Below are positions 1-64,000 of a stretch of DNA of 64,000 bases, piece after piece (positions within the stretch are counted from its first letter, which is position 1; every line of letters starts with the position of its first letter). Made by a program: the position numbers and the translations under genes. The notes beneath the pieces were generated by a model. That model saw nothing but the letters and a program-made list of their open reading frames with translations. It was not told where the DNA came from and made no database searches. The DNA lies in contig NZ_JAOANW010000004.1 in NCBI RefSeq assembly GCF_026162365.1, positions 186,001 to 250,000 of the forward strand, given 5' to 3'. The DNA comes from Nitratireductor luteus (lineage in GTDB: Bacteria; Pseudomonadota; Alphaproteobacteria; Rhizobiales; Rhizobiaceae).

Positions 1-130
1 AACGAATAACGCGCCCGCCGCCCTGACGCCAGCACCCCGCCTGCGGCATTGGCGCGCTGGTTCTAAAATCGCGATCCACGGCCGCTTTCACCAAGCTTTG
101 AAGAGTCAGGCGAGACGTCGATGAAAAGGT

Positions 131-175
131 AATCTCCCCCCGAGGGGGGAGATGCCCGTCAGGGCAGAGGGGGGT
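131..175. repeat. Dispersed palindromic intergenic repeat, copy 1
   Basis: A perfect hairpin (TCTCCCCCC, GA loop, GGGGGGAGA) is followed by the tail 'gatgcccgtcagggcagagg'. The same hairpin-plus-tail unit recurs at 7011-7055, 15264-15321 (reversed) and 15378-15424. It lies just past the stop codon of the minus-strand LOG gene, where it could also act in 3' end formation. The remaining bases of 1-204 hold nothing I can assign. Confidence 0.75.
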
Positions 176-204
176 CGCGGGGCTCGGTGCTAAATCGCAG
201 CTGA

Positions 205-1044
205 CTACAACTCATAGAACTCCGCGATCTTCGCCCAGGCTTCCTCGGCCGTGTCGACGAAGGTGATCAACTCGTCATCGCCGGGAGAAATCGTGCCTTG
301 CTCGGCCAGATAGGGCAGGTTGATGGCGTGCTTCCAGAACTCTTTGCCGAACAGGATCACCGGCATCCGCTCCATGCGCCCGGTCTGAATGAGCGTGAGC
401 GATTCGAAAAGCTCGTCCATTGTGCCGAAACCGCCGGGGAAGACCGCCACCGCCTTCGCCCGCATCATGAAATGCATCTTGCGGATCGCGAAATAGTGAA
501 AGTTGAAGCACAGTTCCGGGGTCACATAGAGATTGGGCGCCTGCTCGTGGGGCAGGACGATGTTGAGGCCTATCGTCGGTGCGCCGCAATCGGCCGCTCC
601 CCGGTTGCCGGCTTCCATCACGCCGGGGCCGCCACCGGTGACGACGACATATTCGCGGTAGTAGCTCTTGGCCGATTGCTCCGAGCACAGCCGTGCGAAT
701 TTACGCGCTTCCTCATAAAAGCGGCTGTTGTTCTGCAAATTATCCTTCTGGACATCGTTCTTGGCCGCCCATGCCTCGCCGCCGGGCTCGGGAATGCGCG
801 CCCCGCCGAACAGGATGACCGTAGAGCGGATGCCGCGCTCGGCCAGCGCCATCTCCGGCTTCAGCAGTTCGAGCTGGAGGCGCACGGGCCTGAGCTCGCG
901 CCGGGTCATGAATTCCTCGTCGTCCCATGCCAGCCGATAGGTATCGGAGCGGGTCTGCGGCGTATCGGGCACGCTGCGCGCCCGTTTCAGGTCTTCATCC
1001 GAATGCGGCAGCGGCGTCCAGCTACTCTTGTCTTTTGCGTCCAT
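205..1044 (-). CDS. LOG family (TIGR00730) Rossmann-fold protein
   Basis: This is a 279-residue cytosolic protein of the LOG / 'lysine decarboxylase-like' family, whose studied members are nucleoside 5'-monophosphate phosphoribohydrolases that release cytokinin-type bases. Two family signatures are visible: 'GGGPGVMEAGNRGA' near residue 136 and 'PGGFGTMDE' near residue 200, which contribute the phosphate-binding loop and catalytic region. The frame is open further upstream, across the start of divergent dapD. I chose the ATG at 1044 because the family-like N-terminus ('MDAKDKSSW') begins there and upstream translation looks non-coding. The protein is longer than plant LOGs (about 215 residues) because of an N-terminal extension of about 70 residues, which is common in alphaproteobacterial members. 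The true substrate is unknown. Confidence 0.9.
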   Translation of the reverse strand: MDAKDKSSWTPLPHSDEDLKRARSVPDTPQTRSDTYRLAWDDEEFMTRRELRPVRLQLELLKPEMALAERGIRSTVILFGGARIPEPGGEAWAAKNDVQKDNLQNNSRFYEEARKFARLCSEQSAKSYYREYVVVTGGGPGVMEAGNRGAADCGAPTIGLNIVLPHEQAPNLYVTPELCFNFHYFAIRKMHFMMRAKAVAVFPGGFGTMDELFESLTLIQTGRMERMPVILFGKEFWKHAINLPYLAEQGTISPGDDELITFVDTAEEAWAKIAEFYEL

Positions 1045-1207
1045 CAGGCATGACTTCCCGTTCTTGCGCGCCCAAGAGTCGATTCTGCCCGGCGCGTAAC
1101 CATCGATTGACCCCTTCGGGCGCTTCGCATAGGTTCCGCGCCGGCTCAAGGCTTCCCTTAAGAAACTAGCGGGCTTCCCCTTAATTGCGCGTGTAACGGG
1201 ACGAAAT

Positions 1208-2062
1208 ATGACGAAAACGAACATCTCCGCCCTGGAAACGACCATCGAAGAAGCCTTCGACAATCGCGATGGCATCACCACCGACACGCGCGGCGAGGTT
1301 CGCGAAGCGGTCGAGGCCGCGCTGCACCTGCTCGACAGCGGGCAGGCTCGCGTCGCCGAACGGGGCGCCGATGGCGCCTGGACCGTCAACCAGTGGCTCA
1401 AGAAGGCAGTGCTGCTTTCCTTCCGGCTGAACCCGATGCAGATCATCAAGGGTGGGCCCGACGATTCGGTCTGGTGGGACAAGGTTCCCTCAAAGTTCGA
1501 CGGCTGGAGCGCCAACGAGTTCGAAAGAGCAGGCTTGCGCGCGGTGCCCAACTGCGTCGTCCGCCGCTCCGCCTATATCGCGCCCGGCGTGGTGCTGATG
1601 CCTTCCTTCGTCAATCTCGGCGCCCATGTCGGCAAGGGCACGATGGTGGACACCTGGGCCACTGTCGGCTCCTGCGCGCAGATCGGCGAGAATGTGCATC
1701 TTTCGGGCGGCGTCGGCATCGGCGGCGTCCTGGAGCCCATGCAGGCCGGACCGACCATCATCGAGGATCATTGCTTCATCGGCGCCCGCTCCGAGGTTGT
1801 GGAAGGTTGCATCGTGCGCGAGGGCTCGGTGCTGGGAATGGGCGTCTATATCGGCAAGTCGACCAAGATCGTCGACCGCGCCACCGGCGAGATCTCCTAC
1901 GGCGAGGTTCCGCCCTATTCGGTCGTCGTCGCCGGCACGATGCCGGGCAAGCCCATGGGCAATGGTGAGCCGGGCCCCGGCCTTTACTGCGCCGTCATCG
2001 TCAAGCGTGTGGACGAGAAGACCCGGTCGAAGACTTCGATCAACGAGTTGCTGCGCGACTGA
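1208..2062 (+). CDS. dapD: 2,3,4,5-tetrahydropyridine-2,6-dicarboxylate N-succinyltransferase
   Basis: DapD transfers succinyl from succinyl-CoA to tetrahydrodipicolinate in the succinylase branch of lysine and meso-diaminopimelate synthesis, in the cytosol. The 284-residue length is typical. The middle of the protein (about residues 115-230) shows the left-handed beta-helix hexapeptide pattern, with runs such as '[17 protein letters not shown]' and '[15 protein letters not shown]'. The C-terminus '[14 protein letters not shown]' is family-typical. dapE, the next enzyme but one in the pathway, follows about 450 bp downstream on the same strand with a DUF805 gene between, so the three may be co-transcribed. 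The start ATG is divergent from the LOG gene across 163 bp. Confidence 0.97.
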
Positions 2063-2096
2063 CGCGAGAGCATGAACCGGAAAGTGGGGGGAGGCT

Positions 2097-2465
2097 ATGA
2101 CACGCAGGCAGATTTCCTGGCTCTTCTTCGGCTTTTCCGGCCGTGTCAGCCGCATGGCTTATTTTCTGGCTGGCTTGCTTCTGGCAATCTTCCAGGCGTT
2201 CGCTCTCTACCGCTTCACGCTGGCCCCTGAAGAAAGCGGCGCCAGCGCCGTATGGGCGACGCTTTTCTGGGCCGTTTTCTTCCTCTCCGTCTGGTCATAT
2301 GTAGCGCTCGGGGTGAAGCGGCTTCACGATTTCGGCAAGCCGGGTATCTTCGCCGTGACACTTTTCATCCCCATGGTCTCGATCCTGGCTTTCATCGTCC
2401 TGTGCCTTTATCCCGGCGATCCTGGCGCAAACGAATATGGGGAGCGGACCAACGCGCCGGATTGA
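2097..2465 (+). CDS. DUF805 family inner-membrane protein
   Basis: This 122-residue protein begins '[19 protein letters not shown]', the usual DUF805 opening (F-x-G-R-x-x-R), and contains three or four hydrophobic segments (about residues 22-42, 53-75 and 88-110). The conserved '[12 protein letters not shown]' lies between two of them. DUF805 proteins are integral inner-membrane proteins of unknown function, often in envelope or lysine-biosynthesis neighbourhoods. Here the gene sits between dapD and dapE, with 34 bp to the former and 53 bp to the latter. The short leader carries GGGGGAGG shortly before the ATG. It also carries 'gagcatgaaccggaaagtgg', which resembles one arm of the palindromic element at 13329-13374. 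Confidence 0.85.
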
Positions 2466-2518
2466 AGTACGCCGCCGGACGGGTGACAGGCGCTTTCCTT
2501 TCGAATATCCCTCTCACC

Positions 2519-3706
2519 ATGACATTGCCCACCGACCCCGCCGAAAACCTCGCCGCTCTGATCCGTTGTCCCTCCGTCACGCCGGATGACGCCGGTGCGC
2601 TGGGGGCGCTTTCACAAATGCTGGAGCGCCTGGGGGCGAAGATCGAGCGCCCCGTCTTCAGGGAAGACGGCACGCCCGACATCGAGAACCTCTATGTCAG
2701 GGTGGGCACGAAAGTCCCCCACCTCTTGTTCGCCGGCCACACCGACGTGGTGCCACCGGGCGACGAGGCCGCCTGGACCCATCCGCCCTTCGCTGCCGAG
2801 ATCGCCAATGGCGAAATGTTCGGCCGCGGCGCGGTCGACATGAAGGGCGGCATCGCCTGTTTCGTGGCCGCGCTCGCCCGCTACCACGAAAGTCACGGCG
2901 CGCCGGCCGGCTCTGTCTCCTTCCTCATCACCGGCGACGAGGAAGGACCGGCTATCAACGGCACGGTCAAGTTGCTCGAATGGGCAAGGGAGCGCGGCGA
3001 GGCGTGGGATGCGGCGCTGGTTGGCGAGCCCACCAATCCCGATGCCCTCGGCGACATGATCAAGATCGGCCGCCGCGGTTCGCTTTCCGGCACCATCGTC
3101 GTCCATGGCCGGCAGGGTCACGTCGCCTATCCGCACCTTGCCGACAACCCGGTGCGCGGCCTGCTGATGCTCGTCGAGGCGCTGCTGGAGCCGCCCTTCG
3201 ACGAAGGCACGGCCGACTTCCAGCCGACGAACCTGGAAGTGACCTCCATCGATGTCGGCAATACCGCGACAAACGTCATTCCCGGCCGCGCCACGGCGAC
3301 CTTCAACGTGCGTTTCAACGATCGCTGGACGCCCGAGAGCCTGCAGGCCGAAATCCACAACCGGCTCGACCGCGCGGCCGCTTCCTCGCGGCTGAGGCCG
3401 GGGTGCGGCGACCCCGTCGCCTTCGACATCGAATGGCGGGACCGTCCCAGCTCCGCCTTCCTGACCCGCGACGACAGACTGATCGAAACCCTCACCGCCT
3501 CGGTCGCGGCCGTCACGGGCAAGCGGCCCCAACTGTCGACCTCCGGCGGCACCTCGGACGCGCGCTTCATCAAGGATTACTGTCCCGTCGTGGAATTTGG
3601 CCTCGTCGGCCAGACCATGCATATGGTGGATGAGCGTGCCGCGCTTTCGGATCTCGAGACCCTGACACGGATCTACCTGCGCTTCCTCGAAGACTGGTTC
3701 GGTTAG
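2519..3706 (+). CDS. dapE: Succinyl-diaminopimelate desuccinylase
   Basis: DapE is a di-zinc M20 peptidase-family enzyme that hydrolyses N-succinyl-LL-diaminopimelate to LL-DAP and succinate. The 395-residue product shows '[12 protein letters not shown]' (metal ligand H74 with catalytic-dyad D76), '[10 protein letters not shown]' (the bridging Asp) and 'ITGDEEGP' (the catalytic and metal Glu pair). The dimerisation-domain His lies within '[10 protein letters not shown]'. The frame is open 89 codons further upstream, through the DUF805 gene. I chose the ATG at 2519 because '[22 protein letters not shown]' is the family N-terminus. It belongs with dapD upstream, and a membrane-protein gene follows after 5 bp. 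Confidence 0.96.
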
Positions 3707-3711
3707 CCACT

Positions 3712-4299
3712 ATGCCCACCGGCGTCGAAATACAGCAATATATGGCCGGCGTCTGGCGGCTGATGATGGGCCGGCCCGACGGCGTGCGCTGGCTCGACCT
3801 GTCGGCCGACGGCTTCTGGAACTCCTTTTTCGCCATTCTGGTGGCGATACCGCCCTTGATGGTCGGTTGGGTCGGAGTCGCCAACGATGTCGCGGGCGAT
3901 GTGAGCGCGGGTGTGCGGTTCGCTCTCCTGGTTCGCCTGTTCCTGGTCGATGTCGGCGCCTGGCTGATCCCGCTCGCCATGCTGGCGGCCGTCGCCGGGC
4001 CGGCCGGGATATCCGACCGCTTCGTGCACTATGTGGTCGCCACCAATTGGGCGTCGGCGTTCTTTGCCTGGCTGCTTGCGCCCGCCGCCATCATGCGGCT
4101 GTTTTTCCCCGTCGGCGATGGCATTGTGGACATCCTGGCGCTGGTCTTGTTCCTTGCGACGCTGTTTCTTTCCTGGAGGCTCACCACCGCGGTGATCGAC
4201 AAGGGACCGGCGCTCGGAAGCGCCGTCTTCTTCGCGATGCTCGCCGCCTCGGTCGCTACCCTGGTCGCGCTTCAGTCGCTGCTGGGCCTCACGTTCTGA
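3712..4299 (+). CDS. Conserved hypothetical integral membrane protein
   Basis: I do not recognise a named family in this 195-residue protein. It has a short soluble N-terminus containing 'WRLMMGRPDGVRWLDLSADGFWNSF', followed by about five hydrophobic segments (near residues 36-55, 68-95, 108-125, 135-155 and 165-190), so it should be an inner-membrane protein. It begins 5 bp after dapE, implying translational coupling in the dap operon. Its 3' end overlaps the convergent MFS gene by 28 bp. Homologues placed after dapE in other rhizobia would support a link to the cell envelope. No catalytic motif is visible. Confidence 0.75.
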   Translation: MPTGVEIQQYMAGVWRLMMGRPDGVRWLDLSADGFWNSFFAILVAIPPLMVGWVGVANDVAGDVSAGVRFALLVRLFLVDVGAWLIPLAMLAAVAGPAGISDRFVHYVVATNWASAFFAWLLAPAAIMRLFFPVGDGIVDILALVLFLATLFLSWRLTTAVIDKGPALGSAVFFAMLAASVATLVALQSLLGLTF

Positions 4300-5480
4300 A
4301 GCTCACCGCGCGGCCGCGTGGCCGCGACGGAGACCGCCATGAGCACAGCCGCTGCGGTGGCCAGCGCGGGAAACGATCCCGCCAGGTAGAGCGGCCCGAA
4401 CGCCACGGACCCGGCAAAAGCCGCAAGATAGGTGACGGCGCTGTTGAGGCCCAGAATCCCGCCGCGCCTTGCCGGATCGATCGCCGTCAGCCGCACGATG
4501 AGCAGGTTGAGCCCGAGATGGTTCGCAACCCCCCAGACGAATGCCACCGCCAGTAGTGCCGCATAGATATGCGCGGTCAGGCCAAGCAGCACATAGACGG
4601 CCAGGACCAGCGAGAACGCCATGGGAAGGGCCATCCGCGCCGGCACACGGCCGCCCGCCCGGTCGAGGAACGCCGCCGCGCCGAAACCCAGGCCGTAGAC
4701 AAGCGTGGTGAGCCCGCCGGCGCTGAGCGGCAGGCCGAGCGACTGGTGCAGATGATCGCCCAGATAGGAATAGGTGCCGTAGAAGGCGGTCATGAAGGCG
4801 CCATTGGCGGCAAGAAGCGGCAGCAGGCCGGGCGTGGTGAGGGCCGCCAGCGGCGATGTCGCCGGTGTCGAGGTCTTCCGGTCCTCATGTCCGCCCACGA
4901 TGAGCGCTACAAGTCCCAGCAGCGCGAGGCAGGCGACAACTGCAAAGACGGCGCGCCAGTTCAGCATGTCGGCCAGCACGGCGGAGAGCGAAACGCCGGC
5001 CACCATGCTTATTGTCCACCCCGTCAGCACGATGCCGACGGTGCGGCTTTCGCGGCCGGGCGGCGCGATGGCCGCCGCATTGGCATAGATCGCGGGCAGG
5101 GAGAGACCGGCCGCTATGCCGGCCAGAAGCTGCGCCGCAACGAGCACCGGAACGGCAGGCGCGGCCGCGCTCAGCGCCAATGCCGCCGCCAGCAGCCCGA
5201 AAGCCAGCCGCAGGATCCGCCATGCGCCGACACGGTCGATATAGCGTGCCAGAAGAAGCGCGCTGCCGGCAGTCCCGAGCCCGAAGGCGCCAGTGCCGGC
5301 CATCACGGCGGGAACCGGGACCCCGAACGCGGCGGCTACATCCGGCGCGATCGGCGACAGGACCAGCGAGTTGGAACCGATGACGGCGATCGCCCCGGTG
5401 AGCACATACACGGTCGCCGGGATGGGCGCGGCCGCCGGTCCCGGTTCGGAAATCGAATTGGCTTTAAGATGGATCGACAT
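4272..5480 (-). CDS. MFS transporter (DHA/AraJ-like exporter)
   Basis: This 402-residue major facilitator has about 12 hydrophobic segments and no soluble domain. 'LARYIDRVGAWRILR' in the loop after TM2 fits the conserved MFS loop 2-3 motif, and 'GRESRTVGIVLTGWTISMVAGV' is typical of the DHA1 drug/metabolite exporter group. The frame runs 31 codons further upstream, but that part has no transporter character and overlaps the divergent regulator's leader. The ATG at 5480 gives a normal N-terminus. It is divergent from an Lrp/AsnC regulator across 48 bp, a layout common for amino-acid exporters controlled by their neighbour. The substrate is not determinable from sequence. Confidence 0.88.
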   Translation of the reverse strand: MSIHLKANSISEPGPAAAPIPATVYVLTGAIAVIGSNSLVLSPIAPDVAAAFGVPVPAVMAGTGAFGLGTAGSALLLARYIDRVGAWRILRLAFGLLAAALALSAAAPAVPVLVAAQLLAGIAAGLSLPAIYANAAAIAPPGRESRTVGIVLTGWTISMVAGVSLSAVLADMLNWRAVFAVVACLALLGLVALIVGGHEDRKTSTPATSPLAALTTPGLLPLLAANGAFMTAFYGTYSYLGDHLHQSLGLPLSAGGLTTLVYGLGFGAAAFLDRAGGRVPARMALPMAFSLVLAVYVLLGLTAHIYAALLAVAFVWGVANHLGLNLLIVRLTAIDPARRGGILGLNSAVTYLAAFAGSVAFGPLYLAGSFPALATAAAVLMAVSVAATRPRGELQNVRPSSD

Positions 5481-5494
5481 AATGGCATAATGGC
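5479..5494. promoter_or_regulatory. Tandem ATAATGGC octamer at the divergent MFS/Lrp start
   Basis: The octamer ATAATGGC occurs twice back to back, overlapping the MFS start codon in the 48-bp gap shared with the lrp-type gene at 5529. A direct repeat at this place is a plausible operator for the divergently encoded regulator. This is inferred from position only. Confidence 0.35.
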
Positions 5495-5528
5495 TGAACG
5501 AAATTAGGCAACAACTGGAAAATGCAGA

Positions 5529-6095
5529 ATGGTAGAAAAAACAGACAGCATTCAGCGAAGGGCGGCAGCGCACCCGTCTCTGGATGCGATGGACCGAAAA
5601 ATATTAGGTGTCCTGGTTGACGACGCGACGGTCAGCTACGCGGAGCTGGGGCGCGCGGTTGGCCTGTCCGCGCCCGCGGCCCATGAGCGGGTCAAGCGTT
5701 TGAGGCAAAGCGGCACCATTACGGGCACCTCAGTGCGCATCGATCCCGAGGCGGTGGGCAAGCCGCTTCTGGCCTTCGTCCATGTCGACACCAGCGGCTG
5801 GGGCAAGTCGCCGGAGCTCATGGCCATCGCCAGGCATCCGGAGGTCGAGGAAATCCATTCGGTGGCCGGCGATACCTGCATGCTGCTCAAGGTGCGCGCG
5901 AAAGACACCCATGCGCTCGAGGGCCTCCTGGCCGAATTGTATGCGACGCCCGGCGTGGTGGCGACGCGCAGCTACGTCGTCCTGACGACCTATTTCGAGC
6001 GCCCCGTCCAGCCGGCCGTGACCGGGGAATGGAAAGTCCCGGAAGGACTGGCGTCGAAGGCCCGCGCGGCGGCTCATACCATGGGTCATTCTTGA
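5529..6095 (+). CDS. Lrp/AsnC family transcriptional regulator
   Basis: This 188-residue regulator has an N-terminal AsnC-type winged helix-turn-helix (about residues 20-75; 'MDRKILGVLVDDATVSYAELGRAVGLS' then 'RVKRLRQSG') and a C-terminal RAM ligand-binding domain with 'HSVAGDTCMLLKVRAKD'. Lrp-type proteins are DNA-wrapping octamers or dimers that bind amino acids. A tail of about 25 residues beyond the RAM domain is slightly longer than usual. It is divergent from the MFS exporter, the classic arrangement for a local regulator of an efflux gene. The start could also be the internal Met at residue 21, which would give a more standard length. Confidence 0.92.
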   Translation: MVEKTDSIQRRAAAHPSLDAMDRKILGVLVDDATVSYAELGRAVGLSAPAAHERVKRLRQSGTITGTSVRIDPEAVGKPLLAFVHVDTSGWGKSPELMAIARHPEVEEIHSVAGDTCMLLKVRAKDTHALEGLLAELYATPGVVATRSYVVLTTYFERPVQPAVTGEWKVPEGLASKARAAAHTMGHS

Positions 6096-6180
6096 TGACC
6101 CATGAAGCCCGCGACCGCGGGCCGCGCCGTTTGGCGCGCAAGCCAAGGGCGCGGATGCGCCCGCCCGGCGCCTGAGGGCC

Positions 6181-6924
6181 TCAGTAGTCGACCTTGACGA
6201 GATAGAGCCCGTGCGCCGGCGCGACGGGGCCGCAGGCGGCGCGGTCGCGCGCTTCCAGCGCGGCCGTCACGTCGTCGGCGCTCCACGCGCCTTCGCCCAC
6301 CCGCTTGAGCGTGCCGACGAGGGAGCGCACCTGGTTGTGCAGGAACGAGCGGGCCCATGCCCGCACGTGGACCTCGTCGCCCTCCCGCGTCACCGACAGC
6401 CCGTCGAGCGTCTTCACCGGGCTTTTCGACTGGCATTGCGCGGCGCGGAAGGTGGTGAAGTCGTGATGGCCCACCAGCCGCTGCGCTGCCTCGTGCATGG
6501 CATGTTCGTCGAGATGGTATTTGACGTGCCACGTACGATTGCGCTCCAGCGGCGCGGGAACGCGTCGGTTCATGATGCGATAAAGGTACTGCCTTCCCTT
6601 AGCCGAAAAGCGGGAATCGAAACCGTCGTCCACCACCGCCGCTTCCAGCACCGCCACCGCCTCGTCGGCCATCGCCAGATGCGCGTTGAGCGCATCGCGG
6701 ACCGTTGCTCCCTTCCACAGGCGCGACAGGTCGAAATGCGCGACCTGGCCGAGGGCATGGACCCCGGCATCGGTGCGGCCGGCCCCGTTCAGCGTGATGC
6801 GCTCGCCGCAAAAGCCCTCGATGGCGTTCTCGATGGCCTCCTGCACCGTGTGCTGCCCCGCCTGGCGCTGCCAGCCGGCATAGGGGCTCCCGTCATATTC
6901 TACATCGATGCGATAGCGCGGCAT
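6181..6924 (-). CDS. truA: tRNA pseudouridine(38-40) synthase
   Basis: TruA converts uridines 38-40 of the tRNA anticodon stem to pseudouridine. The 247-residue product shows the N-terminus '[17 protein letters not shown]', the catalytic loop '[19 protein letters not shown]' with the nucleophile at about D52, and the second half-motif '[13 protein letters not shown]'. It lies downstream of fmt on the minus strand with 161 bp between them, and that gap contains a dispersed palindromic repeat. truA, fmt and def together make a translation-related minus-strand group that is common in Rhizobiales. Confidence 0.97.
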
Positions 6925-7010
6925 GGCCTGGTCGGTTCTACGGTTGCGATTGTCCGCCGCGCCCTGCGCGCACGCGTCGAAGAAGAAGCGAAACGTCGAT
7001 GAAGAGCCGA

Positions 7011-7055
7011 TCTCTCCCCTTGAGGGGGAGATGCCCGGCAGGGCAGAGGGGGGTA
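7011..7055. repeat. Dispersed palindromic intergenic repeat, copy 2
   Basis: The hairpin 'ctccccttgagggggag' is followed by 'atgcccggcagggcagaggg', almost identical to copies at 131 and 15378. It lies between the fmt stop and the truA start, so it is probably transcribed within that operon as an mRNA hairpin. Confidence 0.75.
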
Positions 7056-7085
7056 GCGCAGGGCGCGGCGTAAACGATTGTCATG

Positions 7086-8036
7086 CTATCCGACCTTCGC
7101 GCCGGCGGCCAGCTTGGCGCCGCGCAGGAAGCTCTCAGCATCGACCGGCTTGCCGCCCGCGCGCTGCACTTCCACAAGGCGCACGGCACCCGAACCACAG
7201 GCACCCGAACCGCAAGCAATGGTCAGCGCATCGTCCAGCACCAGGCCCGGTTCCCCTGCGCCTTCCGCGACGGCCGACCGCAGCAGCTTCACCCGCTCGG
7301 CCTTCCCGCCGATGGGCATTTCGCACCAGGCTCCCGGAAACGGCGAAAGGCCGCGAATATGGTTGTGCACTTCCGGCGCGGTCCGGGTCCAGTCGACCCG
7401 CGTCTCCTCCTTGCTGATTTTCTTCGCATAGGTCGCGCCCTCTGCCGGCTGCGGCGTCAGGGTCAGCGCCCCCTGTTCCAGCCGTTCCATGGCCTCGACC
7501 ATCAGCCCCGCGCCGACCTCCATCATCCGGTCGTGTAATTCGCCCGCAATCATGTCCGGGCCGATGGCGACGCGCTCTTCCAGCGCGACAGGTCCGGTGT
7601 CGAGCCCTTCGTCCATCTTCATGATCGTCATGCCGGTCTCCCGGTCGCCCGCCATGATCGCGCGCTGGATGGGAGCGGCCCCCCGCCAGCGCGGCAGCAA
7701 CGATGCGTGGCCGTTGAAGCAGCCGAGAAACACACCCTCCAGAATAGCCTTCGGCAGTAAAAGCCCGTAGGCGACTACGATGGCCGCATCGGCTTCAAGA
7801 GCCCGGAAAGCCTCCTGTTCCTCCGCGCCCTTCAGCGATTTCGGCGTGCGAACTTCAAGGCCGCGCACCTCCGCCGCGCGGTGCACGGGCGATTTCGTAA
7901 GCTCCAGCCCGCGCCGTCCGGCCGGCCGCGGCGGCTGGGTATAGACGGCGGCGATCTCATGCCCGGCATCGGCCAGGGCAGTAAGCATCGGGACCGAGAA
8001 ATCCGGCGTTCCCATGAAAATCAGGCGAAGGGGCAT
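7086..8036 (-). CDS. fmt: Methionyl-tRNA formyltransferase
   Basis: Fmt formylates initiator Met-tRNA using 10-formyl-tetrahydrofolate. The 316-residue protein starts '[15 protein letters not shown]' and contains the folate/catalytic signature '[15 protein letters not shown]' with N108 and H110, followed by '[10 protein letters not shown]' and the C-terminal tRNA-binding domain. The frame remains open 25 codons upstream, but the ATG at 8036 matches the family start. It follows def by 37 bp on the same strand, the usual def-fmt pairing: deformylase removes the formyl group that Fmt puts on. Confidence 0.97.
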
Positions 8037-8073
8037 GCCCGCACCCCCCTGAGAGTGTCCCGGCTCAGCCGCT

Positions 8074-8604
8074 TCATCCCGCCATGCGGGCAGGCGGCCG
8101 GTCTTTCGCAAGCTTCTTGAACTTGCGCACGACGATGTCGCGCTTGAGCTTCGACAGGTGGTCGATGAAGAGCACGCCGTTCAGATGGTCGATCTCGTGC
8201 TGCAGGCAGGTGGCCAGAAGCCCGTCGGCCTCGACCGTCTGCTCCTTGCCGTCGAGGTCGATATATTTCACCGTCACCTCGCCCGGGCGCTCCACCTCGG
8301 CGTAATAGTCGGGGATCGACAGACAACCTTCTTCATGCACGCTGCGCGTATCGGAACTGGCGACGATCTCGGGATTGATGATCACCCGCGGCTGGGGCTC
8401 CTCGTCCTTTTCCGCAAGGTCCAGCACCAGCATGCGCAGCGGCTCGCCCACCTGTATCGCCGCCAGCCCGATGCCGGGTGCGTCATACATGGTGTCGAGC
8501 ATGTCGCCCGCGAATTTGCGCAGCGCATCGTCGACCCGCTCCACGGGCTTGGAAACCTCGCGCAGCAGCGGATCGGGAAGGATTATCAGCGGTCGGATCG
8601 TCAT
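8074..8604 (-). CDS. def: Peptide deformylase
   Basis: Def is a metal (Fe/Zn) hydrolase that removes the N-formyl group from nascent proteins. All three family motifs are present in the 176-residue product: 'GIGLAAIQ' (residues 44-51), 'EEGCLS' (metal ligand C94) and 'QHEIDH' (ligands H136 and H140, catalytic E137). The upstream frame extension of 29 codons is not family-like, so I use the ATG at 8604. It heads the def-fmt-truA minus-strand group. Its upstream region shares a 396-bp gap with divergent rmuC that contains a nested palindrome. Confidence 0.97.
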
Positions 8605-8684
8605 GCGCGTCAGGTAATGGCTCCCGGACTTGCCGTCAATATGAAAGCACTGCGTGCCAGGGCCATCGCATATGTCGGCGCCTT

Positions 8685-8828
8685 CCCCCACTCCGTCCCG
8701 CTTCGCGGTCCACCTCTCCCCCGCAACGGGGGAGAGGAAACGCCGGCTGTGACGCTAGGCGCCCTTCCTCTCCCCCACTTCTTGGTGGGGGAGAGGTGGA
8801 TCGGCCGGAGGCCGAGACGGAGTGGGGG
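8685..8828. repeat. Nested composite palindrome in the def-rmuC intergenic region
   Basis: Outer arms CCCCCACTCCGTC (8685-8697) and GACGGAGTGGGGG (8816-8828) are perfect inverted repeats. Inside are two further perfect hairpins: CCTCTCCCCC/GGGGGAGAGG (8713-8722 and 8728-8737) and a 12-bp stem at 8767-8778 and 8785-8796. The element takes up about a third of the 396-bp gap between def and rmuC, the rest of which shows no gene. It looks like a small non-coding mobile or REP-type unit. Confidence 0.75.
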
Positions 8829-9000
8829 AGCAGGCGCTTCCTTATGCGATAGCCTGCCAAAAAGGGGGAGGGGACCATGGAGCGCTCGCCCAATCTCTCC
8901 TCCTTGTGGGGAAGGAACCTCGCAATCGCCCTGGTTGCGTACCGCACATTGTTCACGTTTTGGTCTTATTATGCATCAGCGAATCGGATAGGCTCCATCC

Positions 9001-10275
9001 ATGAACGACACGATCTCGCTGTTTTCCTCGCCGGTTGCACAATTGGGCGCGACCACGCTGACGCTGGGCCACCTGGCGGCCGCCGGCGCCTGCGTCGTGC
9101 TCCTGCTGCTGGCCTTGCTGGTGGTGGGTATCTGGCGCGGCGCCTCGGCCCGTGCCATTGCGGCGGTCGAGGCTGCCGAGCGCGCCCGCGAGGCGGAGGC
9201 GCGCCTTGCCGACCTCGCCAAGGCGCAGGCCGAGCTTCAGGGCCGCATGGGCACGATCGCAGAGGTCTTCGGCCAGCGCCAGGCGGAGATGACGAAGTCG
9301 ATCTCCGAGCGCCTGGACGGCATGACGTCGCGCCTCGGCCATTCGATCACCGAGCAGACCAAATCGACCCACGAAAATCTCGCCCGGCTGCAGGAGCGCC
9401 TGGCGGTGATCGACACCGCCCAGAACAACATCCAGTCGCTGGCCGGCCAGGTCGTTCAGTTGCAGCAGATCCTGTCGAACAAGCAGACGCGCGGCGCGTT
9501 CGGCCAGTCGCGGATGGAAGCGATCATCGCCGACGGCCTGCCGCACACGGCCTATGAGTTTCAGGCAACCCTTTCCAACAACAGCCGGCCCGACTGCCTC
9601 GTCAAGATGCCCAATGGCGCGCCGTCCCTGGTGATCGACGCCAAGTTTCCGCTGGAATCCTGGAACGCCATCCGCGCCGCGGCCGAGGCCGAGGGCGGCT
9701 CGCCCGAGGCCCGCCGCCAGGCCGAGCAGTCCTTCCGCCGCGACGTGGAGGTGCATGTCAAGGCGATTGCCGAAAAGTACCTTTTGACCGGCGAGACCCA
9801 GGACACGGCCTTCATGTTCGTACCGTCGGAATCGATCTTCGCCGAGATCCACGAGAATTTCGAGGCGCTGGTGCAAAAGGCGCATCGCGCCCACGTCGTC
9901 ATCGTCTCGCCTTCGCTTCTGATGCTGTCGATCCAGGTCATCCAGGCCGTGTTGAAGGACGCCCGCATGCGCGAGCAGGCCCATCTCATCCAGGCCGAGG
10001 TCGTGCGCCTGATGCAGGACGTCTCCCGCCTCGACGACCGGGTGCGCAAGCTCCAGGGCCATTTCCTGCAGGCCAATAAGGACGTGGAAATGATCCTGAC
10101 CTCCGCCGACAAGGTCACCAAGCGCGGTGCCAGGATCGAAGCGCTGGAACTCGGCGCCTTGCAAGGGGAAAAGACGGAGGGCGAGGCGCCGGCGGGCCCA
10201 ACGGGTAAGGATGAGATTTCTTCCGAGGACGGTCCGAACTCCGGCAGGCTCAGGCTGCGCGTCGTCGACGAATAA
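9001..10275 (+). CDS. rmuC: DNA recombination protein RmuC
   Basis: RmuC-family proteins limit DNA inversions and rearrangements, and are predicted nuclease-like (PD-(D/E)XK-related). The 424-residue protein has an N-terminal membrane anchor (about residues 21-48), a coiled coil of roughly 100 residues ('ERAREAEARLADLAKAQAELQ' onward), and the RmuC core. The core includes 'RPDCLVKMPNG', 'VIDAKFPLESW' and 'FMFVPSESIFAE'. The acidic C-terminal tail is low complexity. It is monocistronic, divergent from def, with its promoter presumably in the AT-richer 100 bp before 9001. Confidence 0.93.
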   Translation: MNDTISLFSSPVAQLGATTLTLGHLAAAGACVVLLLLALLVVGIWRGASARAIAAVEAAERAREAEARLADLAKAQAELQGRMGTIAEVFGQRQAEMTKSISERLDGMTSRLGHSITEQTKSTHENLARLQERLAVIDTAQNNIQSLAGQVVQLQQILSNKQTRGAFGQSRMEAIIADGLPHTAYEFQATLSNNSRPDCLVKMPNGAPSLVIDAKFPLESWNAIRAAAEAEGGSPEARRQAEQSFRRDVEVHVKAIAEKYLLTGETQDTAFMFVPSESIFAEIHENFEALVQKAHRAHVVIVSPSLLMLSIQVIQAVLKDARMREQAHLIQAEVVRLMQDVSRLDDRVRKLQGHFLQANKDVEMILTSADKVTKRGARIEALELGALQGEKTEGEAPAGPTGKDEISSEDGPNSGRLRLRVVDE

Positions 10276-10443
10276 AAACCCTGCAAAAAGAATCCCCACA
10301 GATGCCCACAGCACCATTTGCGCCAACAAATCCTCCTCCGAGGCCTTTGCGCGACAGGGCATTGCTTGCTATTCGACGGTGACGATAGAGCAGGGCGCGC
10401 TCCCATCCAGGCGCGCGCTTCGCCCTTTCCGTTCGTTTTGCCA

Positions 10444-10481
10444 CATTTGCACGAACGTCAGGTGGTTCCACCTGACTGCAA
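10444..10481. repeat. GTCAGGTGG-hairpin repeat, copy A
   Basis: A perfect 9-bp stem GTCAGGTGG / CCACCTGAC with a TT loop is flanked by TTGCA and TGCAA. Closely similar units lie at 17173-17209 (reversed) and 29413-29452. This copy sits just upstream of the TAXI gene in the 236-bp gap after rmuC, in its leader region. The rest of the gap holds no gene. Confidence 0.7.
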
Positions 10482-10511
10482 GAACTTTGCTTCAGGGAGG
10501 AAATTCAGAAA

Positions 10512-11474
10512 ATGTTTCGTTCAGCCATCAAGACGACGCTTGTCCTGGCCGCCGCCACGGGCGTTGCCGCCTCCAGCGCCGGTGCCGAGACCCGCGTTAC
10601 CTACAAATCGGCCAAGGCCGGCTCATCCTATTACCAGATGGGCGTCGAGATCGCCGAGGCCGTGAAAAAGGGCACGGATGGCGATATCATCGTGACTATC
10701 GAGGAAAGCCAGGGTTCGGTCCAGAACGTGATGGAGGCGCGTGCGCGCGGTGCCGATTATGTCTTTACCACGCCGCCGGCGCTGGTGAGCCTGGCGCAGC
10801 AGGGCAAGGCCATGTTCGAGGGCAAGGGCGATCCGAAATTCGCCGAAATCCGCGCCCTGTTCCCCATCCCCTCGCTGACCATGCATTTCGTCATGTCCAA
10901 GGCGTCCGGCGTGGAGGATTTCGCCGGCATGGAAGGCAAGACCGTCCTGTTGGGAAAAGGCTCCTTCGGCGCGACGGAAGGTGAGAAATACCTCGGCCTG
11001 TTCGGCCTCGAAGGCAAGGTGAACCTCGCCGACGCCGAACTGTCCAACGCCGTCGCCGCCCTCAAGAACGGCCAGATCGACGGTTTCGTGACCGCCGGTT
11101 CCTGGCCGGCGCCCAATGTTGTCGAGGCCGCGGCGAGTGTTGACGTGAATGTCCTGTCGCTTTCGCCCGAGCAGGTCGAAGCGACCAAGCGCACGGCGCT
11201 GACGATTCCCGCCGGGACCTATGCCGGCCAGGACACCGACATCGTCACCACCTCTTTGCCGGTCGTCGCCTACACCACGACGGCGATGGACGAGGAAACC
11301 GCCTATCAACTCACCAAGGCCTTCTGGGAACAGAAGGCGGCGATGAGCGACGCGGCCCCTTGGTGGAAGGGTGTCGACACCGCGCTGATGGCCAACGTCA
11401 CGGGCAAGGTGCATCCGGGCGCGATCCGCTATTACAAGGAAGCCGGTGTCGAACTGGCTGACGGGCAGATGTAG
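10512..11474 (+). CDS. TAXI family TRAP transporter substrate-binding protein
   Basis: This 320-residue periplasmic binding protein of the TAXI class pairs with fused TRAP permeases. A Sec signal peptide ends near residue 25 ('AASSAGA-ET'). The mature part begins with the family pattern 'RVTYKSAKAGSSYYQMGVEIAEAV' and has 'LLGKGSFGATEG' in the hinge region. The ribosome-binding site AGGGAGGA lies 10 bp before the ATG. The fused membrane subunit follows 85 bp downstream. TAXI systems import glutamate, 2-oxoglutarate and other carboxylates where studied. The ligand here cannot be inferred. Confidence 0.93.
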   Translation: MFRSAIKTTLVLAAATGVAASSAGAETRVTYKSAKAGSSYYQMGVEIAEAVKKGTDGDIIVTIEESQGSVQNVMEARARGADYVFTTPPALVSLAQQGKAMFEGKGDPKFAEIRALFPIPSLTMHFVMSKASGVEDFAGMEGKTVLLGKGSFGATEGEKYLGLFGLEGKVNLADAELSNAVAALKNGQIDGFVTAGSWPAPNVVEAAASVDVNVLSLSPEQVEATKRTALTIPAGTYAGQDTDIVTTSLPVVAYTTTAMDEETAYQLTKAFWEQKAAMSDAAPWWKGVDTALMANVTGKVHPGAIRYYKEAGVELADGQM

Positions 11475-11559
11475 GTCGGCTGATCTCCCGGCGCATCGCG
11501 GCTTTTACCGCGATGCGCGTCCTTCGCAACCGGTTCCTCCACACAGCCCGACCGCCTTC

Positions 11560-13326
11560 ATGACAAAGCGCATTCTCCTGGCGGCCCTCGCAGCGCTGCT
11601 CGTTACCTTTCATCTGTCGCTGATCTTCTCCGGTCTGGTGCCGAACCTGGTCAGCCGGCCGTTGCATATGGCCCTGATCCTTCCATGGCTGCTGGTCTTC
11701 ACGCCGGCGGCCGGGCTGTCGAAGGTCTTCGGCTGGGTGTTGGCGGCGGGGGGCATTGCCGCGACCTTGTGGATCGCGACCAATCATCGGACCCTCGCCG
11801 ACCAGTATGGCTTCCTGGAAGGCTCGGTGCAGACCGGCATTGCCTTCCTCCTGCTCGCCGTCGTCCTTGAGACCGCGCGCCGCGCCATCGGCTGGGCATT
11901 GCCCACCGTCGCGTTCCTGGCGCTTCTTTATGGCCTCTTGGGGCAGCACATTCCCGGTGAGTTCGGCCATGCCGGAACGCCGCTGGCGAGCTTCCTCGGC
12001 ACGCTGACCATCGCCGAGGGAGGATTGTGGGGCAGCCTGACGGGCGTCTCGGTCGGCACGGTCGCCATCTTCGTCATCTTCGGCGCGATCCTGAACGCCG
12101 GCGAGGCGGGGCAGGGCTTCATGAACGTCGCCGCCGCCGCCGCCGGCCGGCTCAATGGCGGCGCGGGCAAGGTGTCGGTCATTTCCTCCGCGCTGTTCGG
12201 CTCGATCTCCGGTTCTGCCTCCGCCAACGTGGCCTCCACCGGCGCCATCACCATTCCCGCCATGGTGGGGCTCGGCTATCCCAAGCGGCTGGCCGGCGCC
12301 ATCGAGGCCGTCGCCTCCTCCGGTGGGCAGATCATGCCGCCGCTGATGGGGGCCGGCGCCTTCGTCATGGTCGAACTCACGGGCACGCCCTATACCGGCA
12401 TCATGGCGGCCGCGCTCCTGCCGGCCATATTGTATTTCCTGGCCGTGTGGGTCGGCATCAATGCCTTCACCACCCGTTGCGCGCTGCGGGGCCTGCCGGA
12501 AGACCAGAAGCCGGCGCTGCGCGATGTCGTCATCACGTCCGGCTTCTTCCTCATCCCCTTCTCGGTTCTCCTGTGGGGCATGTTCCTCGCCGGCTACACG
12601 CCGCAATACGCCGCTGCCCTGGCGATATTCGCCGGCGCCCTGCTGCTGCTTATCGACGGGCGCCTGCGCTTCACCGCCGATGGCGCGGCGCTGCGGCTGG
12701 AATCGGCGTTGCTGACGGCGGCAAGACAGGTTTCGCTGATTGGCGCCATCATCCTGTGCGCCTCCATTGTCATCGGGGTTCTCTCGATCACCGGGCTCGG
12801 CGTGAAGATCACCTCGCTCATTCTCTCCGGCGCCGGCGGCATGCTGTGGCCGTCGCTGTTCCTGACGGCGCTTGCCTGCCTGATTCTCGGCATGGAGGTG
12901 CCGACCACCGCGGCCTATGTCATCTGCGTCTCCGTCGCCGGCCCGGCGCTGACCCAGCTCGGGTTGGAGCCGCTGCAGGCGCATCTCTTCGTCTTCTGGT
13001 TCGCGCTGTTGTCGACCATCACACCGCCCGTCTGCGGTGCGGTCTTCATTGCGGCCGGCATGGTGCGCGAGGATTGGCTGAAAGTGGCCGTCACGGCGAT
13101 GGCGCTCGGCGTCGGCCTCTACCTGATCCCGCTCGCCATGATCGCCAATCCGATGCTCCTGCGGACGGCGCAAAGTCCGGTTCCGGCGGTGGCGGCGGGG
13201 GTCAAGGTGGCGCTCGGCCTGATCTGCGTATCCTACGGACTGATCGCCGCCTACAGGCCGCTGACGCGGGTCATGCTGGTGGCGGCGGGGCTCATCGTTC
13301 TCTTCGTCCCGCTCAGTCTTTCGTAA
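11560..13326 (+). CDS. TRAP transporter fused permease (DctQM-type, TAXI system)
   Basis: This 588-residue inner-membrane protein combines the small 4-TM (DctQ-like) and large 12-TM (DctM-like) subunits in one chain, as is normal for TAXI systems. Some 16 or more hydrophobic segments cover the whole length. Family motifs include 'FGSISGSASANVASTGAITIPAM' and 'ASSGGQIMPPLMGAGAFVM' in the large-subunit half, and 'LGMEVPTTAAYVI' near the end. The frame stays open into the upstream binding-protein gene, but the ATG at 11560 gives a hydrophobic first segment at once. It works with the TAXI protein just upstream to drive ion-coupled solute uptake. Confidence 0.93.
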   Translation: MTKRILLAALAALLVTFHLSLIFSGLVPNLVSRPLHMALILPWLLVFTPAAGLSKVFGWVLAAGGIAATLWIATNHRTLADQYGFLEGSVQTGIAFLLLAVVLETARRAIGWALPTVAFLALLYGLLGQHIPGEFGHAGTPLASFLGTLTIAEGGLWGSLTGVSVGTVAIFVIFGAILNAGEAGQGFMNVAAAAAGRLNGGAGKVSVISSALFGSISGSASANVASTGAITIPAMVGLGYPKRLAGAIEAVASSGGQIMPPLMGAGAFVMVELTGTPYTGIMAAALLPAILYFLAVWVGINAFTTRCALRGLPEDQKPALRDVVITSGFFLIPFSVLLWGMFLAGYTPQYAAALAIFAGALLLLIDGRLRFTADGAALRLESALLTAARQVSLIGAIILCASIVIGVLSITGLGVKITSLILSGAGGMLWPSLFLTALACLILGMEVPTTAAYVICVSVAGPALTQLGLEPLQAHLFVFWFALLSTITPPVCGAVFIAAGMVREDWLKVAVTAMALGVGLYLIPLAMIANPMLLRTAQSPVPAVAAGVKVALGLICVSYGLIAAYRPLTRVMLVAAGLIVLFVPLSLS

Positions 13327-13328
13327 GC

Positions 13329-13374
13329 AGCATGATCCGAAAAGTGGATGCCGGTTTTCGGGAAAGATCATGCT
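13329..13374. repeat. AGCATGATC palindromic element between convergent genes
   Basis: Inverted arms AGCATGATC (13329-13337) and GATCATGCT (13366-13374), with inner arms CCGAAAA and TTTTCGG, lie 2 bp after the TRAP permease stop and 40 bp before the hisG stop. The unit resembles a palindromic element common between genes in Rhizobiales and may serve as a bidirectional terminator. A partial related sequence appears at about 2068-2087. Confidence 0.65.
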
Positions 13375-13414
13375 GAAACAAGGTGCTGGATCGTGAAGAC
13401 GATTCAGCGAGGCG

Positions 13415-14116
13415 TCATCGCGATCCAGCGTTGAGCCGCCGCGCGAGTTCCTCCGTCAACGCCGCATCCTCCGGCGCGCGCTCCCTGCGGGCCGCCACCA
13501 GGCAGGCCTGCGACCGCAGGATCACCCCGTCGTCCAGCACCTTCAGATGGTTGGCCGCAAGCGTCGAGCCGGTCGTGGTGATGTCGACGATGATGTCGGC
13601 CGAGCCGGCCGCCGGCGCGCCTTCGGTGGCGCCCAGGCTCTCCACGATGCGATAGACCTGGATGCCGTGCTTCTGCGAGAAGAACTGCTGCGTCAGCCGC
13701 CAGTATTTCGTGGCGATGCGCAGCCGCCGCCCATGGCGCTGGCGAAAATCGGCGGCCACGTCGTCGAGGTCCGCCATGGTGGCCACGTCGAACCAGACAT
13801 CCGGCACCGCCACCACCACATCCGCCCGTCCGAAGCCGAGCCGAGCCGCGATCCTGGTCTTGCCCTCCCAGTCGGGAATAGTCTCGCGCACCAGGTCCTC
13901 GCCCGTCACGCCCATGTCGATGGTGCCGCGGTCGAGCTCGCGCGCGATCTCGGAGGCCGAAAGGAACGCGACCTCGATGCCGGGATAGCCTTCCATCGTC
14001 GCGCGATAGCGCCGGTCGTTCTCGGGCATGGCGATGGTGAAGCCGGCTGCCTGCAGCGTTTCCACCGCCTGCTCCTTCAGCCGGCCTTTCGACGGCAGGG
14101 CGAGGGCGATGCTCAT
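13415..14116 (-). CDS. hisG: ATP phosphoribosyltransferase, short form catalytic subunit
   Basis: HisG catalyses the first step of histidine synthesis, ATP + PRPP to phosphoribosyl-ATP. The 233-residue length and lack of the C-terminal ACT-like domain mark the short form, which needs HisZ for activity and feedback control. Visible motifs are '[13 protein letters not shown]' at the N-terminus, '[10 protein letters not shown]' and the PRPP loop '[19 protein letters not shown]'. Its ATG overlaps the hisZ stop by 4 bp (ATGA), indicating translational coupling that fits the HisG-HisZ hetero-octamer. Confidence 0.96.
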
Positions 14117-15234
14117 CGCGCGTCTCCCCGCAGCGCCGCAACCCGGTCGAGCCAGATCGAAAAGCCGACGCCCGGTATCGGGTCGGAAGCGCCGAGCAGC
14201 GTCAGCAGGCGGTCGTACCGCCCGCCGCCGGCCAGCGGCTGGCCGCCGTCGCCGGCCCCGATCTCGAAGATGAAGCCCGTATAATAGTCGAGCGGACGGC
14301 CGAACCCGGCGCGATACTCGATATCCGCCAGCGCCAGCCCCTCATCGCTTATGCGCCAGGCGCGCCCGGAAAAATCCTCCAGCGCGTGATCGATGATCAG
14401 GCCGTGCCCGCCGGCAAAGGCGGTAAGCCGCTCCGCCGCCTCGGAGGCGGGCGTGCGGATCGCCAGAAACGCCCTCAGCGCGGCCAGTGCGTCGTCGTTC
14501 AGCCGCACGCTGCGCAGCTCCGCCTTTTCGGCGAGGCGGCGCGCGATGTCGCCGGGCGTGCGGCCCGCCGAGGGCGAAAGCCCGGCGGCCTCCATCGCTT
14601 GTTCGATATGGGCTTCCAGCGCGCTTTCATCGCCCCGCGCGACCAGCCCGGCCACTTCGCGCGGCATCGACGCCGCGTTCTGCGGGTTGGCCAGTTCCGA
14701 CATCACGGCGTCCAGCATGGCAGCAGAGCCGAAGGCGCGCACCAGCCGCTTCTGCCAGCCCCTCGGCAGGCCGAGCGCGGAAAGCACCGCCTCGAAAACC
14801 GCCTGGTCGCCGATGGTGATCGAAAGCGCCGCCCCCGGCAGGACGCGCGACAGGAGCGCATGCGCATCGGCCAGCGAGCGCGCATCGGCCGATGCGTGGT
14901 CGGGCGCGCCCAGATCCTCGATGCCCGCCTGGAAGAACTCCGCCCCGCCCTCGCGCCGCTGGCGAAAAACCTCGCCCAGATAGGCATAGCGGCGCGGCGT
15001 GGCGGCCCGCTTGGCGATATGCTCGCGGCAGACGGGAATGGTGAATTCGGGTCTGAGGCAAAGGCTCTGCCCCGTCTCGCTCTCCGTCAGGAAGATACGC
15101 CGGCGCAGATCCTCGCCTGCCATGTCGAGAAAAGGGTCGGCCGGCTGGATGATGTCGATATCCGTCATCGCCGCCTCGCGCTCGGTAAACAGCGAGAGGA
15201 TGTCAGCCGCGAAGGAGGGGTAGCGGATGCTCAT
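14113..15234 (-). CDS. hisZ: ATP phosphoribosyltransferase regulatory subunit
   Basis: HisZ is a catalytically inactive histidyl-tRNA-synthetase paralogue that activates short-form HisG and carries the histidine feedback site. The 373-residue product retains class II synthetase-like stretches, such as '[14 protein letters not shown]', '[22 protein letters not shown]' and '[13 protein letters not shown]', without the tRNA anticodon-binding domain. It lies between hisS and hisG on the minus strand. The stop overlaps the hisG start, while 211 bp with two opposed palindromic repeats separate it from the upstream hisS stop. Confidence 0.95.
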
Positions 15235-15263
15235 GAGGACGTCGCGGGCGCCGTAGCCGTCAC

Positions 15264-15321
15264 ACCCCCCTCTGCCCTGAGCTTGTCGAACGGGCCGGGC
15301 ATCTCCCCCTCAAGGGGGGAG
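15264..15321. repeat. Dispersed palindromic repeat, copy 3 (reversed, interrupted)
   Basis: This is the reverse-orientation copy of the unit at 131, 7011 and 15378. Relative to the 15378 copy it carries an additional 15 nt (15280-15294, 'agcttgtcgaacggg') in the tail. It faces the 15378 copy across 56 bp, making an inverted pair between hisS and hisZ. Confidence 0.72.
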
Positions 15322-15377
15322 TTTATCCTGTCATCGACCTCCGACTCCACGATTGGCGAAAGCCGGCGCGACGGCCA

Positions 15378-15424
15378 ATCTCCCCCCTTGAGGGGGAGAT
15401 GCCCGGCAGGGCAGAGGGGGGTAG
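15378..15424. repeat. Dispersed palindromic repeat, copy 4
   Basis: The hairpin 'ctccccccttgagggggag' plus the tail 'atgcccggcagggcagaggg' matches copies 1 and 2. It lies just past the hisS stop (15446), inside the hisS-hisZ gap. Confidence 0.75.
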
Positions 15425-15445
15425 CCTTGGCGCCGGCGTCCAACA

Positions 15446-16990
15446 TCATCCAGCCGCGCCGTCCCGCTCGCGCTTCTGCGCGTCCAGCATCGCGCGCACC
15501 GTTTCCACCAGTTCGTCCTCCTTCACGGAAAACTGCGCCACGCGCGCCTCGCGCCATTCCTCGTTGCTTTCGATCTCGGCCGAAAGCTGCTTGCCCTCGA
15601 TCAGGTCCTTGATCTGCACTTCGCCCTTTTCCCGCTCGTCCGCCCCCTGGATGATGGCCAGCGGCGCGCCGCGCCGGTCGGCATATTTGAGCTGGTTGCC
15701 GAATTTCTTCCAGTTGCCCTGGTACATCTCGGCGCGAATGCCGGCATCGCGCAGCCGCTGCGTGAACGACTGGTACTTCGCCATCGCCTCCATGTCGCCG
15801 TCCATCACGGTGACCAGCACCGGCGCCAGCACCGGGTCCTGCCCCAGCTTGCCGAGGTTCTTCAGCGCCGTCATCAGCCGCGAAACGCCGATGGAAAACC
15901 CCGTCGCCGGCACCGGCTGCCCGCGAAACCGCGAGACAAGCCCATCATACCGCCCCCCACCGCCGACGGAGCCGAAACGCACGATCTCACCCTTTTCGTT
16001 GGGGATCTCGGCGGTCAGTTCGGCCTCATAGACGGGACCGGTGTAATATTCGAGGCCGCGCACGACGGAGGGGTCGATGCGAATGCGATCAATGTCATAG
16101 CCCGCCGCCGCGCAAAGCAACTGAATCTCATCAAGCTCGGCACACCCCTGCACAACAAGCGGGGAATCCTCGAAACCCCGACTTAGATTGTCCACCGTAA
16201 GCCCGTTGGCCACGCCGGTTGCGCCTGATCCCTGCTCGTTCCAGCCGGTGATGTTCAGCAGTCTCGTGATCTGGGCGTCGTCGAGACCGGCACCCTTCGT
16301 GAAGTCACCTTCACCTTCTCGTCCGCCGTCCCAGCGGCCAGGTCCAAGAAGAAGCATCACATCGTCGACCGAAAACTTGTCCAGCTTATCAATCGCCCGC
16401 AGCACCGTCAGCCGCCGTCCGGCGTTCTCGTCCCCGCCGAGGCCAATCGCCTCCATCACCCCATCCAGCACCTTCCGGTTGTTGACCCGAATGACGTACT
16501 GACCCTTGAGCCCCAGCGCCTCCATCACATCCGCCATCATCATGCACATCTCGGCATCCGCCGCGACGGAGGGCGCCCCCACCGTGTCGGCGTCGAACTG
16601 CATGAACTGGCGGAAGCGGCCGGGCCCCGGCTTCTCGTTACGGAACACCCAGCCGGCGCGGTAGGTGCGGTAGGGAAGCTGGATCTCGTTGAAATTCTCG
16701 GCGACATGCCGGGCCAGCGGCGCCGTCAGGTCGTAGCGCAGCGAAAGCCACTGCTCGTCGTCGTCCTGCAGCGAGAACACGCCTTCGTTCGGCCGGTCCT
16801 GGTCGGGCAGGAACTTGCCCAGCGTGTCCGTATATTCCATCAGCGGCGTCTCGAGCGGATCGAAGCCGTAGCGCTCATAGACGGCGCGTATCTTCTCCAT
16901 CATCTCGCCCGTGGCGCGGATGTCGTGCGGATGACGGTCGGCAAAGCCCCGCGGCAGCCGCGCCTTCACCCTGTCAGCCTTGTTCGCCAT
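15446..16990 (-). CDS. hisS: Histidine--tRNA ligase
   Basis: HisRS is a class II synthetase that charges tRNA-His. The 514-residue protein has the motif 2 region '[21 protein letters not shown]', the histidine-A signature '[15 protein letters not shown]', motif 3 around '[13 protein letters not shown]', and a C-terminal anticodon-binding domain. The frame is open 42 codons further upstream from a TTG. I chose the ATG at 16990 because '[19 protein letters not shown]' is the family-type start in this lineage. It is first in the hisS-hisZ-hisG group, downstream of a 552-bp repeat-rich gap. Confidence 0.96.
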
Positions 16991-17172
16991 GGTCGAAAAT
17001 CCATCCGTCGAGAATAAGAAAACCGTGCCCCGTTCAGGGCGCGGCTGTCGTAGCCGATAAGGCTGGAAGCGGCAAGGGCGGGCGGTTCTAAGGCTGTCCG
17101 CATTTCGGACCCACAAAGCACGATGACGTCAATTTGGATCAAACACGCCCGCAATCGTCACCTTAGAGCATT

Positions 17173-17209
17173 TTGCAGTCGGGTGGAATCACCTGACGTC
17201 GCACAAATG
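17173..17209. repeat. GTCAGGTGG-hairpin repeat, copy B (reversed)
   Basis: The reverse complement reads 'catttgtgcgacgtcaggtg' then 'attccacccgactgcaa', matching copies at 10444 and 29413 with a few substitutions. It is in the gap upstream of hisS. Confidence 0.65.
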
Positions 17210-17226
17210 CAGTGAAAACAAGTAGA

Positions 17227-17267
17227 TAGAGCAGAACAACGTTTCAGTGAAACGATGATCTGCTCTA
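17227..17267. repeat. TAGAGCAG palindrome with an inner CGTTTCA hairpin
   Basis: Outer arms TAGAGCAG (17227-17234) and CTGCTCTA (17260-17267) enclose the perfect inner hairpin CGTTTCA-G-TGAAACG (17240-17254). It follows copy B directly and both begin with an 'agagca' motif, so the two may be halves of one element (about 17164-17267). Confidence 0.65.
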
Positions 17268-17317
17268 GGAAAGTTTGCGGACACGTTCGGAGAGCACCAG
17301 TTCCCAGGTCCCCACCC

Positions 17318-17499
17318 CGTCATCCCGGAACCCAAGAGGGCTACCCGGGACCCATTGGAAGAACATCGCAGAGCCCGGCCCTTCTGAGCTGCCGAAGGGC
17401 CTCGCCCCGGCGCGCTTCAGCACCGCCCACTGCTTCTGCGGAACCCGGCCGCGCCAACCCAATAGGTCCCGGCTCTCGCTGCGGTCGGCCGGGATGACG
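17318..17499. repeat. MITE-like element with CGTCATCCCGG terminal inverted repeats
   Basis: Perfect 11-bp terminal inverted repeats CGTCATCCCGG (17318-17328) and CCGGGATGACG (17489-17499) enclose non-coding DNA. Inside is a further 8-bp hairpin, GGCCCTTC/GAAGGGCC (17377-17384 and 17394-17401). It fills most of the gap between the Tad-like gene stop (17543) and hisS. It resembles the 'GTCATCCCGG' dispersed repeats seen in many proteobacteria. Confidence 0.6.
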
Positions 17500-17542
17500 G
17501 ACGTGGGCGCATGGCGCCAACCCCACCTGAACCCACCCACCC

Positions 17543-19366
17543 CTAACTGACGAAGCGCAGATTCGAAAGCTCGTCCGCGATTTCCTTGAACTTCTCGGCC
17601 AGGTCCCCGCCGGTGGCGTTCCAGAACAGCTTGGCCGCGTTGCCGTTGCCGTCCTTGCGGAAGCGTGATTCCGAGGCGCATTTCTTGAGCGCTTCGATCT
17701 GGCCGCTCTCGTCGCTCTTGGTTGTGCTCAGGTCGAGCGCCACCGTCATCAGGATGATGCTCTTGTTCTTGGCGTTCTGGCACAGCTCGTCCATCTGCTG
17801 GTTCATGGCGGCGGTGTAGTTGCTGTTGGAATAGCTCTTGCTTACCGTCGTTCCCTCGAAGATGCGGCCATTCTTGGCGTAGCCGTAGTTCGAGTAGATC
17901 GACTTGTTGCCGGCATAGTCCTGGGCGCCCAGCGAGCCGGGCGTATAATAGGTGTTGGCGCCGTCGGTCAGCACGATCACCACCTTGTCGTTGCCCCTTT
18001 CCGTGTCGGCGCGGGCCTGGGTAAAGGGCTCGCTGCCCGAAACCACCCGCCAGCCCCAGCCGAGCCCTTCCGGCACGTTGGTCGCACCGTTGGCTTGCAT
18101 CTCGTCAATGGCATCGTTGATGGTGGTGAGTCCGGCGAGCGTGCTGACGTCGGTCAGCGGCGTGATGGGCTTGGTCGTGCAGCTCCCGTTGGGGCCTTTG
18201 CCCAGGCCGAAATAGCCGGTCTTGAAGGACTGGAAGTATTTGGGCATGTAAGTTTGCCGCTCTTCGTAAGTGCCGGTTGCCTCGGCATCGCCCCACCAGC
18301 TGTTATACGAGTAGTATCCGGCCGGGCCGAATTCATCCGGCGCGAACATGGGAACGAACAGCGTTTTCGGATTGGCCGCCGTGGGCGTCGTATTGTCGAG
18401 GCCAAAGGGATAAGGCCTCATCTCCACGCAGCCGGCCCAGGCCGAAGCCGGCCCCCAGCCGGTGGGGACTTCTTCCTTTTCTCCGCAGTACGTTTCCCCA
18501 TCGGGGCACTGCCACTCGGTCTCCGTCACGCGCGTCATTTCCTTGAAAAGCGTGAAGCGGGTGACGATCTTGTCCTTTTCGTCCCCCCAAGCGTCGCCCA
18601 CCTTGCGATAGACGCCGCCGACCAGCCGCACGTCCTTATCGTCGGGCATGGTCGACCAAGCGAAATTCTCGTGATGCACTGGAGAAAGCCCATCCATGTC
18701 CAGCCAGGACGCGCCCTCGTTTTCCGGCCCCACATTGACCGAGGCCGCAAACGGCACGAGGCCGAACTGCACCGGCTTCGACACCTGCTTCATCTGGCCG
18801 GCCTGCGCGGCCAGCGTCTTGACGAGTTCCTTGGAAGCTTCCTTCAACAGATCGATGCGCTTCTTGCCGGAGCCCGATCCGGTGTAGGCCATGGAACCCG
18901 AATTATCGAGCACCAGCGCCACCTCGAGCGTGTTCTTGAGCCGCACCTCGCTGGATGCGTTGATCTTCATGGCCGTTTCGTCGCCGGATGTCCCGCGCAT
19001 GGCCTGGAAAGCCGGGTAGAATATCGGATCGTAGTTGAGCGTGGCCGACAGTTTCAGCGTACCGCCGCCGGCATTGTTGTTCGGCAGCACCACATTGAGC
19101 GTCGTATCGGCGGGATCGACGGGGCCGAGATTGGCTTCGAAGAATTCCTTGGCGTATTGCTTCGCATCCTCGTCGCTGGCGCCCTTCAGGATCTGCAACG
19201 CCGTCGCCATGCCCGCCGCATCCAGCGCGTTGATCGTGATATTGCGGTGGCGGCTGGCCTGGCTATAGTCGATGGCCAGCGCGACCCCGCCCACGATCGG
19301 GACCATGAGAAATACCGTGAGCATCGCGTAGTTTCCGCGCCTGTCGCTCAAAAACCTGCGAAACAT
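17543..19366 (-). CDS. TadG/TadE-like membrane protein with von Willebrand factor A domain
   Basis: This 607-residue protein has a single N-terminal membrane segment (about residues 13-35) preceded by 'RRFLSDRRGNYAM', the usual TadE/TadG-like start. It continues with a pseudopilin-linked region and then a vWA domain whose MIDAS motif is 'DNSGS' (D154, S156, S158). 'VIVLTDGANTYY' forms the later metal-proximal strand. A long Cys- and Trp-containing insertion separates the halves. Such proteins are anchored in the inner membrane with a periplasmic vWA domain and are linked to Flp/Tad pili or envelope integrity. No other tad gene is nearby, so the role is open. Confidence 0.88.
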   Translation of the reverse strand: MFRRFLSDRRGNYAMLTVFLMVPIVGGVALAIDYSQASRHRNITINALDAAGMATALQILKGASDEDAKQYAKEFFEANLGPVDPADTTLNVVLPNNNAGGGTLKLSATLNYDPIFYPAFQAMRGTSGDETAMKINASSEVRLKNTLEVALVLDNSGSMAYTGSGSGKKRIDLLKEASKELVKTLAAQAGQMKQVSKPVQFGLVPFAASVNVGPENEGASWLDMDGLSPVHHENFAWSTMPDDKDVRLVGGVYRKVGDAWGDEKDKIVTRFTLFKEMTRVTETEWQCPDGETYCGEKEEVPTGWGPASAWAGCVEMRPYPFGLDNTTPTAANPKTLFVPMFAPDEFGPAGYYSYNSWWGDAEATGTYEERQTYMPKYFQSFKTGYFGLGKGPNGSCTTKPITPLTDVSTLAGLTTINDAIDEMQANGATNVPEGLGWGWRVVSGSEPFTQARADTERGNDKVVIVLTDGANTYYTPGSLGAQDYAGNKSIYSNYGYAKNGRIFEGTTVSKSYSNSNYTAAMNQQMDELCQNAKNKSIILMTVALDLSTTKSDESGQIEALKKCASESRFRKDGNGNAAKLFWNATGGDLAEKFKEIADELSNLRFVS

Positions 19367-19580
19367 CGTAGCTACCCCTGCCTGTCATTGGTTGTGACAA
19401 TCATGCTCTCTAGCCACTGAACATTTTTCTTAACGTTGCCGGCCGAACTGGAGTCCTGGTTCACGCTGGGTTAACCGCATCGGTGCAAGTCGACGGATCA
19501 TGGTGACAGACGGCAACAACTGGGCTAATCCGCAGGCGCATGCTGCCATTTTCAAAGCTGCCATTCTCAAAGGAGCATCC

Positions 19581-20441
19581 ATGCCGCAATCGCTGGAGTT
19601 GATCGAAAACCTCGATGCGGTCGCCGAACCCTATTCGGCCATTCTCTGCGATGTATGGGGTGTGGTGCACAATGGCGTGTCGGCGTTTCCCCAGGCGAGC
19701 GCCGCGCTGGCCCGCATGCGCCAGGCCGGCAAGGCGGTGGTGCTGATCACCAACGCTCCGCGCCCGCACGGCCTTGTCGAGGAACAGTTGCGCCTTCTCG
19801 GCGTGCCAGACGAGGCCTGGGACGCGGTGGTGACATCGGGCGACGTCACCCGCGAGCTGATTTCCAACGCCCCGCGCCGCCTTTTCCATATCGGCCCCGA
19901 CCGCGATATGACGCTCTATGACGGGCTGGACATCGAACTGGTCGAGGAATTCGAGGCCGCCGGCGTGGTCTGCACCGGTCTTGTCGACGACGAAATCGAA
20001 ACGCCCGAGGACTACGCCGAGCTTCTCCAGCGCCTGCGCGCGCGCAATCTGCCCTTCATCTGCGCAAACCCGGATATCGTGGTTGAGCGCGGCGACAAGC
20101 TCGTCTTCTGCGCCGGCGCGCTTGCCCGGGACTACGGTCTGCTGGGTGGCCGCACCGAGATCGCCGGCAAGCCGCACCGTCCCATCTACGAGGCGGCGCT
20201 GGCGGCGGCCGGCAGGGCGCTCGGGCGCCAGATCGGCATTGCGGATGCGCTTGCCGTCGGCGACGGCGTGCTGACCGACGTCAAGGGCGGTGTCAATATG
20301 GGCATCGACGTGCTTTTCGTGACGGCGGGCATTCACGCGGTCGAATACCGGCATAACGACGCGCCGGACCGGCAGATGATGAATGCCTTCCTGGAAAAGC
20401 ATGGCCTCATGCCCGTTGCGGCCATAGAACGGCTACGGTAG
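19581..20441 (+). CDS. TIGR01459 family HAD-type hydrolase
   Basis: This 286-residue haloacid-dehalogenase phosphatase belongs to the CbbY/NagD-like class IIA group. The nucleophile motif reads 'ILCDVWGVVHNG', with Asp as first nucleophile (D-x-W, where many relatives have D-x-D). Motif II is in 'KAVVLITNAPRP', and the last motif is 'ALAVGDGVLTDVKGG'. The frame is open further upstream, but AGGAG lies 5 bp before the ATG at 19581, fixing the start. ribF starts 5 bp after its stop, as in other Rhizobiales, suggesting an operon and perhaps a phosphatase role in flavin metabolism. That role is inferred only. Confidence 0.9.
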   Translation: MPQSLELIENLDAVAEPYSAILCDVWGVVHNGVSAFPQASAALARMRQAGKAVVLITNAPRPHGLVEEQLRLLGVPDEAWDAVVTSGDVTRELISNAPRRLFHIGPDRDMTLYDGLDIELVEEFEAAGVVCTGLVDDEIETPEDYAELLQRLRARNLPFICANPDIVVERGDKLVFCAGALARDYGLLGGRTEIAGKPHRPIYEAALAAAGRALGRQIGIADALAVGDGVLTDVKGGVNMGIDVLFVTAGIHAVEYRHNDAPDRQMMNAFLEKHGLMPVAAIERLR

Positions 20442-20446
20442 CTGAA

Positions 20447-21436
20447 TTGGCGGCCGTGTTTCACCGGATCGACAGGTTCGACGCGCTGCCTGAAGCGCTG
20501 CGCGGCGGCGTCGTGGCCATCGGCAATTTCGACGGCGTGCATCGCGGCCATCAGGCCGTTTTGAATGCCGCGCTGGAGATCGCGGCCAGGGAAAGCCGCC
20601 CGGCGCTTGCGCTCACCTTCGAGCCGCATCCGCGCGCTGTCTTCCGGCCCGACCTTCCGCTCTTCCGCCTCACGCCAGCTCCCATGAAGGCGCGCCTTCT
20701 GAAAGCGATGGGTTTTTCGGGTGTGGTCGAACAGCCCTTCGTGCCGGCCTTTTCCTCACTTCCGGCCGACCAGTTCGTCGACGAAGTCCTTATCGGCGGT
20801 CTGGGCGTTGCCCATGTCGTGACGGGGTTCGATTTCCACTTCGGCAAGGGCCGGGGCGGCACGCCGGCGACGCTGGCCGCCGCCGGCAAGGCGAACGGTT
20901 TCGGCGTTACCGTGGTCGAGGCCTTCGCCGACGAGGGCGGCGAAGTGATCTCGTCGAGCCGCATCCGAGCCCTGCTGGCCGGGGGCGACGTCTCCCAGGC
21001 GGCCGGCCTTGCCGGCTACCGGTTCACGGTCGAGGCGCAGGTGACCGGCGGCCGGAAGCTTGGCCGGACGCTGGGCTTTCCCACCGCCAACATGTCGCTT
21101 CCGCCCGAAACCGCGCTGCGCCACGGCATCTACGCCGTGCGCTTCCGCCGCGCCGACGGCAGCCTTCACGACGGGGTCGCCAACTTCGGCCGCCGCCCGA
21201 CAGTGGACGAGGACGGCGCGCCGCTGCTCGAGACCTTCCTCTTCGATTTCTCCGGCGATCTTTACGGCGAGACCTGCTCCGTCTCCTTCTTCGGCTTCCT
21301 GCGCGGGGAGGTGAAGTTCGATGGCCTCGATGCGCTCGTCACCCAGATGAAGCGCGACGAGGAGGAGGCCCGTGCCCTGCTCTCCAGCGTGCGTCCGCTC
21401 TCGAAAATCGAACTGGCTATCGCATTTTCCAGCTGA
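20447..21436 (+). CDS. ribF: Bifunctional riboflavin kinase / FAD synthetase
   Basis: RibF phosphorylates riboflavin to FMN and adenylylates FMN to FAD. The 329-residue protein has the N-terminal nucleotidyltransferase motif 'AIGNFDGVHRGHQ' and 'VTGFDFHFGKGRGG'. The C-terminal kinase motif is 'GRTLGFPTANM' with 'GVANFGRRPTV'. The start is a TTG 5 bp after the HAD hydrolase stop; a GTG three codons later is an alternative. A perfect hairpin overlaps its stop codon (21430-21456). It is followed on the same strand by ileS, the common ribF-ileS order of Gram-negative bacteria. Confidence 0.96.
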   Translation: MAAVFHRIDRFDALPEALRGGVVAIGNFDGVHRGHQAVLNAALEIAARESRPALALTFEPHPRAVFRPDLPLFRLTPAPMKARLLKAMGFSGVVEQPFVPAFSSLPADQFVDEVLIGGLGVAHVVTGFDFHFGKGRGGTPATLAAAGKANGFGVTVVEAFADEGGEVISSSRIRALLAGGDVSQAAGLAGYRFTVEAQVTGGRKLGRTLGFPTANMSLPPETALRHGIYAVRFRRADGSLHDGVANFGRRPTVDEDGAPLLETFLFDFSGDLYGETCSVSFFGFLRGEVKFDGLDALVTQMKRDEEEARALLSSVRPLSKIELAIAFSS

Positions 21437-21456
21437 AACCGGGTCCGTTTCAGCTG
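21430..21456 (+). terminator. Perfect 10-bp hairpin overlapping the ribF stop codon
   Basis: CAGCTGAAAC (21430-21439) and GTTTCAGCTG (21447-21456) are perfect arms around a 7-nt loop. The TGA stop of ribF lies inside the left arm. No U-run follows, so termination is uncertain. An extra GTTTCAGCT copy sits at about 21469-21477. The rest of the gap before ileS (to 21730) is non-coding. Confidence 0.4.
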
Positions 21457-21730
21457 GGAATGGGCCGGTTTCAGCTCGTTTCACCCCGGATTTTCGGCCT
21501 TCAGCCGAGAAAAATCGGCCTTTATTCTTGCTTCCGTCTCGGTTAAAAGCGCGCACATGACGACCTGCGCCGGCTTCATAGCGATCATTTCGCGAATTAT
21601 CGGCCCGGCCTTCCGCGCCTGAAGGCGGTCGGAAGGTCCGGGATTGCGACCGCGCGCATTTGCGCATTCTCCGCAACATGATACTGGCACTGGCGGGGCC
21701 TTTCCGCCCCGCATTTCCCACGGCGAGACC

Positions 21731-24688
21731 ATGACCGACACGTCCGAAAAGATCGTTTATTCCAAGACCCTCAACCTGCCGCAGACGGATTTCCCGATGC
21801 GCGCCGGCCTTCCGCAGAAGGAGCCGGAGCTTGTCGCCCGCTGGCAGAAGATGAGCCTTTACAAGCGGTTGCGCGAGGACGCCAAGGGCCGCGAGAAGTT
21901 TGTGCTCCATGACGGCCCTCCCTATGCCAATGGCAACATCCATATCGGCCACGCGCTGAACAAGGTGCTGAAGGACATCATCACCCGCTCCTTCCAGATG
22001 CGCGGCTACGATTCCAACTATGTGCCCGGCTGGGACTGCCACGGCCTGCCCATCGAATGGAAGATCGAGGAACAGTACCGCGCCAAGGGCAAGAACAAGG
22101 ACGAGGTGCCGGTCAACGAATTCCGCAAGGAATGCCGCGACTTCGCCCAGCACTGGATCAAGGTCCAGAGCGAGGAGTTCAAACGGCTCGGCGTCGAGGG
22201 CGACTTCGAAAATCCCTATACGACAATGAACTTCCACGCCGAAGCCCGCATCGCCGGCGAACTCCTGAAATTCGCCATGTCGGGCCAGCTCTATCGGGGT
22301 TCCAAGCCGGTGATGTGGTCGGTGGTGGAACGCACGGCGCTGGCGGAAGCCGAGGTCGAGTACCACGACCATGAGAGCGATACGGTCTGGGTGAAGTTTC
22401 AAATCGTTGGAAAAGGACCAGGGCGGCACACTGACAAACTTGCAGACGGTTGGAAAAATATCGAGGAACTACGAGACGCCTTCGTCGTCATCTGGACCAC
22501 GACGCCGTGGACGATCCCCGGCAACCGCGCGATCTCGTTTTCGACGCGCGTCGCGTACGGTCTCTATGAGGTCACGGCGGCGGAGAACGATTTCGGCCCG
22601 CAGCCTGGCGAGAAGCTGATCTTCGCGGATGCATTGGCCGAAGAATCTTTTGCGAAGGCAAAACTTCAGTTTCGCCGGCTCCGTGACGTCAGCAAGGAGG
22701 ATATGGAAGATATCCTTTGCGCTCATCCCCTTAAGGGCATGGGCAACGGTTACAACTTCTTTGTCCCGCTGCTCCCCGGCGAGCACGTCACCGACGATGC
22801 CGGCACGGGCTTCGTGCACACCGCCCCCGGCCATGGCCGCGAGGATTTCGACGCCTGGATGGACGCGCGCGGGCAACTGGAAGCACGCGGCATCGACACC
22901 GCCATCCCCTTCACCGTCGACGACGCCGGCTTCTTCACCAAGGATGCGCCCGGCTTGGGGCCCGACCGCGAGGGCGGGCCGGCCCGCGTCATCGACGACA
23001 AGGGCAAGAAGGGCGACGCCAACGGTGCCGTCATCAAGGCACTGATCGACAAGGACATGCTGTTCGCGCGCGGGCGGCTGAAGCATTCCTATCCGCATTC
23101 CTGGCGCTCGAAGAAACCCGTCATCTTCCGCAACACGCCGCAATGGTTCGTCCATATGGACAAGGATCTGGGCGACGCCACCACGCTGCGTTCACGCTCG
23201 CTCAAGGCCATCGACGAGACGCGCTTCGTGCCCGCCGCCGGTCAGGCGCGCCTGCGCGCCATGATCGAGGATAGGCCCGACTGGGTGCTTTCCCGGCAAA
23301 GGGCATGGGGCGTGCCGATCTGCGTCTTTGCCGACGAGGACGGCAATGTCCTGAAGGACGAGGCGGTCAACCAGCGCATCCTCGAAGCCTTCGAGGCCGA
23401 GGGCGCGGACGCCTGGTTCGCCGAGGGCGCGCGCGAGCGCTTCCTGGGCGAGCGCGCCGGCGAGCCATGGAGGCAGGTCACCGACATTCTCGACGTATGG
23501 TTCGATTCGGGCTCCACCCACACTTTTACGCTGGAGGATCGGCCCGACCTGAAATGGCCCGCCGACGTCTATCTGGAAGGCTCCGACCAGCATCGCGGCT
23601 GGTTCCATTCCTCGCTGCTGGAAAGCTGCGGCACGCGGGGCAGGGCCCCCTACGACACCGTCATCACCCATGGCTTCACCATGGCCGAGGACGGCCGCAA
23701 AATGTCGAAGTCGCTGGGCAACCAGACCTTCCCGCAGGACATCATGAACCAGTCGGGCGCCGATATACTGCGCCTGTGGGTCGGCACCACCGACTATTGG
23801 GAAGACCAGCGGCTGGGCAAGAACGTCATCCAGACCAATGTCGACGCCTATCGCAAGCTGCGCAACACCGTGCGCTGGATGCTCGGCTCGCTGGCCCATG
23901 ACGCGGGCGAGGACGTGCCGCTGGCGCAGATGCCGGAACTGGAGCGGCTGATGCTGCACCGGCTGGCCGAGCTCGATGCGGTCGTGCGCACCGGCTACGA
24001 CAATTTCGACTTCAAGCGCATCATCCGCACCCTGCTCGATTTCATGGTCATAGAGCTGTCGGCCTTCTATTTCGACATCCGCAAGGACGCGCTCTACTGC
24101 GACGCGCCGTCGAGCACCCGCCGCAAGGCGTCGCTGCAGGTGGTGCGAACGCTGTTCGACTGCCTGGTCAAATGGCTGGCGCCGATCCTGCCCTTCACGA
24201 CGGAGGAAGCCTGGCTCGCCCGCCATCCCGATAAGGAATCGGTTCATCTGGAGCAGTTCCCCGCCGTGCCGGCGGACTGGAAGGACGATGCGCTTGCCGC
24301 CAAGTGGCGCAAGATCCGCCAGGTCCGGCGCGTGGTGACCGGTGCGCTGGAGATCGAGCGCAAGGAAAAGACTATCGGCTCCTCGCTGGAGGCCGCGCCC
24401 ATCGTCCACATCACCGATGCGGCGCTGCGCGAGGCGATCGGCGGTCACGACATGGCCGATATCTGCATCACCAGCGGTATCGAGTTCCGCGAAGACGAGG
24501 GGCCGGCGGACGCCTTCCGCCTCGACGACGTCAAGGGCGTTTCCGTTGTCTTCGCCCGGGCGGGCGGCACCAAATGCGCGCGCTCCTGGCGCTATACGGA
24601 CGATGTAGGCTACGATCCCGAATTTCCGGAGGTCTCGGCCCGCGATGCCGCCGCGCTCCGCGAGCTGCGGGCGCTCGGCCGGTTGTAG
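21731..24688 (+). CDS. ileS: Isoleucine--tRNA ligase
   Basis: IleRS is a class I synthetase with a CP1 editing domain that clears Val-tRNA-Ile. The 985-residue protein has 'HIGH' at residues 71-74 and 'KMSKS' near residue 657, with the editing-domain threonine-rich '[10 protein letters not shown]' between. The C-terminal region keeps 'KCARSW', so the second Cys of the usual C-x-x-C zinc knuckle is Ser. I chose the ATG at 21731 ('[23 protein letters not shown]'); the upstream extension is not family-like. Two stretches in the editing domain, about 22401-22480 and 22641-22720, fall to near 50 % G+C, unlike the rest of the gene. Confidence 0.97.
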
Positions 24689-24783
24689 GCGTTGCCCAAG
24701 GCAATCGGGTGAACCCGTTTGCCCTGGCTTTCTCCGTCCCTCAAGCGCTGGGCGGGCAAAGCCCATCCTCTTTGCTCTGGATC

Positions 24784-24804
24784 AGGCACGGCAAAGCCGT
24801 GCCT
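24784..24804 (+). terminator. Candidate ileS transcription-end hairpin
   Basis: AGGCACGGC, AAA loop, GCCGTGCCT is a perfect 9-bp stem about 100 bp after the ileS stop. It lacks a U-run, so it may be a repeat or processing site rather than a true terminator. The rest of the 383-bp gap to the lipoprotein gene shows no convincing gene. Confidence 0.35.
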
Positions 24805-25071
24805 AGCGGGCCCATTCGCGCCCTTGGCTCGCACCGGGCGCGCCGCCGCATGGGTCCCACTTGGCGCGCGGATATTCCAACCCTGGAGATCGTTTCGGTG
24901 AAAGAGTATTTTCCTTCACCCGATTGTCTTGCCGGTCATGCCGTTGCGTCAGCCGCCAGCGTCCGGTAAAAGGCGGCATGGATAGAGCGCCATCATGTCG
25001 TCGGATTTATCGGCGAGGAGGCGAAGAGATAAACGGGCTCGCGGGCCTGTCGGCGCTGAGGAGAACTGACG

Positions 25072-25743
25072 TTGACGAGTGTTAAGGGCGGCATCACCGC
25101 GTTGAGCCGTGGGCCGCGCGGAACCAGGATCGTGGCTGCGGCCAGCGTGTTTTCGGCTATTCTGCTGGCTGGCTGTGGCGGCCCCACCTACGGCACGGGC
25201 ACGCCGGCCAACCAGCAATTGGTAGAGGACGTTACCGGCGCGCTGTCGCTTGCTCCCAAGAAAAGGGAATCCATCTCCTATGCGCCGCGTCCGGGCATCG
25301 TCCAGCCGGCTTCCAAGGAGGTGCTTCCCCCGCCGCAGGAGGACGTGGCCGGCGCCGACAATCCTGCTTGGCCGGAATCGCCGGAGGAGCGGCTTGCGCG
25401 TATCCGCGCCGAAGCGACGGCGAACCAGAACAACCCGTCCTACCGTCCCAATATCATTCAAGATGTGGATGGGGCAACGGCGGATGGAGTCTCACCCCTC
25501 GCCGCCAACGCTTCGCAGGCCGAACGCCGCGCGGAATTCTTCCGCCGCCAGAAAATCACCAAGCAGGGCAGCCCCACCACGCGCCGCTATCTGAGCGAGC
25601 CGCCTACCGAATACCGCCAGCCCGCGCCCACCGCGCCGGCAGACGAACTCGGCGAGGACGAGTGGAAGAAGGAGCGCCAGGCAAAGAGAGCCGCAGGTTC
25701 CGGAACCGGCGGCCTCCGCAACCTCATACCCTGGCTGAACTGA
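25072..25743 (+). CDS. Predicted outer-envelope lipoprotein, unknown function
   Basis: This 223-residue protein has a basic N-terminus, a hydrophobic stretch and the lipobox 'LLAGC' with lipidation Cys at residue 35 (about residues 20-35), so it should be a lipoprotein. The mature part is Pro-, Ala- and Glu-rich with 'SYAPRPGIVQP' and 'PEERLARIRAEA', and appears largely disordered. I do not recognise a domain. The start is TTG at 25072, with GAGGAGAA 6-13 bp upstream. It follows ileS by 383 bp on the same strand and converges on tadA. Localised lipoproteins at this position occur in other rhizobia, as I recall. Confidence 0.8.
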   Translation: MTSVKGGITALSRGPRGTRIVAAASVFSAILLAGCGGPTYGTGTPANQQLVEDVTGALSLAPKKRESISYAPRPGIVQPASKEVLPPPQEDVAGADNPAWPESPEERLARIRAEATANQNNPSYRPNIIQDVDGATADGVSPLAANASQAERRAEFFRRQKITKQGSPTTRRYLSEPPTEYRQPAPTAPADELGEDEWKKERQAKRAAGSGTGGLRNLIPWLN

Positions 25744-25785
25744 GGCGGAGAAAGCGCGGCACGGCAGCAAATCGCAGCTACAGGT

Positions 25786-26214
25786 CTAGCGCCTCTCCCT
25801 GAAGAACGCCTTTAGAAGATCGGCGGCCTCTCTCTCGCCCAGCCCGGCATAAACTTCCGGCGCATGATGGCAGGTGGGCTGGGTGAAGAAGCGCCCGCCG
25901 TGGAGCACCCCGCCGCCTTTTTCGTCCGGTGCCGCAAAGTATAGCCGTCTGATGCGGGCGAACGAGATCGCTCCGGCGCACATGGCGCAGGGCTCAAGCG
26001 TCACATAGAGATCGCAGTCGGCCAGGCGTTCGCTGGCAAGGGCTTGGCAGGCTTCGCGGATCGCCAGCAATTCGGCATGGGCGGTCGGATCGCCCAGTTC
26101 GCGCGTCCGGTTACCTGCCCGAGCGATCACCTTTGCGTCGCGGACCATGACCGCGCCCACGGGCACTTCGCCACGTGCGGCGGCACGGCGTGCCTCGTCG
26201 AGGGCAGGCTCCAT
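25786..26214 (-). CDS. tadA: tRNA-specific adenosine deaminase
   Basis: TadA converts adenosine 34 of tRNA-Arg(ACG) to inosine. The 142-residue protein has the zinc-binding and catalytic motifs 'HAE' (H46, E48) and 'PCAMC' (C76, C79), with the family C-terminus 'CHHAPEVYAGL'. The frame is open 93 codons further upstream through the divergent rluB leader. The ATG at 26214 gives the usual length, and 'MEPALDEARRAAARGEVPVGAV' is family-like. It is divergent from rluB across 99 bp, and both encode RNA-modifying enzymes. Confidence 0.95.
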   Translation of the reverse strand: MEPALDEARRAAARGEVPVGAVMVRDAKVIARAGNRTRELGDPTAHAELLAIREACQALASERLADCDLYVTLEPCAMCAGAISFARIRRLYFAAPDEKGGGVLHGGRFFTQPTCHHAPEVYAGLGEREAADLLKAFFRERR

Positions 26215-26313
26215 GAAGCCTGAATATTTGTGTGGTTCCGCGCGCGCCAATCTTTTTGCTCGCAAGCTTGAATGCGACTTGATACCTACCCGCCTTGAAA
26301 GGCAAAGGCCACC

Positions 26314-27804
26314 ATGAACGACAAACCATCCAAACCCCGGGGAAACCCGGACCGAAAAGCCGGAGACCGCAAGCCGGGCAAGGTTGCCTCGACCGGCAAG
26401 CCTCGCTTCGGCGGCAAGCCTGGCTTTCCGGCCAGGGAAGGCGCAAAACCCGAATTCGCCCGCAGGCCTGACAAGGCGCAGCGTGCGCCGCAAGGGTCAC
26501 AGAAGCCATTGCAAGAGGACGGCAAGGCAGAGCCGGCTGCCGCCGGCGAGCGTATCGCCAAGCGGCTGGCGCGGGCCGGCGTTGCTTCGCGGCGCGATGC
26601 CGAAGCCATGATCGAGGCCGGACGTGTCAAGGTGAATGGCCGTGCCCTCGCTTCTCCCGCCTTCAATGTGAGCCCCGGCGACAAGATCGAGGTAGACGGG
26701 GCGCCCATACCGGATGCCGAGCGCACGCGGCTCTTCCTGTTCCACAAGCCGGCGGGCGTAGTGACGACGTCGCGCGACCCCGAGGGCCGGCGCACCATCT
26801 TCGACATCATGCCACCGGGCCTGCCGCGCCTGATCACCGTCGGCCGCCTCGATATCAACACCGAGGGCCTGCTCATCCTCACCAATGATGGCGGGCTGGC
26901 GCGCGTTCTGGAGTTGCCGTCGACCGGCTGGCTGCGCCGCTATCGCGTGCGCGTTCACGGCAAGGTCGACCCGCTGGCGCTGGCCGAGCTCGAAAAGGGT
27001 ATAGCTGTCGACGGCGTTTATTACGGCGCCATCGAGGCGACGCTGGACCGCACGCAAGGAACCAATGCCTGGCTGACGCTGGGGCTGCGCGAGGGCAAGA
27101 ACCGCGAAGTCAGGAACGTGCTGGGCTCGCTCGGCCTCGATGTGACGCGGCTGATCCGGATTTCCTACGGCCCGTTCCAGCTTGGCGCGCTTGCCGAAGG
27201 AGCGGTGCAGGAGATCAAAGGCCGTATGCTGCGCGATCAGCTCGGCGAGCGCCTGATTGCCGAAGCCGGCGCGGATTTTGACGCACCCATCACGACACCG
27301 TTCTCCAACAAGCCCGTGCGCGCCGAAAAGCCGGTGCGCGTTGCGCCAGTGGAAGCCCCGGAGGCCGAAACGCCGGCCCCGCGCCCGCCGCGCGAGCGCG
27401 AACGCGAAAGACAGCCGATCAACCGCAAGCGCGAGCGCGAGGAAAAGCGCGAGGAAATACGGGGCCGGCTGCAGACCAAGCCGCCGTCCAGGTCCACTGG
27501 CAAGCCCGCCGGCAAGCGCGACGACGAAAAGCGCAAGCCGATCGAAAGGCGCTCGCGCGCGGCCAATGTGTGGATGGCGCCGGGCGCACGCCCGCTGGGC
27601 ACAAAGAAGCGCGAGGAAAAAGCGGCTGCCGATGCCCGAAGCGAAAGGCGTGGCGCGGCTGGACCGGACCGCGCGAAGGAAAGGTCCGGAACCGACAAGC
27701 CGCGCCGCGACGACCGCAAGGGGGCATCGCGACCGCATGGCCCGCGCAAGCCTTCGCCAAGCCGAGGATCCAAGGGCCCCCCCAAGGGACCTAAGGACCG
27801 TTGA
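26314..27804 (+). CDS. rluB: 23S rRNA pseudouridine synthase, RluB-like, with long basic tail
   Basis: This is an RsuA/RluB-family pseudouridine synthase, with RluB acting at U2605 of 23S rRNA. In the 496-residue protein a basic disordered leader (residues 1-70) precedes an S4 RNA-binding domain ('ERIAKRLARAGVASRRDAEAM'). The synthase domain follows, with catalytic Asp in 'VGRLDINTEG' near residue 179 and 'REGKNREVRNVLGSLG'. From about residue 330 to the end it is a low-complexity Arg/Lys/Glu/Pro-rich tail. E. coli RluB is about 290 residues, so the tail is a lineage feature. It is followed at once by rsmD. Confidence 0.93.
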   Translation: MNDKPSKPRGNPDRKAGDRKPGKVASTGKPRFGGKPGFPAREGAKPEFARRPDKAQRAPQGSQKPLQEDGKAEPAAAGERIAKRLARAGVASRRDAEAMIEAGRVKVNGRALASPAFNVSPGDKIEVDGAPIPDAERTRLFLFHKPAGVVTTSRDPEGRRTIFDIMPPGLPRLITVGRLDINTEGLLILTNDGGLARVLELPSTGWLRRYRVRVHGKVDPLALAELEKGIAVDGVYYGAIEATLDRTQGTNAWLTLGLREGKNREVRNVLGSLGLDVTRLIRISYGPFQLGALAEGAVQEIKGRMLRDQLGERLIAEAGADFDAPITTPFSNKPVRAEKPVRVAPVEAPEAETPAPRPPRERERERQPINRKREREEKREEIRGRLQTKPPSRSTGKPAGKRDDEKRKPIERRSRAANVWMAPGARPLGTKKREEKAAADARSERRGAAGPDRAKERSGTDKPRRDDRKGASRPHGPRKPSPSRGSKGPPKGPKDR

Positions 27805-27806
27805 CG

Positions 27807-28361
27807 ATGCGCGTCGTCGGCGGACGGATGCGGGGCAGACGGCTGGCCTCGCCCGAGGACGACACGATCCGTCCGACCACCGACCGCGCGCGCGAATCGC
27901 TCTTCAACGTACTCGAGCATGGCTATCCGGGCAGCCTCGACGGCGTTCGCGTGCTCGATCTTTTTGCCGGAACGGGCGCGCTCGGCATCGAAGCAATTTC
28001 GCGCGGAGCGGCATATTGCCTGTTCGTCGAGGAGCAGGGCGCTTCGCGCGCGCTCATCCGTGAGAATGTGGAGACACTCGGGCTTCAGGGGCACACCCGG
28101 ATATTCCGTCGCGACGCAGCCCGTCTCGGCCCGATCGGCACGATGCAGCCCTTTGGCCTCGTTTTCGCCGATCCGCCCTACGGCAAGGGGCTCGGCGAAC
28201 GGGCCATTGCTTCGGCGCTCGAAGGGGGCTGGCTGCTGCCGGATGCGCTGGTGCTTGTGGAGGAGGCGTCGGTCTCGCCGTTTCAGCCGCCGGAAGGCCT
28301 GACCCTGGCGGAACGGCGCGAATATGCTTCCTCCGTGATCACCATTTGCCGCGTTGCCTGA
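27807..28361 (+). CDS. rsmD: 16S rRNA (guanine(966)-N2)-methyltransferase
   Basis: RsmD methylates G966 of 16S rRNA using SAM. The 184-residue protein begins 'MRVVGGRMRGRRLASP', then shows the SAM motif 'VLDLFAGTGALGIEAISRGA' and the catalytic 'DPPY' in 'FADPPYGKG' near residue 121. The ATG at 27807 is 2 bp past the rluB stop. A TTG at 27801 overlapping that stop (TTGA) is an alternative start. Placed directly after rluB it forms an rRNA-modification pair. A weak GC hairpin and a T-run follow the stop at about 28373-28402. Confidence 0.95.
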   Translation: MRVVGGRMRGRRLASPEDDTIRPTTDRARESLFNVLEHGYPGSLDGVRVLDLFAGTGALGIEAISRGAAYCLFVEEQGASRALIRENVETLGLQGHTRIFRRDAARLGPIGTMQPFGLVFADPPYGKGLGERAIASALEGGWLLPDALVLVEEASVSPFQPPEGLTLAERREYASSVITICRVA

Positions 28362-28464
28362 ATTCCCGTGCCCGGGGTGCATCCCCAGGGACCGGCTTTT
28401 TGTTGCATCCGGGGTCTTCATTCGGCGATGATGCCGGCCTCGTGCAATATGAGGAATGCGTAGA

Positions 28465-29343
28465 GTGGCCGAAGAAGTACTCGATCCCGTAGTCACACGG
28501 CCGGGCGCCGGCGCAGGGCCGACCTTCGCGCTCGCGCTTGGCGGCGGCGGCGCGCGAGGGCTGGCCCACATCCACGCCATCGATGCGCTCGACGAACTCG
28601 GCATCCGCCCAGCCGTCATCTCCGGCTCGTCCATCGGAGCCCTCATGGGCGCCGGCATGGCCGCGGGCATGAGCGGCGCGCAAATCCGCGATCATGCCTA
28701 TTCGATCCTGTCGAGCCGCGCCGAGGTGGTCAGCCGCGTCTGGCGCTCAAGGCCCGCCAGCCTGTCGGAAATGGTGGAAGGTGGGCTGCGTCTCGGCCAG
28801 TTCAACGCCGAGCGGGTGATCGCCGCCTTCCTGCCTCCGAATATTCCGGACCGGTTCGAGGCGCTGCAGATCCCGCTCCGGGTGACGGCGACGGACTATT
28901 ACGGACATCACCTGGCGGTGTTCGACAGCGGCGACCTCAATTCGGCGCTGGCCGCCTCAGCCGCGCTGCCGGCGGTCTTCCGGCCGGTGCAGCGGGATGG
29001 GCGCACGCTCATCGACGGCGGCATTTACAATCCCGTTCCCTTCGACCTGCTTCAAGGGATGGCCGATGTGGTCATTGCCGTCGACGTGGTGGGCGCACCG
29101 ACCGTCAAGACCGCCAAGGTGCCGAGCGCCATCGAAATGATGTTCGGCGCGACGCAACTGATGATGCAGTCGATCATATCGATGAAGCTGCAGAGCACGC
29201 GGCCGGACATTCTGCTGCGGCCGGCGGTCTCGCGATTCCGGGTGCTGGATTTCCTCAAGATCGACGCGATTCTCAAAGAGACGTCCGGGATCAAGGACGA
29301 ACTCAAGCGCGCAGTCGAGCGCGCGATCGAGAGCAGAGTCTGA
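28465..29343 (+). CDS. Patatin-like phospholipase family protein
   Basis: This is a serine-Asp dyad lipid acyl hydrolase of the patatin/RssA group. The 292-residue protein shows the oxyanion-hole motif 'GGGGARG' (residues 26-32), the nucleophile elbow 'GSSIG' with S56, and the catalytic 'DGG' near residue 186 ('LIDGGIYNPVP'). I prefer the GTG at 28465 because GAGGA sits 9 bp before it; the ATG at 28456 directly abuts that site. There is no signal peptide, so it should be cytosolic or inner-membrane associated. It probably follows rsmD in an operon and converges with the antiporter gene. Confidence 0.9.
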   Translation: MAEEVLDPVVTRPGAGAGPTFALALGGGGARGLAHIHAIDALDELGIRPAVISGSSIGALMGAGMAAGMSGAQIRDHAYSILSSRAEVVSRVWRSRPASLSEMVEGGLRLGQFNAERVIAAFLPPNIPDRFEALQIPLRVTATDYYGHHLAVFDSGDLNSALAASAALPAVFRPVQRDGRTLIDGGIYNPVPFDLLQGMADVVIAVDVVGAPTVKTAKVPSAIEMMFGATQLMMQSIISMKLQSTRPDILLRPAVSRFRVLDFLKIDAILKETSGIKDELKRAVERAIESRV

Positions 29344-29412
29344 TACCGAGGACACCGGTGCGCCATGCGTTCATTAGGATGCGCAAAGGACGCTCCATCT
29401 TGTTGTTTTCTT

Positions 29413-29452
29413 CATTTATGCGGACGTCAGGTGGTTCCGCCTGACCGCAAAA
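29413..29452. repeat. GTCAGGTGG-hairpin repeat, copy C
   Basis: 'catttatgcggacgtcaggt' followed by 'ggttccgcctgaccgcaaaa' forms a GTCAGGTGG / CCGCCTGAC stem with one G-T pair. It lies between the convergent patatin and antiporter stop codons, where the hairpin could terminate both transcripts. Confidence 0.7.
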
Positions 29453-29469
29453 GGCCATGATGCCCTGTA

Positions 29470-31278
29470 TCAGCCCCGATCAGCGATCACCTTTTCATCC
29501 CGGTTCAGCCGGCGCGCCTGGCGGCTTGGCTTGATCAACGGTTCGGGTGTGACCGGGCGGGTGTGCATCCTGTCCTGTCCAGCCGACAGGCCGTCCACCG
29601 CCTGGATTTCGAGGCGTTCCTCGTCGCGGCGGCGCACGTCGTCCGTGATGGCGCGAGCGACCTCCTCTTCCGTGCCCAGCACCTTGAGTGACATCTGGCC
29701 GAACACGAGGGCCGATTCCAGCGTTTCGCGGAGTTCGTATTCCACGCCGCGCGCTCTCAGCGAAAGCGCGTGCGCCCGGTCGTAGGAGCGGACGAAAAGC
29801 TTCACGTCGGGGTATTCGGAACGGATAAGGTCGACGATCATATCCGTCTGGGCACGGCCGTTGACGCACACGGCGACGACCTTCGCTCGCCTGATGCCGG
29901 CCGCTTCCAGCACCTCCTTGCGGCGGCCGTCGCCGAAATAGATGCGGAAACCGAACTTCTCGACCGTGCGCACACGGGCGGCGGAGTGGTCGATGATGGT
30001 GACGTCGCTGCCGCCGGCCAGAAGCACCTGCGAGGCGATCTGGCCGAAGCGCGAGAAGCCGATCATCAGCACGTCCGCCCCCGCGCCCTCGAAATCCTCC
30101 TCCATCTCCTCGGGCGTATCGCCGCGCACCAACCGCTCGCCGATACGGACCGTAAGCGGCGTCAACGCCATCGACAGCGTCACCACGGCGGTCAGCAGCG
30201 AGGCCATCGCCGGGGCGAAGATGAGCGCGGCCGAGGCGGCGGTGAAAAGCACGAAGCCGAATTCGCCGCCCTGCGGCAGCAGCGACGCTATCCGCAGGGC
30301 ATTGTCATGGTCGGAGCCGAAAATGCGACATATTCCATAGAGGATAACGGCCTTCGCCAGCATGAGCGCGGGCACGGCGAGAACCACGACCAGCCAGTTT
30401 TCCAACACGACGCCGAGATCGAGCGAAAGCCCGATGGCCATGAAGAACAGGCCGAGCAGGATGCCGCGAAAGGGTTCGATATTCGCAGTGAGCTCGTGCC
30501 TGAAGGAAGAATCGGCCAAAAGCACGCCAGCGATGAAAGCACCCAACGCCATGGAGAGGCCGGCGACCTGCAACAGGGTGGCGGATCCGAGCACGACGAG
30601 GAGCGCGGTTGCGATCATCGCCTCCTTCGCGCCGGACTGGGCGATGAGGCGGAACAGCGGGTTGAGCAGGTAGCGTCCGGCGATCACCAGGGCGGCAATG
30701 GAGGCCAGCGCCACCGCGAACCGCGTTCCGCTGATGGCGTCGGCGCCTTCACCACCCGGCGAAAGCAGCGGCACGAGCGCCAGAAGTGGAGCGATCGCGA
30801 TATCCTGGAAAAGCAGGATGGAGAACGATTTTTGCCCGAAGCCGGTATTGAGCAGACCCTGGCCCTCCAGTGTCTGCACCGCGAAGGCGGTGGATGACAG
30901 GGCAAGGCCGAAACCGACGATAATGGCGGCCGAAATCGAAAATCCGGGCAGGAACGATGCCAGCAGCGCCAGCACGGCGCCCGTCATCAGAACCTGCGCG
31001 AGCCCCAGCCCGAAGATGTCGCGGCGCATGGCCCAAAGCCTGGATGGCTTGAGCTCGAGCCCTATGATGAAAAGCAGAAAGACCACGCCGAGCTCGGCCA
31101 CATGCAGCAGTTCTTCACCGTCCGAGATAAGACGGGCGACAGGGCCGATGGCGACGCCTGCGGCCAGATAGCCCAGGATGGTGCCGAGCCCGATGCGCTG
31201 GAACAGCGGTGCGGCGATGACGGCAGCCATCAGTAAAAGGAGAGGTTCCTGGTAGATGCCGGTAGTGGTTGCCTCCAT
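29470..31278 (-). CDS. CPA2 family monovalent cation:proton antiporter (Kef-type)
   Basis: This 602-residue inner-membrane protein has 12-13 hydrophobic segments (about residues 7-390) with the CPA2 signatures 'LGYLAAGVAIGP' and 'LFIIGLELKPSRLW'. 'SMALGAFIAGVLLADSSFRHE' marks the ion-site helix. It ends in a cytosolic TrkA-N (RCK) domain with 'LMIGFSRFGQIASQVL' and 'VTIIDH'. KefB/KefC-type systems export K+ in exchange for H+ and often respond to glutathione adducts; no KefF/KefG gene is adjacent. The frame extends 193 codons upstream through pmbA in antisense, which I discount. The start 'MEATTTGIYQEPLLLL' is family-like. Confidence 0.92.
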   Translation of the reverse strand: MEATTTGIYQEPLLLLMAAVIAAPLFQRIGLGTILGYLAAGVAIGPVARLISDGEELLHVAELGVVFLLFIIGLELKPSRLWAMRRDIFGLGLAQVLMTGAVLALLASFLPGFSISAAIIVGFGLALSSTAFAVQTLEGQGLLNTGFGQKSFSILLFQDIAIAPLLALVPLLSPGGEGADAISGTRFAVALASIAALVIAGRYLLNPLFRLIAQSGAKEAMIATALLVVLGSATLLQVAGLSMALGAFIAGVLLADSSFRHELTANIEPFRGILLGLFFMAIGLSLDLGVVLENWLVVVLAVPALMLAKAVILYGICRIFGSDHDNALRIASLLPQGGEFGFVLFTAASAALIFAPAMASLLTAVVTLSMALTPLTVRIGERLVRGDTPEEMEEDFEGAGADVLMIGFSRFGQIASQVLLAGGSDVTIIDHSAARVRTVEKFGFRIYFGDGRRKEVLEAAGIRRAKVVAVCVNGRAQTDMIVDLIRSEYPDVKLFVRSYDRAHALSLRARGVEYELRETLESALVFGQMSLKVLGTEEEVARAITDDVRRRDEERLEIQAVDGLSAGQDRMHTRPVTPEPLIKPSRQARRLNRDEKVIADRG

Positions 31279-31417
31279 CCGTGTTCCCCGCCTGGTTCGC
31301 CATAGTCTTTGCGGCCATATGACATTCTCACGCCATTGCGCTACCGCTCCCGGAACCATAAATGGTTGACCATGCCATGTCTCGCCACTTTCCTCCCTCA
31401 AACCAGCGGGTGAACGG

Positions 31418-32761
31418 ATGACCGGATCATCGGATGAGAAACAGCTTCTGGACCGCGTCGCCTCGCTTGTCGAGGCGGCAAAGAAGGCCGGTGCGGATGC
31501 CGCCGACGCGGTGGTGATCCGGTCGCGGTCGCGCAACGTCTCCGTGCGCCTGGGCAAGGTCGAGGGTACCGAATCGTCCGAAAGCGACGACATGTCCTTG
31601 CGGGTCTTTGTCGGGCAGCGCGTGGCCAGCGTATCGGCGACCACGGCGTCCGATCCGGCCTCGCTCGCTGTGCGCGCCGTCGCCATGGCCCGCGTGTCGC
31701 CGGAAGATGCATTCGCCGGCCTTGCCGATCCCGACAAGCTCGCCCGGCGGTTCGCCGATCTTGATCTGGTTGATCCGACCGAGGTCTCGCCCGACCGCTT
31801 GAGGGACGACGCGCTGGCGGCCGAGGAGGTGGCGCTTGCCGTGCCCGGCGTGACCAATTCGTCGGGTGCCGGCGCCAGCGCCGGTTCCGGCGGACTGGTT
31901 CTTGCGACCTCTCAGGGCTTCGTCGGCCAATATGCCGCGACCCGCTTCTCCCGCTCGGTCAGTGTGATCGCCGGCGAGGGCACCGGAATGGAGCGCGACT
32001 ACGATTTTTCCTCCCGGCTTCACTTTGCCGACCTCGATACGCCGGAGAAGATCGGCCGCACCGCAGGCGAGCGCGCGGCGCGCCGGCTGGGCGCTCGCAA
32101 GGTTCCCACCGGCAGATATCCCGTCATCTATGATTCCCGCGTGGCAAGGGGCATCGCCGGCCACATCGCGGGTGCCATCAATGGCGCCTCGGTGGCACGC
32201 AAGACGAGCTTTCTGCGCGACCGAATGGGCAAGCAGATCGCTTCCGCCGACATCACCATAACGGACGACCCGACGCGCGTACGCGGGCAGGCCTCCCGTC
32301 CCTTCGACGGCGAAGGCGTGGCCGGTGTTCCGATCGTGCCTGTGAGGAACGGGGTTCTGGAGGCCTGGCTATTATCCTCCTCCGTGGGGCGCGAGCTGGG
32401 GCTCGAGACCAACGGTCGTGGTGCCCGCGCTTCCTCTTCGGTCAACCCGTCCTCGACCAATTTCGCCATCGAGCCGGGGGAGACGGATCGCGACGATCTG
32501 ATCAGCGGGATCAAGGCCGGACTCTACGTGACCGAGGTCTTCGGCCAGGGCGTCAATATGATTACCGGCGAATACAGCCGAGGGGCGGCGGGCTTCTGGA
32601 TCGAGAACGGGGTGATTGCCCATCCCGTTTCCGAGATCACCATCGCCGGGAACATGAAGGACATGTTCCTGAACATGACGCCGGCAAGCGACCTCGACCG
32701 CAACTACGGCACGGCGGCGCCGACCCTGCTTATCGAGGGCATGACCATTGCGGGAGAGTGA
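31418..32761 (+). CDS. pmbA: TldE/PmbA metallopeptidase-family protein
   Basis: PmbA (TldE) is the partner of TldD in a heterodimeric protease that matures some ribosomal peptides and degrades unfolded antitoxins. The 447-residue protein has the family N-terminus with 'RSRSRNVSVRLGKVEG', the middle 'RKVPTGRYPVIYDSRVA', and the C-terminal 'ITGEYSRGAAGFWIENG'. It lacks an HExxxH motif, which identifies the non-catalytic TldE partner. No tldD is in the window. The stop overlaps the next gene's TTG start by 14 bp, so the phosphatase downstream is likely translationally coupled. Confidence 0.93.
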   Translation: MTGSSDEKQLLDRVASLVEAAKKAGADAADAVVIRSRSRNVSVRLGKVEGTESSESDDMSLRVFVGQRVASVSATTASDPASLAVRAVAMARVSPEDAFAGLADPDKLARRFADLDLVDPTEVSPDRLRDDALAAEEVALAVPGVTNSSGAGASAGSGGLVLATSQGFVGQYAATRFSRSVSVIAGEGTGMERDYDFSSRLHFADLDTPEKIGRTAGERAARRLGARKVPTGRYPVIYDSRVARGIAGHIAGAINGASVARKTSFLRDRMGKQIASADITITDDPTRVRGQASRPFDGEGVAGVPIVPVRNGVLEAWLLSSSVGRELGLETNGRGARASSSVNPSSTNFAIEPGETDRDDLISGIKAGLYVTEVFGQGVNMITGEYSRGAAGFWIENGVIAHPVSEITIAGNMKDMFLNMTPASDLDRNYGTAAPTLLIEGMTIAGE

Positions 32762-33551
32762 GCCGCGTCATGCCGAACATGCCGAAGACCTGACGCTGAT
32801 CGAGACGGCGGCGCGCGAGGCGGGCGAAATCGCCATGCGCTATTTCCGGCGCGATCCGGAGGTCTGGATGAAGGCGGGCGACTCTCCCGTTAGCGCCGCC
32901 GACTTGGCCGTCGATGCATTTCTCAAGTCGACGCTGCTTGCCGCCCGCCCTGATTATGGCTGGCTGTCTGAGGAGACGGTCGACAACGCCGAACGGCTCG
33001 CCGCGCGGCGTACTTTCGTGGTCGATCCCATCGACGGCACGCGCGCGTTTATCGACGGGCGCAAGGTCTGGTGCATCAGCATCGCCGTCGTGGAAGACGG
33101 CCGCAGCCTGGCCGGCGTGCTCGATTGTCCGGCCAGCGACGAGATTTTCACGGCTGCCGCCGGCGCGGGCGCCTGTATGAACGGCGTGCGCATCGGCGTG
33201 CGGAAGGACCAGCCTGACATCGCCATGGGCGGTCCGAAAGCCATGATCGATAGATTGCCTCCGCAGCTGCGCGAGCGCATCACGCCGCACGGATATATCC
33301 CGTCGCTCGCCTATCGTATCGCGCTCGTGGCGCGCGGCACGCTGGATGCGACCTTCGTCAAACCGGCTTCCCACGACTGGGATCTCGCGGCGGCCGATCT
33401 TCTTCTATCGGAAGCCGGCGGCCAGATCGTGGATGCGTCGATGCGCCGCCCGCGTTATGCCGGCCCCAACCCGAAACTGGGGTCGCTGGCAGCGGGGAGC
33501 GGCGACATTCTGCGCTCCATGGCGAAGGTTCTGGCGGAACTCCCGGTCTAG
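32748..33551 (+). CDS. Inositol monophosphatase family protein (CysQ-like 3'(2'),5'-bisphosphate nucleotidase)
   Basis: This 267-residue Mg2+-dependent, Li+-sensitive phosphatase shows the family metal motifs: 'SEET' with 'DPIDGTRAFIDG' (Asp-Pro-x-Asp-Gly-Thr) near residues 92-103, and 'HDWDLAAADLLLSEAGG' near residue 209. Relatives in this position hydrolyse 3'-phosphoadenosine 5'-phosphate (CysQ) or inositol phosphates, and the sequence alone does not decide. The start is a TTG inside the end of pmbA, with no ATG giving the full N-terminal helix. DUF4170 and the lipid A genes follow on the same strand. Confidence 0.88.
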   Translation: MRESEPRHAEHAEDLTLIETAAREAGEIAMRYFRRDPEVWMKAGDSPVSAADLAVDAFLKSTLLAARPDYGWLSEETVDNAERLAARRTFVVDPIDGTRAFIDGRKVWCISIAVVEDGRSLAGVLDCPASDEIFTAAAGAGACMNGVRIGVRKDQPDIAMGGPKAMIDRLPPQLRERITPHGYIPSLAYRIALVARGTLDATFVKPASHDWDLAAADLLLSEAGGQIVDASMRRPRYAGPNPKLGSLAAGSGDILRSMAKVLAELPV

Positions 33552-33662
33552 CAGCAACTTATTGTTGCCTCCTCACGCGAATGGTTTCAAAAGTGGGCCG
33601 GTTCATTTACATGACGCGCAAGTTCTGCGTCGCATTGACGAAAAATCAGATGGGACGAATGG

Positions 33663-33908
33663 ATGGCTGAAGAAACCGAGAGCCGGCAATTGCTTCACCT
33701 GGTCTTCGGCGGCGAGCTGAAGTCGCTGACGGGGACCGAGTTCAAGGATATCGACGCGCTCGACATTGTCGGCATCTATCCCAACTATCGGGCGGCCGAG
33801 GCGGCATGGCGGTCCAAGGCGCAGGAAACCGTGGACAATGCCCATATGCGCTATTTCGTTGTTCACCTGCACCGCTTCCTCGATCCTGGCGCAGGCAAGG
33901 CCGGCTGA
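33663..33908 (+). CDS. DUF4170 domain-containing small protein
   Basis: This 81-residue acidic soluble protein has the DUF4170 pattern 'LHLVFGGELKSL' and 'VGIYPNYRAAEAAWRSKAQETVDNAHMRYFVVHLHRF' split by a short loop. The family is restricted to alphaproteobacteria and its function is unknown. It is always found before the acyltransferase/waaA genes in my knowledge of rhizobial genomes. Its TGA stop overlaps the next gene's ATG (TGATG at 33906-33910), so the two are translationally coupled. That supports a role in outer-membrane lipid assembly, by context only. Confidence 0.88.
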   Translation: MAEETESRQLLHLVFGGELKSLTGTEFKDIDALDIVGIYPNYRAAEAAWRSKAQETVDNAHMRYFVVHLHRFLDPGAGKAG

Positions 33909-34696
33909 TGAAGAATGAAGCCGCGGCCGCTTCGACGGTGGTTGACGTGAAGGCCGGGTCCCGCAGGCGGCGGCCTTTCAAGGCGCTCTGGCGGCGGATA
34001 CGCAAGCCGCTGGCAAGGTCGCGTGTCGTCAAGCAGGTGGTCGCGTCGCTGCTGGCCAATACGATACGCTTCATCGCCTTTACAAATCCCCCCGTGAAGG
34101 GTTCGCACGATCCTCGAAAAGCGATTGCCGAGCATACGCCCGCCATCGCCGCGCTCTGGCATGGCCAGCATATCCTGGGGCCGACGATCAATCCGCCGAA
34201 GCACAAGCTGGTCGCGCTGTTTTCGCGCAGCGCGGATGCCGAACTCAACGCGCTGGTAGCCCAGAAGCTGGGCTTCGACGTCGTGCGCGGTTCGGGCGGA
34301 CGCGAAGGGCACAGCGCCAAGAAGGGTGGCGCTGCAGCGCTGATCCAACTCAAGCGGACCATCGACAAAGGCTGCAACGTCGCCATGATCGCCGACATCC
34401 CGCATGGCACGCCGCGCGAGGCCGGGTTGGGCATCGTCACGCTGGCGCGGTTGGCGGGCCGACCCATCGTTCCCGTGGCGATCGCCACCAGCCGCCGCAA
34501 GGTTCTGGAACGGACTTGGGACAAGACGACCATCAACCTGCCTTTCGGCCGCAGCGCAGTCGTGATGGGCGATCCCATCCACGTGCCCGCCGACGCCAGC
34601 GACGAGCTCATGGAAGAAAAGCGCCGCGAAGTCACGGACGCGCTCAATCTTGCCACGCGCGACGCCTATAAGCTCGTCGACAAGCAATTCCGCTGA
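33908..34696 (+). CDS. Lysophospholipid acyltransferase family protein (DUF374)
   Basis: This 262-residue member of the LPLAT superfamily, DUF374 branch, probably acylates a lipid A or phospholipid intermediate at the inner-membrane surface. The acyltransferase motif appears as 'ALWHGQHI', in place of the classic H-x4-D, followed by 'RSADAELNALVAQKLGFDVVRGSGGREG' in segments and 'IADIPHGTPREAG'. A basic N-terminus with Arg clusters precedes a short hydrophobic helix. The start ATG overlaps the DUF4170 stop. Downstream, after a 131-bp palindromic element, comes waaA, and DUF374 genes are regularly paired with waaA. Confidence 0.9.
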   Translation: MKNEAAAASTVVDVKAGSRRRRPFKALWRRIRKPLARSRVVKQVVASLLANTIRFIAFTNPPVKGSHDPRKAIAEHTPAIAALWHGQHILGPTINPPKHKLVALFSRSADAELNALVAQKLGFDVVRGSGGREGHSAKKGGAAALIQLKRTIDKGCNVAMIADIPHGTPREAGLGIVTLARLAGRPIVPVAIATSRRKVLERTWDKTTINLPFGRSAVVMGDPIHVPADASDELMEEKRREVTDALNLATRDAYKLVDKQFR

Positions 34697-34704
34697 GAGA
34701 GCGT

Positions 34705-34835
34705 CTGGAAATGGATGAGAGCGGCCTGCAAATGGCGATTTCCTGTGCTCCGGTGCTCACGTACCCAATGTACGCCCCGCTCGTCGCTGCGCGGCCCCAA
34801 ACATCACCATTTTCGCCTCCCTTATCCATTTTCAG
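34705..34835. repeat. 131-bp palindromic element in the waaA leader
   Basis: Terminal arms CTGGAAATGGAT (34705-34716) and ATCCATTTTCAG (34824-34835) match with one mismatch. A second symmetrical pair lies inside (aaatggcgat / catcaccattt), and the centre is GTAC-ccaat-GTAC (34761-34773). It fills the gap between the DUF374 gene and waaA and has no coding sense. It is probably a miniature mobile element. Confidence 0.7.
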
Positions 34836-34868
34836 GTCTCTGATGGGGCGATCTCTGATGGGCAGGCA

Positions 34869-36188
34869 ATGAGCGAACGCTGGGCACGCACCATACTCAC
34901 CACCTATCGCTGGGCAGGTGCGGCAGCATATCCGCTGGTCGGCGGCTATATTGCCTGGCGCGTGAACAAGGGCAAGGAAGAGCGGACGCGACGCCATGAA
35001 CGCTATGGCAGGCCGAGCCACGAGCGCCCGGAAGGACCGCTCATATGGGTACATGCGGCCAGCGTCGGCGAGACCATCGCCGTAACCGAGCTGATCGAGC
35101 ATTTCCTGGGGGCCGGCATCAAGATCGTTCTGACGACGGGTACCGTCACTTCTGCGTCCGTGGCGAACGAACGGCTCGGCGGCCGGGTCATCCATCAATA
35201 TGTGCCGCTGGACCTGAAGCCGGCGGTTAGCCGCTTCCTCAACCACTGGCGTCCCGATCTCGCCATCATGGCCGAATCCGAGATCTGGCCGATGACGATT
35301 CTCGAGCTTGGCGCCCGACGGGTTCCCCAGGTCCTCGTCAATGGCCGCATGTCCGACCGATCCTTCAAGAGCTGGCGCAAGCGCTCTTTCCTTGCCGAGG
35401 CGCTGTTCGAGAACCTTGCCCATGTCGTCGCCCAGTCGGAAGTCGACGGCGAGCGGTTCCGCAAGCTTGGCGCGCGGCCGGTCACTGTCTCGGGCAACCT
35501 CAAGGTGGACACGCAGCACCCGCCGGTGGATGCCGGGACGCTCGCAACCATCAAGGGCCAGATCGGCAGCCGCCGAACATGGGCCGCCGTGTCGACCCAC
35601 AACGGCGAAGAAATGGCGGCGGCCAACGTTCACAAGATGCTGCGCAAGCGCCACCCGGATCTTCTGTCCATCGTCGTGCCACGTCATCCCGAGCGCGCTC
35701 CGGCGCTGAAGGCCGAAATGGAGGCGCGCGACCTGAAAGTGATTTGCCGCAGCACCGGCGAGCCCATTGCTGCCGACACCGACATCCTTCTTGGCGATAC
35801 GATCGGCGAAATGGGGCTTTATCTACGCCTGACGGAGATTGCCTTCGTTGGCCGCTCGCTGACCGGCAGTGGCGGCCAGAACCCGATCGAGCCGGCGATG
35901 CTGGGGACCGCCGTCCTTTCCGGCTGCAACGTACAGAATTTCCGCGACGCCTATCGCCGGCTGATCGACAGCGGAGGTGCGCGGCTGGTGCGCGATACGC
36001 AGATGCTGGCCGGCGCCGTGAACTATCTCCTCAACAACGCCGACAAGCGCGACGAGATGATCGCGGCGGGCCGGCATACGGTTGAGGAGATGTCCGGCGC
36101 GCTGACGCGCACGCTGACGGCGCTTGAACCTTTCATCCATCCGCTCATCGTGCAAAGCCGCCTGCAGCGCGGCAACGGCAGGACTTAG
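34869..36188 (+). CDS. waaA: 3-deoxy-D-manno-octulosonic acid (Kdo) transferase
   Basis: WaaA (KdtA) transfers Kdo from CMP-Kdo to the lipid IVA precursor at the inner-membrane cytoplasmic face. The 439-residue GT30 protein has an N-terminal membrane anchor and 'RHERYGRPS' followed by the conserved 'IWVHAASVGET' with 'VLTTGTVTSA'. The C-terminal domain carries 'VPRHPERAPAL' and 'FVGRSLTGSGGQNPIEPAM'. lpxK begins 3 bp after its stop, so lipid A kinase and Kdo transferase are made together. The leader contains a doubled 'tctctgatggg'. Confidence 0.95.
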   Translation: MSERWARTILTTYRWAGAAAYPLVGGYIAWRVNKGKEERTRRHERYGRPSHERPEGPLIWVHAASVGETIAVTELIEHFLGAGIKIVLTTGTVTSASVANERLGGRVIHQYVPLDLKPAVSRFLNHWRPDLAIMAESEIWPMTILELGARRVPQVLVNGRMSDRSFKSWRKRSFLAEALFENLAHVVAQSEVDGERFRKLGARPVTVSGNLKVDTQHPPVDAGTLATIKGQIGSRRTWAAVSTHNGEEMAAANVHKMLRKRHPDLLSIVVPRHPERAPALKAEMEARDLKVICRSTGEPIAADTDILLGDTIGEMGLYLRLTEIAFVGRSLTGSGGQNPIEPAMLGTAVLSGCNVQNFRDAYRRLIDSGGARLVRDTQMLAGAVNYLLNNADKRDEMIAAGRHTVEEMSGALTRTLTALEPFIHPLIVQSRLQRGNGRT

Positions 36189-36190
36189 CG

Positions 36191-37228
36191 ATGGCGGTGA
36201 GCAGTGAAGCGCCGCCGTTCTGGTGGGAGAAGCCCGATTGGCGTGCCTGGGCGCTGTGGCCGGCCTCCGCCATCTATGGCGCCGTCGCATCCACCCGCAT
36301 ACGGACCGCGCCACGCGAGAAGCTGCCGGCGGCGGTTCTGTGCGTGGGAAACCTTACCGTTGGTGGCGAAGGCAAGACGCCCGTTGCAATTGCGCTGGGC
36401 AAGCAGGCCCGGAAGGATGGCCATAAGGTCGGATTCCTTTCCCGCGGCTTCGGCGGCAGCCTTTCCCAACCCCATCTCGTCGATGCCAGGCACGATGCGG
36501 TGCACCATGTGGGCGACGAGCCGCTGCTGCTCGCGCGGCATGCCCCGGTCGTCGTTTCGCCGGACCGGGTGGCGGGTGCACGACGGCTGATCGAGGAGGG
36601 CTGCAACTTCCTCATCATGGACGATGGCTTCCAGAGTGCCCGCATTCACATGGACTACGCGCTGATCGTCGTGGATGCGCGGCGCGGGCTCGGCAACGGC
36701 CATGTCATACCGGGCGGGCCGCTGCGCGCGCCGGTCGTCAACCAGCTTCGGTTCGCCGATGCGGTGGTGACCATGGGGCAGGGGGATGCCGCCCAATATG
36801 TCGTGCGCCGCGCGGCGCGGGCCGGCAAGCCCGTCTATCACGCCCACGCCAAGCCGCTGAAGACGCGCGGCTTGAAAGGAGCCCGTGTGCTAGCTTTCGC
36901 GGGTATCGGCAATCCGGACAAATTCTACGCCACCTTGCGCGAAATCGGGGCCGAACTGGTGGCGACCAGATCCTTTCCCGACCACTATCAGTTCTCAGAG
37001 GATGATTTGTCGGAGCTTTCCGCCCAGGCACAATCCGAGGCGTTGCAGCTGGTGTCGACGGAGAAGGATCTGGTGCGCCTGTCGAGCGGCCACAGGCCCA
37101 TGCGGGAATTCGCCAAATCGGTCCGGGCTTTGCCTGTCGAGGCCGCTTTCGAGACAGAAGATACGCCCGGCGCGATCATCCGCCAGACAATTGTGGCCTG
37201 GCGCGAGCGGATGCTGAAGGGCGGCTGA
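36191..37228 (+). CDS. lpxK: Tetraacyldisaccharide 4'-kinase
   Basis: LpxK phosphorylates the 4' position of the lipid A disaccharide to give lipid IVA. The 345-residue protein has the hydrophobic N-terminal helix and the P-loop 'VGGEGKTP' (Lys near residue 62) within 'CVGNLTVGGEGKTPV'. 'LIMDDGFQS' supplies the catalytic Asp pair. It is coupled to waaA upstream by a 2-bp gap, and it ends directly against the stop of the convergent DUF2093 gene without spacer. This is the last lipid A gene of the block. Confidence 0.95.
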   Translation: MAVSSEAPPFWWEKPDWRAWALWPASAIYGAVASTRIRTAPREKLPAAVLCVGNLTVGGEGKTPVAIALGKQARKDGHKVGFLSRGFGGSLSQPHLVDARHDAVHHVGDEPLLLARHAPVVVSPDRVAGARRLIEEGCNFLIMDDGFQSARIHMDYALIVVDARRGLGNGHVIPGGPLRAPVVNQLRFADAVVTMGQGDAAQYVVRRAARAGKPVYHAHAKPLKTRGLKGARVLAFAGIGNPDKFYATLREIGAELVATRSFPDHYQFSEDDLSELSAQAQSEALQLVSTEKDLVRLSSGHRPMREFAKSVRALPVEAAFETEDTPGAIIRQTIVAWRERMLKGG

Positions 37229-37459
37229 TCAGGCGCGCTTGCGCAGTTCCGGATCGAGCTCGAGTTCGCGCGCGAGCGAGGTTTCGGCGCTCGAATAGGC
37301 TTCCTGACGCGCGACGCTCCAATATTTCAGTTCCTCAAGCGGAATGGCCTCGCCGGAAACGGCACACCGCACGAAGGCACCCGGCGTCAGCACCTGGAAA
37401 TCGCCATCGAGATAGCGCACCCGTGCTTCGCGCGCGCCGGGTCCTTCAAAACGGTTCAT
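37229..37459 (-). CDS. DUF2093 domain-containing small protein
   Basis: This 76-residue soluble protein has 'AREARVRYLDGDFQVLTPGAFVRCAVSG' in its first half and 'IPLEELKYWSVARQEAY' in its second, the DUF2093 pattern limited to alphaproteobacteria and of unknown function. I chose the ATG at 37459 because GAGGCG lies about 8 bp upstream. The ATG at 37492 would add 11 residues but has no ribosome-binding site. It follows mutL by 67 bp on the minus strand and is probably its operon partner. Confidence 0.88.
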   Translation of the reverse strand: MNRFEGPGAREARVRYLDGDFQVLTPGAFVRCAVSGEAIPLEELKYWSVARQEAYSSAETSLARELELDPELRKRA

Positions 37460-37526
37460 CGCAATCGCCTCGTCATTCCGCTCTTGCGCCATAAAGCGCC
37501 GGCGGCGTCATGGCAAGGCGGATATC

Positions 37527-39377
37527 TCATCGCCGCCCGAACAGCTTCTCGATATCCGCCAGCTTCAACTCGATATAGGTCGGCCGGCCGTGATTGCATG
37601 TGCCGGAGCCGGGTGTCGCCTCCATCTGGCGCAGCAGCGCATTCATTTCTTCCGGCCGCAGGCGGCGCCCGGAACGCACCGAACCATGGCAGGCCATGGT
37701 GGCGGCGATGTGGTCGATCCGCTCCTTGAGCGTTTCGGCGGTGTCGTGCTCGGCGATTTCGTCGGCAAGGTCGCGCACGAGCTTGGGCACGTCCACCTCG
37801 CCCAGCATGGAAGGCGTCTCGCGCACTGCCACGGCGCCGGGGCCGAAACGTTCGAGGCCGAGGCCCAGCCTTTGCAGGAAAGCCGCATGGCCGCCCAAGC
37901 GTTCGGCGTCTTCCTCCGGCAGGTCGACGATCTCCGGCATCAGCAGCATCTGCGCCGGCAGGGGGCGCGCATGGATGGCCTGCTTGAGCGCCTCGTAGAC
38001 GAGCCTTTCATGGGCCGCGTGCTGGTCGACGATGACCAGCGCATCCTCCGTCTGCGCGACGATATAGTTCTCGTGCACCTGCGCGCGGGCCGCGCCCAGG
38101 GGCTGGCGCAGGGCCTCCGCAGGCGCATCGCCGGCGGCCGCCCGCGTGTCGGCGCTGACTGCGCCGTCGACGGAGAACGCCGCCTGTTCGCCGGCGCCAA
38201 AGCCGCCGGCGGAGGACGCGGCCATTTCGAGCGGGCGCGAAGGCGAGGTTTCCATGCGCCAGGGCTCGGGGGACCGGGCGGCGGCGAAGCGGCTGCGGCC
38301 GTCGCCATTGCCTGCCGCCGGGCCGGCGGCCGGGTTCTGGAACGCCTCAAGCATCGCCGCCGCGCCCGTCGTGGCCGCGCGCATGCCGCTCGCCTCCAGC
38401 GCCTGGCGGATCGCCCCGACGATGAGGCCGCGCACGAGGCCCGGATCGCGAAAGCGCACATCCGCCTTCGCCGGATGCACATTGACGTCGACCAGCGCCG
38501 GGTCGACATCGAGGAAGAGCGCGGCCACCGCGTGGCGGTCGCGCGGCAGCGCATCCATATAGGCGCCGCGTATCGCCCCGGCGATCAGCTTGTCGCGCAC
38601 CGGCCTGCCATTGACATAGGCAAACTGATTGAGCGCGTTGCCGCGCGTGAAGGAGGGGATCGAGGCATAGCCCGAAAGGCGCACGCCCTCGCGCTCCGCC
38701 TCGATCGGCAGCGCGTTTTCGGGAAACTCCCTGCCCAGTATCTGGCTGATGCGGCGCAGGAGCCCCTCGCCATCCTCGGGCACGGCGGCAAGGTCGGTGG
38801 TGCCGCGGTCCGTGCCGGTGAGCGTGAAGCGCACGGCGGGAAAGGCGAGCGCGATGCGCTTGACGATATCGGTGATGGCCGCCGTCTCGGCCCGTTCGCT
38901 TTTCATGAATTTCAGCCGCGCCGGCGTGGCGTAGAAAAGGTCCCGCACCTCGACCGTGGTGCCCCGGTTGGCGGCGACCGGCTTCACCGGCCCCACACGC
39001 CCGCCTTCCACGACGATCTCCGCCCCGCTGTCGCCGCCCGCCTGGCGCGAGCGCAGGCTGAGCCGCGACACCGAGCCGATGGAAGGAAGCGCCTCGCCGC
39101 GAAAGCCCAGCGAGCGGATGTCGTGCACATCGTCCGACAGTTTGGAGGTGCAATGGCGCGACACGGCCAGCGGCAGCTCCTCCGCCGCGATGCCGCCGCC
39201 GTCGTCGATGACGCGCAGCAATGTCAGCCCGCCGCCGGCGGTGGCGATCTCGATGCGCGTCGCCCCGGCGTCCAGCGCGTTCTCGACCAGCTCCTTGACG
39301 ACGCTGGCCGGCCGCTCGATGACCTCGCCGGCGGCGATCTGGTTGATGACGTTCTCGGAAAGCTGGCGGATGCTCAT
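37527..39377 (-). CDS. mutL: DNA mismatch repair endonuclease MutL
   Basis: MutL couples MutS mismatch recognition to strand nicking and excision. The 616-residue protein has the N-terminal GHKL ATPase ('LVENALDAG' with the catalytic Glu near residue 32, 'DDGGGI', and 'LGFRGEAL'). A low-complexity linker of about 130 residues follows, then the C-terminal endonuclease domain with '[12 protein letters not shown]' (the DQHAx2Ex4E motif) and 'CNHGRPT'. So this is the nicking type of MutL, as expected in organisms without MutH. DUF2093 follows in the same direction. Confidence 0.96.
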
Positions 39378-39592
39378 GCGCCGATACTAGGCGGATTCGC
39401 CGTGGCTGCGAAGGGATCGGGGCGCGCTTTCCAGCGGTTGGTTTTGGGGAAGGTCGTCGCCGGCCTCCTTCTGCCGTCTTCATGCATCAGCTGAAGCAGG
39501 GCGTGCTCCCGCGCGTGACGGCCACGCTGCCCGCGCCGTGGCTCGCATCCCTTTTCGGGCTGACGCGCGTCGGTCGGTAAATCTCCTTTCTC

Positions 39593-39617
39593 GGAACAAT
39601 GCGTCGAGTCGGGGGTT
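39593..39617 (+). promoter_or_regulatory. Candidate EcfG (general stress response) promoter
   Basis: GGAAC (39593-39597), a 16-bp spacer and GGTT (39614-39617) fit the alphaproteobacterial EcfG/RpoE2 consensus GGAAC-N16/17-(C/G)GTT. It is correctly placed for a transcript beginning near 39624, ahead of the PQQ dehydrogenase and the PRC-barrel gene. The rest of the 320-bp gap has no supported gene. Confidence 0.5.
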
Positions 39618-39697
39618 CGAAACGTGGCGCTGCGAGGGCCGTTTCCGTGATGCACTCGGAGTTCCGCAACCGAAAGCGAAATCGACAGAGGCTGGAA

Positions 39698-42352
39698 ATG
39701 GCTTCTTACGACGGTACAATCGGCAAGCGGCGCGGCGCAGGCTACTGGTACTGCGCGGTCCTCGGGGCGCTGCTGGTGATCATCGGCATCCTGCTGGTCG
39801 CCGGTGGCGTCTGGCTTATCACGCTGGGCGGCTCCTGGTACTACCTGATCGCCGGGGTGGGCCTCGTCATAGCCGGCGTCCTGCTCGCGATGGCATCGAT
39901 GGCGGCCGTGTGGGTATACGTCCTCACCTACCTCTTGACGGTCATCTGGGCATTCTGGGAAGTTGGCACCGACTGGTGGGCGCAGGTGCCACGGCTCGTG
40001 GCGCCGACGATCATCCTCATCCTGGTCCTGCTATGCATCCCCCCGCTGCGTCGGCGCAGCGGCGCGTCCTCGCGCCGTCCTGAACGTACCGCTGCGGCGT
40101 CGGCGGCCCTCTTGTTGGCGGCGGCGGGCGGTGTCGGGTTCTATGCAAGCGATTCCTTCATCGTCGTCGCGCAGGAACAGACGGATCAGGAGACGCCTGC
40201 GACCGAGCAGGGTCAGGATCCTGTCGAACCTTCGGTAGAGGCGCCCCCTGTAGAGGAGGGCCAGGGTACCGGCGAACTCGAGCCAGCGATCGATGCCCAA
40301 GAAACAACAGAAGGCGAAGCGGCGTCTGCGGGGCCAGGCGAGCGAGAAGCCGCCGCCGACACGACCCCGACCGGGGTCGAGGTGAGCGGACCGCAGCCGA
40401 ATCTCGAGACAGGCGAGATGTGGCCGGCGTATGGGGGTACCGACCATGGTACCCGCTACTCGCCGCTCGACCAGATCAACCGCGACAACGTCGCCGATCT
40501 GGAGAGAGTGTGGGAGTTCCGCACGGGCGACATGCCGCCCGAAGACAAGGATGTGGCGTGGTCGCCTGAAACGACGCCGTTGAAGGTCGGCGACGATCTC
40601 TATCTGTGCACGCCGACGAACATCATCATCGCGATCGACGCCCGCACAGGGCGAGAGGAATGGCGCTACGACCCTCAGGTCTCTACCGACGCCGTTCCGC
40701 ACGCCGCCGCGTGCCGAGGCGTCGCCTATTTCGAGGACCCGGAGGCGGATGACCCGGACGCGCTGTGCGCAACGCGCATCATCGAGGCCACTCTCGACGC
40801 AAGGCTGATCGCGGTCGATGCGCGGCTGGGACAGCCCTGCACCGATTTCGGCATCAACGGCGAAGTCTCGCTGAAGGAAGGGCTTGGCGCCACCGTGCCG
40901 GGCTGGGTGGCCGTGACGTCACCGCCGACCATCGTGCGCGGCATTGCAGTCGTCGGCCATCAGGTCAACGACAACGAAGCCGAGGACTCGCCTTCGGGCG
41001 TCGTGCGCGGCTACGATGCCGTGACCGGCGAATTAGCCTGGGCCTGGGATCTCGAGCAGCCGCAACTGAAGGGCGAGCCACCGGAGGGCGAGACCTACAG
41101 CCGCGGAACGCCCAATATGTGGACCATAGCCGCGGCGGACGAGGAACTGGGCTACGTGTATCTGCCGCTCGGCAACTCCGCCGTCGACTATTACGGCTCG
41201 AACCGCAGCGAGGCCGAGAACGAATATTCCACTTCGGTCGTCGCAGTGGATGTCACGACCGGCGAGGACGTTTGGCACTTTCAGACGGTCTATCGCGACG
41301 TGTGGGACTATGATCTCGGCAGTCAGCCGGCGCTGGTCGATTTCCCCACCGGGGACGGCACCATACCGGCGCTGCTGATCTCATCCAAGCAGGGCGACAT
41401 CTACGTTCTCAACAGGGAGACCGGCGAACCGCTATTCGAGCCGGAGGAGCGCGATGTCCCGCAAGGCGGGGTGGAACCGGACTACATTTCCCCGGTGCAG
41501 CCATTCTCCACCTATCACACGCTCGCCTTCGACCCCATCAAGCCGCAGGACATGTGGGGCATGAGCCCGCTGGATCAGCTCTGGTGCCGCATCCAGTACC
41601 ATCGGGCAACCTATGACGGGATCTACACGCCGCCGACCCACGAGACACCCTACATCCAGTATCCTGGCTACAATGGCGGCCAGGACTGGGGCTCGATGGC
41701 GGTCCACGCAGAACGAGGGGTCCTGATCGCCAACTACAACGACATTCCGAACTTCAACCGGCTCATCACCCATGAGGAGGCGCGCGAGCGCGACATGAAG
41801 CCGGTCACGGCCCCCGGAGGCGACGTCGGCGATCCGCAAGTGGGCGCGCCGTATGCGATCGACGTCAACCCCGGTTGGCGCGTCGGTTTCACAAAGCTGA
41901 TGTGCAAGCAGCCGCCCTATGGCGGCATCAGGGCCATCGACCTGGCGACCGGCGAAACACTGTGGGACCAGGCGTTCGGCTCGGCGCGCTCTAACGGGCC
42001 GTTCGGGATCCCTTCCCGGTTGCCCTTTACGATTGGCACGCCGAACAACGGCGGACCGATTGTTACAGCCGGCGGGCTGATCTTCATCGCCGCCACCACC
42101 GACAACATGATCCGCGCTTACGACATCGAAACGGGCGAGGAGTTGTGGAGCGATATTCTGCCGGCTGGCGGACAGGCGACGCCCATCACCTACGAGGTTG
42201 ATGGCCGGCAGTATCTGGCGTTCATGGCAGGTGGCCACGCGTTCATGGAAACGCCCAAGGGTGACTATGTTTGGGCGTGGGCGCTGCCTGAGACCAACGG
42301 CAGCGGAACGCAACGGGGCGGAAGCGAGCCTCCGCCAAATGAAACCCAGTAA
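39698..42352 (+). CDS. Membrane-bound PQQ-dependent dehydrogenase (glucose/quinate/shikimate family)
   Basis: This is a quinoprotein dehydrogenase that oxidises sugars or cyclic polyols in the periplasm and passes electrons to ubiquinone. The 884-residue protein has about five N-terminal membrane segments (residues 15-150). It then has a Glu/Gln/Pro-rich linker (about 158-236), and an eight-bladed PQQ propeller beginning 'EMWPAYGGTDHGTRYSPLDQI'. The propeller includes 'WHFQTVYRDVWDYDLGSQP' and 'PFTIGTPNNGGPIVTAGGL'. E. coli Gcd (796 residues) lacks the long acidic linker. I chose the ATG at 39698 because AGAGG precedes it by 6 bp; the ATG at 39650 is possible. No pqq genes are in the window. 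Confidence 0.9.
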   Translation: MASYDGTIGKRRGAGYWYCAVLGALLVIIGILLVAGGVWLITLGGSWYYLIAGVGLVIAGVLLAMASMAAVWVYVLTYLLTVIWAFWEVGTDWWAQVPRLVAPTIILILVLLCIPPLRRRSGASSRRPERTAAASAALLLAAAGGVGFYASDSFIVVAQEQTDQETPATEQGQDPVEPSVEAPPVEEGQGTGELEPAIDAQETTEGEAASAGPGEREAAADTTPTGVEVSGPQPNLETGEMWPAYGGTDHGTRYSPLDQINRDNVADLERVWEFRTGDMPPEDKDVAWSPETTPLKVGDDLYLCTPTNIIIAIDARTGREEWRYDPQVSTDAVPHAAACRGVAYFEDPEADDPDALCATRIIEATLDARLIAVDARLGQPCTDFGINGEVSLKEGLGATVPGWVAVTSPPTIVRGIAVVGHQVNDNEAEDSPSGVVRGYDAVTGELAWAWDLEQPQLKGEPPEGETYSRGTPNMWTIAAADEELGYVYLPLGNSAVDYYGSNRSEAENEYSTSVVAVDVTTGEDVWHFQTVYRDVWDYDLGSQPALVDFPTGDGTIPALLISSKQGDIYVLNRETGEPLFEPEERDVPQGGVEPDYISPVQPFSTYHTLAFDPIKPQDMWGMSPLDQLWCRIQYHRATYDGIYTPPTHETPYIQYPGYNGGQDWGSMAVHAERGVLIANYNDIPNFNRLITHEEARERDMKPVTAPGGDVGDPQVGAPYAIDVNPGWRVGFTKLMCKQPPYGGIRAIDLATGETLWDQAFGSARSNGPFGIPSRLPFTIGTPNNGGPIVTAGGLIFIAATTDNMIRAYDIETGEELWSDILPAGGQATPITYEVDGRQYLAFMAGGHAFMETPKGDYVWAWALPETNGSGTQRGGSEPPPNETQ

Positions 42353-42429
42353 TACCTGGCGCACGCCCGCCAAAGGGTGGACGCCGAGCGATGCGTCGTG
42401 ACCCGCCTCGGGCGGACAAGGAGAGAGCG

Positions 42430-42815
42430 ATGAGAAGCGCATTGATTGCAGGCCTGTTGCTTACTGCCACGGCGTATCCGGTCTTTGCACAGCAGAGCGA
42501 GGGGTCCTCGGACAGGCCGGTGCTCATCGAGATCGACGAGGCTGACCGACTCATTCCCGGCTTCAACGTTTCAGTGAAGGAACTGCGCGACATGGACGTC
42601 TTCGGTGCGAACAGCGAGAAGATCGGCGAGATCGAGGAGTGCTGGCGACGGGTGACGGCGCGATCGCGGCCGTAACGGTGGAGGTCGGCGGCTTTCTCGG
42701 CATCAATGAAAGAGACGTGGTCATCAATCTCGACAGCATCCGGCTCGACGGGCTCCGGCTCACACTCGACATGAGCAGGGAGCAGATCCGTTCGCTGCCG
42801 GAGTGGGACGACTGA
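42430..42815 (+). pseudogene. PRC-barrel domain protein with a one-base frameshift
   Basis: The first frame encodes a Sec signal peptide ('MRSALIAGLLLTATAYPVFAQQ') and half a PRC-barrel ('VSVKELRDMDVFGANSEKIGEIEE'), then stops at 42675. The other half continues in another frame ('GDGAIAAVTVEVGGFLGINERD' onward) to a stop at 42813-42815. One additional G near 42639 would give 'EIEEVLATGDGAIAAV', a normal PRC-barrel. So this is either a young single-base deletion or a sequencing error. PRC-barrel proteins are often stress-induced periplasmic proteins in rhizobia, and the gene follows the PQQ dehydrogenase by 77 bp. Confidence 0.8.
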
Positions 42816-43284
42816 CACCAAAGGCGCTGGAGCGCAATTGTTGCTGAGTGGGATGATAGTCCCACGCAGGCTGTCGGCGGTACTATTCCTGTGAAATCGC
42901 CCCACGGCACGCTGACATGGGTATTCAAGAACGAGGTCCTCGTTATGCTAGCGGCCGCTTGTCCGAATCGACCACACAGGCTTACTGAGCCGCTTTAATC
43001 ACTACTGTTTCGGACAAACGAATGCCTTGCGAGCAACATGTCATCTAGCAGCGGCTCGTCCACGTTTTCACAATGTCTGCTCGGATTGCAGATCAGTTTC
43101 TCGAACGACCGGTATCAGACGCGCAGCAGTCATCGATCCAACAGTTGCCGAACGCTCTCCCCATTCCTTCCCGTCATCATCCCCTTCCAAAAAATCATTT
43201 TATGCTTGAAGCACTGGGCCTCAGGATGCTGTATGGTCCCTCGCCAGGTAGGGATGCGCGTGCAATCGCAGCAGGAAGGCAGAT

Positions 43285-44496
43285 ATGAATATGCAGGATC
43301 AGAAGCCGAAAGCCTCGGAATCCAACTTCGTCTGGGACGACCCTTTTCTTCTCGACGAGCAGCTCAGCGACGAGGAGCGCATGATCCGCGATGCGGCGGC
43401 GGCGTTTGCGGCCGACAAGCTCAGCCCCCGCATCGAGCATGCCTATATGAACGAGGAGAGCGATCCGGCCATCTTCCACGAGATGGGCGAGGCCGGGCTT
43501 CTGGGGGTGACCATCCCCGAGGAATATGGCGGCGTCGGCGCGGGCTACGTCTCCTACGGGCTGGTCGCCCGCGAGGTGGAGCGGGTCGATTCGGGCTATC
43601 GCTCGATGATGAGCGTGCAGTCCTCGCTGGTCATGTATCCGATCCACGCCTATGGGTCCGAGGAGCAGCGCAGGAAATATCTGCCGAAGCTTGCTTCCGG
43701 CGAATATATCGGCTGCTTCGGCCTGACCGAGCCGGACGCCGGCTCCGACCCCGGCGGCATGAAGACGCGCGCCGACAGGATCGACGGCGGCTACCGGCTC
43801 ACCGGCTCCAAGATGTGGATCTCCAATTCGCCGATAGCCGACGTCTTCGTCGTCTGGGCCAAGTCCGCGGCCCATGACAACCAGATCCGCGGCTTCGTGC
43901 TGGAAAAGGGCATGAAGGGCCTTTCCGCGCCCAAGATCGGCGGCAAGCTCAGCTTGCGCGCCTCGATCACCGGCGAGATCGTGATGGACGGCGTGGAAGT
44001 GGGCGAGGATGCGCTTCTGCCCAATGTCGCGGGGCTCAAGGGGCCGTTCGGCTGTCTCAACCGCGCTCGCTACGGCATCTCCTGGGGGGCGATGGGGGCG
44101 GCCGAGGATTGCTGGCGCCGCGCCCGCCAATACGGCCTCGACCGCAAGCAGTTCGGCAAGCCGCTGGCGCAGACCCAGCTTTTCCAGAAGAAGCTGGCCG
44201 ACATGCAGACGGAAATCGCGCTCGGGCTCCAGGCCTCGCTCCGCGTCGGCCGTCTGTTCGACGAGGGCCGGATGGCGCCGGAGATGATCTCGCTCGTCAA
44301 GCGCAACAATTGCGGCAAGGCGCTCGACATCGCGCGCGCCGCCCGCGACATGCACGGCGGCAACGGCATCCAGATCGAATACCACGTGATGCGCCACTCG
44401 CAGAACCTGGAGACGGTCAACACCTATGAGGGCACGCACGACGTGCACGCGCTGATCCTCGGCCGGGCGCAGACGGGGCTGCAGGCGTTTTTCTGA
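43285..44496 (+). CDS. gcdH: Acyl-CoA dehydrogenase, glutaryl-CoA dehydrogenase type
   Basis: GcdH is an FAD enzyme that oxidatively decarboxylates glutaryl-CoA to crotonyl-CoA in lysine, tryptophan and aromatic breakdown. The 403-residue protein has '[16 protein letters not shown]' and '[20 protein letters not shown]', the GCDH-type FAD and substrate loop, and a catalytic Glu in '[10 protein letters not shown]' near residue 382. The Arg-rich '[15 protein letters not shown]' also fits GCDH. AGGAAGG lies 6 bp before the ATG. The 469-bp gap upstream (42816-43284) is lower in G+C, has no gene I can support, and presumably holds its promoter. Confidence 0.92.
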
Positions 44497-44508
44497 GGGC
44501 GGAAAGCC

Positions 44509-44535
44509 GCCGGCATGGCGCCGGCCCCCTTTCTT
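44509..44535 (+). terminator. Possible terminator after gcdH
   Basis: GCCGGC (44509-44514), a 5-nt loop and GCCGGC (44520-44525) are followed by 'cccctttctt'. The stem is short but GC-only and lies 13 bp after the gcdH stop. Confidence 0.4.
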
Positions 44536-44581
44536 GCAGGTTCCAGGACCTGGCGTGCTGCCGAGCCCCGAGAATTTGCTT

Positions 44582-44652
44582 TCTCCCCCGCCAGGGGGGA
44601 GATACGCTGCCATCGATTCCGGGTGCCCTTATCTCTCCCTCTGCGGGAGAGA
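44582..44652. repeat. Two consecutive CT/GA-rich hairpins in the gcdH-kbl gap
   Basis: TCTCCCCC/GGGGGAGA (44582-44589 and 44595-44602) and TCTCTCCC/GGGAGAGA (44632-44639 and 44645-44652) are each perfect 8-bp stems. They resemble the hairpin part of the dispersed repeats at 131, 7011, 8713 and 15378 but lack the 'atgcccggcagggcag' tail. Confidence 0.6.
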
Positions 44653-44745
44653 CAGCGCTTTCAGCATTCTGGCCGAAGGCTGAATGCTGGAAATCGCAAG
44701 ACAGGGGCTTGCCTCGCGCGACGGCCGTTTCTTGGTGAGGTACAC

Positions 44746-45933
44746 ATGACCGTTTCCTACCTAAAACACCTTTCTGCCGAGCTCGACGGCCTGAAATCCG
44801 CCGGCCTCTACAAGACCGAGCGCGTCATCACCTCGATGCAGTCGGCCGAGATCGAGAGCGGCGGCAGGAAGGTGCTGAACTTCTGTGCCAACAATTATCT
44901 GGGCCTTGCCGACAACGAGGAGCTGCGCGCGACGGCCAAGAAGGCGCTCGACCGCTACGGCTACGGCATGGCCTCCGTCCGCTTCATCTGCGGCACCCAG
45001 GAAGAGCACAAAGAGCTCGAGGAGACGATCTCGAAATTCCTCGGCATGGAGGACACGATCCTCTATTCCTCGTGCTTCGACGCCAATGCGGGCCTGTTCG
45101 AAACGCTGCTCGGGCCGGAAGACGCGGTCATTTCCGATGCGCTCAACCACGCCTCGATCATCGACGGCGTGCGGCTCAGCAAGGCAAGGCGCTACCGCTA
45201 CGCCAACAACGACATGGGCGAGCTGGAAGACCGGCTGAAGGAGGCCGCGGACGCCCGCTTCCGGCTGATCGCCACCGATGGCGTGTTCTCCATGGACGGC
45301 ATCGTCGCCAATCTTCAGGGCATCTGCGACCTGGCCGACAAATACGGCGCCATGGTCATGGTGGACGACAGCCACGCCATCGGCTTCGTCGGCGCGCATG
45401 GGCGCGGCACGCCGGAGCATTGCGGCGTGGAGGGGCGGGTGGACATCGTCACCGGAACGCTCGGCAAGGCGCTCGGCGGGGCCTCCGGCGGCTATACGAG
45501 CGGCAGGAAGGAGGTGGTGGAGTGGCTGCGCCAGCGCTCGCGCCCCTATCTTTTTTCCAACACGCTGGCCCCGGTCATCGCCGCCGCCTCGCTCAAGGTC
45601 TTCGACATCGTCAGGAACGGCGACAGCCTGCGCCGCCACCTTTACGACAACGCGGCCCGCTTTCGCGCCGGCATGGAGAAGCTGGGCTTCACGCTCGCCG
45701 GCGGCGGCCATCCGATCATCCCGGTGATGCTGGGCGATGCCGCGCTGGCCGACAAGATGGCCTCGCGCCTGCTGGACCACGGGATCTATGTCATCGGCTT
45801 TTCCTTTCCGGTGGTGCCCAAGGGCCAGGCCCGCATCCGCACGCAGATGTCGGCCGCCCATTCGGCGGAGGATATCGACCGGGCGGTGGAGGCGTTCGCG
45901 ATCGTGGGGCGGGAACTGGGGGTGATTTCATGA
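44746..45933 (+). CDS. kbl: Glycine C-acetyltransferase (2-amino-3-ketobutyrate CoA ligase)
   Basis: Kbl is a PLP enzyme that splits 2-amino-3-ketobutyrate with CoA into glycine and acetyl-CoA. The 395-residue protein has the alpha-oxoamine synthase pattern: '[13 protein letters not shown]' near the start, '[15 protein letters not shown]', and the PLP lysine in '[14 protein letters not shown]' near residue 241. The frame is open 77 codons upstream, but GGTGAGG 5 bp before the ATG at 44746 and the family N-terminus fix the start. tdh follows after 34 bp, completing the threonine-to-glycine pathway. Confidence 0.96.
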
Positions 45934-45967
45934 CGGCAGCCGACACTCCAGATACGGGGACAGTCTC

Positions 45968-47002
<1,035 letters not shown>

Positions 47003-47040
47003 GAGCGCTTTTGGAAGTGCCTCTCAGACGTTGAAGGGGC

Positions 47041-47445
47041 TCAGGGACCGACGAGCCGGATGGACGCCGCTTCGGCGGCACGGAGAAGCTTGTTGTCGAG
47101 TGTGGCGAGGGGCAGACGCAATCGACCGGCCAACTCCAGATAGCTCGCGTCGTAGATGGAAAGGGCATGCGCGCGCGCCAGTTGCAGGAGAACCTGTTCA
47201 TCCACATCATTGTCTTCGACGATTGGGTAGATTGCCAGATTGGCGATAATTCCAGCCGTTTGCTCCAATGTCAGCCGCATGCGTCGTTCCGCGACCACAA
47301 GCAGATTGCGCACCTCGAACCACCAGATCGGTGGAACAAAAAAATGGTCATGAAGGAGATGACCCTCCAAGTGCGTTGCGAGAGGGTGCTCTTCGTCGGG
47401 TAGAAGCCAGGCCGCAGTTACCGAGGCGTCCAAAATGAACGGCAT
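47041..47445 (-). CDS. vapC: PIN-domain toxin, VapC family
   Basis: This 134-residue PIN-domain ribonuclease is the toxin of a type II pair. The four acidic residues of the Mg2+ site are visible: D6 ('FILDAS'), E44 ('FEVRN'), D99 ('YDASY') and D117 ('TLDNK'). VapC toxins cleave tRNA or rRNA when not bound by antitoxin. Its ATG overlaps the antitoxin stop by 1 bp (TGATG), giving coupled synthesis. It points toward tdh and its stop is 38 bp from the tdh stop. The target RNA is unknown. Confidence 0.92.
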   Translation of the reverse strand: MPFILDASVTAAWLLPDEEHPLATHLEGHLLHDHFFVPPIWWFEVRNLLVVAERRMRLTLEQTAGIIANLAIYPIVEDNDVDEQVLLQLARAHALSIYDASYLELAGRLRLPLATLDNKLLRAAEAASIRLVGP

Positions 47446-47696
47446 CAGTATCTATGCCCCTCATGACGCCAGGAGAGCACTTCCTCGATGGTAATGCCGG
47501 TTTTGGGAAGTGATGCACGAAGCTTGCGGATATTCTCGACCGCCCGCCGCACTTCCTCAGGGCGTTTGCTCTCCTCGGGCACCATCCTGGCAATCGTCCG
47601 GCCGTGACGCGTGATGGATACAATCTCCCCGCGCTCGACGTCGCTGAGCAGAGCCGAAAACTTGGCTTTGGCTTCCGTGGCAGGGACTGTCTTCAT
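47445..47696 (-). CDS. Phd/YefM family antitoxin
   Basis: This 83-residue antitoxin begins 'MKTVPATEAKAKFSALLSDVERGE' and continues 'IVSITRHGRTIARMVP', the Phd/YefM DNA-binding and dimerisation pattern. The C-terminal part ('ITIEEVLSWRHEGHRY') would wrap the PIN toxin. It is the first gene of the pair. The perfect palindrome TTGACCGGTCAA ends 5 bp before its start codon, so autorepression is likely. The pair lies between the threonine operon and the MarR gene and is probably a mobile insertion. Confidence 0.92.
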   Translation of the reverse strand: MKTVPATEAKAKFSALLSDVERGEIVSITRHGRTIARMVPEESKRPEEVRRAVENIRKLRASLPKTGITIEEVLSWRHEGHRY

Positions 47697-47700
47697 TTCT

Positions 47701-47712
47701 TTGACCGGTCAA
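47701..47712 (-). promoter_or_regulatory. Perfect palindrome TTGACCGGTCAA, likely antitoxin operator
   Basis: This 12-bp perfect dyad ends 5 bp upstream of the antitoxin ATG, at the place where Phd/YefM complexes bind to repress their own operon. AT-rich sequence ('ttaatatgac', 'gatataat') next to it could supply the promoter. Confidence 0.55.
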
Positions 47713-47749
47713 TCTGGTTAATATGACTTTCAGATATAATGCCGTCCCT

Positions 47750-48202
47750 TCACTTCGTCAACACGGCCTCTTCCAAGGCCGCGAGCCCCTTCAGAACGGC
47801 CTCGCGCTTGCGCATGTCGAGCTTGCCCAGAAGGTCGGCTTCGAATGTCTTGGCGAGCGGAACCAGTTCCTCGTAGACGCGCTGGCCGGCGGGCGTCAGC
47901 TCGAGGTGTTCCACCCGCCGGTCCTGCCCGTCCGCCCGGCGCTTCAGCCAGCGCCTTCTCTCCAGCGCCGCCACCGCGCGGCTGACCTTTGTCTTGTGCA
48001 TGGAGGAATGGGCGCCGACCTCGGTCGCCGTCATCGTGCCATACTGGCCGAGCGTTGCCAGTGTGCGCCATTCCGGCCGGGTGAGGCCGTGGCGCTGCCG
48101 GTAGATGTCGGAGAAGGAGCGGCTGACCGCATCGGCCAGCCGGTTGAGTCTGTAGGGCAGGAAGGATTCCAGTGACAGGATTTCGCGGTCGGGCATGGCC
48201 AT
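47750..48202 (-). CDS. MarR family transcriptional regulator
   Basis: This 150-residue winged-helix regulator has the MarR core: 'HGLTRPEWRTLATLGQYGTMTATEVGAH' in consecutive helices, the recognition helix around 'SSMHKTKVSRAVAALERRRWLKRRAD', and the wing 'GQDRRVEHLELTPAGQRVYEEL'. It is divergent from hmgA across 71 bp, so it probably controls the homogentisate operon in response to an aromatic ligand. An alternative start lies two codons inside. The ligand is inferred from context only. Confidence 0.92.
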   Translation of the reverse strand: MAMPDREILSLESFLPYRLNRLADAVSRSFSDIYRQRHGLTRPEWRTLATLGQYGTMTATEVGAHSSMHKTKVSRAVAALERRRWLKRRADGQDRRVEHLELTPAGQRVYEELVPLAKTFEADLLGKLDMRKREAVLKGLAALEEAVLTK

Positions 48203-48210
48203 GACATGGT

Positions 48211-48245
48211 TTGATAGTTACATTTTCAATGGTTACAGATGAAAC
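48211..48245. promoter_or_regulatory. MarR/hmgA divergent control region
   Basis: The short inverted repeat CATT-TTC-AATG (48221-48231) lies between two direct 'gttaca' repeats (48217-48222 and 48232-48237), close to the MarR start. This is a reasonable MarR operator, inferred from position and symmetry. Confidence 0.35.
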
Positions 48246-48273
48246 CAGTTTGGTCAATCCTGCGGAGGACGAA

Positions 48274-49587
48274 ATGACGGTCCGATACATGCCGGGTTTC
48301 GGCAACGACTTCGAAACCGAAAGCCTTCCCGGTGCGCTGCCGCAAGGCCAGAACTCGCCGCAGCGTCCGGCCTATGGCCTCTATGCGGAACAGCTCTCCG
48401 GCTCTCCCTTCACCGCCCCGCGCGGCACCAACGAGCGCTCCTGGCTCTACCGCATCCGCCCCTCGGTGCGGCACACGTCGCGCTTCAAGCCGGTCGAATA
48501 TGCGCGCTGGAAATCGGCGCCCAACCTGGACGACCACGAGCTTTCGCTCGGGCAGCTTCGCTGGGACCCGATCCCCATTCCCAACGAGCAAACGGATTTC
48601 CTGGCGGGCATCCGCACCATGACGACCGCCGGCGACACGCAGGGACAGTCGGGAATGGCGGCGCATATCTATGTCGCGAACGCCTCGATGGTGGACGACC
48701 ACTTTTTCAACGCCGATGGCGAGTTGCTGATCGTGCCGCAGGAAGGCGGCATCCGCGTCATGACCGAGATGGGCATCATGGAAGTGACGCCGGGCGAGAT
48801 ATGCATCGTTCCGCGCGGCATGATCTTCAAGGTCGAGCTGATGGACGGCCCGGTGCGCGGCTATATATGCGAGAACTACGGCGCCAAGTTCACCCTGCCG
48901 GACCGCGGGCCGATCGGGGCCAACTGCCTGGCCAATCCGCGCGACTTCAAGACGCCGGTCGCCTGGTACGAGGAGAAGGAGACGCCCTGCCGGCTGACGG
49001 TGAAATGGTGCGGGCGCTTCTATCGCACGGAGATCGATCACTCGCCGCTCGACGTGGTCGCCTGGCACGGCAACTATTCGCCGTACAAATACGACCTTTC
49101 CACCTTCTCGCCGGTCGGCGCCATCCTGTTCGACCATCCCGATCCGTCGATCTTCACGGTGCTCACCGCGCCCTCGGGCGAGGAGGGGACGGCCAATGTC
49201 GATTTCGTGATCTTCCCGCCGCGCTGGCTGGTGGCCGAGCACACCTTCCGCCCGCCCTGGTACCACCGCAACATCATGAGCGAGTTCATGGGGCTGATCA
49301 AAGGCCAGTACGATGCCAAGGAGGAAGGATTCGTGCCCGGCGGCATTTCGCTGCACAACATGATGCTGCCGCACGGGCCGGACGCTCACGGTTATGAGAA
49401 GGCGACCAGCGTGGAGTTGAAGCCGGTGAAGCTTGATGACACGATGGCGTTCATGTTCGAAACCCGGTTTCCCCAGCACCTGACGCGCTTCGCCGCCGAA
49501 AACGAGGCGCTCCAGGACAATTATATCGACTGCTGGACCGGCCTGAAGAAGCGTTTCAACGGCACGCCTGAAGGCGACTGGTCTTGA
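48274..49587 (+). CDS. hmgA: Homogentisate 1,2-dioxygenase
   Basis: HmgA is a non-heme Fe(II) enzyme that opens the homogentisate ring to maleylacetoacetate in tyrosine and phenylalanine breakdown. The 437-residue cupin protein shows the iron-ligand region '[14 protein letters not shown]' (His and Glu) and '[10 protein letters not shown]' (His), and family stretches '[11 protein letters not shown]' and '[11 protein letters not shown]'. An in-frame ATG at 48229 exists, but the excellent GGAGGA 4 bp before the ATG at 48274 and the family start '[16 protein letters not shown]' decide. Its stop overlaps the TTG of the next gene (TTGA). Confidence 0.96.
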
Positions 49588-50438
49588 GCGACCGGCTCGT
49601 CATCCTGGGGAGCAAGGGCGGGCCGGCGATCCGGCCCGAGGGGCCGATGCCGACCTCTACCCTGCTGGAGCTCGCCGGCCGGCGCATCGTGGTCGACTGC
49701 GGACTGGGCGTCACCGTTGGCGTCGTCGATGCGGACATGCATCTGCGCGATCTCGATCTGATCTTCATCACGCACCTGCATTCGGACCATGTGCTGGAGA
49801 TGGGACCGCTGATCCACACCGCCTGGACGGCGGGGCTGGCGAAGCCGGTCTCGGTCCACGGCCCGCCCGGCATCGGCGATGTCTGGAAAGGCTTCTGCCA
49901 GTCGATGTCCTATGACATCGAAACCCGCATCGAGGACGAGGGGCGCCCCGATATTCGCGACCTGGTGCGGATCACCGAATATGGCGAGGGTCCGGTGCTG
50001 GATGAGGATGGCCTGAGCGTCGAGGCGCTGCGGGTCGTCCATCCGCCCGTGACCGACTGCTTCGCGCTGTCCTTCCAGGGTGGCGGAAGGAAGATCGTGT
50101 TCTCGGCCGACACGGCCTATTTCCCGCCGCTGGCTGACTTCGCCCGCAAGGCCGATGTTCTCGTGCATGAAGCCATGCTGGAAGAGGGAGTGGATGCGCT
50201 GGTCGCGCGCACCGGCAACGCGGCCTCGCTGAAGAAGCACCTCATGGACAGCCATACGCTGGCCGGGGACGCGGGACGCATCGCAAGCCTTGCCGAATGC
50301 GGCCATCTGCTGCTGCATCATCTGATCCCCGCCGACGACCCGAACTTCGGCGAGGAAGAATGGCATGACGCCGTGCGCAAAACGTGGTCAGGTCCCTTGA
50401 TCGTCGCGCGCGACGGCCTCGAGATACGGCTGGACTGA
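49584..50438 (+). CDS. MBL-fold metallo-hydrolase (RNase Z/arylsulfatase-like group)
   Basis: This 284-residue metallo-beta-lactamase-fold hydrolase has the complete metal motif 'THLHSDH' (H64, H66, D68, H69), the later Asp in 'FSADTAYFP' and a His in '[10 protein letters not shown]'. It starts at a TTG overlapping the hmgA stop, so it is co-translated with HmgA. It lies between hmgA and the fumarylacetoacetase-family gene, so a role on a lactone, ester or thioester side product of ring cleavage is plausible, but nothing in the sequence shows the substrate. RNase Z activity is unlikely in this setting. Confidence 0.88.
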
Positions 50439-50480
50439 TCGCGACGACATTGACAGATTCGAGCCAGGGAGAAGCATCGC

Positions 50481-51500
50481 ATGAAAGTCGCCACCTTGAA
50501 GGACGGCACACGGGACGGCAGGCTGGTCGTCGTCTCGAAGGATCTGACCCGTTATACGGACGCCTCCTTCCTCGCGCCGACGCTGCAGGCCGCGCTCGAC
50601 GACTGGTCGCGCGTTGCGCCCCATCTGGCAGCCCTTGCCGAAAGCCTGGAGCACGGCGCGGTGCCGGCCGAGCGCTTCCACGAACACGATGCCATGTCGC
50701 CCCTGCCGCGCGCCTATCAATGGGCGGACGGCTCGGCCTATGTGAACCATGTCGAACTGGTGCGGAAGGCGCGCGGGGCCGAAATGCCCAGGAGCTTCTG
50801 GGAAGACCCGCTTATCTATCAGGGCGGATCGGATTCCTTCCTCGGCCCGCGCGATCCCATCGCCGTGGCCGATGAGGCATACGGCATCGACATGGAAGGC
50901 GAGGTCGCCGTCATCGTTGACGACGTTCCCATGGGCGCTTCGGCGGACGAGGCACGGGATGCGATACGCCTCATCATGCTGGTCAACGACGTCTCGCTGC
51001 GCGGCCTCATCCCGGCCGAACTCGGCAAGGGTTTCGGCTTTTTCCAGTCGAAGCCTTCCTCGGCCTTCTCGCCGGTAGCGGTCACCCCGGACGAGATGGG
51101 CGAGGCCTGGGACGGGGGCAAGGTGCACCTGCCGCTTTGCGTCGACTACAACGGCAAGCCCTTCGGCCGGGCCAATGCCGGGATCGACATGACTTTCGAT
51201 TTCCCGACGCTGATCGCCCATGCCGCCAAGACGCGCCCGCTTTGCGCGGGCTCGATCATCGGCTCGGGCACCGTATCCAACAAGCTCGACGGCGGGCCGG
51301 GCAAGCCCGTCGATGCCGGCGGCGCCGGCTATTCCTGCATAGCGGAAATCCGCATGATCGAGGCAATCGACGACGGCAGGCCCAAAACTCCGTTCATGCG
51401 TTTCGGCGACACGGTGCGTATCGAGATGAAGGATAAGAATGGCCATTCCATTTTCGGCGCGATCGAGCAGGAAGTGCAGAAATACGAGAAAGGCGCATAA
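50481..51500 (+). CDS. Fumarylacetoacetate hydrolase family protein
   Basis: This 339-residue FAH-fold enzyme probably hydrolyses fumarylacetoacetate to fumarate and acetoacetate, the last step of the homogentisate route. The N-terminal cap begins 'MKVATLKDGTRDGRLVVVSK', and the catalytic domain has 'YGIDMEGEVAVIVDDVPMG' with metal-binding acidic residues, 'LVNDVSLRGLIPAELGKGFGFFQSKP', and 'GSGTVSNK'. It is shorter than eukaryotic FAH (about 419) and of the bacterial type found beside hmgA. The ATG has GGGAGA upstream. Its TAA is followed without a gap by the next ATG. Confidence 0.92.
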   Translation: MKVATLKDGTRDGRLVVVSKDLTRYTDASFLAPTLQAALDDWSRVAPHLAALAESLEHGAVPAERFHEHDAMSPLPRAYQWADGSAYVNHVELVRKARGAEMPRSFWEDPLIYQGGSDSFLGPRDPIAVADEAYGIDMEGEVAVIVDDVPMGASADEARDAIRLIMLVNDVSLRGLIPAELGKGFGFFQSKPSSAFSPVAVTPDEMGEAWDGGKVHLPLCVDYNGKPFGRANAGIDMTFDFPTLIAHAAKTRPLCAGSIIGSGTVSNKLDGGPGKPVDAGGAGYSCIAEIRMIEAIDDGRPKTPFMRFGDTVRIEMKDKNGHSIFGAIEQEVQKYEKGA

Positions 51501-52451
51501 ATGGCGAAGAACTTCGCATCGGCCGGGGACTTGGCCGACAAGAAAATCTCGTTCGACGAGATCGGCCGCGACCTGTGGGCATTCACGGCCGAGGGCGATC
51601 CGAATTCGGGCGTCATCATCGGCGATGAATCGGTGATGGTGATCGAGGCGCAGGCGACGCCGCGCCTTGCGGAAAAGGTGATCGAGAAGGTGCGCTCGGT
51701 CACCGACAAGCCGATCAGCCATCTGGTGCTGACGCACTACCATGCCGTGCGCGTTCTGGGGGCTTCCGCCTATAAGGCCCCCACCATCGTCATGAGCGAC
51801 AAGGCGCGCGCGATGGTGGTGGAGCGCGGCAAGGAGGACTGGGATTCCGAATTCGTCCGCTTCCCGCGCCTTTTCCAGGGGCACGAAAGCATTCCCGGGC
51901 TCACCTGGCCGACCACGACCTTCTCGCAATCGATGACGGTGTATTTGGGCAGGCGCCGGGTCGACCTGATGTTCCTGGGACGCGCCCATACGGCCGGCGA
52001 CATCGTCGCCCATGTGCCGGATGCCAATGTCATGTTCACCGGCGACATCGTTGAATATCATTCGGCCTGCTATTGCGGCGACGGCCATTTCCACGACTGG
52101 CCGGGAACGCTGGAGGAAATCCGCGCCTTCGATCCCGATGCCATCGCGCCGGGCCGGGGTGATGCGCTGGTGGGCCGCGACATGGTCAACGAAGCGCTGG
52201 ACCTGACCGGCGATTTCGTTCTGTCGACCTATCAGCCGGTCGCCCGCGTGGCGCAGGGCGGCGGCAGCCTGAAGGAGGCCTGGGATGCCTGTCGCGCCGA
52301 GTGCGACCCCAAATTCTCCGACTACGCGATCTACGAGCATTGCCTGCCCTTCAACGTCTCGCGCGCCTATGACGAGGCGCTGGGCATCGATACGCCGCGC
52401 ATCTGGACCGCCGAGCGCGACAAGCAGATGTGGGAGGCGCTGCAAGGGTAG
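51501..52451 (+). CDS. MBL-fold protein with degenerate metal-binding motif
   Basis: This 316-residue metallo-beta-lactamase-fold protein has the zinc motif altered: the usual H-x-H-x-D-H reads 'HYHAVR' (H79, H81, then V83 and R84). The late 'PGHG' is 'PGRG' (R219). H163 ('GRAHTAGD') and D182 remain, so a single metal could still bind. The start codon directly follows the fumarylacetoacetase stop, so the two are tightly coupled. It may be a lyase or hydrolase adapted to the pathway, or a non-catalytic partner. I am sure of the fold and not of the activity. Confidence 0.85.
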   Translation: MAKNFASAGDLADKKISFDEIGRDLWAFTAEGDPNSGVIIGDESVMVIEAQATPRLAEKVIEKVRSVTDKPISHLVLTHYHAVRVLGASAYKAPTIVMSDKARAMVVERGKEDWDSEFVRFPRLFQGHESIPGLTWPTTTFSQSMTVYLGRRRVDLMFLGRAHTAGDIVAHVPDANVMFTGDIVEYHSACYCGDGHFHDWPGTLEEIRAFDPDAIAPGRGDALVGRDMVNEALDLTGDFVLSTYQPVARVAQGGGSLKEAWDACRAECDPKFSDYAIYEHCLPFNVSRAYDEALGIDTPRIWTAERDKQMWEALQG

Positions 52452-52509
52452 CCGCGCCCAAAGGCGGATCGGCCGATGGCGGTGCGGCATGGCAAGAAGG
52501 AGCGAGACG

Positions 52510-52851
52510 ATGCCGAACTGGCTGCTGGGTCTGATCTTCGTTCTGTCACTGGCGCTGGTGATCTATGGCTGGCGGCAGATATTGCGCCTGACGTTCGGCC
52601 TGGAAAAGCAGCGCTTCGGCTGGTCCGACGATGAAGCCAGATTGAAGTTCTTCTCGCTGCGCAGCCCGCGCGGACCCGGCAAGAGAAAGCGCATGCAAAA
52701 GTACCTCCGGGAGGAACTGCGCGCCTACGCCGAGGAGACGGGCCAGGGCGACATCCACCGCCGCGCCCGCCTGGCGCTGGCGGCGGGCTATGCCGGGGCG
52801 ATCGCCTCCAGCTTCGCATGGATATTGTCGATCGCATTCGCCAGCCAGTGA
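52510..52851 (+). CDS. Small membrane protein, unknown function
   Basis: This 113-residue protein has one N-terminal hydrophobic helix (about residues 4-22) and a C-terminal one (about 92-112), with a basic middle ('RSPRGPGKRKRMQKYLREELR'). It should be an inner-membrane hairpin with the basic loop in the cytosol. I recognise no family. It sits between the second MBL gene (58 bp upstream) and the DinB gene (10 bp downstream), and so is probably part of the same transcript. The start ATG follows 'aaggagcgag'. Confidence 0.7.
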   Translation: MPNWLLGLIFVLSLALVIYGWRQILRLTFGLEKQRFGWSDDEARLKFFSLRSPRGPGKRKRMQKYLREELRAYAEETGQGDIHRRARLALAAGYAGAIASSFAWILSIAFASQ

Positions 52852-52861
52852 CGGAGCCAGA

Positions 52862-53395
52862 ATGGATCTGCAAACCCATTTCAAGAAGATGGCGGCCAAC
52901 AATCGCTGGTCGAACCGGCGGCTGATGCGCGCCGTGCTCGCGCTGGAGCCGGGCGAGTTCGAAGCGCCGCGCACGGGCTTCTTCCCGTCCATAGCTAAGA
53001 CGCTCAATCACATCCTGGCCGTCGACCTCTACTATCTGGACGCGCTGGAGGAAGGCGGCCGCGGGCCCTCGGCATTCCATGACTTCGTGGCGTTCGAGGA
53101 TCCGGTGGCGCTCGCGCAAGCGCGGCGTGTGGAGGACGAACGCCTCATCGCCTTGTGCGAAAGGCTCGGCAGCGCCGACATGGCGCGCCGCGTCGTCACG
53201 GACCGGGGGGAGGCGGGCCGGTTCCCCGAGCTTGTCGGCGATTTGCTCGCCCATTTGTTCCTGCACCAGATTCACCACCGCGGGCAGGTGCACGCCATGC
53301 TGTCCGGCACCACCGTCAAGCCGCCTCAGCTCGACGAATTCTTCCTCGATTTCGACGCGCCTTCGAGGCGGGGCGAGATGGACGAGCCCGATTGA
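52862..53395 (+). CDS. DinB-fold protein (possible isomerase of the homogentisate pathway)
   Basis: This 177-residue four-helix DinB/YfiT-type protein has the metal-binding His triad intact: H50 in 'TLNHILAVD', and H135 and H139 in 'HQIHHRGQ', the family H-x3-H-R-G-Q pattern. The superfamily includes thiol-dependent S-transferases and maleylpyruvate isomerases as well as many uncharacterised proteins. It lies in a homogentisate cluster that has the dioxygenase and fumarylacetoacetase but no visible zeta-GST maleylacetoacetate isomerase, so it is a candidate for that step (inference). The gene starts 10 bp after the small membrane-protein gene. Confidence 0.85.
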   Translation: MDLQTHFKKMAANNRWSNRRLMRAVLALEPGEFEAPRTGFFPSIAKTLNHILAVDLYYLDALEEGGRGPSAFHDFVAFEDPVALAQARRVEDERLIALCERLGSADMARRVVTDRGEAGRFPELVGDLLAHLFLHQIHHRGQVHAMLSGTTVKPPQLDEFFLDFDAPSRRGEMDEPD

Positions 53396-53440
53396 ACCCG
53401 CCGCCCGCCGCCCGCCGGCCGCAACGAGTGTTTGGAGAAG

Positions 53441-55060
53441 ATGCCCCGCTACGCTTATCAGCCTTTCCCCTATAAAAAGCCGCCGGAGCTGGACGGCGCG
53501 GTCGCCCGGCAATATCCGGTCGCCATTGCCGGCGCGGGGCCGGTCGGGCTCTCGATGGCCGTCGATCTGGCGCTGCGCGGCGTTCCGTCCGTCGTGCTCG
53601 ACGACAACGACGTCGTGTCGCTCGGCAGCCGGGCGATCTGCTGGTCGAAGCGCACGCTCGAAATCTTCGACCGGCTGGGCATCGGCGAGCGCATGGTGGC
53701 AAAGGGCATCACATGGAAGGTCGGCCGGCTTTTCCATCGCGACCGCGAGGTCTGGAGCTTCGATCTCCTGCCCGAGGAAGGCCACAAGATGCCGGCCTTC
53801 ATCAATCTCCAGCAATATTATGTGGAACAGTATCTGGTCGAGCGCTGCGCGGATTTCCCCGACCTGATCGACCTGCGGTGGAAGAACCGGGTCAACGGCG
53901 TGCGCAGCCATCACACGGGCGCCAGGCTCGCGGTCGAGGCGCCCGGCGGCGCCTACCATCTCGACGCCGCATGGGTGATTGCCTGCGACGGCGCCCGCTC
54001 GCCGATGCGCTCATTCATGGGGCTCGACTTCGAGGGCCGGGTGTTCGAGGAGCGCTTCCTGATCGCCGATGTGGAGATGAGGGCCGATTTCCCGTCGGAG
54101 CGGTGGTTCTGGTTCGAGCCGCCGTTCCATCCGGGGCAGTCGGCCCTTCTGCACAAGCAGCCGGACAACATCTACCGCATCGATCTTCAACTCGGTCCCG
54201 ATGCCGATCCCGACCAGGAGAAGAGGCATGAGAACGTGATACCGCGCATCGAGAAGATCATCGGGCACGGCGATTTCGAGCTCGATTGGGTCTCGGTCTA
54301 CATGTTCCAGTGCCGCAGGCTGGAACGCTTCGTGCATGGCCGGGTGGTCTTCGCCGGCGACAGTGCTCATATAGTCTCGCCCTTCGGCGCGCGCGGCGGC
54401 AATGGCGGCATTCAGGACGTCGACAATCTGGGCTGGAAGCTGGCTCTGATCGTCAAGGGCGAGGCGCCCGAAAGCCTGATCGAAACCTATGATGAGGAGC
54501 GCGTCCGCGGCGCGGACGAGAACATCCTGAACTCGTCGCGCTCCACCTCCTTCATGACGCCCAAATCCAAGATGGAAAAGCTGTTTCGCGACAGCGTCCT
54601 CGATCTGGCGGCCGATCACGAATTCGCCCGCCGGCTGGTCAATTCCGGCCGCCTGTCCAGGCCCTGTTCCCTTGAAGGCCTCAGCCTGCAAACACCGGGC
54701 GCGGCCGAAGGGATTGCCCCCGGCCAGGCCATGCCGGACGCGCCGGTGCAATGCGAAGGCCGTCCCGGCTGGCTGCTGGAATATTTCGGCGGGGGTTTTG
54801 CGCTGATGGCGGTCGGATGCGCGCCGCCGCCCGGCTTGCCCGCCGGACTGCCGGTGATCGAGATATGGCCGGACGAGAACCTCGCCGGCGCCGAGGCGAG
54901 GATCGTCCTGCGCGATGCGGAAGGCCTCGTCGCCGACCGCTACGGCGCCGGCGTCATCTGCCTCGTCCGGCCCGACCAGCACATAGCGGCGACCTTCGTC
55001 GCGCCGCATGCCGACGAAATCGCCCTGGCCTATGCCCGCGCAATGGGGAGGGAGCATTGA
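53441..55060 (+). CDS. FAD-dependent aromatic hydroxylase (MhpA/PheA-type)
   Basis: This 539-residue class A flavoprotein monooxygenase has the FAD-binding 'GAGPVG' at residues 31-36, the middle 'ACDGARSPMRSFMG' (DG motif) and the 'GDSAHIVSPFGARGGNGGIQDVDNLGWKL' region near residue 306 in pieces. The C-terminal domain is thioredoxin-like, as in MhpA. Relatives hydroxylate phenols such as 3-hydroxyphenylpropionate using NADH. Here it may make homogentisate or a related diphenol from a hydroxyphenylacetate-type substrate. The ATG at 53441 has GGAGA just before it. Its stop overlaps the start of the DUF2783 gene by 4 bp. Confidence 0.88.
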   Translation: MPRYAYQPFPYKKPPELDGAVARQYPVAIAGAGPVGLSMAVDLALRGVPSVVLDDNDVVSLGSRAICWSKRTLEIFDRLGIGERMVAKGITWKVGRLFHRDREVWSFDLLPEEGHKMPAFINLQQYYVEQYLVERCADFPDLIDLRWKNRVNGVRSHHTGARLAVEAPGGAYHLDAAWVIACDGARSPMRSFMGLDFEGRVFEERFLIADVEMRADFPSERWFWFEPPFHPGQSALLHKQPDNIYRIDLQLGPDADPDQEKRHENVIPRIEKIIGHGDFELDWVSVYMFQCRRLERFVHGRVVFAGDSAHIVSPFGARGGNGGIQDVDNLGWKLALIVKGEAPESLIETYDEERVRGADENILNSSRSTSFMTPKSKMEKLFRDSVLDLAADHEFARRLVNSGRLSRPCSLEGLSLQTPGAAEGIAPGQAMPDAPVQCEGRPGWLLEYFGGGFALMAVGCAPPPGLPAGLPVIEIWPDENLAGAEARIVLRDAEGLVADRYGAGVICLVRPDQHIAATFVAPHADEIALAYARAMGREH

Positions 55061-55254
55061 CCGACAAGGACGAGATAGGCCGCGACCGGCTGGATACCGC
55101 CGGCGACGATTTCTATGCGCTGCTGATGCAGGCCCATGAAGGCCTGAGCTTCGAGGAAAGCGCTCGGCTCAACGCCAGGCTGGTTCTGCTGCTTGCCAAC
55201 CGGGTGGGCGATCTGGATGCGCTCCGAGCGGCGTTGGCGGCGGCGAAGAAGTAG
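55057..55254 (+). CDS. DUF2783 small protein
   Basis: This 65-residue acidic protein has 'DDFYALLMQAHEGLSFEES' followed by 'RLNARLVLLLANRVGD', the DUF2783 pattern. It begins at a TTG that overlaps the stop of the FAD hydroxylase (TTGA), so its synthesis depends on that gene. DUF2783 genes are commonly seen directly after this hydroxylase type in Proteobacteria, which suggests a small subunit or regulator of the flavoprotein; that role is inferred. It is the last gene of the plus-strand cluster and converges with the RidA-like gene. Confidence 0.85.
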   Translation: MTDKDEIGRDRLDTAGDDFYALLMQAHEGLSFEESARLNARLVLLLANRVGDLDALRAALAAAKK

Positions 55255-55317
55255 CTGGCGGATGCCGCCGGCAGGGCCACCCCTTGAAGGACAAGGGGTG
55301 GCGCCAGTTGCTCCCGA

Positions 55318-55812
55318 TCAGTTTTTCTCGGCGCGGACGGCGATGGCCTCCACCTCGATCAGCCAGCCGGGATTGGCAAGACCGGAGACCTCGAAGACCG
55401 AGCGCGCCGGCAGGTTGGGCTGTTCGTCGGTTCCGAAGAACTCGGTGTAGCCCTCCATGAAGCCGGCAAAATCCATGGGTTCCCCGTTCTGGCCGACCAG
55501 GAAGACCTGCAGTTTGACGACATCGCCCATCGTCAAATCCATGTCCTCGAGGCTTTTCTCGATGGACTGAAACACCGTTCTGGTCTGCTCGGTGATGTCG
55601 CCATAGGCCTCGATCGAGCCACGGTCGGCGTCTTCATTGACCACGGAGGGCACCGCGCCGCTCAAATAGACGGTGGTGGCGTCCCCCGGCACCTCTACCG
55701 CGCGGGCGATAGGGAAATCCGATCCGGGAATCTTGTGACGAACCACCTCATCGGCCAGTGCGACCCCCGAAATCAGCAGGGCGGGCAGGGTGAGGCTTGC
55801 AATACGCAGCAT
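55318..55812 (-). CDS. Exported RidA-family imine/enamine deaminase
   Basis: This 164-residue Rid/YjgF-family protein is unusual in having an N-terminal Sec signal peptide (residues 1-20, 'LLISGVALA-DE'). The family catalytic Arg is present as R137 in 'LPARSVFEV' (equivalent to E. coli RidA Arg105), with 'IEVEAIAVRAE' at the end. RidA hydrolyses reactive imines and enamines made by amino-acid-oxidising or PLP enzymes to keto acids and ammonia. AAGGAA lies before the ATG at 55812. It is third in a minus-strand cassette with a cytochrome c and a Tat-exported flavin amine oxidase. Confidence 0.9.
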   Translation of the reverse strand: MLRIASLTLPALLISGVALADEVVRHKIPGSDFPIARAVEVPGDATTVYLSGAVPSVVNEDADRGSIEAYGDITEQTRTVFQSIEKSLEDMDLTMGDVVKLQVFLVGQNGEPMDFAGFMEGYTEFFGTDEQPNLPARSVFEVSGLANPGWLIEVEAIAVRAEKN

Positions 55813-55897
55813 GAGAAATTCCTTTCGTTCAATGCAAGATAATCTGCGCTCCGGCGCTGAAGGCCGAAGCTCCTTCTCGCCATCTCCATGGCCGATT

Positions 55898-56341
55898 TTA
55901 AGGCCGGTTCTGGGCAACCATCTCGGCCGTTGCATCGCCGCCATACTCGTTTCCGAAATGCGTCTGGATGTAGTTGACGACATCCGCGATCTGCTGGTCG
56001 TCGAGGACGTCTCCCAGCGGCGGCATGGCCTTCTGGCCGTTGATGATGATGTAGATCGGGTATTCGGGAAATTCGAGGTTCTCATTATCCGCCAGCGCCG
56101 GATAAGCACCGGCGCCCACGGCGCCTTCGCCATCGGGCATATGGCAGCCCTGGCAAATGGCCCGGTAGACGTCCTCGCCGCCGGTCGCGCCGATCTTGGA
56201 AGGATCGGCGAACATGGCCTCATGGTCGGAAAGCTTGCGTGTGTTGGTCTGGTCGTCGCCGGTTGCGCTGTCCTGGGCGAGCGCGAAGGTAGAGACACCA
56301 AACAGAACGGCAAGACCGATAGCGCCTTTAAGAGCATTCAT
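55898..56341 (-). CDS. Exported class I c-type cytochrome
   Basis: This 147-residue protein has a Sec signal peptide (residues 1-22, 'VSTFALA-QD'), one haem-attachment site 'CQGCH' (C63, C66, H67) and a probable distal Met ligand at M106 in 'GQKAMPPLGD'. It should be a soluble monohaem periplasmic cytochrome. It is 26 bp downstream of the flavin amine oxidase gene and 85 bp upstream of the RidA gene, all on the minus strand. The natural inference is that it takes electrons from the reduced flavin, as CycN does for nicotine dehydrogenase NicA2. Confidence 0.92.
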   Translation of the reverse strand: MNALKGAIGLAVLFGVSTFALAQDSATGDDQTNTRKLSDHEAMFADPSKIGATGGEDVYRAICQGCHMPDGEGAVGAGAYPALADNENLEFPEYPIYIIINGQKAMPPLGDVLDDQQIADVVNYIQTHFGNEYGGDATAEMVAQNRP

Positions 56342-56367
56342 GACTTCTCTCCTTGGCTATTTGGCGT

Positions 56368-57954
56368 TCAACTGTTGATGACACGGTCATGCAGACGCGA
56401 GATCGCGTCCAGCGAGGAGAGGATCGCGCCCTCCTGCCAGCCGGGCAGATAGGATATGTGCTCGCCCGCCATTACCGTGCGCCCATCTATCGCCGCCGCT
56501 GTCTGGTACTGGGTCTCCCTGTCCTGCCAGATGCCGTAGCAGCCGAGCACCCACGGCACCCGGTGCCAGACCACGCTCACCCCATTACTGAATTCGTCTT
56601 TGTACTGGGGATGGATCCTGGCGCCGTATTCAAGCGCGATCCTGACCCGCTCCTCCGGCGGCATCGCGTTGAACTGGTAGGCGATCGCACCCCAGCTATA
56701 GCCGCCCAGAAGCACGCCCTTGCCGCCGCTGAAATAGTCGGTGGAGGGATAGCTGATGAGCGAGATCGGCAGGTCGGTGTAGCTGATGCCGCCGAATATG
56801 TTCTCGTCTTCCTCCCAGAAGCGCCGGTTGAACTCGAGGCCGAACTTGACCGAGCCGGCATAGTACATCGTGTCGATGACGCCTTTCATCGCGCCCGACA
56901 GGTTGTTCTCGATCTGGGAAAGGATGGAGAAGGGGATGGTGCAGATGCACCAGTCGCCCCTGGCTTCCTGGGCTCCGCCGCCTTCCTTCGTGTCCTCGAA
57001 ACTGACGGTGACGCCGTTCTCGTCCTGCATGATCGACGTGACCTTGGTGTTGTAGCGGATGACGTCCTTCACTTCGCGCTCGAAGGCCTGGGCGATCATG
57101 TCCATGCCGCCCACTGGCTGAAACATGGTCGCCTGGTGTTCGACGGTCTCGGCCTCGTCCAGCCACCGCCACAGCTCGGATTGAATGATCTTGCCCGGGG
57201 CGATGGGTTCGGAGGGTTCGGGACTGCCGTCCAGTCCGCCGCCCGGCCATTTCGCATAGCCTCGGTAGTCGCTGGTGCGCTCGCTTTTCACATAGGCATA
57301 GTTCTCGTCGAGAACGCCGTAGACGCGCAGCGATTCAAGGAGCATTTCCTTGTCTTCCTGCGTGACGAGCTCGTCGAGTTTGCCCTGGTTCGTCGCCTTG
57401 GCGAGAAGTTCCGATGTCTGGCCGCGATAGTCGGTGGCGATCTCGCGGAAGCGCTGGGGCTTTCCATCGAACGCTTCCTGCCGGTGCAGATACGCGTTGT
57501 GGTTCTTCTGGATGAAAGGTTCCAGCTTGACGCCCAGCCGCTTGCAATAGTCCAGAACCGCATGGTGATGATGCGGAATGCGCCAAGGGCCGGGATTGAA
57601 ATAATTGCCCTTTTCGTATTGCACGTTCTGCGTGGAGCCGCCGAGTTCCGTGTAGCTGTCGCCGCCGCGCAGCGTCCAGCAACGTCCGCCGGCCTTCTCG
57701 CGGTATTCCAGCACTTCGACCGTATAGCCGGCGGCGCGCAATTCCATCGCGGCAACCATGCCGGCAAGACCGGCTCCGAGGATCAGCACCTTCGCGCCCT
57801 GCGGGTCCCCGTCCAGCGCGATCGGCCCCCGATAGGTGGATTCCTGCGCATGGCCCAGCGTCGTCATCGCCTGATAGAGCGCCGCGCCTCCCGCGGTGGC
57901 ACCGATCATCGTCAAGAGATCCCGCCGCGACATCTGTCCGAACGTCCTGTGCAT
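56368..57954 (-). CDS. Tat-exported flavin monoamine oxidase/dehydrogenase family protein
   Basis: This 528-residue protein starts with a twin-arginine signal ('SRRDLLTMIG', R10-R11, then a hydrophobic stretch to 'LGHAQE'). It continues with an FAD Rossmann motif 'LGAGLAGM' (residues 59-66), the amine-oxidase motif 'REKAGGRCWTLRGG', 'FQPVGGMDMIAQAF', and the C-terminal FAD motif 'LPGWQEGAILSSL'. I see no Cys at the covalent-FAD position. Relatives oxidise amines or L-amino acids to imines. The ATG at 57954 has AGGAG 8 bp upstream; a GTG three codons earlier is less likely. It heads a cassette with cytochrome c and RidA. Confidence 0.92.
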   Translation of the reverse strand: MHRTFGQMSRRDLLTMIGATAGGAALYQAMTTLGHAQESTYRGPIALDGDPQGAKVLILGAGLAGMVAAMELRAAGYTVEVLEYREKAGGRCWTLRGGDSYTELGGSTQNVQYEKGNYFNPGPWRIPHHHHAVLDYCKRLGVKLEPFIQKNHNAYLHRQEAFDGKPQRFREIATDYRGQTSELLAKATNQGKLDELVTQEDKEMLLESLRVYGVLDENYAYVKSERTSDYRGYAKWPGGGLDGSPEPSEPIAPGKIIQSELWRWLDEAETVEHQATMFQPVGGMDMIAQAFEREVKDVIRYNTKVTSIMQDENGVTVSFEDTKEGGGAQEARGDWCICTIPFSILSQIENNLSGAMKGVIDTMYYAGSVKFGLEFNRRFWEEDENIFGGISYTDLPISLISYPSTDYFSGGKGVLLGGYSWGAIAYQFNAMPPEERVRIALEYGARIHPQYKDEFSNGVSVVWHRVPWVLGCYGIWQDRETQYQTAAAIDGRTVMAGEHISYLPGWQEGAILSSLDAISRLHDRVINS

Positions 57955-58169
57955 GGTGATCACTCCTATGTGGCAAACCCTCCAAGCGTTAATGAAACTC
58001 CTGCGACATGGTTGCTTCTATGGTGGTGTTTACCGGTTCTGGTCGAACGTTCAGCGACGCCTGGCGTGAAAGGTTGAGGCAATGCCGCAAGCCATTGCAT
58101 CCGCGCCGGGCGGCGAGCTTTTGGCGGGAATGCGGCGGAAGCGCCGATCCAGCCGGCTCTTGCGGCAAT

Positions 58170-58197
58170 GAAAAACGGGACCGCAGAGCGGCCCCGT
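58170..58197 (-). terminator. Rho-independent terminator of hppD
   Basis: On the minus strand ACGGGGCCGC, TCT loop, GCGGTCCCGT (one G-U pair) is followed directly by a run of T residues. It lies about 130 bp past the hppD stop and before the amine oxidase cassette, so it should separate the two transcripts. The rest of the 374-bp gap (57955-58328) presumably holds the cassette promoter. Confidence 0.7.
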
Positions 58198-58328
58198 CAT
58201 GAGAGCGCCGGGCGTCCATCCGGACGCTGCACAAGGGCGCTCCGACACTTTGGATTCACGCATCGTGCCTTCCGAAGATCGATTCCGATTTCCGAGCCGA
58301 TGCTGCAGCCTCGTCGAACCGGCGGCCT

Positions 58329-59441
58329 CTATTCGGCCGCGTCCACCTTCAAGACGCCGCGGCGTATCTGGTCTTCCTCGATGCTTTCGAACAGCGCCCG
58401 GAAGTTTCCTTCACCGAACCCCTCGTCGCCCTTCCTCTGGATGAACTCGAAGAAGATCGGCCCGATGACGGTCTTGGAGAAGATCTGCAGCAGGATCTTG
58501 GTCGTGCCGCCGTCGATCACGCCTTCGCCGTCGATCAGAATGCCATGCTTCTTCATGCGGTCGATCGCCTCGTCGTGGCCGTGCACCCGCTCATGGCTCT
58601 TTTCGTAATAGGTATCCGGCGGTCCGGGCATGAATTTCAGCCCGTTCGCGGCCAGCCTGTCCGTGGCCTCGTAGATATGTTCGGTCCCGACGGCGATATG
58701 CTGGATGCCTTCGCCATTGTACTTCTTGAGATATTCCTCGATCTGGCTCTTGTCGTCGGTCGATTCGTTGAGCGGAATGCGGATCTTGCCGCATGGGCTC
58801 GTGATGGCGCGCGAGACGAGGCCGGTGATCTTGCCGGCTATGTCGAAGAAGTGGATCTGCTTGAAGCCAAACAGCTCGCGGTAGAAGGCCCACCACTTGT
58901 CCATGTTGCCGCGATAGACGTTGTGGGTGAGGTGGTCGAGATAGTAGAAGCCCACGCCCTCCGGCTTCGGATCGCGCTCGCCCGTCCATTCGAATTCATC
59001 GTCATAGGGCGAGCCCTTTTCCCCGTATTTATCGATGAAGTAGAGGAGCGACCCGCCGATGCCGACGATGGCCGGGGCGTCGAGGGTCTTGTCATCGCCC
59101 GTATAGGGCTCGGCGCCTTTGGCGACCGCATGGTCGAAGGCGTGCTGCGCATCGACCACGCGCCACGCCATGGACGGCGCACAGGGGCCGTGCTTTTCGA
59201 CGAAGCGCATGGCGTGGCTGCCCGGTTCGGCATTCAGCACATAGCTGATGTCGCCCTGGCGCCAGACGGCCATATTCTTCGACTTGTGGCGGGCGACCTC
59301 GACATAGCCCATGCGCGCGAAAAGCTCCGACAGCTTTTCCGGCTCGGGATGCGCGAATTCCACGAACTCGAAACCGTCCGTTCCGGCCGGGTTCTCTTTG
59401 CTGATTTCCGCGGGCGGCGCGTCATGTGGAAACGGACCCAT
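58329..59441 (-). CDS. hppD: 4-hydroxyphenylpyruvate dioxygenase
   Basis: HppD converts 4-hydroxyphenylpyruvate to homogentisate with Fe(II) and O2. The 370-residue protein consists of two vicinal-oxygen-chelate domains, with the iron ligands H170 ('YLDHLTHNV'), H248 ('IQHIAVGT') and E332 ('FFEFIQRKGD'). The C-terminal 'EGNFRALFESIEEDQ' is the usual helix that closes the site. It is divergent from an Lrp/AsnC regulator across 128 bp. HmgA and the fumarylacetoacetase gene are about 9 kb away, so the window contains most of the tyrosine-to-fumarate pathway. Confidence 0.97.
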   Translation of the reverse strand: MGPFPHDAPPAEISKENPAGTDGFEFVEFAHPEPEKLSELFARMGYVEVARHKSKNMAVWRQGDISYVLNAEPGSHAMRFVEKHGPCAPSMAWRVVDAQHAFDHAVAKGAEPYTGDDKTLDAPAIVGIGGSLLYFIDKYGEKGSPYDDEFEWTGERDPKPEGVGFYYLDHLTHNVYRGNMDKWWAFYRELFGFKQIHFFDIAGKITGLVSRAITSPCGKIRIPLNESTDDKSQIEEYLKKYNGEGIQHIAVGTEHIYEATDRLAANGLKFMPGPPDTYYEKSHERVHGHDEAIDRMKKHGILIDGEGVIDGGTTKILLQIFSKTVIGPIFFEFIQRKGDEGFGEGNFRALFESIEEDQIRRGVLKVDAAE

Positions 59442-59507
59442 AATGAATTCCTCCGTAGATCGGATGCATCTTGGCCCAATACTAGCGCGTTAGTCTCGCA
59501 CGTGGGT

Positions 59508-59530
59508 TGCATTGTCGAACGGAAAATGCA
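59508..59530. promoter_or_regulatory. Candidate Lrp operator between hppD and lrp
   Basis: TGCATT (59508-59513) and AATGCA (59525-59530) are inverted 6-mers 11 bp apart in the divergent hppD/lrp gap. Lrp sites are typically degenerate dyads of about 15 bp, so this is suggestive only. Confidence 0.35.
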
Positions 59531-59569
59531 TCAAATACGCACAAATCACGCGTAATCGAAGGGCAATGC

Positions 59570-60037
59570 ATGAGCCGTGCACAGATTGATGGATTTGACC
59601 GCAAGATATTGTCACTGCTGCAAACGGACGCCCGGCTGACCAACAACGATTTGTCGGAACGCGTGAACCTCTCGCCGTCACAATGTTCGCGCCGCCGTCA
59701 AAGATTGGAGGAGGAGGGGCTGATATCCGGCTATTGTGCGGTGCTCAATCGGGAGCGGCTGGGTTTTCCGCTGATCAACGTGATCACCGTGACGCTCGCC
59801 ACCCACAATCCCGACAATGCGCGCCGCTTCGCCGATCTGGTGGCCAGTTTGCCCGAGGTGCAGGAGGCCTTCGCGCTCACCGGCGAGATGGACTATATCC
59901 TGAAGGTGGTCACGCCCGACCTTCAAAGCCTATCGGATTTCGTCAACGCCGTCCTGCTTCCCCACGAATCGGTCCAGCACGTGAAGACGGCGATCGTGCT
60001 GCAGACGCTCAAGGAAACCTCCAGCCTTCCTCTGTGA
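59570..60037 (+). CDS. Lrp/AsnC family transcriptional regulator
   Basis: This 155-residue regulator has the AsnC helix-turn-helix 'DRKILSLLQTDARLTNNDLSERVNLSPSQCSRR' in its first third and a RAM domain with 'EVQEAFALTGEMDYILKV'. The length is standard. It is divergent from hppD, a frequent arrangement in which the Lrp protein senses phenylalanine or tyrosine and activates hppD. It is also 259 bp upstream of the TRAP transporter on the same strand, so it could control both. The ATG at 59570 has 'gaaggg' upstream; the longer frame from 59507 is not needed. Confidence 0.93.
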   Translation: MSRAQIDGFDRKILSLLQTDARLTNNDLSERVNLSPSQCSRRRQRLEEEGLISGYCAVLNRERLGFPLINVITVTLATHNPDNARRFADLVASLPEVQEAFALTGEMDYILKVVTPDLQSLSDFVNAVLLPHESVQHVKTAIVLQTLKETSSLPL

Positions 60038-60065
60038 CCCCACGGGTCTGGCGATGCCGCGGGCA

Positions 60066-60120
60066 TTCGTTACGAAATGGGCGAACAAATCCCCTTTATT
60101 GTTACATAATAATCGCTAAG
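60066..60120 (+). promoter_or_regulatory. AT-rich dyad region upstream of the DctPQM operon
   Basis: TTCGT-T-ACGAA (60066-60076) is a perfect short dyad. It is followed by the AT-rich 'ttattgttacataataat' (60097-60114), in which CATAAT could be a -10 element. This is the likely promoter and operator for dctP, whose gene begins at 60297. No clear -35 is seen. Confidence 0.35.
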
Positions 60121-60296
60121 CTTGGTTTCGACCGGGGTTCGGATGCAGGATGTGCGGCGCTGATCGGATTCGCGATTTTTCGCGTGCCCGACCGTGCAAG
60201 AAGAAGTAGCCATGGTCCATTGCAGCCGAACTGGAGCATAATCCAGAATGCGGGCAGCTCCGGGAAAACCGGGTGTTCAAAAGGGAGGACAACAAT

Positions 60297-61346
60297 ATGA
60301 GAATGAAATCACTGAAGAGGCTGGCCGCCGCCGGTCTCATCGCCGCCACCGGCCTTCTGGGCGCCGTGTCCGGCTCGCTGGCGCAGGAGGTGACGCTTCG
60401 CCTGCACCAGTTCCTGCCGCCGCAGGCCAATGTGCCGAAGCTCGTGCTGGACCCGTGGGCCGACAAGGTCGAGCAGGAATCGGGCGGCCGCATCAAGATC
60501 GAGCGCTATCCGGCCATGCAGCTCGGCGGCACGCCTCCGCAGCTCTACGACCAGGCGCGTGACGGCGTGGTCGACATCGTGTGGACGCTGCCGGGCTCCA
60601 ACCCCGGACGTTTCCCTTCGACCGAAGTGTTCGAGCTTCCCTTCATGATGACCAATGCCGAGGCCACGTCCCGCGCCTATTGGGACCTGTTCGAAAAGCA
60701 CATGAAGGACACCGAATTCAAGGACACCCATGTCCTGGGCGTGTGGGTGCACGGGCCGGGCATGCTGCACTCCAAGACCCCGATAGACGAGCTGTCCGAT
60801 CTCAACGGCATGAAAATCCGCGCGCCCACGCGCATCATCAACGCGCTGCTGGGCCAACTCGGCGCGACGCCCGTCGGCATGCCGGTGCCGCAGATCACGG
60901 AGGCGCTGTCCAAGGGTGTCATCGATGGCTGCGTGATCCCGTGGGAAGTGACGCCGGCGCTCAAGGTGCCCGAACTGGTGGAAAACCACACCGAGTTTGG
61001 CGGCGACCATGCGCTCTACACGACGACCTTTGTGCTGGCGATGAACAAGGCCAAGTATGAGAGCCTGCCGGACGATCTCAAGAAGGTGCTCGACGACAAT
61101 TCCGGCCAGGAATTCGCCGCTTTCGCCGGCCGCACCCAGGCTGGCGCCGACGGCCCCAGCCGTCAGATCGCGGTCGATCGCGGAAACAACATCATCCAGA
61201 TCAGCGCCGAAGACACCGAAAAATGGAAGGAAGCCGCCCAGCCGGTCTACGACCAGTGGATAGCGGAGATGAAGGAAAAGGGCATCGACGGCGAAATGCT
61301 CATCGATGAAGCCCGCGCCCTGATCGACAAGTACACGAACAACTGA
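60297..61346 (+). CDS. dctP: TRAP transporter solute-binding protein, DctP family
   Basis: This 349-residue periplasmic binding protein has a Sec signal peptide (about residues 1-29, 'VSGSLA-QE'). The body shows the DctP pattern 'GGRIKIERYPAMQLGG', 'FELPFMMTNAEA', and the binding-site Arg segment 'LNGMKIRAPTRI' with 'VIDGCVIPWEV'. A strong GGGAGGA sits 7 bp before the ATG. DctP proteins bind organic acids, with an Arg pairing to the ligand carboxylate. Given hppD and an amine-oxidising cassette next door, an aromatic or branched keto acid is a possible ligand (inference). Permease genes follow after a terminator-like hairpin. Confidence 0.94.
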   Translation: MRMKSLKRLAAAGLIAATGLLGAVSGSLAQEVTLRLHQFLPPQANVPKLVLDPWADKVEQESGGRIKIERYPAMQLGGTPPQLYDQARDGVVDIVWTLPGSNPGRFPSTEVFELPFMMTNAEATSRAYWDLFEKHMKDTEFKDTHVLGVWVHGPGMLHSKTPIDELSDLNGMKIRAPTRIINALLGQLGATPVGMPVPQITEALSKGVIDGCVIPWEVTPALKVPELVENHTEFGGDHALYTTTFVLAMNKAKYESLPDDLKKVLDDNSGQEFAAFAGRTQAGADGPSRQIAVDRGNNIIQISAEDTEKWKEAAQPVYDQWIAEMKEKGIDGEMLIDEARALIDKYTNN

Positions 61347-61367
61347 TCGCACCGGATGCGAAGCAGA

Positions 61368-61392
61368 GGCGGGCTCCCGGGCCCGCCTTTTT
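61368..61392 (+). terminator. Rho-independent terminator/attenuator between dctP and dctQ
   Basis: GGCGGGC (61368-61374), loop TCCCGG, GCCCGCC (61381-61387) and TTTTT form a textbook terminator 21 bp past the dctP stop. The permease genes continue downstream, so partial read-through would give more binding protein than permease. Confidence 0.8.
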
Positions 61393-61534
61393 GCCGCTGT
61401 GGCCGGGCAAGCGCTTTCGCCGTTGCCCGATGGCCGGAGGGCCGGTAGCGTCCGGATTGTGCTTGTTCTACAGTTGTGGCGGGCAATCGTGACCGTGCTA
61501 CCAGGAACCGGCGGCCCGGCCGGACAAGGGGAAC

Positions 61535-62086
61535 ATGCATGTTTGGGGTAAGGGAGTGAAACTCTCGGTGATCATCCCTTGGCTGGCGCGCGGGCTGGCC
61601 ATATTGGGCGGCTTCGTTCTCGTCGTCGTGACGGTACTGACGGTCGTCAGCATCACCGGGCGCGCGTTGATCGTTTTCGGCTTCGGCCCCATTCCCGGCG
61701 ACTACGAGCTGGTGGAAGCAGGGGTGGGCTTCGCCGTCTTCTCGTTTCTGCCCTGGTGCCAGCTCAACCGCGGCCACGCCTCGGTCGACATCCTGACGAG
61801 CTTCTTCCCGCCGCGGGTCAACCGGGCGATCGACTTGATTTCGGAAGTGCTCATGACGCTGGTGATCATGCTCATCGCCTGGCGGCTCTATCACGGCATG
61901 CTCGACAAGCTGAGCTACAACGAAACGACCTTCATTCTGCAGTTCCCGCTCTGGTGGGCCTATGCGGCGAGCCTCGTCGCGGCCGTGGTAGCGGTCGTCG
62001 TTTCCGTGTTCGCCACCTGGCAGCGCATCCTCGAGTACCGGGCCGACGGCGGCAGCTATACCTTGGGCCAGGGAGGCCTTCATTGA
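61535..62086 (+). CDS. dctQ: TRAP transporter small permease, DctQ family
   Basis: This 183-residue inner-membrane protein has four hydrophobic segments (about residues 12-40, 55-75, 95-120 and 135-160) and the DctQ pattern 'GDYELVEAGVGFAVFSFLPWCQLNRGHASVDI' split across TM2 and its loop. It forms the membrane part with DctM and is required for uptake driven by a Na+ or H+ gradient. The ATG has AAGGGGA upstream. It is separated from dctP by a terminator-containing gap of 188 bp, and its stop overlaps the dctM start (TTGA). Confidence 0.93.
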   Translation: MHVWGKGVKLSVIIPWLARGLAILGGFVLVVVTVLTVVSITGRALIVFGFGPIPGDYELVEAGVGFAVFSFLPWCQLNRGHASVDILTSFFPPRVNRAIDLISEVLMTLVIMLIAWRLYHGMLDKLSYNETTFILQFPLWWAYAASLVAAVVAVVVSVFATWQRILEYRADGGSYTLGQGGLH

Positions 62087-63405
62087 GCAATCTCGAACTC
62101 GGCCTCTGGTCCTTCCCGGTTCTGCTGGTCCTCATCTTCCTGCGCATGCCCATCGGCCTCGCCATGATCATCTGCGGCCTGGCCGGCACATGGCTCGTAA
62201 CCGGCAGCACGATACCGGTTCTCGCCAAGCTCAAGAACGAGACCTATTCGACCTTCTCCAGCTACTCGCTTTCCATCGTGCCGCTGTTCCTCCTGATGGG
62301 CCAGTTCGCCACGCTGGGGGGCATGTCGCGGGCCCTTTTCCGGGCCGCCGAGACCTGGATGGGCCACAGGCGCGGCGGCGTTGCGATGGCGGCTGTCGGC
62401 GCTTGCGCCGGTTTCGGCGCCATCTGCGGCTCGTCGCTGGCGACGGCGGCCACGATGAGCCAGGTCGCCCTGCCGGAATTGCGCCGCTACGGCTATTCCG
62501 GGGCCCTGGCGACCGGCACGCTCGCCGCCGGCGGCACGCTCGGCATCCTCATCCCGCCTTCGGTCATTCTCGTCATCTACGCGATCCTGACCGAGCAGAA
62601 CATCGCCAAGCTGTTCGTGGCCGCCCTCGTGCCGGGGCTGCTGGCGGCCGCCGGCTACATGGTGGCGATATCGATCTATGTGCGCATCTGGCCCGAATCG
62701 GCCGGCAAGCGGGAGCGCGCGCCCTATTCCGAACGCTTCCGCGCCCTGCTGGATGTATGGCCGGTACTGGTGGTGTTTTTCGCCGTCGTGGGCGGCATTT
62801 ATCTCGGCATTTTCACGCCGACCGAGGGCGCGGCCGTGGGCGCGGCGGGCACCGGCCTCATCGCCCTGGCCAATGGCGGCCTGACGCGCGCGACTTTCGT
62901 CCAGTCCATCCTCGCCACGGCCAGCGCCACGGCGATGATCTTCTTCATCGTGCTGGGCGCGAGCTTCTACAATTCGTTCCTCGCATTGGCGCAGGTGCCG
63001 CAACAGGCGGCAGCCTTCATCGGCGAGCAGGGCTTCAATCCGTGGCTGGTGCTGGTGCTGATCCTGCTGCTCTACCTCGTCTTCGGCTGCGTCATGGATT
63101 CGCTTTCGATGATCCTACTGACGATCCCAATCTTCTTTCCGATCGTCATGGCGCTCGATTTCGGCATGTCCGCCGAGGAATTCGCCATCTGGTTCGGCAT
63201 TCTGGTGCTGATCGTGGTGGAGGTGGGGCTGATAACGCCGCCGGTGGGCATGAATCTCTTCGTGCTCAATTCCATGGCCAAGGACACGCCCATCGCCGAC
63301 ACCTATCGCGGCGTGCTGCCCTTCGTGGCGAGCGACATCATACGTGTCGCTATCCTCACCATGTTCCCGGCGATATCGCTGTTCCTCATGCGCTGGCTGT
63401 ATTGA
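62083..63405 (+). CDS. dctM: TRAP transporter large permease, DctM family
   Basis: This 440-residue inner-membrane protein has about 12-13 hydrophobic segments and family motifs 'FLRMPIGLAMIICGL', 'GAICGSSLATAATMSQVALPELRRYGYS' in portions, 'LGILIPPSVILVIYA' and 'VEVGLITPPVGMNLFVLNS'. It is the translocation subunit of the TRAP system. The frame runs upstream across dctQ, but the TTG at 62083 overlapping the dctQ stop gives the family N-terminus. It ends the operon; the sulfotransferase gene converges from the right. Confidence 0.94.
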   Translation: MSNLELGLWSFPVLLVLIFLRMPIGLAMIICGLAGTWLVTGSTIPVLAKLKNETYSTFSSYSLSIVPLFLLMGQFATLGGMSRALFRAAETWMGHRRGGVAMAAVGACAGFGAICGSSLATAATMSQVALPELRRYGYSGALATGTLAAGGTLGILIPPSVILVIYAILTEQNIAKLFVAALVPGLLAAAGYMVAISIYVRIWPESAGKRERAPYSERFRALLDVWPVLVVFFAVVGGIYLGIFTPTEGAAVGAAGTGLIALANGGLTRATFVQSILATASATAMIFFIVLGASFYNSFLALAQVPQQAAAFIGEQGFNPWLVLVLILLLYLVFGCVMDSLSMILLTIPIFFPIVMALDFGMSAEEFAIWFGILVLIVVEVGLITPPVGMNLFVLNSMAKDTPIADTYRGVLPFVASDIIRVAILTMFPAISLFLMRWLY

Positions 63406-63421
63406 TGCTCGGGTCCGCCCG

Positions 63422-64000
63422 TCATTCGTATCCGAACAGCCGGGCGGTAGCGCCGGTGCGGTCCCGGATCGTCTGGCGCTCTGCCTGGGTGAACGACGGC
63501 TCGTAATAGGTCGGTGGGCTGATCGTTTCGCGGGCAATGTCGGTCAGGCCGTCATCCGCCAGTCCGCAGTGGTCGAGAACGGCGCCAAGCGTGGCGCCGG
63601 GGTCACTGCACAAATCCTCATACCGCACCAAAAGCGTGGTCGAGGCCAATTCCGGATCCTCGAGATCCCTTGCGACGTGGCCATAGACCCCTGCCCAATG
63701 GGCGGCCCAGCCGGCGACCTCCTTGCCATCGTTCCATAGTTGCGCAATCTCCGCCGCAGCCCTGCCGTCGCCGATGTTCACGGGTTGCCGGTCGAGCCCG
63801 AATTCGAAATGTCCGCTGCGGCGCATGTGATCGCGAACGCGCCGATCCTCGCCTTCCCAGGATGCGAAGAGCCGGTGCTGCTTTATCAGCGAGGCAATGT
63901 GCCAGACGGGGTCGCGGACCGGGACGATGAAGCGGGCATCGGAGAAGAGTTTTTTCAGGTAGCGCACGCGCGTGACATTGTAGTTGCCCTTGGAGAGATA
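63422..64000 (-). CDS. Sulfotransferase family protein (5' end outside the window)
   Basis: This is a partial gene of at least 192 residues, reading leftward and truncated at the right edge. The visible part starts in 'YLSKGNYNVTRVRYLKKLF' and continues 'FIVPVRDPVWHIASLIKQH', the 3'-phosphate-binding (PSB) region of PAPS-dependent sulfotransferases with the R-D-P core. 'LLVRYEDLCSDPGATL' and a C-terminal 'TGATARLFGYE' follow. The 5'-phosphosulfate loop with its Lys would lie beyond the window. It would transfer sulfate to a lipid, sugar or polysaccharide acceptor. It converges with dctM, with 16 bp between stops. Confidence 0.85.
   Translation of the reverse strand, partial: YLSKGNYNVTRVRYLKKLFSDARFIVPVRDPVWHIASLIKQHRLFASWEGEDRRVRDHMRRSGHFEFGLDRQPVNIGDGRAAAEIAQLWNDGKEVAGWAAHWAGVYGHVARDLEDPELASTTLLVRYEDLCSDPGATLGAVLDHCGLADDGLTDIARETISPPTYYEPSFTQAERQTIRDRTGATARLFGYE

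Follow-up and report, generated by a model that had tools for sequence, protein, structure and literature searches.

A 64,000-nucleotide stretch of the Nitratireductor luteus genome (hereafter the window, meaning the whole stretch analysed) carries three adjacent minus-strand genes for a flavoenzyme, a c-type cytochrome and a Rid protein, which raises the question of what this trio would oxidise and where its electrons and product would go. The initial annotation had described a self-contained periplasmic unit, in which an amine was oxidised by the flavoprotein, electrons were passed to the cytochrome and the imine was removed by an exported RidA. The gene arrangement was confirmed, with tightly spaced open reading frames (by their coordinates, the intergenic gaps measure 26 bp and 85 bp) and the family matches given in Table 1. 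Export, the cytochrome link and conservation stood up to the analysis below; the amine substrate, the RidA name and the simple self-containment did not, and the trio itself had been published in 2016. With moderate confidence, the trio is interpreted here as a dehydrogenase module for L-amino acids that works in the periplasm, is linked to cytochrome c and feeds tyrosine catabolism in this genome. The sequence itself shows which genes are present, their export signals, the conservation of gene order and active-site residues, and the island setting; the electron acceptor, the substrate and the transport step are inferred.

Table 1. Features in and around the trio (positions within the window)
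Feature	Position	Strand	Remarks
hmgA, homogentisate 1,2-dioxygenase	48229..49587	+	TIGR01015 721 bits, cut-off 510.75
Fumarylacetoacetate hydrolase (FAH) family protein	50481..51500	+	PF01557, PF18288
DinB-superfamily protein, candidate maleylacetoacetate isomerase	52862..53395	+	
FAD monooxygenase, PRK08132 subfamily	53432..55060	+	
DUF2783 protein	55057-55254		After the FAD monooxygenase
Exported Rid protein, Rid3-like (predicted)	55318..55812	-	164 aa; Ribonuc_L-PSP 75 bits
Monohaem c-type cytochrome, Sec-type leader	55898..56341	-	147 aa; one CQGCH; Cytochrome_CBB3/Cytochrom_C
LAAO, Tat-exported L-amino acid oxidase-type flavoenzyme (predicted)	56368..57954	-	528 aa from ATG; PF01593 Amino_oxidase 194 bits
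Terminator-like hairpin between HPPD and trio	58174..58198	-	11 pairs; longest stem of six in the window
HPPD, 4-hydroxyphenylpyruvate dioxygenase	58329..59441	-	TIGR01263 411 bits, cut-off 277
Lrp/AsnC-family regulator	59570..60037	+	Divergent from HPPD; scanned from 59564
TRAP solute-binding protein, TarP type	60273..61346	+	Start uncertain: 60273 or later in-frame ATG
DctQ small TRAP permease subunit	61535..62086	+	
DctM large TRAP permease subunit	62095..63405	+	Start approximate

Type and predicted substrate of the flavoenzyme

The best PDB sequence for the window LAAO was 2jae (E 5e-85, 290 bits, residues 55-526), an L-amino acid oxidase from R. opacus. All 15 best distinct PDB sequences belonged to L-glutamate oxidases or to L-amino acid oxidases, including reconstructed ancestors of the latter and mutants, with a single entry labelled just 'amine oxidase', and the 16th was a monoamine oxidase; full-length homology to LAAOs ranked above that to other PF01593 enzymes. 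No nicotine enzyme was named among the best 60 of 94 matches, which were led by LAAOs and included a few lower-ranked entries labelled only 'amine oxidase'. R125 and Y419 were invariant in all 75 aligned LAAO rows (window included; L028 and L044, whose matches were split, were excluded from alignment and tree). They align with an Arg and a Tyr of solved LAAOs that presumably form the pair binding the substrate carboxylate. The generic amine oxidase reading was rejected on the LAAO-led PDB matches and the invariant R125 and Y419, and homology and active site together predict an L-amino acid as substrate, not the general amine first proposed. An exported amine oxidoreductase like NicA2 or Pnao would share the superfamily and the signature of a Tat flavoenzyme with a Sec cytochrome, but the same LAAO-led matches and Arg/Tyr pair make it highly improbable here.

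Evidence on the proposed cytochrome c acceptor

The LAAO leader spans approximately residues 1-36 (by eye) with the Tat-type motif SRRDLL, and the cytochrome has a predicted Sec-type leader, which a script found signal-like in 62 of 67 relatives. The CxxCH motif and M106 were invariant in the 68 aligned cytochrome rows (window included). K370 of the LAAO, putatively the flavin-facing lysine, was retained in 75/75 rows (window included). In the available text of PMC12224317, such a lysine promotes the O2 reaction in oxidases, yet is kept in nearly all known dehydrogenases. The same text treats cytochrome c-linked amine dehydrogenases as an established class, whose signature of a Tat flavoenzyme with an adjacent Sec cytochrome c gene was found in the window; it gives an adjacent CytC as the stronger of two predictors for measured dehydrogenase activity, and 1e4-1e5 per M per s as the O2 rate of oxidases.

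Among loci fetched by LAAO (1 of 50 distinct matches had no locus and was left out), a cytochrome c gene lay within 1.5 kb in 24/24 at ≥50% identity (window included), which lends genomic support to the proposed cytochrome link, and in 9/25 at 30-50% identity. No CxxCH gene was seen nearby in the other 16 of these 25, nor between the LAAO and Rid genes of nine cyanobacterial relatives, so such enzymes can function without a neighbouring cytochrome. These loci, the invariant K370 and the name of 2jae as an oxidase would suit a periplasmic LAAO that makes H2O2, with the cytochrome a mere peroxide scavenger or unrelated. We consider this improbable, given the adjacency in all closer loci, the dehydrogenase function that adjacency predicted among the enzymes assayed in PMC12224317 (available text), and the dependence on ccm cited for Gluconacetobacter diazotrophicus, in which ccm mutants made 5% of wild-type IAA (as cited in the accessible part of PMC5053998). 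A single residue separating cytochrome-linked from cytochrome-free relatives was also sought; the ten discriminating columns were all confounded with the cyanobacterial clade, and Gly at position 505, present in the nine cyanobacteria, also occurred in the window and eight other cytochrome-linked rows.

The Rid protein is Rid3-like and predicted to be exported

The best PDB sequences for the window Rid were 9bka/9bkc. The catalytic R137 and E153 were found in 81/81 aligned rows and I35 in 80/81 (window included). Retention of Arg and Glu with the active-site Tyr replaced by Ile is the Rid3 hallmark (PMC4433059), and this pattern, with equivalence to RidA positions judged by eye, places the window protein as Rid3-like. 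The RidA subfamily assigned initially was rejected on this Ile and on a TIGR00004 score of 51.4 bits against a cut-off of 106.25. PSPTO_3006 and PFL_1385, the closest solved relatives, have the same residues (PMC4433059, PMC5619798); both were placed in Rid3 and act on the imine formed from L-Phe by snake LAAO (PMC5619798, in the portion available), and the window Rid is predicted by analogy to be an imine deaminase.

The predicted Sec-type leader of this Rid (MLRIASLTLPALLISGVALA) was signal-like by a hydrophobicity script, in agreement with the export first claimed. Leaders of this kind were scored in 78 of 80 loci, and the two under the script threshold (L024, L048) were leader-like by eye. 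Seven PF01042 proteins are encoded in the genome, and a clearly hydrophobic leader on the coding strand was found only in the trio Rid (best 9-residue hydrophobicity mean 2.50, versus ≤1.51 for the other six).

Conservation and known counterparts of the trio

The 80 best Rid relatives were used to fetch loci by Rid alone, and 66 of these 80 loci kept LAAO, cytochrome and Rid in the same order on one strand. The order therefore exceeds chance, and the trio is conserved well outside this genome, in Alpha-, Beta- and Gammaproteobacteria and in Campylobacterota. Within the genus, 16 genomes were compared: three of the four with LAAO have this Rid, and none of the 12 without LAAO does; the fourth (G002) has LAAO and cytochrome but no such Rid. 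A search of the wider neighbourhood found no recurring gene nearly as widespread as the trio; a mixed cluster of ABC-type ATPases, some amino-acid-importer-like by eye, recurred in 19 of 90 neighbourhoods. In the trees, the window LAAO was nearest to Limimaricola, weakly (81/39), and its Rid formed one clade (100/100) with the three other island Rids (G004, G007, L014), so the parts of the window trio may have come together late.

The three-gene set is already known in print as lao-cccA-ridA (GDI2456-2454) of G. diazotrophicus, published in 2016 (PMC5053998). As described in the available part of that paper, it has the same genes in the same order, and the window likewise has LAAO, cytochrome c and Rid on one strand. 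A Tat signal is mentioned there for the LAAO and none for RidA, whereas the window Rid has a Sec-type leader. Genetics tie that cluster to tryptophan deamination and, via cited ccm mutants, to c-type cytochromes; the link is to indolepyruvate and IAA, and the part seen mentions no homogentisate or TarP setting such as that of the window. NicA2, Pnao and their relatives (PMC12224317, PMC9396064, both as far as accessible) share the Tat flavoenzyme and adjacent Sec cytochrome c, but NicA2 relatives were the basis of the survey in PMC12224317, whose main text as available contains neither 'RidA' nor 'L-amino acid', whereas the window enzyme is LAAO-like and has Rid as a third gene. RidA/Rid3 genes were reported clustered with FAD amine oxidases in PMC4433059 and PMC5619798. 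Neither main text contains 'periplasm' or any of the signal terms searched for, whereas a predicted export leader is near-universal in the Rid group studied here. The periplasmic LAO1 of Chlamydomonas with LAO2/RIDA resembles the window in pairing a periplasmic LAAO with a Rid protein, but it is H2O2-forming, its oxo acids are not a carbon source, and no cytochrome partner is mentioned in the available text (PMC10805672).

The homogentisate island and the TarP-type importer

The trio is not simply self-contained in this genome. It belongs to a homogentisate island that also comprises HPPD, hmgA, an FAH-family gene, an Lrp-type regulator and a TarP-type TRAP importer, and is flanked by the genome's only HPPD over the TIGR01263 cut-off on one side and its only hmgA on the other. 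HPPD and the trio are probably separate transcription units, since a terminator-like hairpin lies between them; this evidence against one transcript is suggestive only, as the six such sites in the window compare with 4.7 +/- 1.9 in shuffles, and hairpins of this class, taken together, do not exceed chance. In two related genomes, G007 and Mesorhizobium xinjiangense (L014), an exported Rid stands behind HPPD with no LAAO or cytochrome in between, and both have LAAO-cytochrome elsewhere. Neither this arrangement nor the setting of the trio between HPPD and hmgA, near a TarP-type importer, was found in the literature searched.

The solute-binding protein was 66% identical to its best match, TarP_Sse with coumarate/cinnamate (7nr2/7nra), with a TM-score of 0.94-0.96 on the target's length, and DctQ and DctM adjoin it (the importer alignment excludes L124 and L141). 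The R. palustris TarP has nM affinity for coumarate, caffeate, ferulate and cinnamate; the protein reported to bind 4-hydroxyphenylpyruvate is CouP, of the ABC type, and not TarP (PMC3610893, available part). From the C6-C3 ligands of the relatives, 4-hydroxyphenylpyruvate or phenylpyruvate is a candidate ligand of the importer. A TarP-type importer also stands beside HPPD in G004 and L014, whereas the island stretch of G007 gave no TarP match. A general TarP-HPPD link was rejected: among 30 TarP loci of the class, HPPD adjoined (1.5 kb flanks) only in the window's own.

Outside this lineage a homogentisate setting is seldom seen. Two of the 80 Rid-fetched loci had HPPD or hmgA near the Rid gene (flanks ≤8 kb, some shortened by contig ends), namely L014 and Limimaricola pyoseonensis (L073), where hmgA lies ~4 kb from a trio. 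A general link was rejected on this count, L014 having no LAAO beside its Rid, and with so infrequent an association the module as such is not tyrosine-specific. The trio might instead be a broad L-amino acid dehydrogenase for nitrogen scavenging or for converting tryptophan to indolepyruvate, with ammonium released extracellularly and the homogentisate neighbours coincidental. This would fit the many trios with no homogentisate genes in the neighbouring stretches covered, the action of the G. diazotrophicus cluster on tryptophan and the very broad R. opacus LAAO cited (both PMC5053998, accessible part), and the recurrent ABC-type ATPases. It is nevertheless judged unlikely, as the island Rids remain behind HPPD even where LAAO-cytochrome is missing from the island, the Rid is confined to genus genomes with LAAO, and a C6-C3 acid importer adjoins. 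Several observations run against the tyrosine or the dehydrogenase reading: the tryptophan activity in G. diazotrophicus, the retained K370, the rare homogentisate setting, the hairpin, the Rid-less G002, the differing tree placements of the window LAAO and Rid, the window-only TarP-HPPD adjacency among the 30 loci and the G007 island without a TarP match.

Proposed pathway and its significance

As a cytochrome c-linked module feeding tyrosine catabolism, the trio would work as follows. The substrate of the Tat-exported flavoenzyme would be an aromatic L-amino acid, with L-tyrosine the likeliest and L-phenylalanine perhaps a second, and its product the 2-imino acid. The reduced FAD would pass electrons one at a time to the adjacent cytochrome c and thus into the respiratory chain rather than to O2. 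Hydrolysis of the imino acid by the exported Rid3-type protein would give 4-hydroxyphenylpyruvate and ammonium, the TarP-type importer may carry this C6-C3 oxo acid into the cell, and HPPD, HmgA and FAH would degrade it via homogentisate. The full split-compartment pathway for tyrosine, with periplasmic cytochrome c-linked deamination and an exported Rid3, dedicated TarP import and homogentisate breakdown inside, is proposed tentatively, at somewhat less than even chances. If it is true, ammonium would be released outside, and electrons would reach the respiratory chain with neither a transaminase nor peroxide involved. An L-amino acid branch would be added to the cytochrome c-linked amine oxidoreductases, for which NicA2 relatives formed the basis of the 2025 survey. 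The Rid3 subfamily would gain a physiological place in imine removal outside the cytoplasm; as of 2015, the substrates of Rid1-3 in vivo were described as wholly unknown (PMC4433059). Cyanobacterial LAAO-Rid pairs, which lack the cytochrome, offer a natural contrast for how such flavoenzymes choose between O2 and cytochrome.

Organization and export signals of the trio

Gene content and order, signals, conserved residues and setting were all read from sequence; export signals were predicted by visual inspection combined with a basic hydrophobicity script rather than with SignalP. Re-examination bore out the three minus-strand genes and coordinates of the initial annotation; 26 and 85 bp separate neighbouring genes. 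The annotated export signal of the Rid protein was also upheld: its leader was clearly hydrophobic on the coding strand (2.50 versus at most 1.51 in the other PF01042 proteins of the genome), the only such leader among the seven PF01042 proteins.

Features of the trio, the surrounding homogentisate island and the upstream block
Feature	Position	Strand	Remarks
Flavoenzyme (LAAO)	56368-57954	-	Tat-type start MHRTFGQMSRRDLL
Cytochrome c	55898-56341	-	Sec-type leader, one CQGCH
Rid	55318-55812	-	Sec-type leader
HPPD	58329-59441		411 bits, sole genome match above cut-off
FAD monooxygenase	53432-55254		PRK08132 subfamily; span includes the DUF2783 gene that overlaps its end
DinB-superfamily gene	52862-53395		within island
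hmgA	48229-49587		721 bits, sole match in genome
Upstream block	43285-47002		acyl-CoA dehydrogenase, glycine C-acetyltransferase (kbl), L-threonine 3-dehydrogenase (tdh)

Among solved proteins, the flavoenzyme matched best the L-amino acid oxidase (LAAO) 2jae (E 5e-85), the R. opacus enzyme; the next 14 entries were LAAOs or L-glutamate oxidases, although one of them carries just the label amine oxidase. R125 and Y419 aligned with an Arg and a Tyr of solved LAAOs, presumably the substrate carboxylate binders, and were invariant in all 75 aligned LAAO rows (window and nine cyanobacterial rows counted). A search of solved structures returned no close relative of the cytochrome, whose CxxCH motif and M106 were invariant (68/68 rows). 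The nearest solved relatives of the Rid were PSPTO_3006 and PFL_1385, which PMC5619798 assigns to Rid3 and reports as active on imines formed by snake LAAO from L-Phe and other amino acids. Its Arg and Glu were invariant in 81 aligned rows, and Ile occupied the Tyr position of RidA in 80 of them. This is the Rid3 pattern given in PMC4433059, so the annotated RidA assignment did not hold for this exported protein.

Conservation and variants

Conservation was judged from two partly overlapping samples, fetched by Rid and by LAAO. The former comprised the best 80 of at least 560 confirmed relatives from a genome collection scan and is skewed to near relatives, because these alone were retained. 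The trio was found outside this genome: the order LAAO-cytochrome-Rid on one strand was present at 66 of these best 80 loci, and LAAO-Rid without an intervening CxxCH gene at nine, all cyanobacterial. One locus (L071) carried the three genes in a different order, and four (L014, L076, L084, L086) had Rid with no LAAO in the stretch examined. At the Rid-fetched loci, a twin-arginine motif was matched by pattern in 75 of 76 LAAOs, the remaining one (L092) reading RRQAL.

The LAAO-fetched sample (E <= 1e-60 or 1e-50) gave 49 loci from 50 distinct matches. At 50% identity or above (window counted), a cytochrome c match lay within 1.5 kb in 24/24 and a Rid match in 13/24, irrespective of side and strand; at 30-50% identity, a cytochrome match or CxxCH gene was present in 9/25 (L193 doubtful) and Rid in 14/25. 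Two one-electron transfers to cytochrome c are reported for NicA2, Pnao and other enzymes in PMC12224317. That the flavoenzyme is instead a peroxide-forming oxidase is unlikely. Distribution of the family is patchy: of 385 genomes of the class, 19 had LAAO (E <= 1e-50) and 9 the trio-type Rid (E <= 1e-25), and across the phylum LAAO was present in 27 of 398.

Several variants were observed. The nine cyanobacterial loci (L034, L037, L053, L054, L060, L062, L069, L085, L089) pair a Tat-type LAAO with an exported Rid; their LAAOs formed one clade (100/100), and ten columns set them apart from other LAAOs, including W124 to A, adjoining R125. At three more distant LAAO-Rid loci (L194, L195, L199) a two-CxxCH gene, c4-like by eye, represented a different kind of cytochrome at the same place. 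Rid and LAAO-cytochrome lay a few kb apart at L110 (10335-12794) and L111; at L110 a large gene resembling a TonB-dependent receptor by eye stood in the gap, and L111 has a member of the same large-gene cluster. A lipobox-like cysteine was present in the exported Rids of L067 and L088, and by eye of L006, L008 and L074; judging from this motif, these may be membrane-anchored lipoproteins.

Setting in a homogentisate island

Between and around hmgA and HPPD, the island also encodes a FAH-family hydrolase, a TRAP system, two proteins with a metallo-beta-lactamase fold and a divergent Lrp-type regulator. The FAD monooxygenase perhaps acts on a hydroxyphenylacetate-type acid, although this is a guess. 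No GST-type maleylacetoacetate isomerase was found among the proteins scanned from the window; the DinB-superfamily protein is a candidate thiol-dependent maleylacetoacetate isomerase. The upstream block is a second amino acid catabolic block. The phenylalanine hydroxylase family had no match in the genome, and therefore Phe would have no route through tyrosine to homogentisate via that enzyme.

A structural model of the TRAP binding protein (mean pLDDT 90.6) matched TarP_Sse bound to coumarate or cinnamate, with 66% identity and a TM-score of about 0.95 (target's length). The C6-C3 acid coumarate resembles 4-hydroxyphenylpyruvate in shape, and by analogy the protein may bind the latter. A second, remoter TarP-type relative (42% identity) lies elsewhere in the genome (G000:C19:2671-3696).

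In two other genomes, G007 and Mesorhizobium xinjiangense (L014), the island was present with the exported Rid directly behind HPPD. Nucleotide similarity to the window reached the HPPD stop codon in G007 and ended 25 bp short of it in L014, restarting 43-63 bp into the Rid gene; the difference is therefore the LAAO-cytochrome block. This arrangement, HPPD followed by a lone exported Rid with no LAAO or cytochrome gene in between, lies at L014 6538-8420 and L146 9835-11522. LAAO-cytochrome lay on a different contig in G007, and M. xinjiangense had a complete trio on a different scaffold (L027). Retention of the exported Rid beside HPPD in genomes whose LAAO is located elsewhere suggests that the Rid acts on the precursor of the HPPD substrate. 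Relative G004 had the same arrangement as the window but is near-identical to it, which limits the weight of the HPPD link. The four island Rids formed a single clade (100/100). The window LAAO was nearest Limimaricola (weak support), and LAAO and Rid may have different histories.

Among 16 genomes of the genus, LAAO was present in 4 and HPPD in 11; Rid occurred in 3/4 LAAO genomes versus 0/12 others (chance co-occurrence 4/560 = 0.007, calculated by hand with relatedness ignored). The remaining HPPD loci of the genus had neither Rid nor LAAO within 1.5 kb flanks. A link to HPPD or hmgA was seen at 2 of the best 80 of at least 560 Rid relatives, and is thus not general in the wider family.

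Precedent and proposed function

The trio is not new, because a lao-cccA-ridA set is described in Gluconacetobacter diazotrophicus (PMC5053998), the nearest genetics. According to that paper, Tn5 insertions in lao abolished IAA formation from tryptophan, cccA and ridA transcripts dropped along with lao, and ccm mutants, as cited there, formed 5% of wild-type IAA. A tryptophan or broad nitrogen-scavenging role in the window is a real, if less likely, possibility. In the literature searched, with subscription journals mostly outside it, no description was found of the trio inside a homogentisate island, of an adjoining TarP importer, or of near-universal export in the trio Rid group.

In the proposed scheme, LAAO would oxidize an aromatic L-amino acid to the imino acid, and its FADH2 would be reoxidized by cytochrome c in two one-electron transfers. 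The Rid would hydrolyse the imino acid in the periplasm, and the TarP-type system would import the product, whose breakdown HPPD, HmgA and FAH would complete inside the cell.
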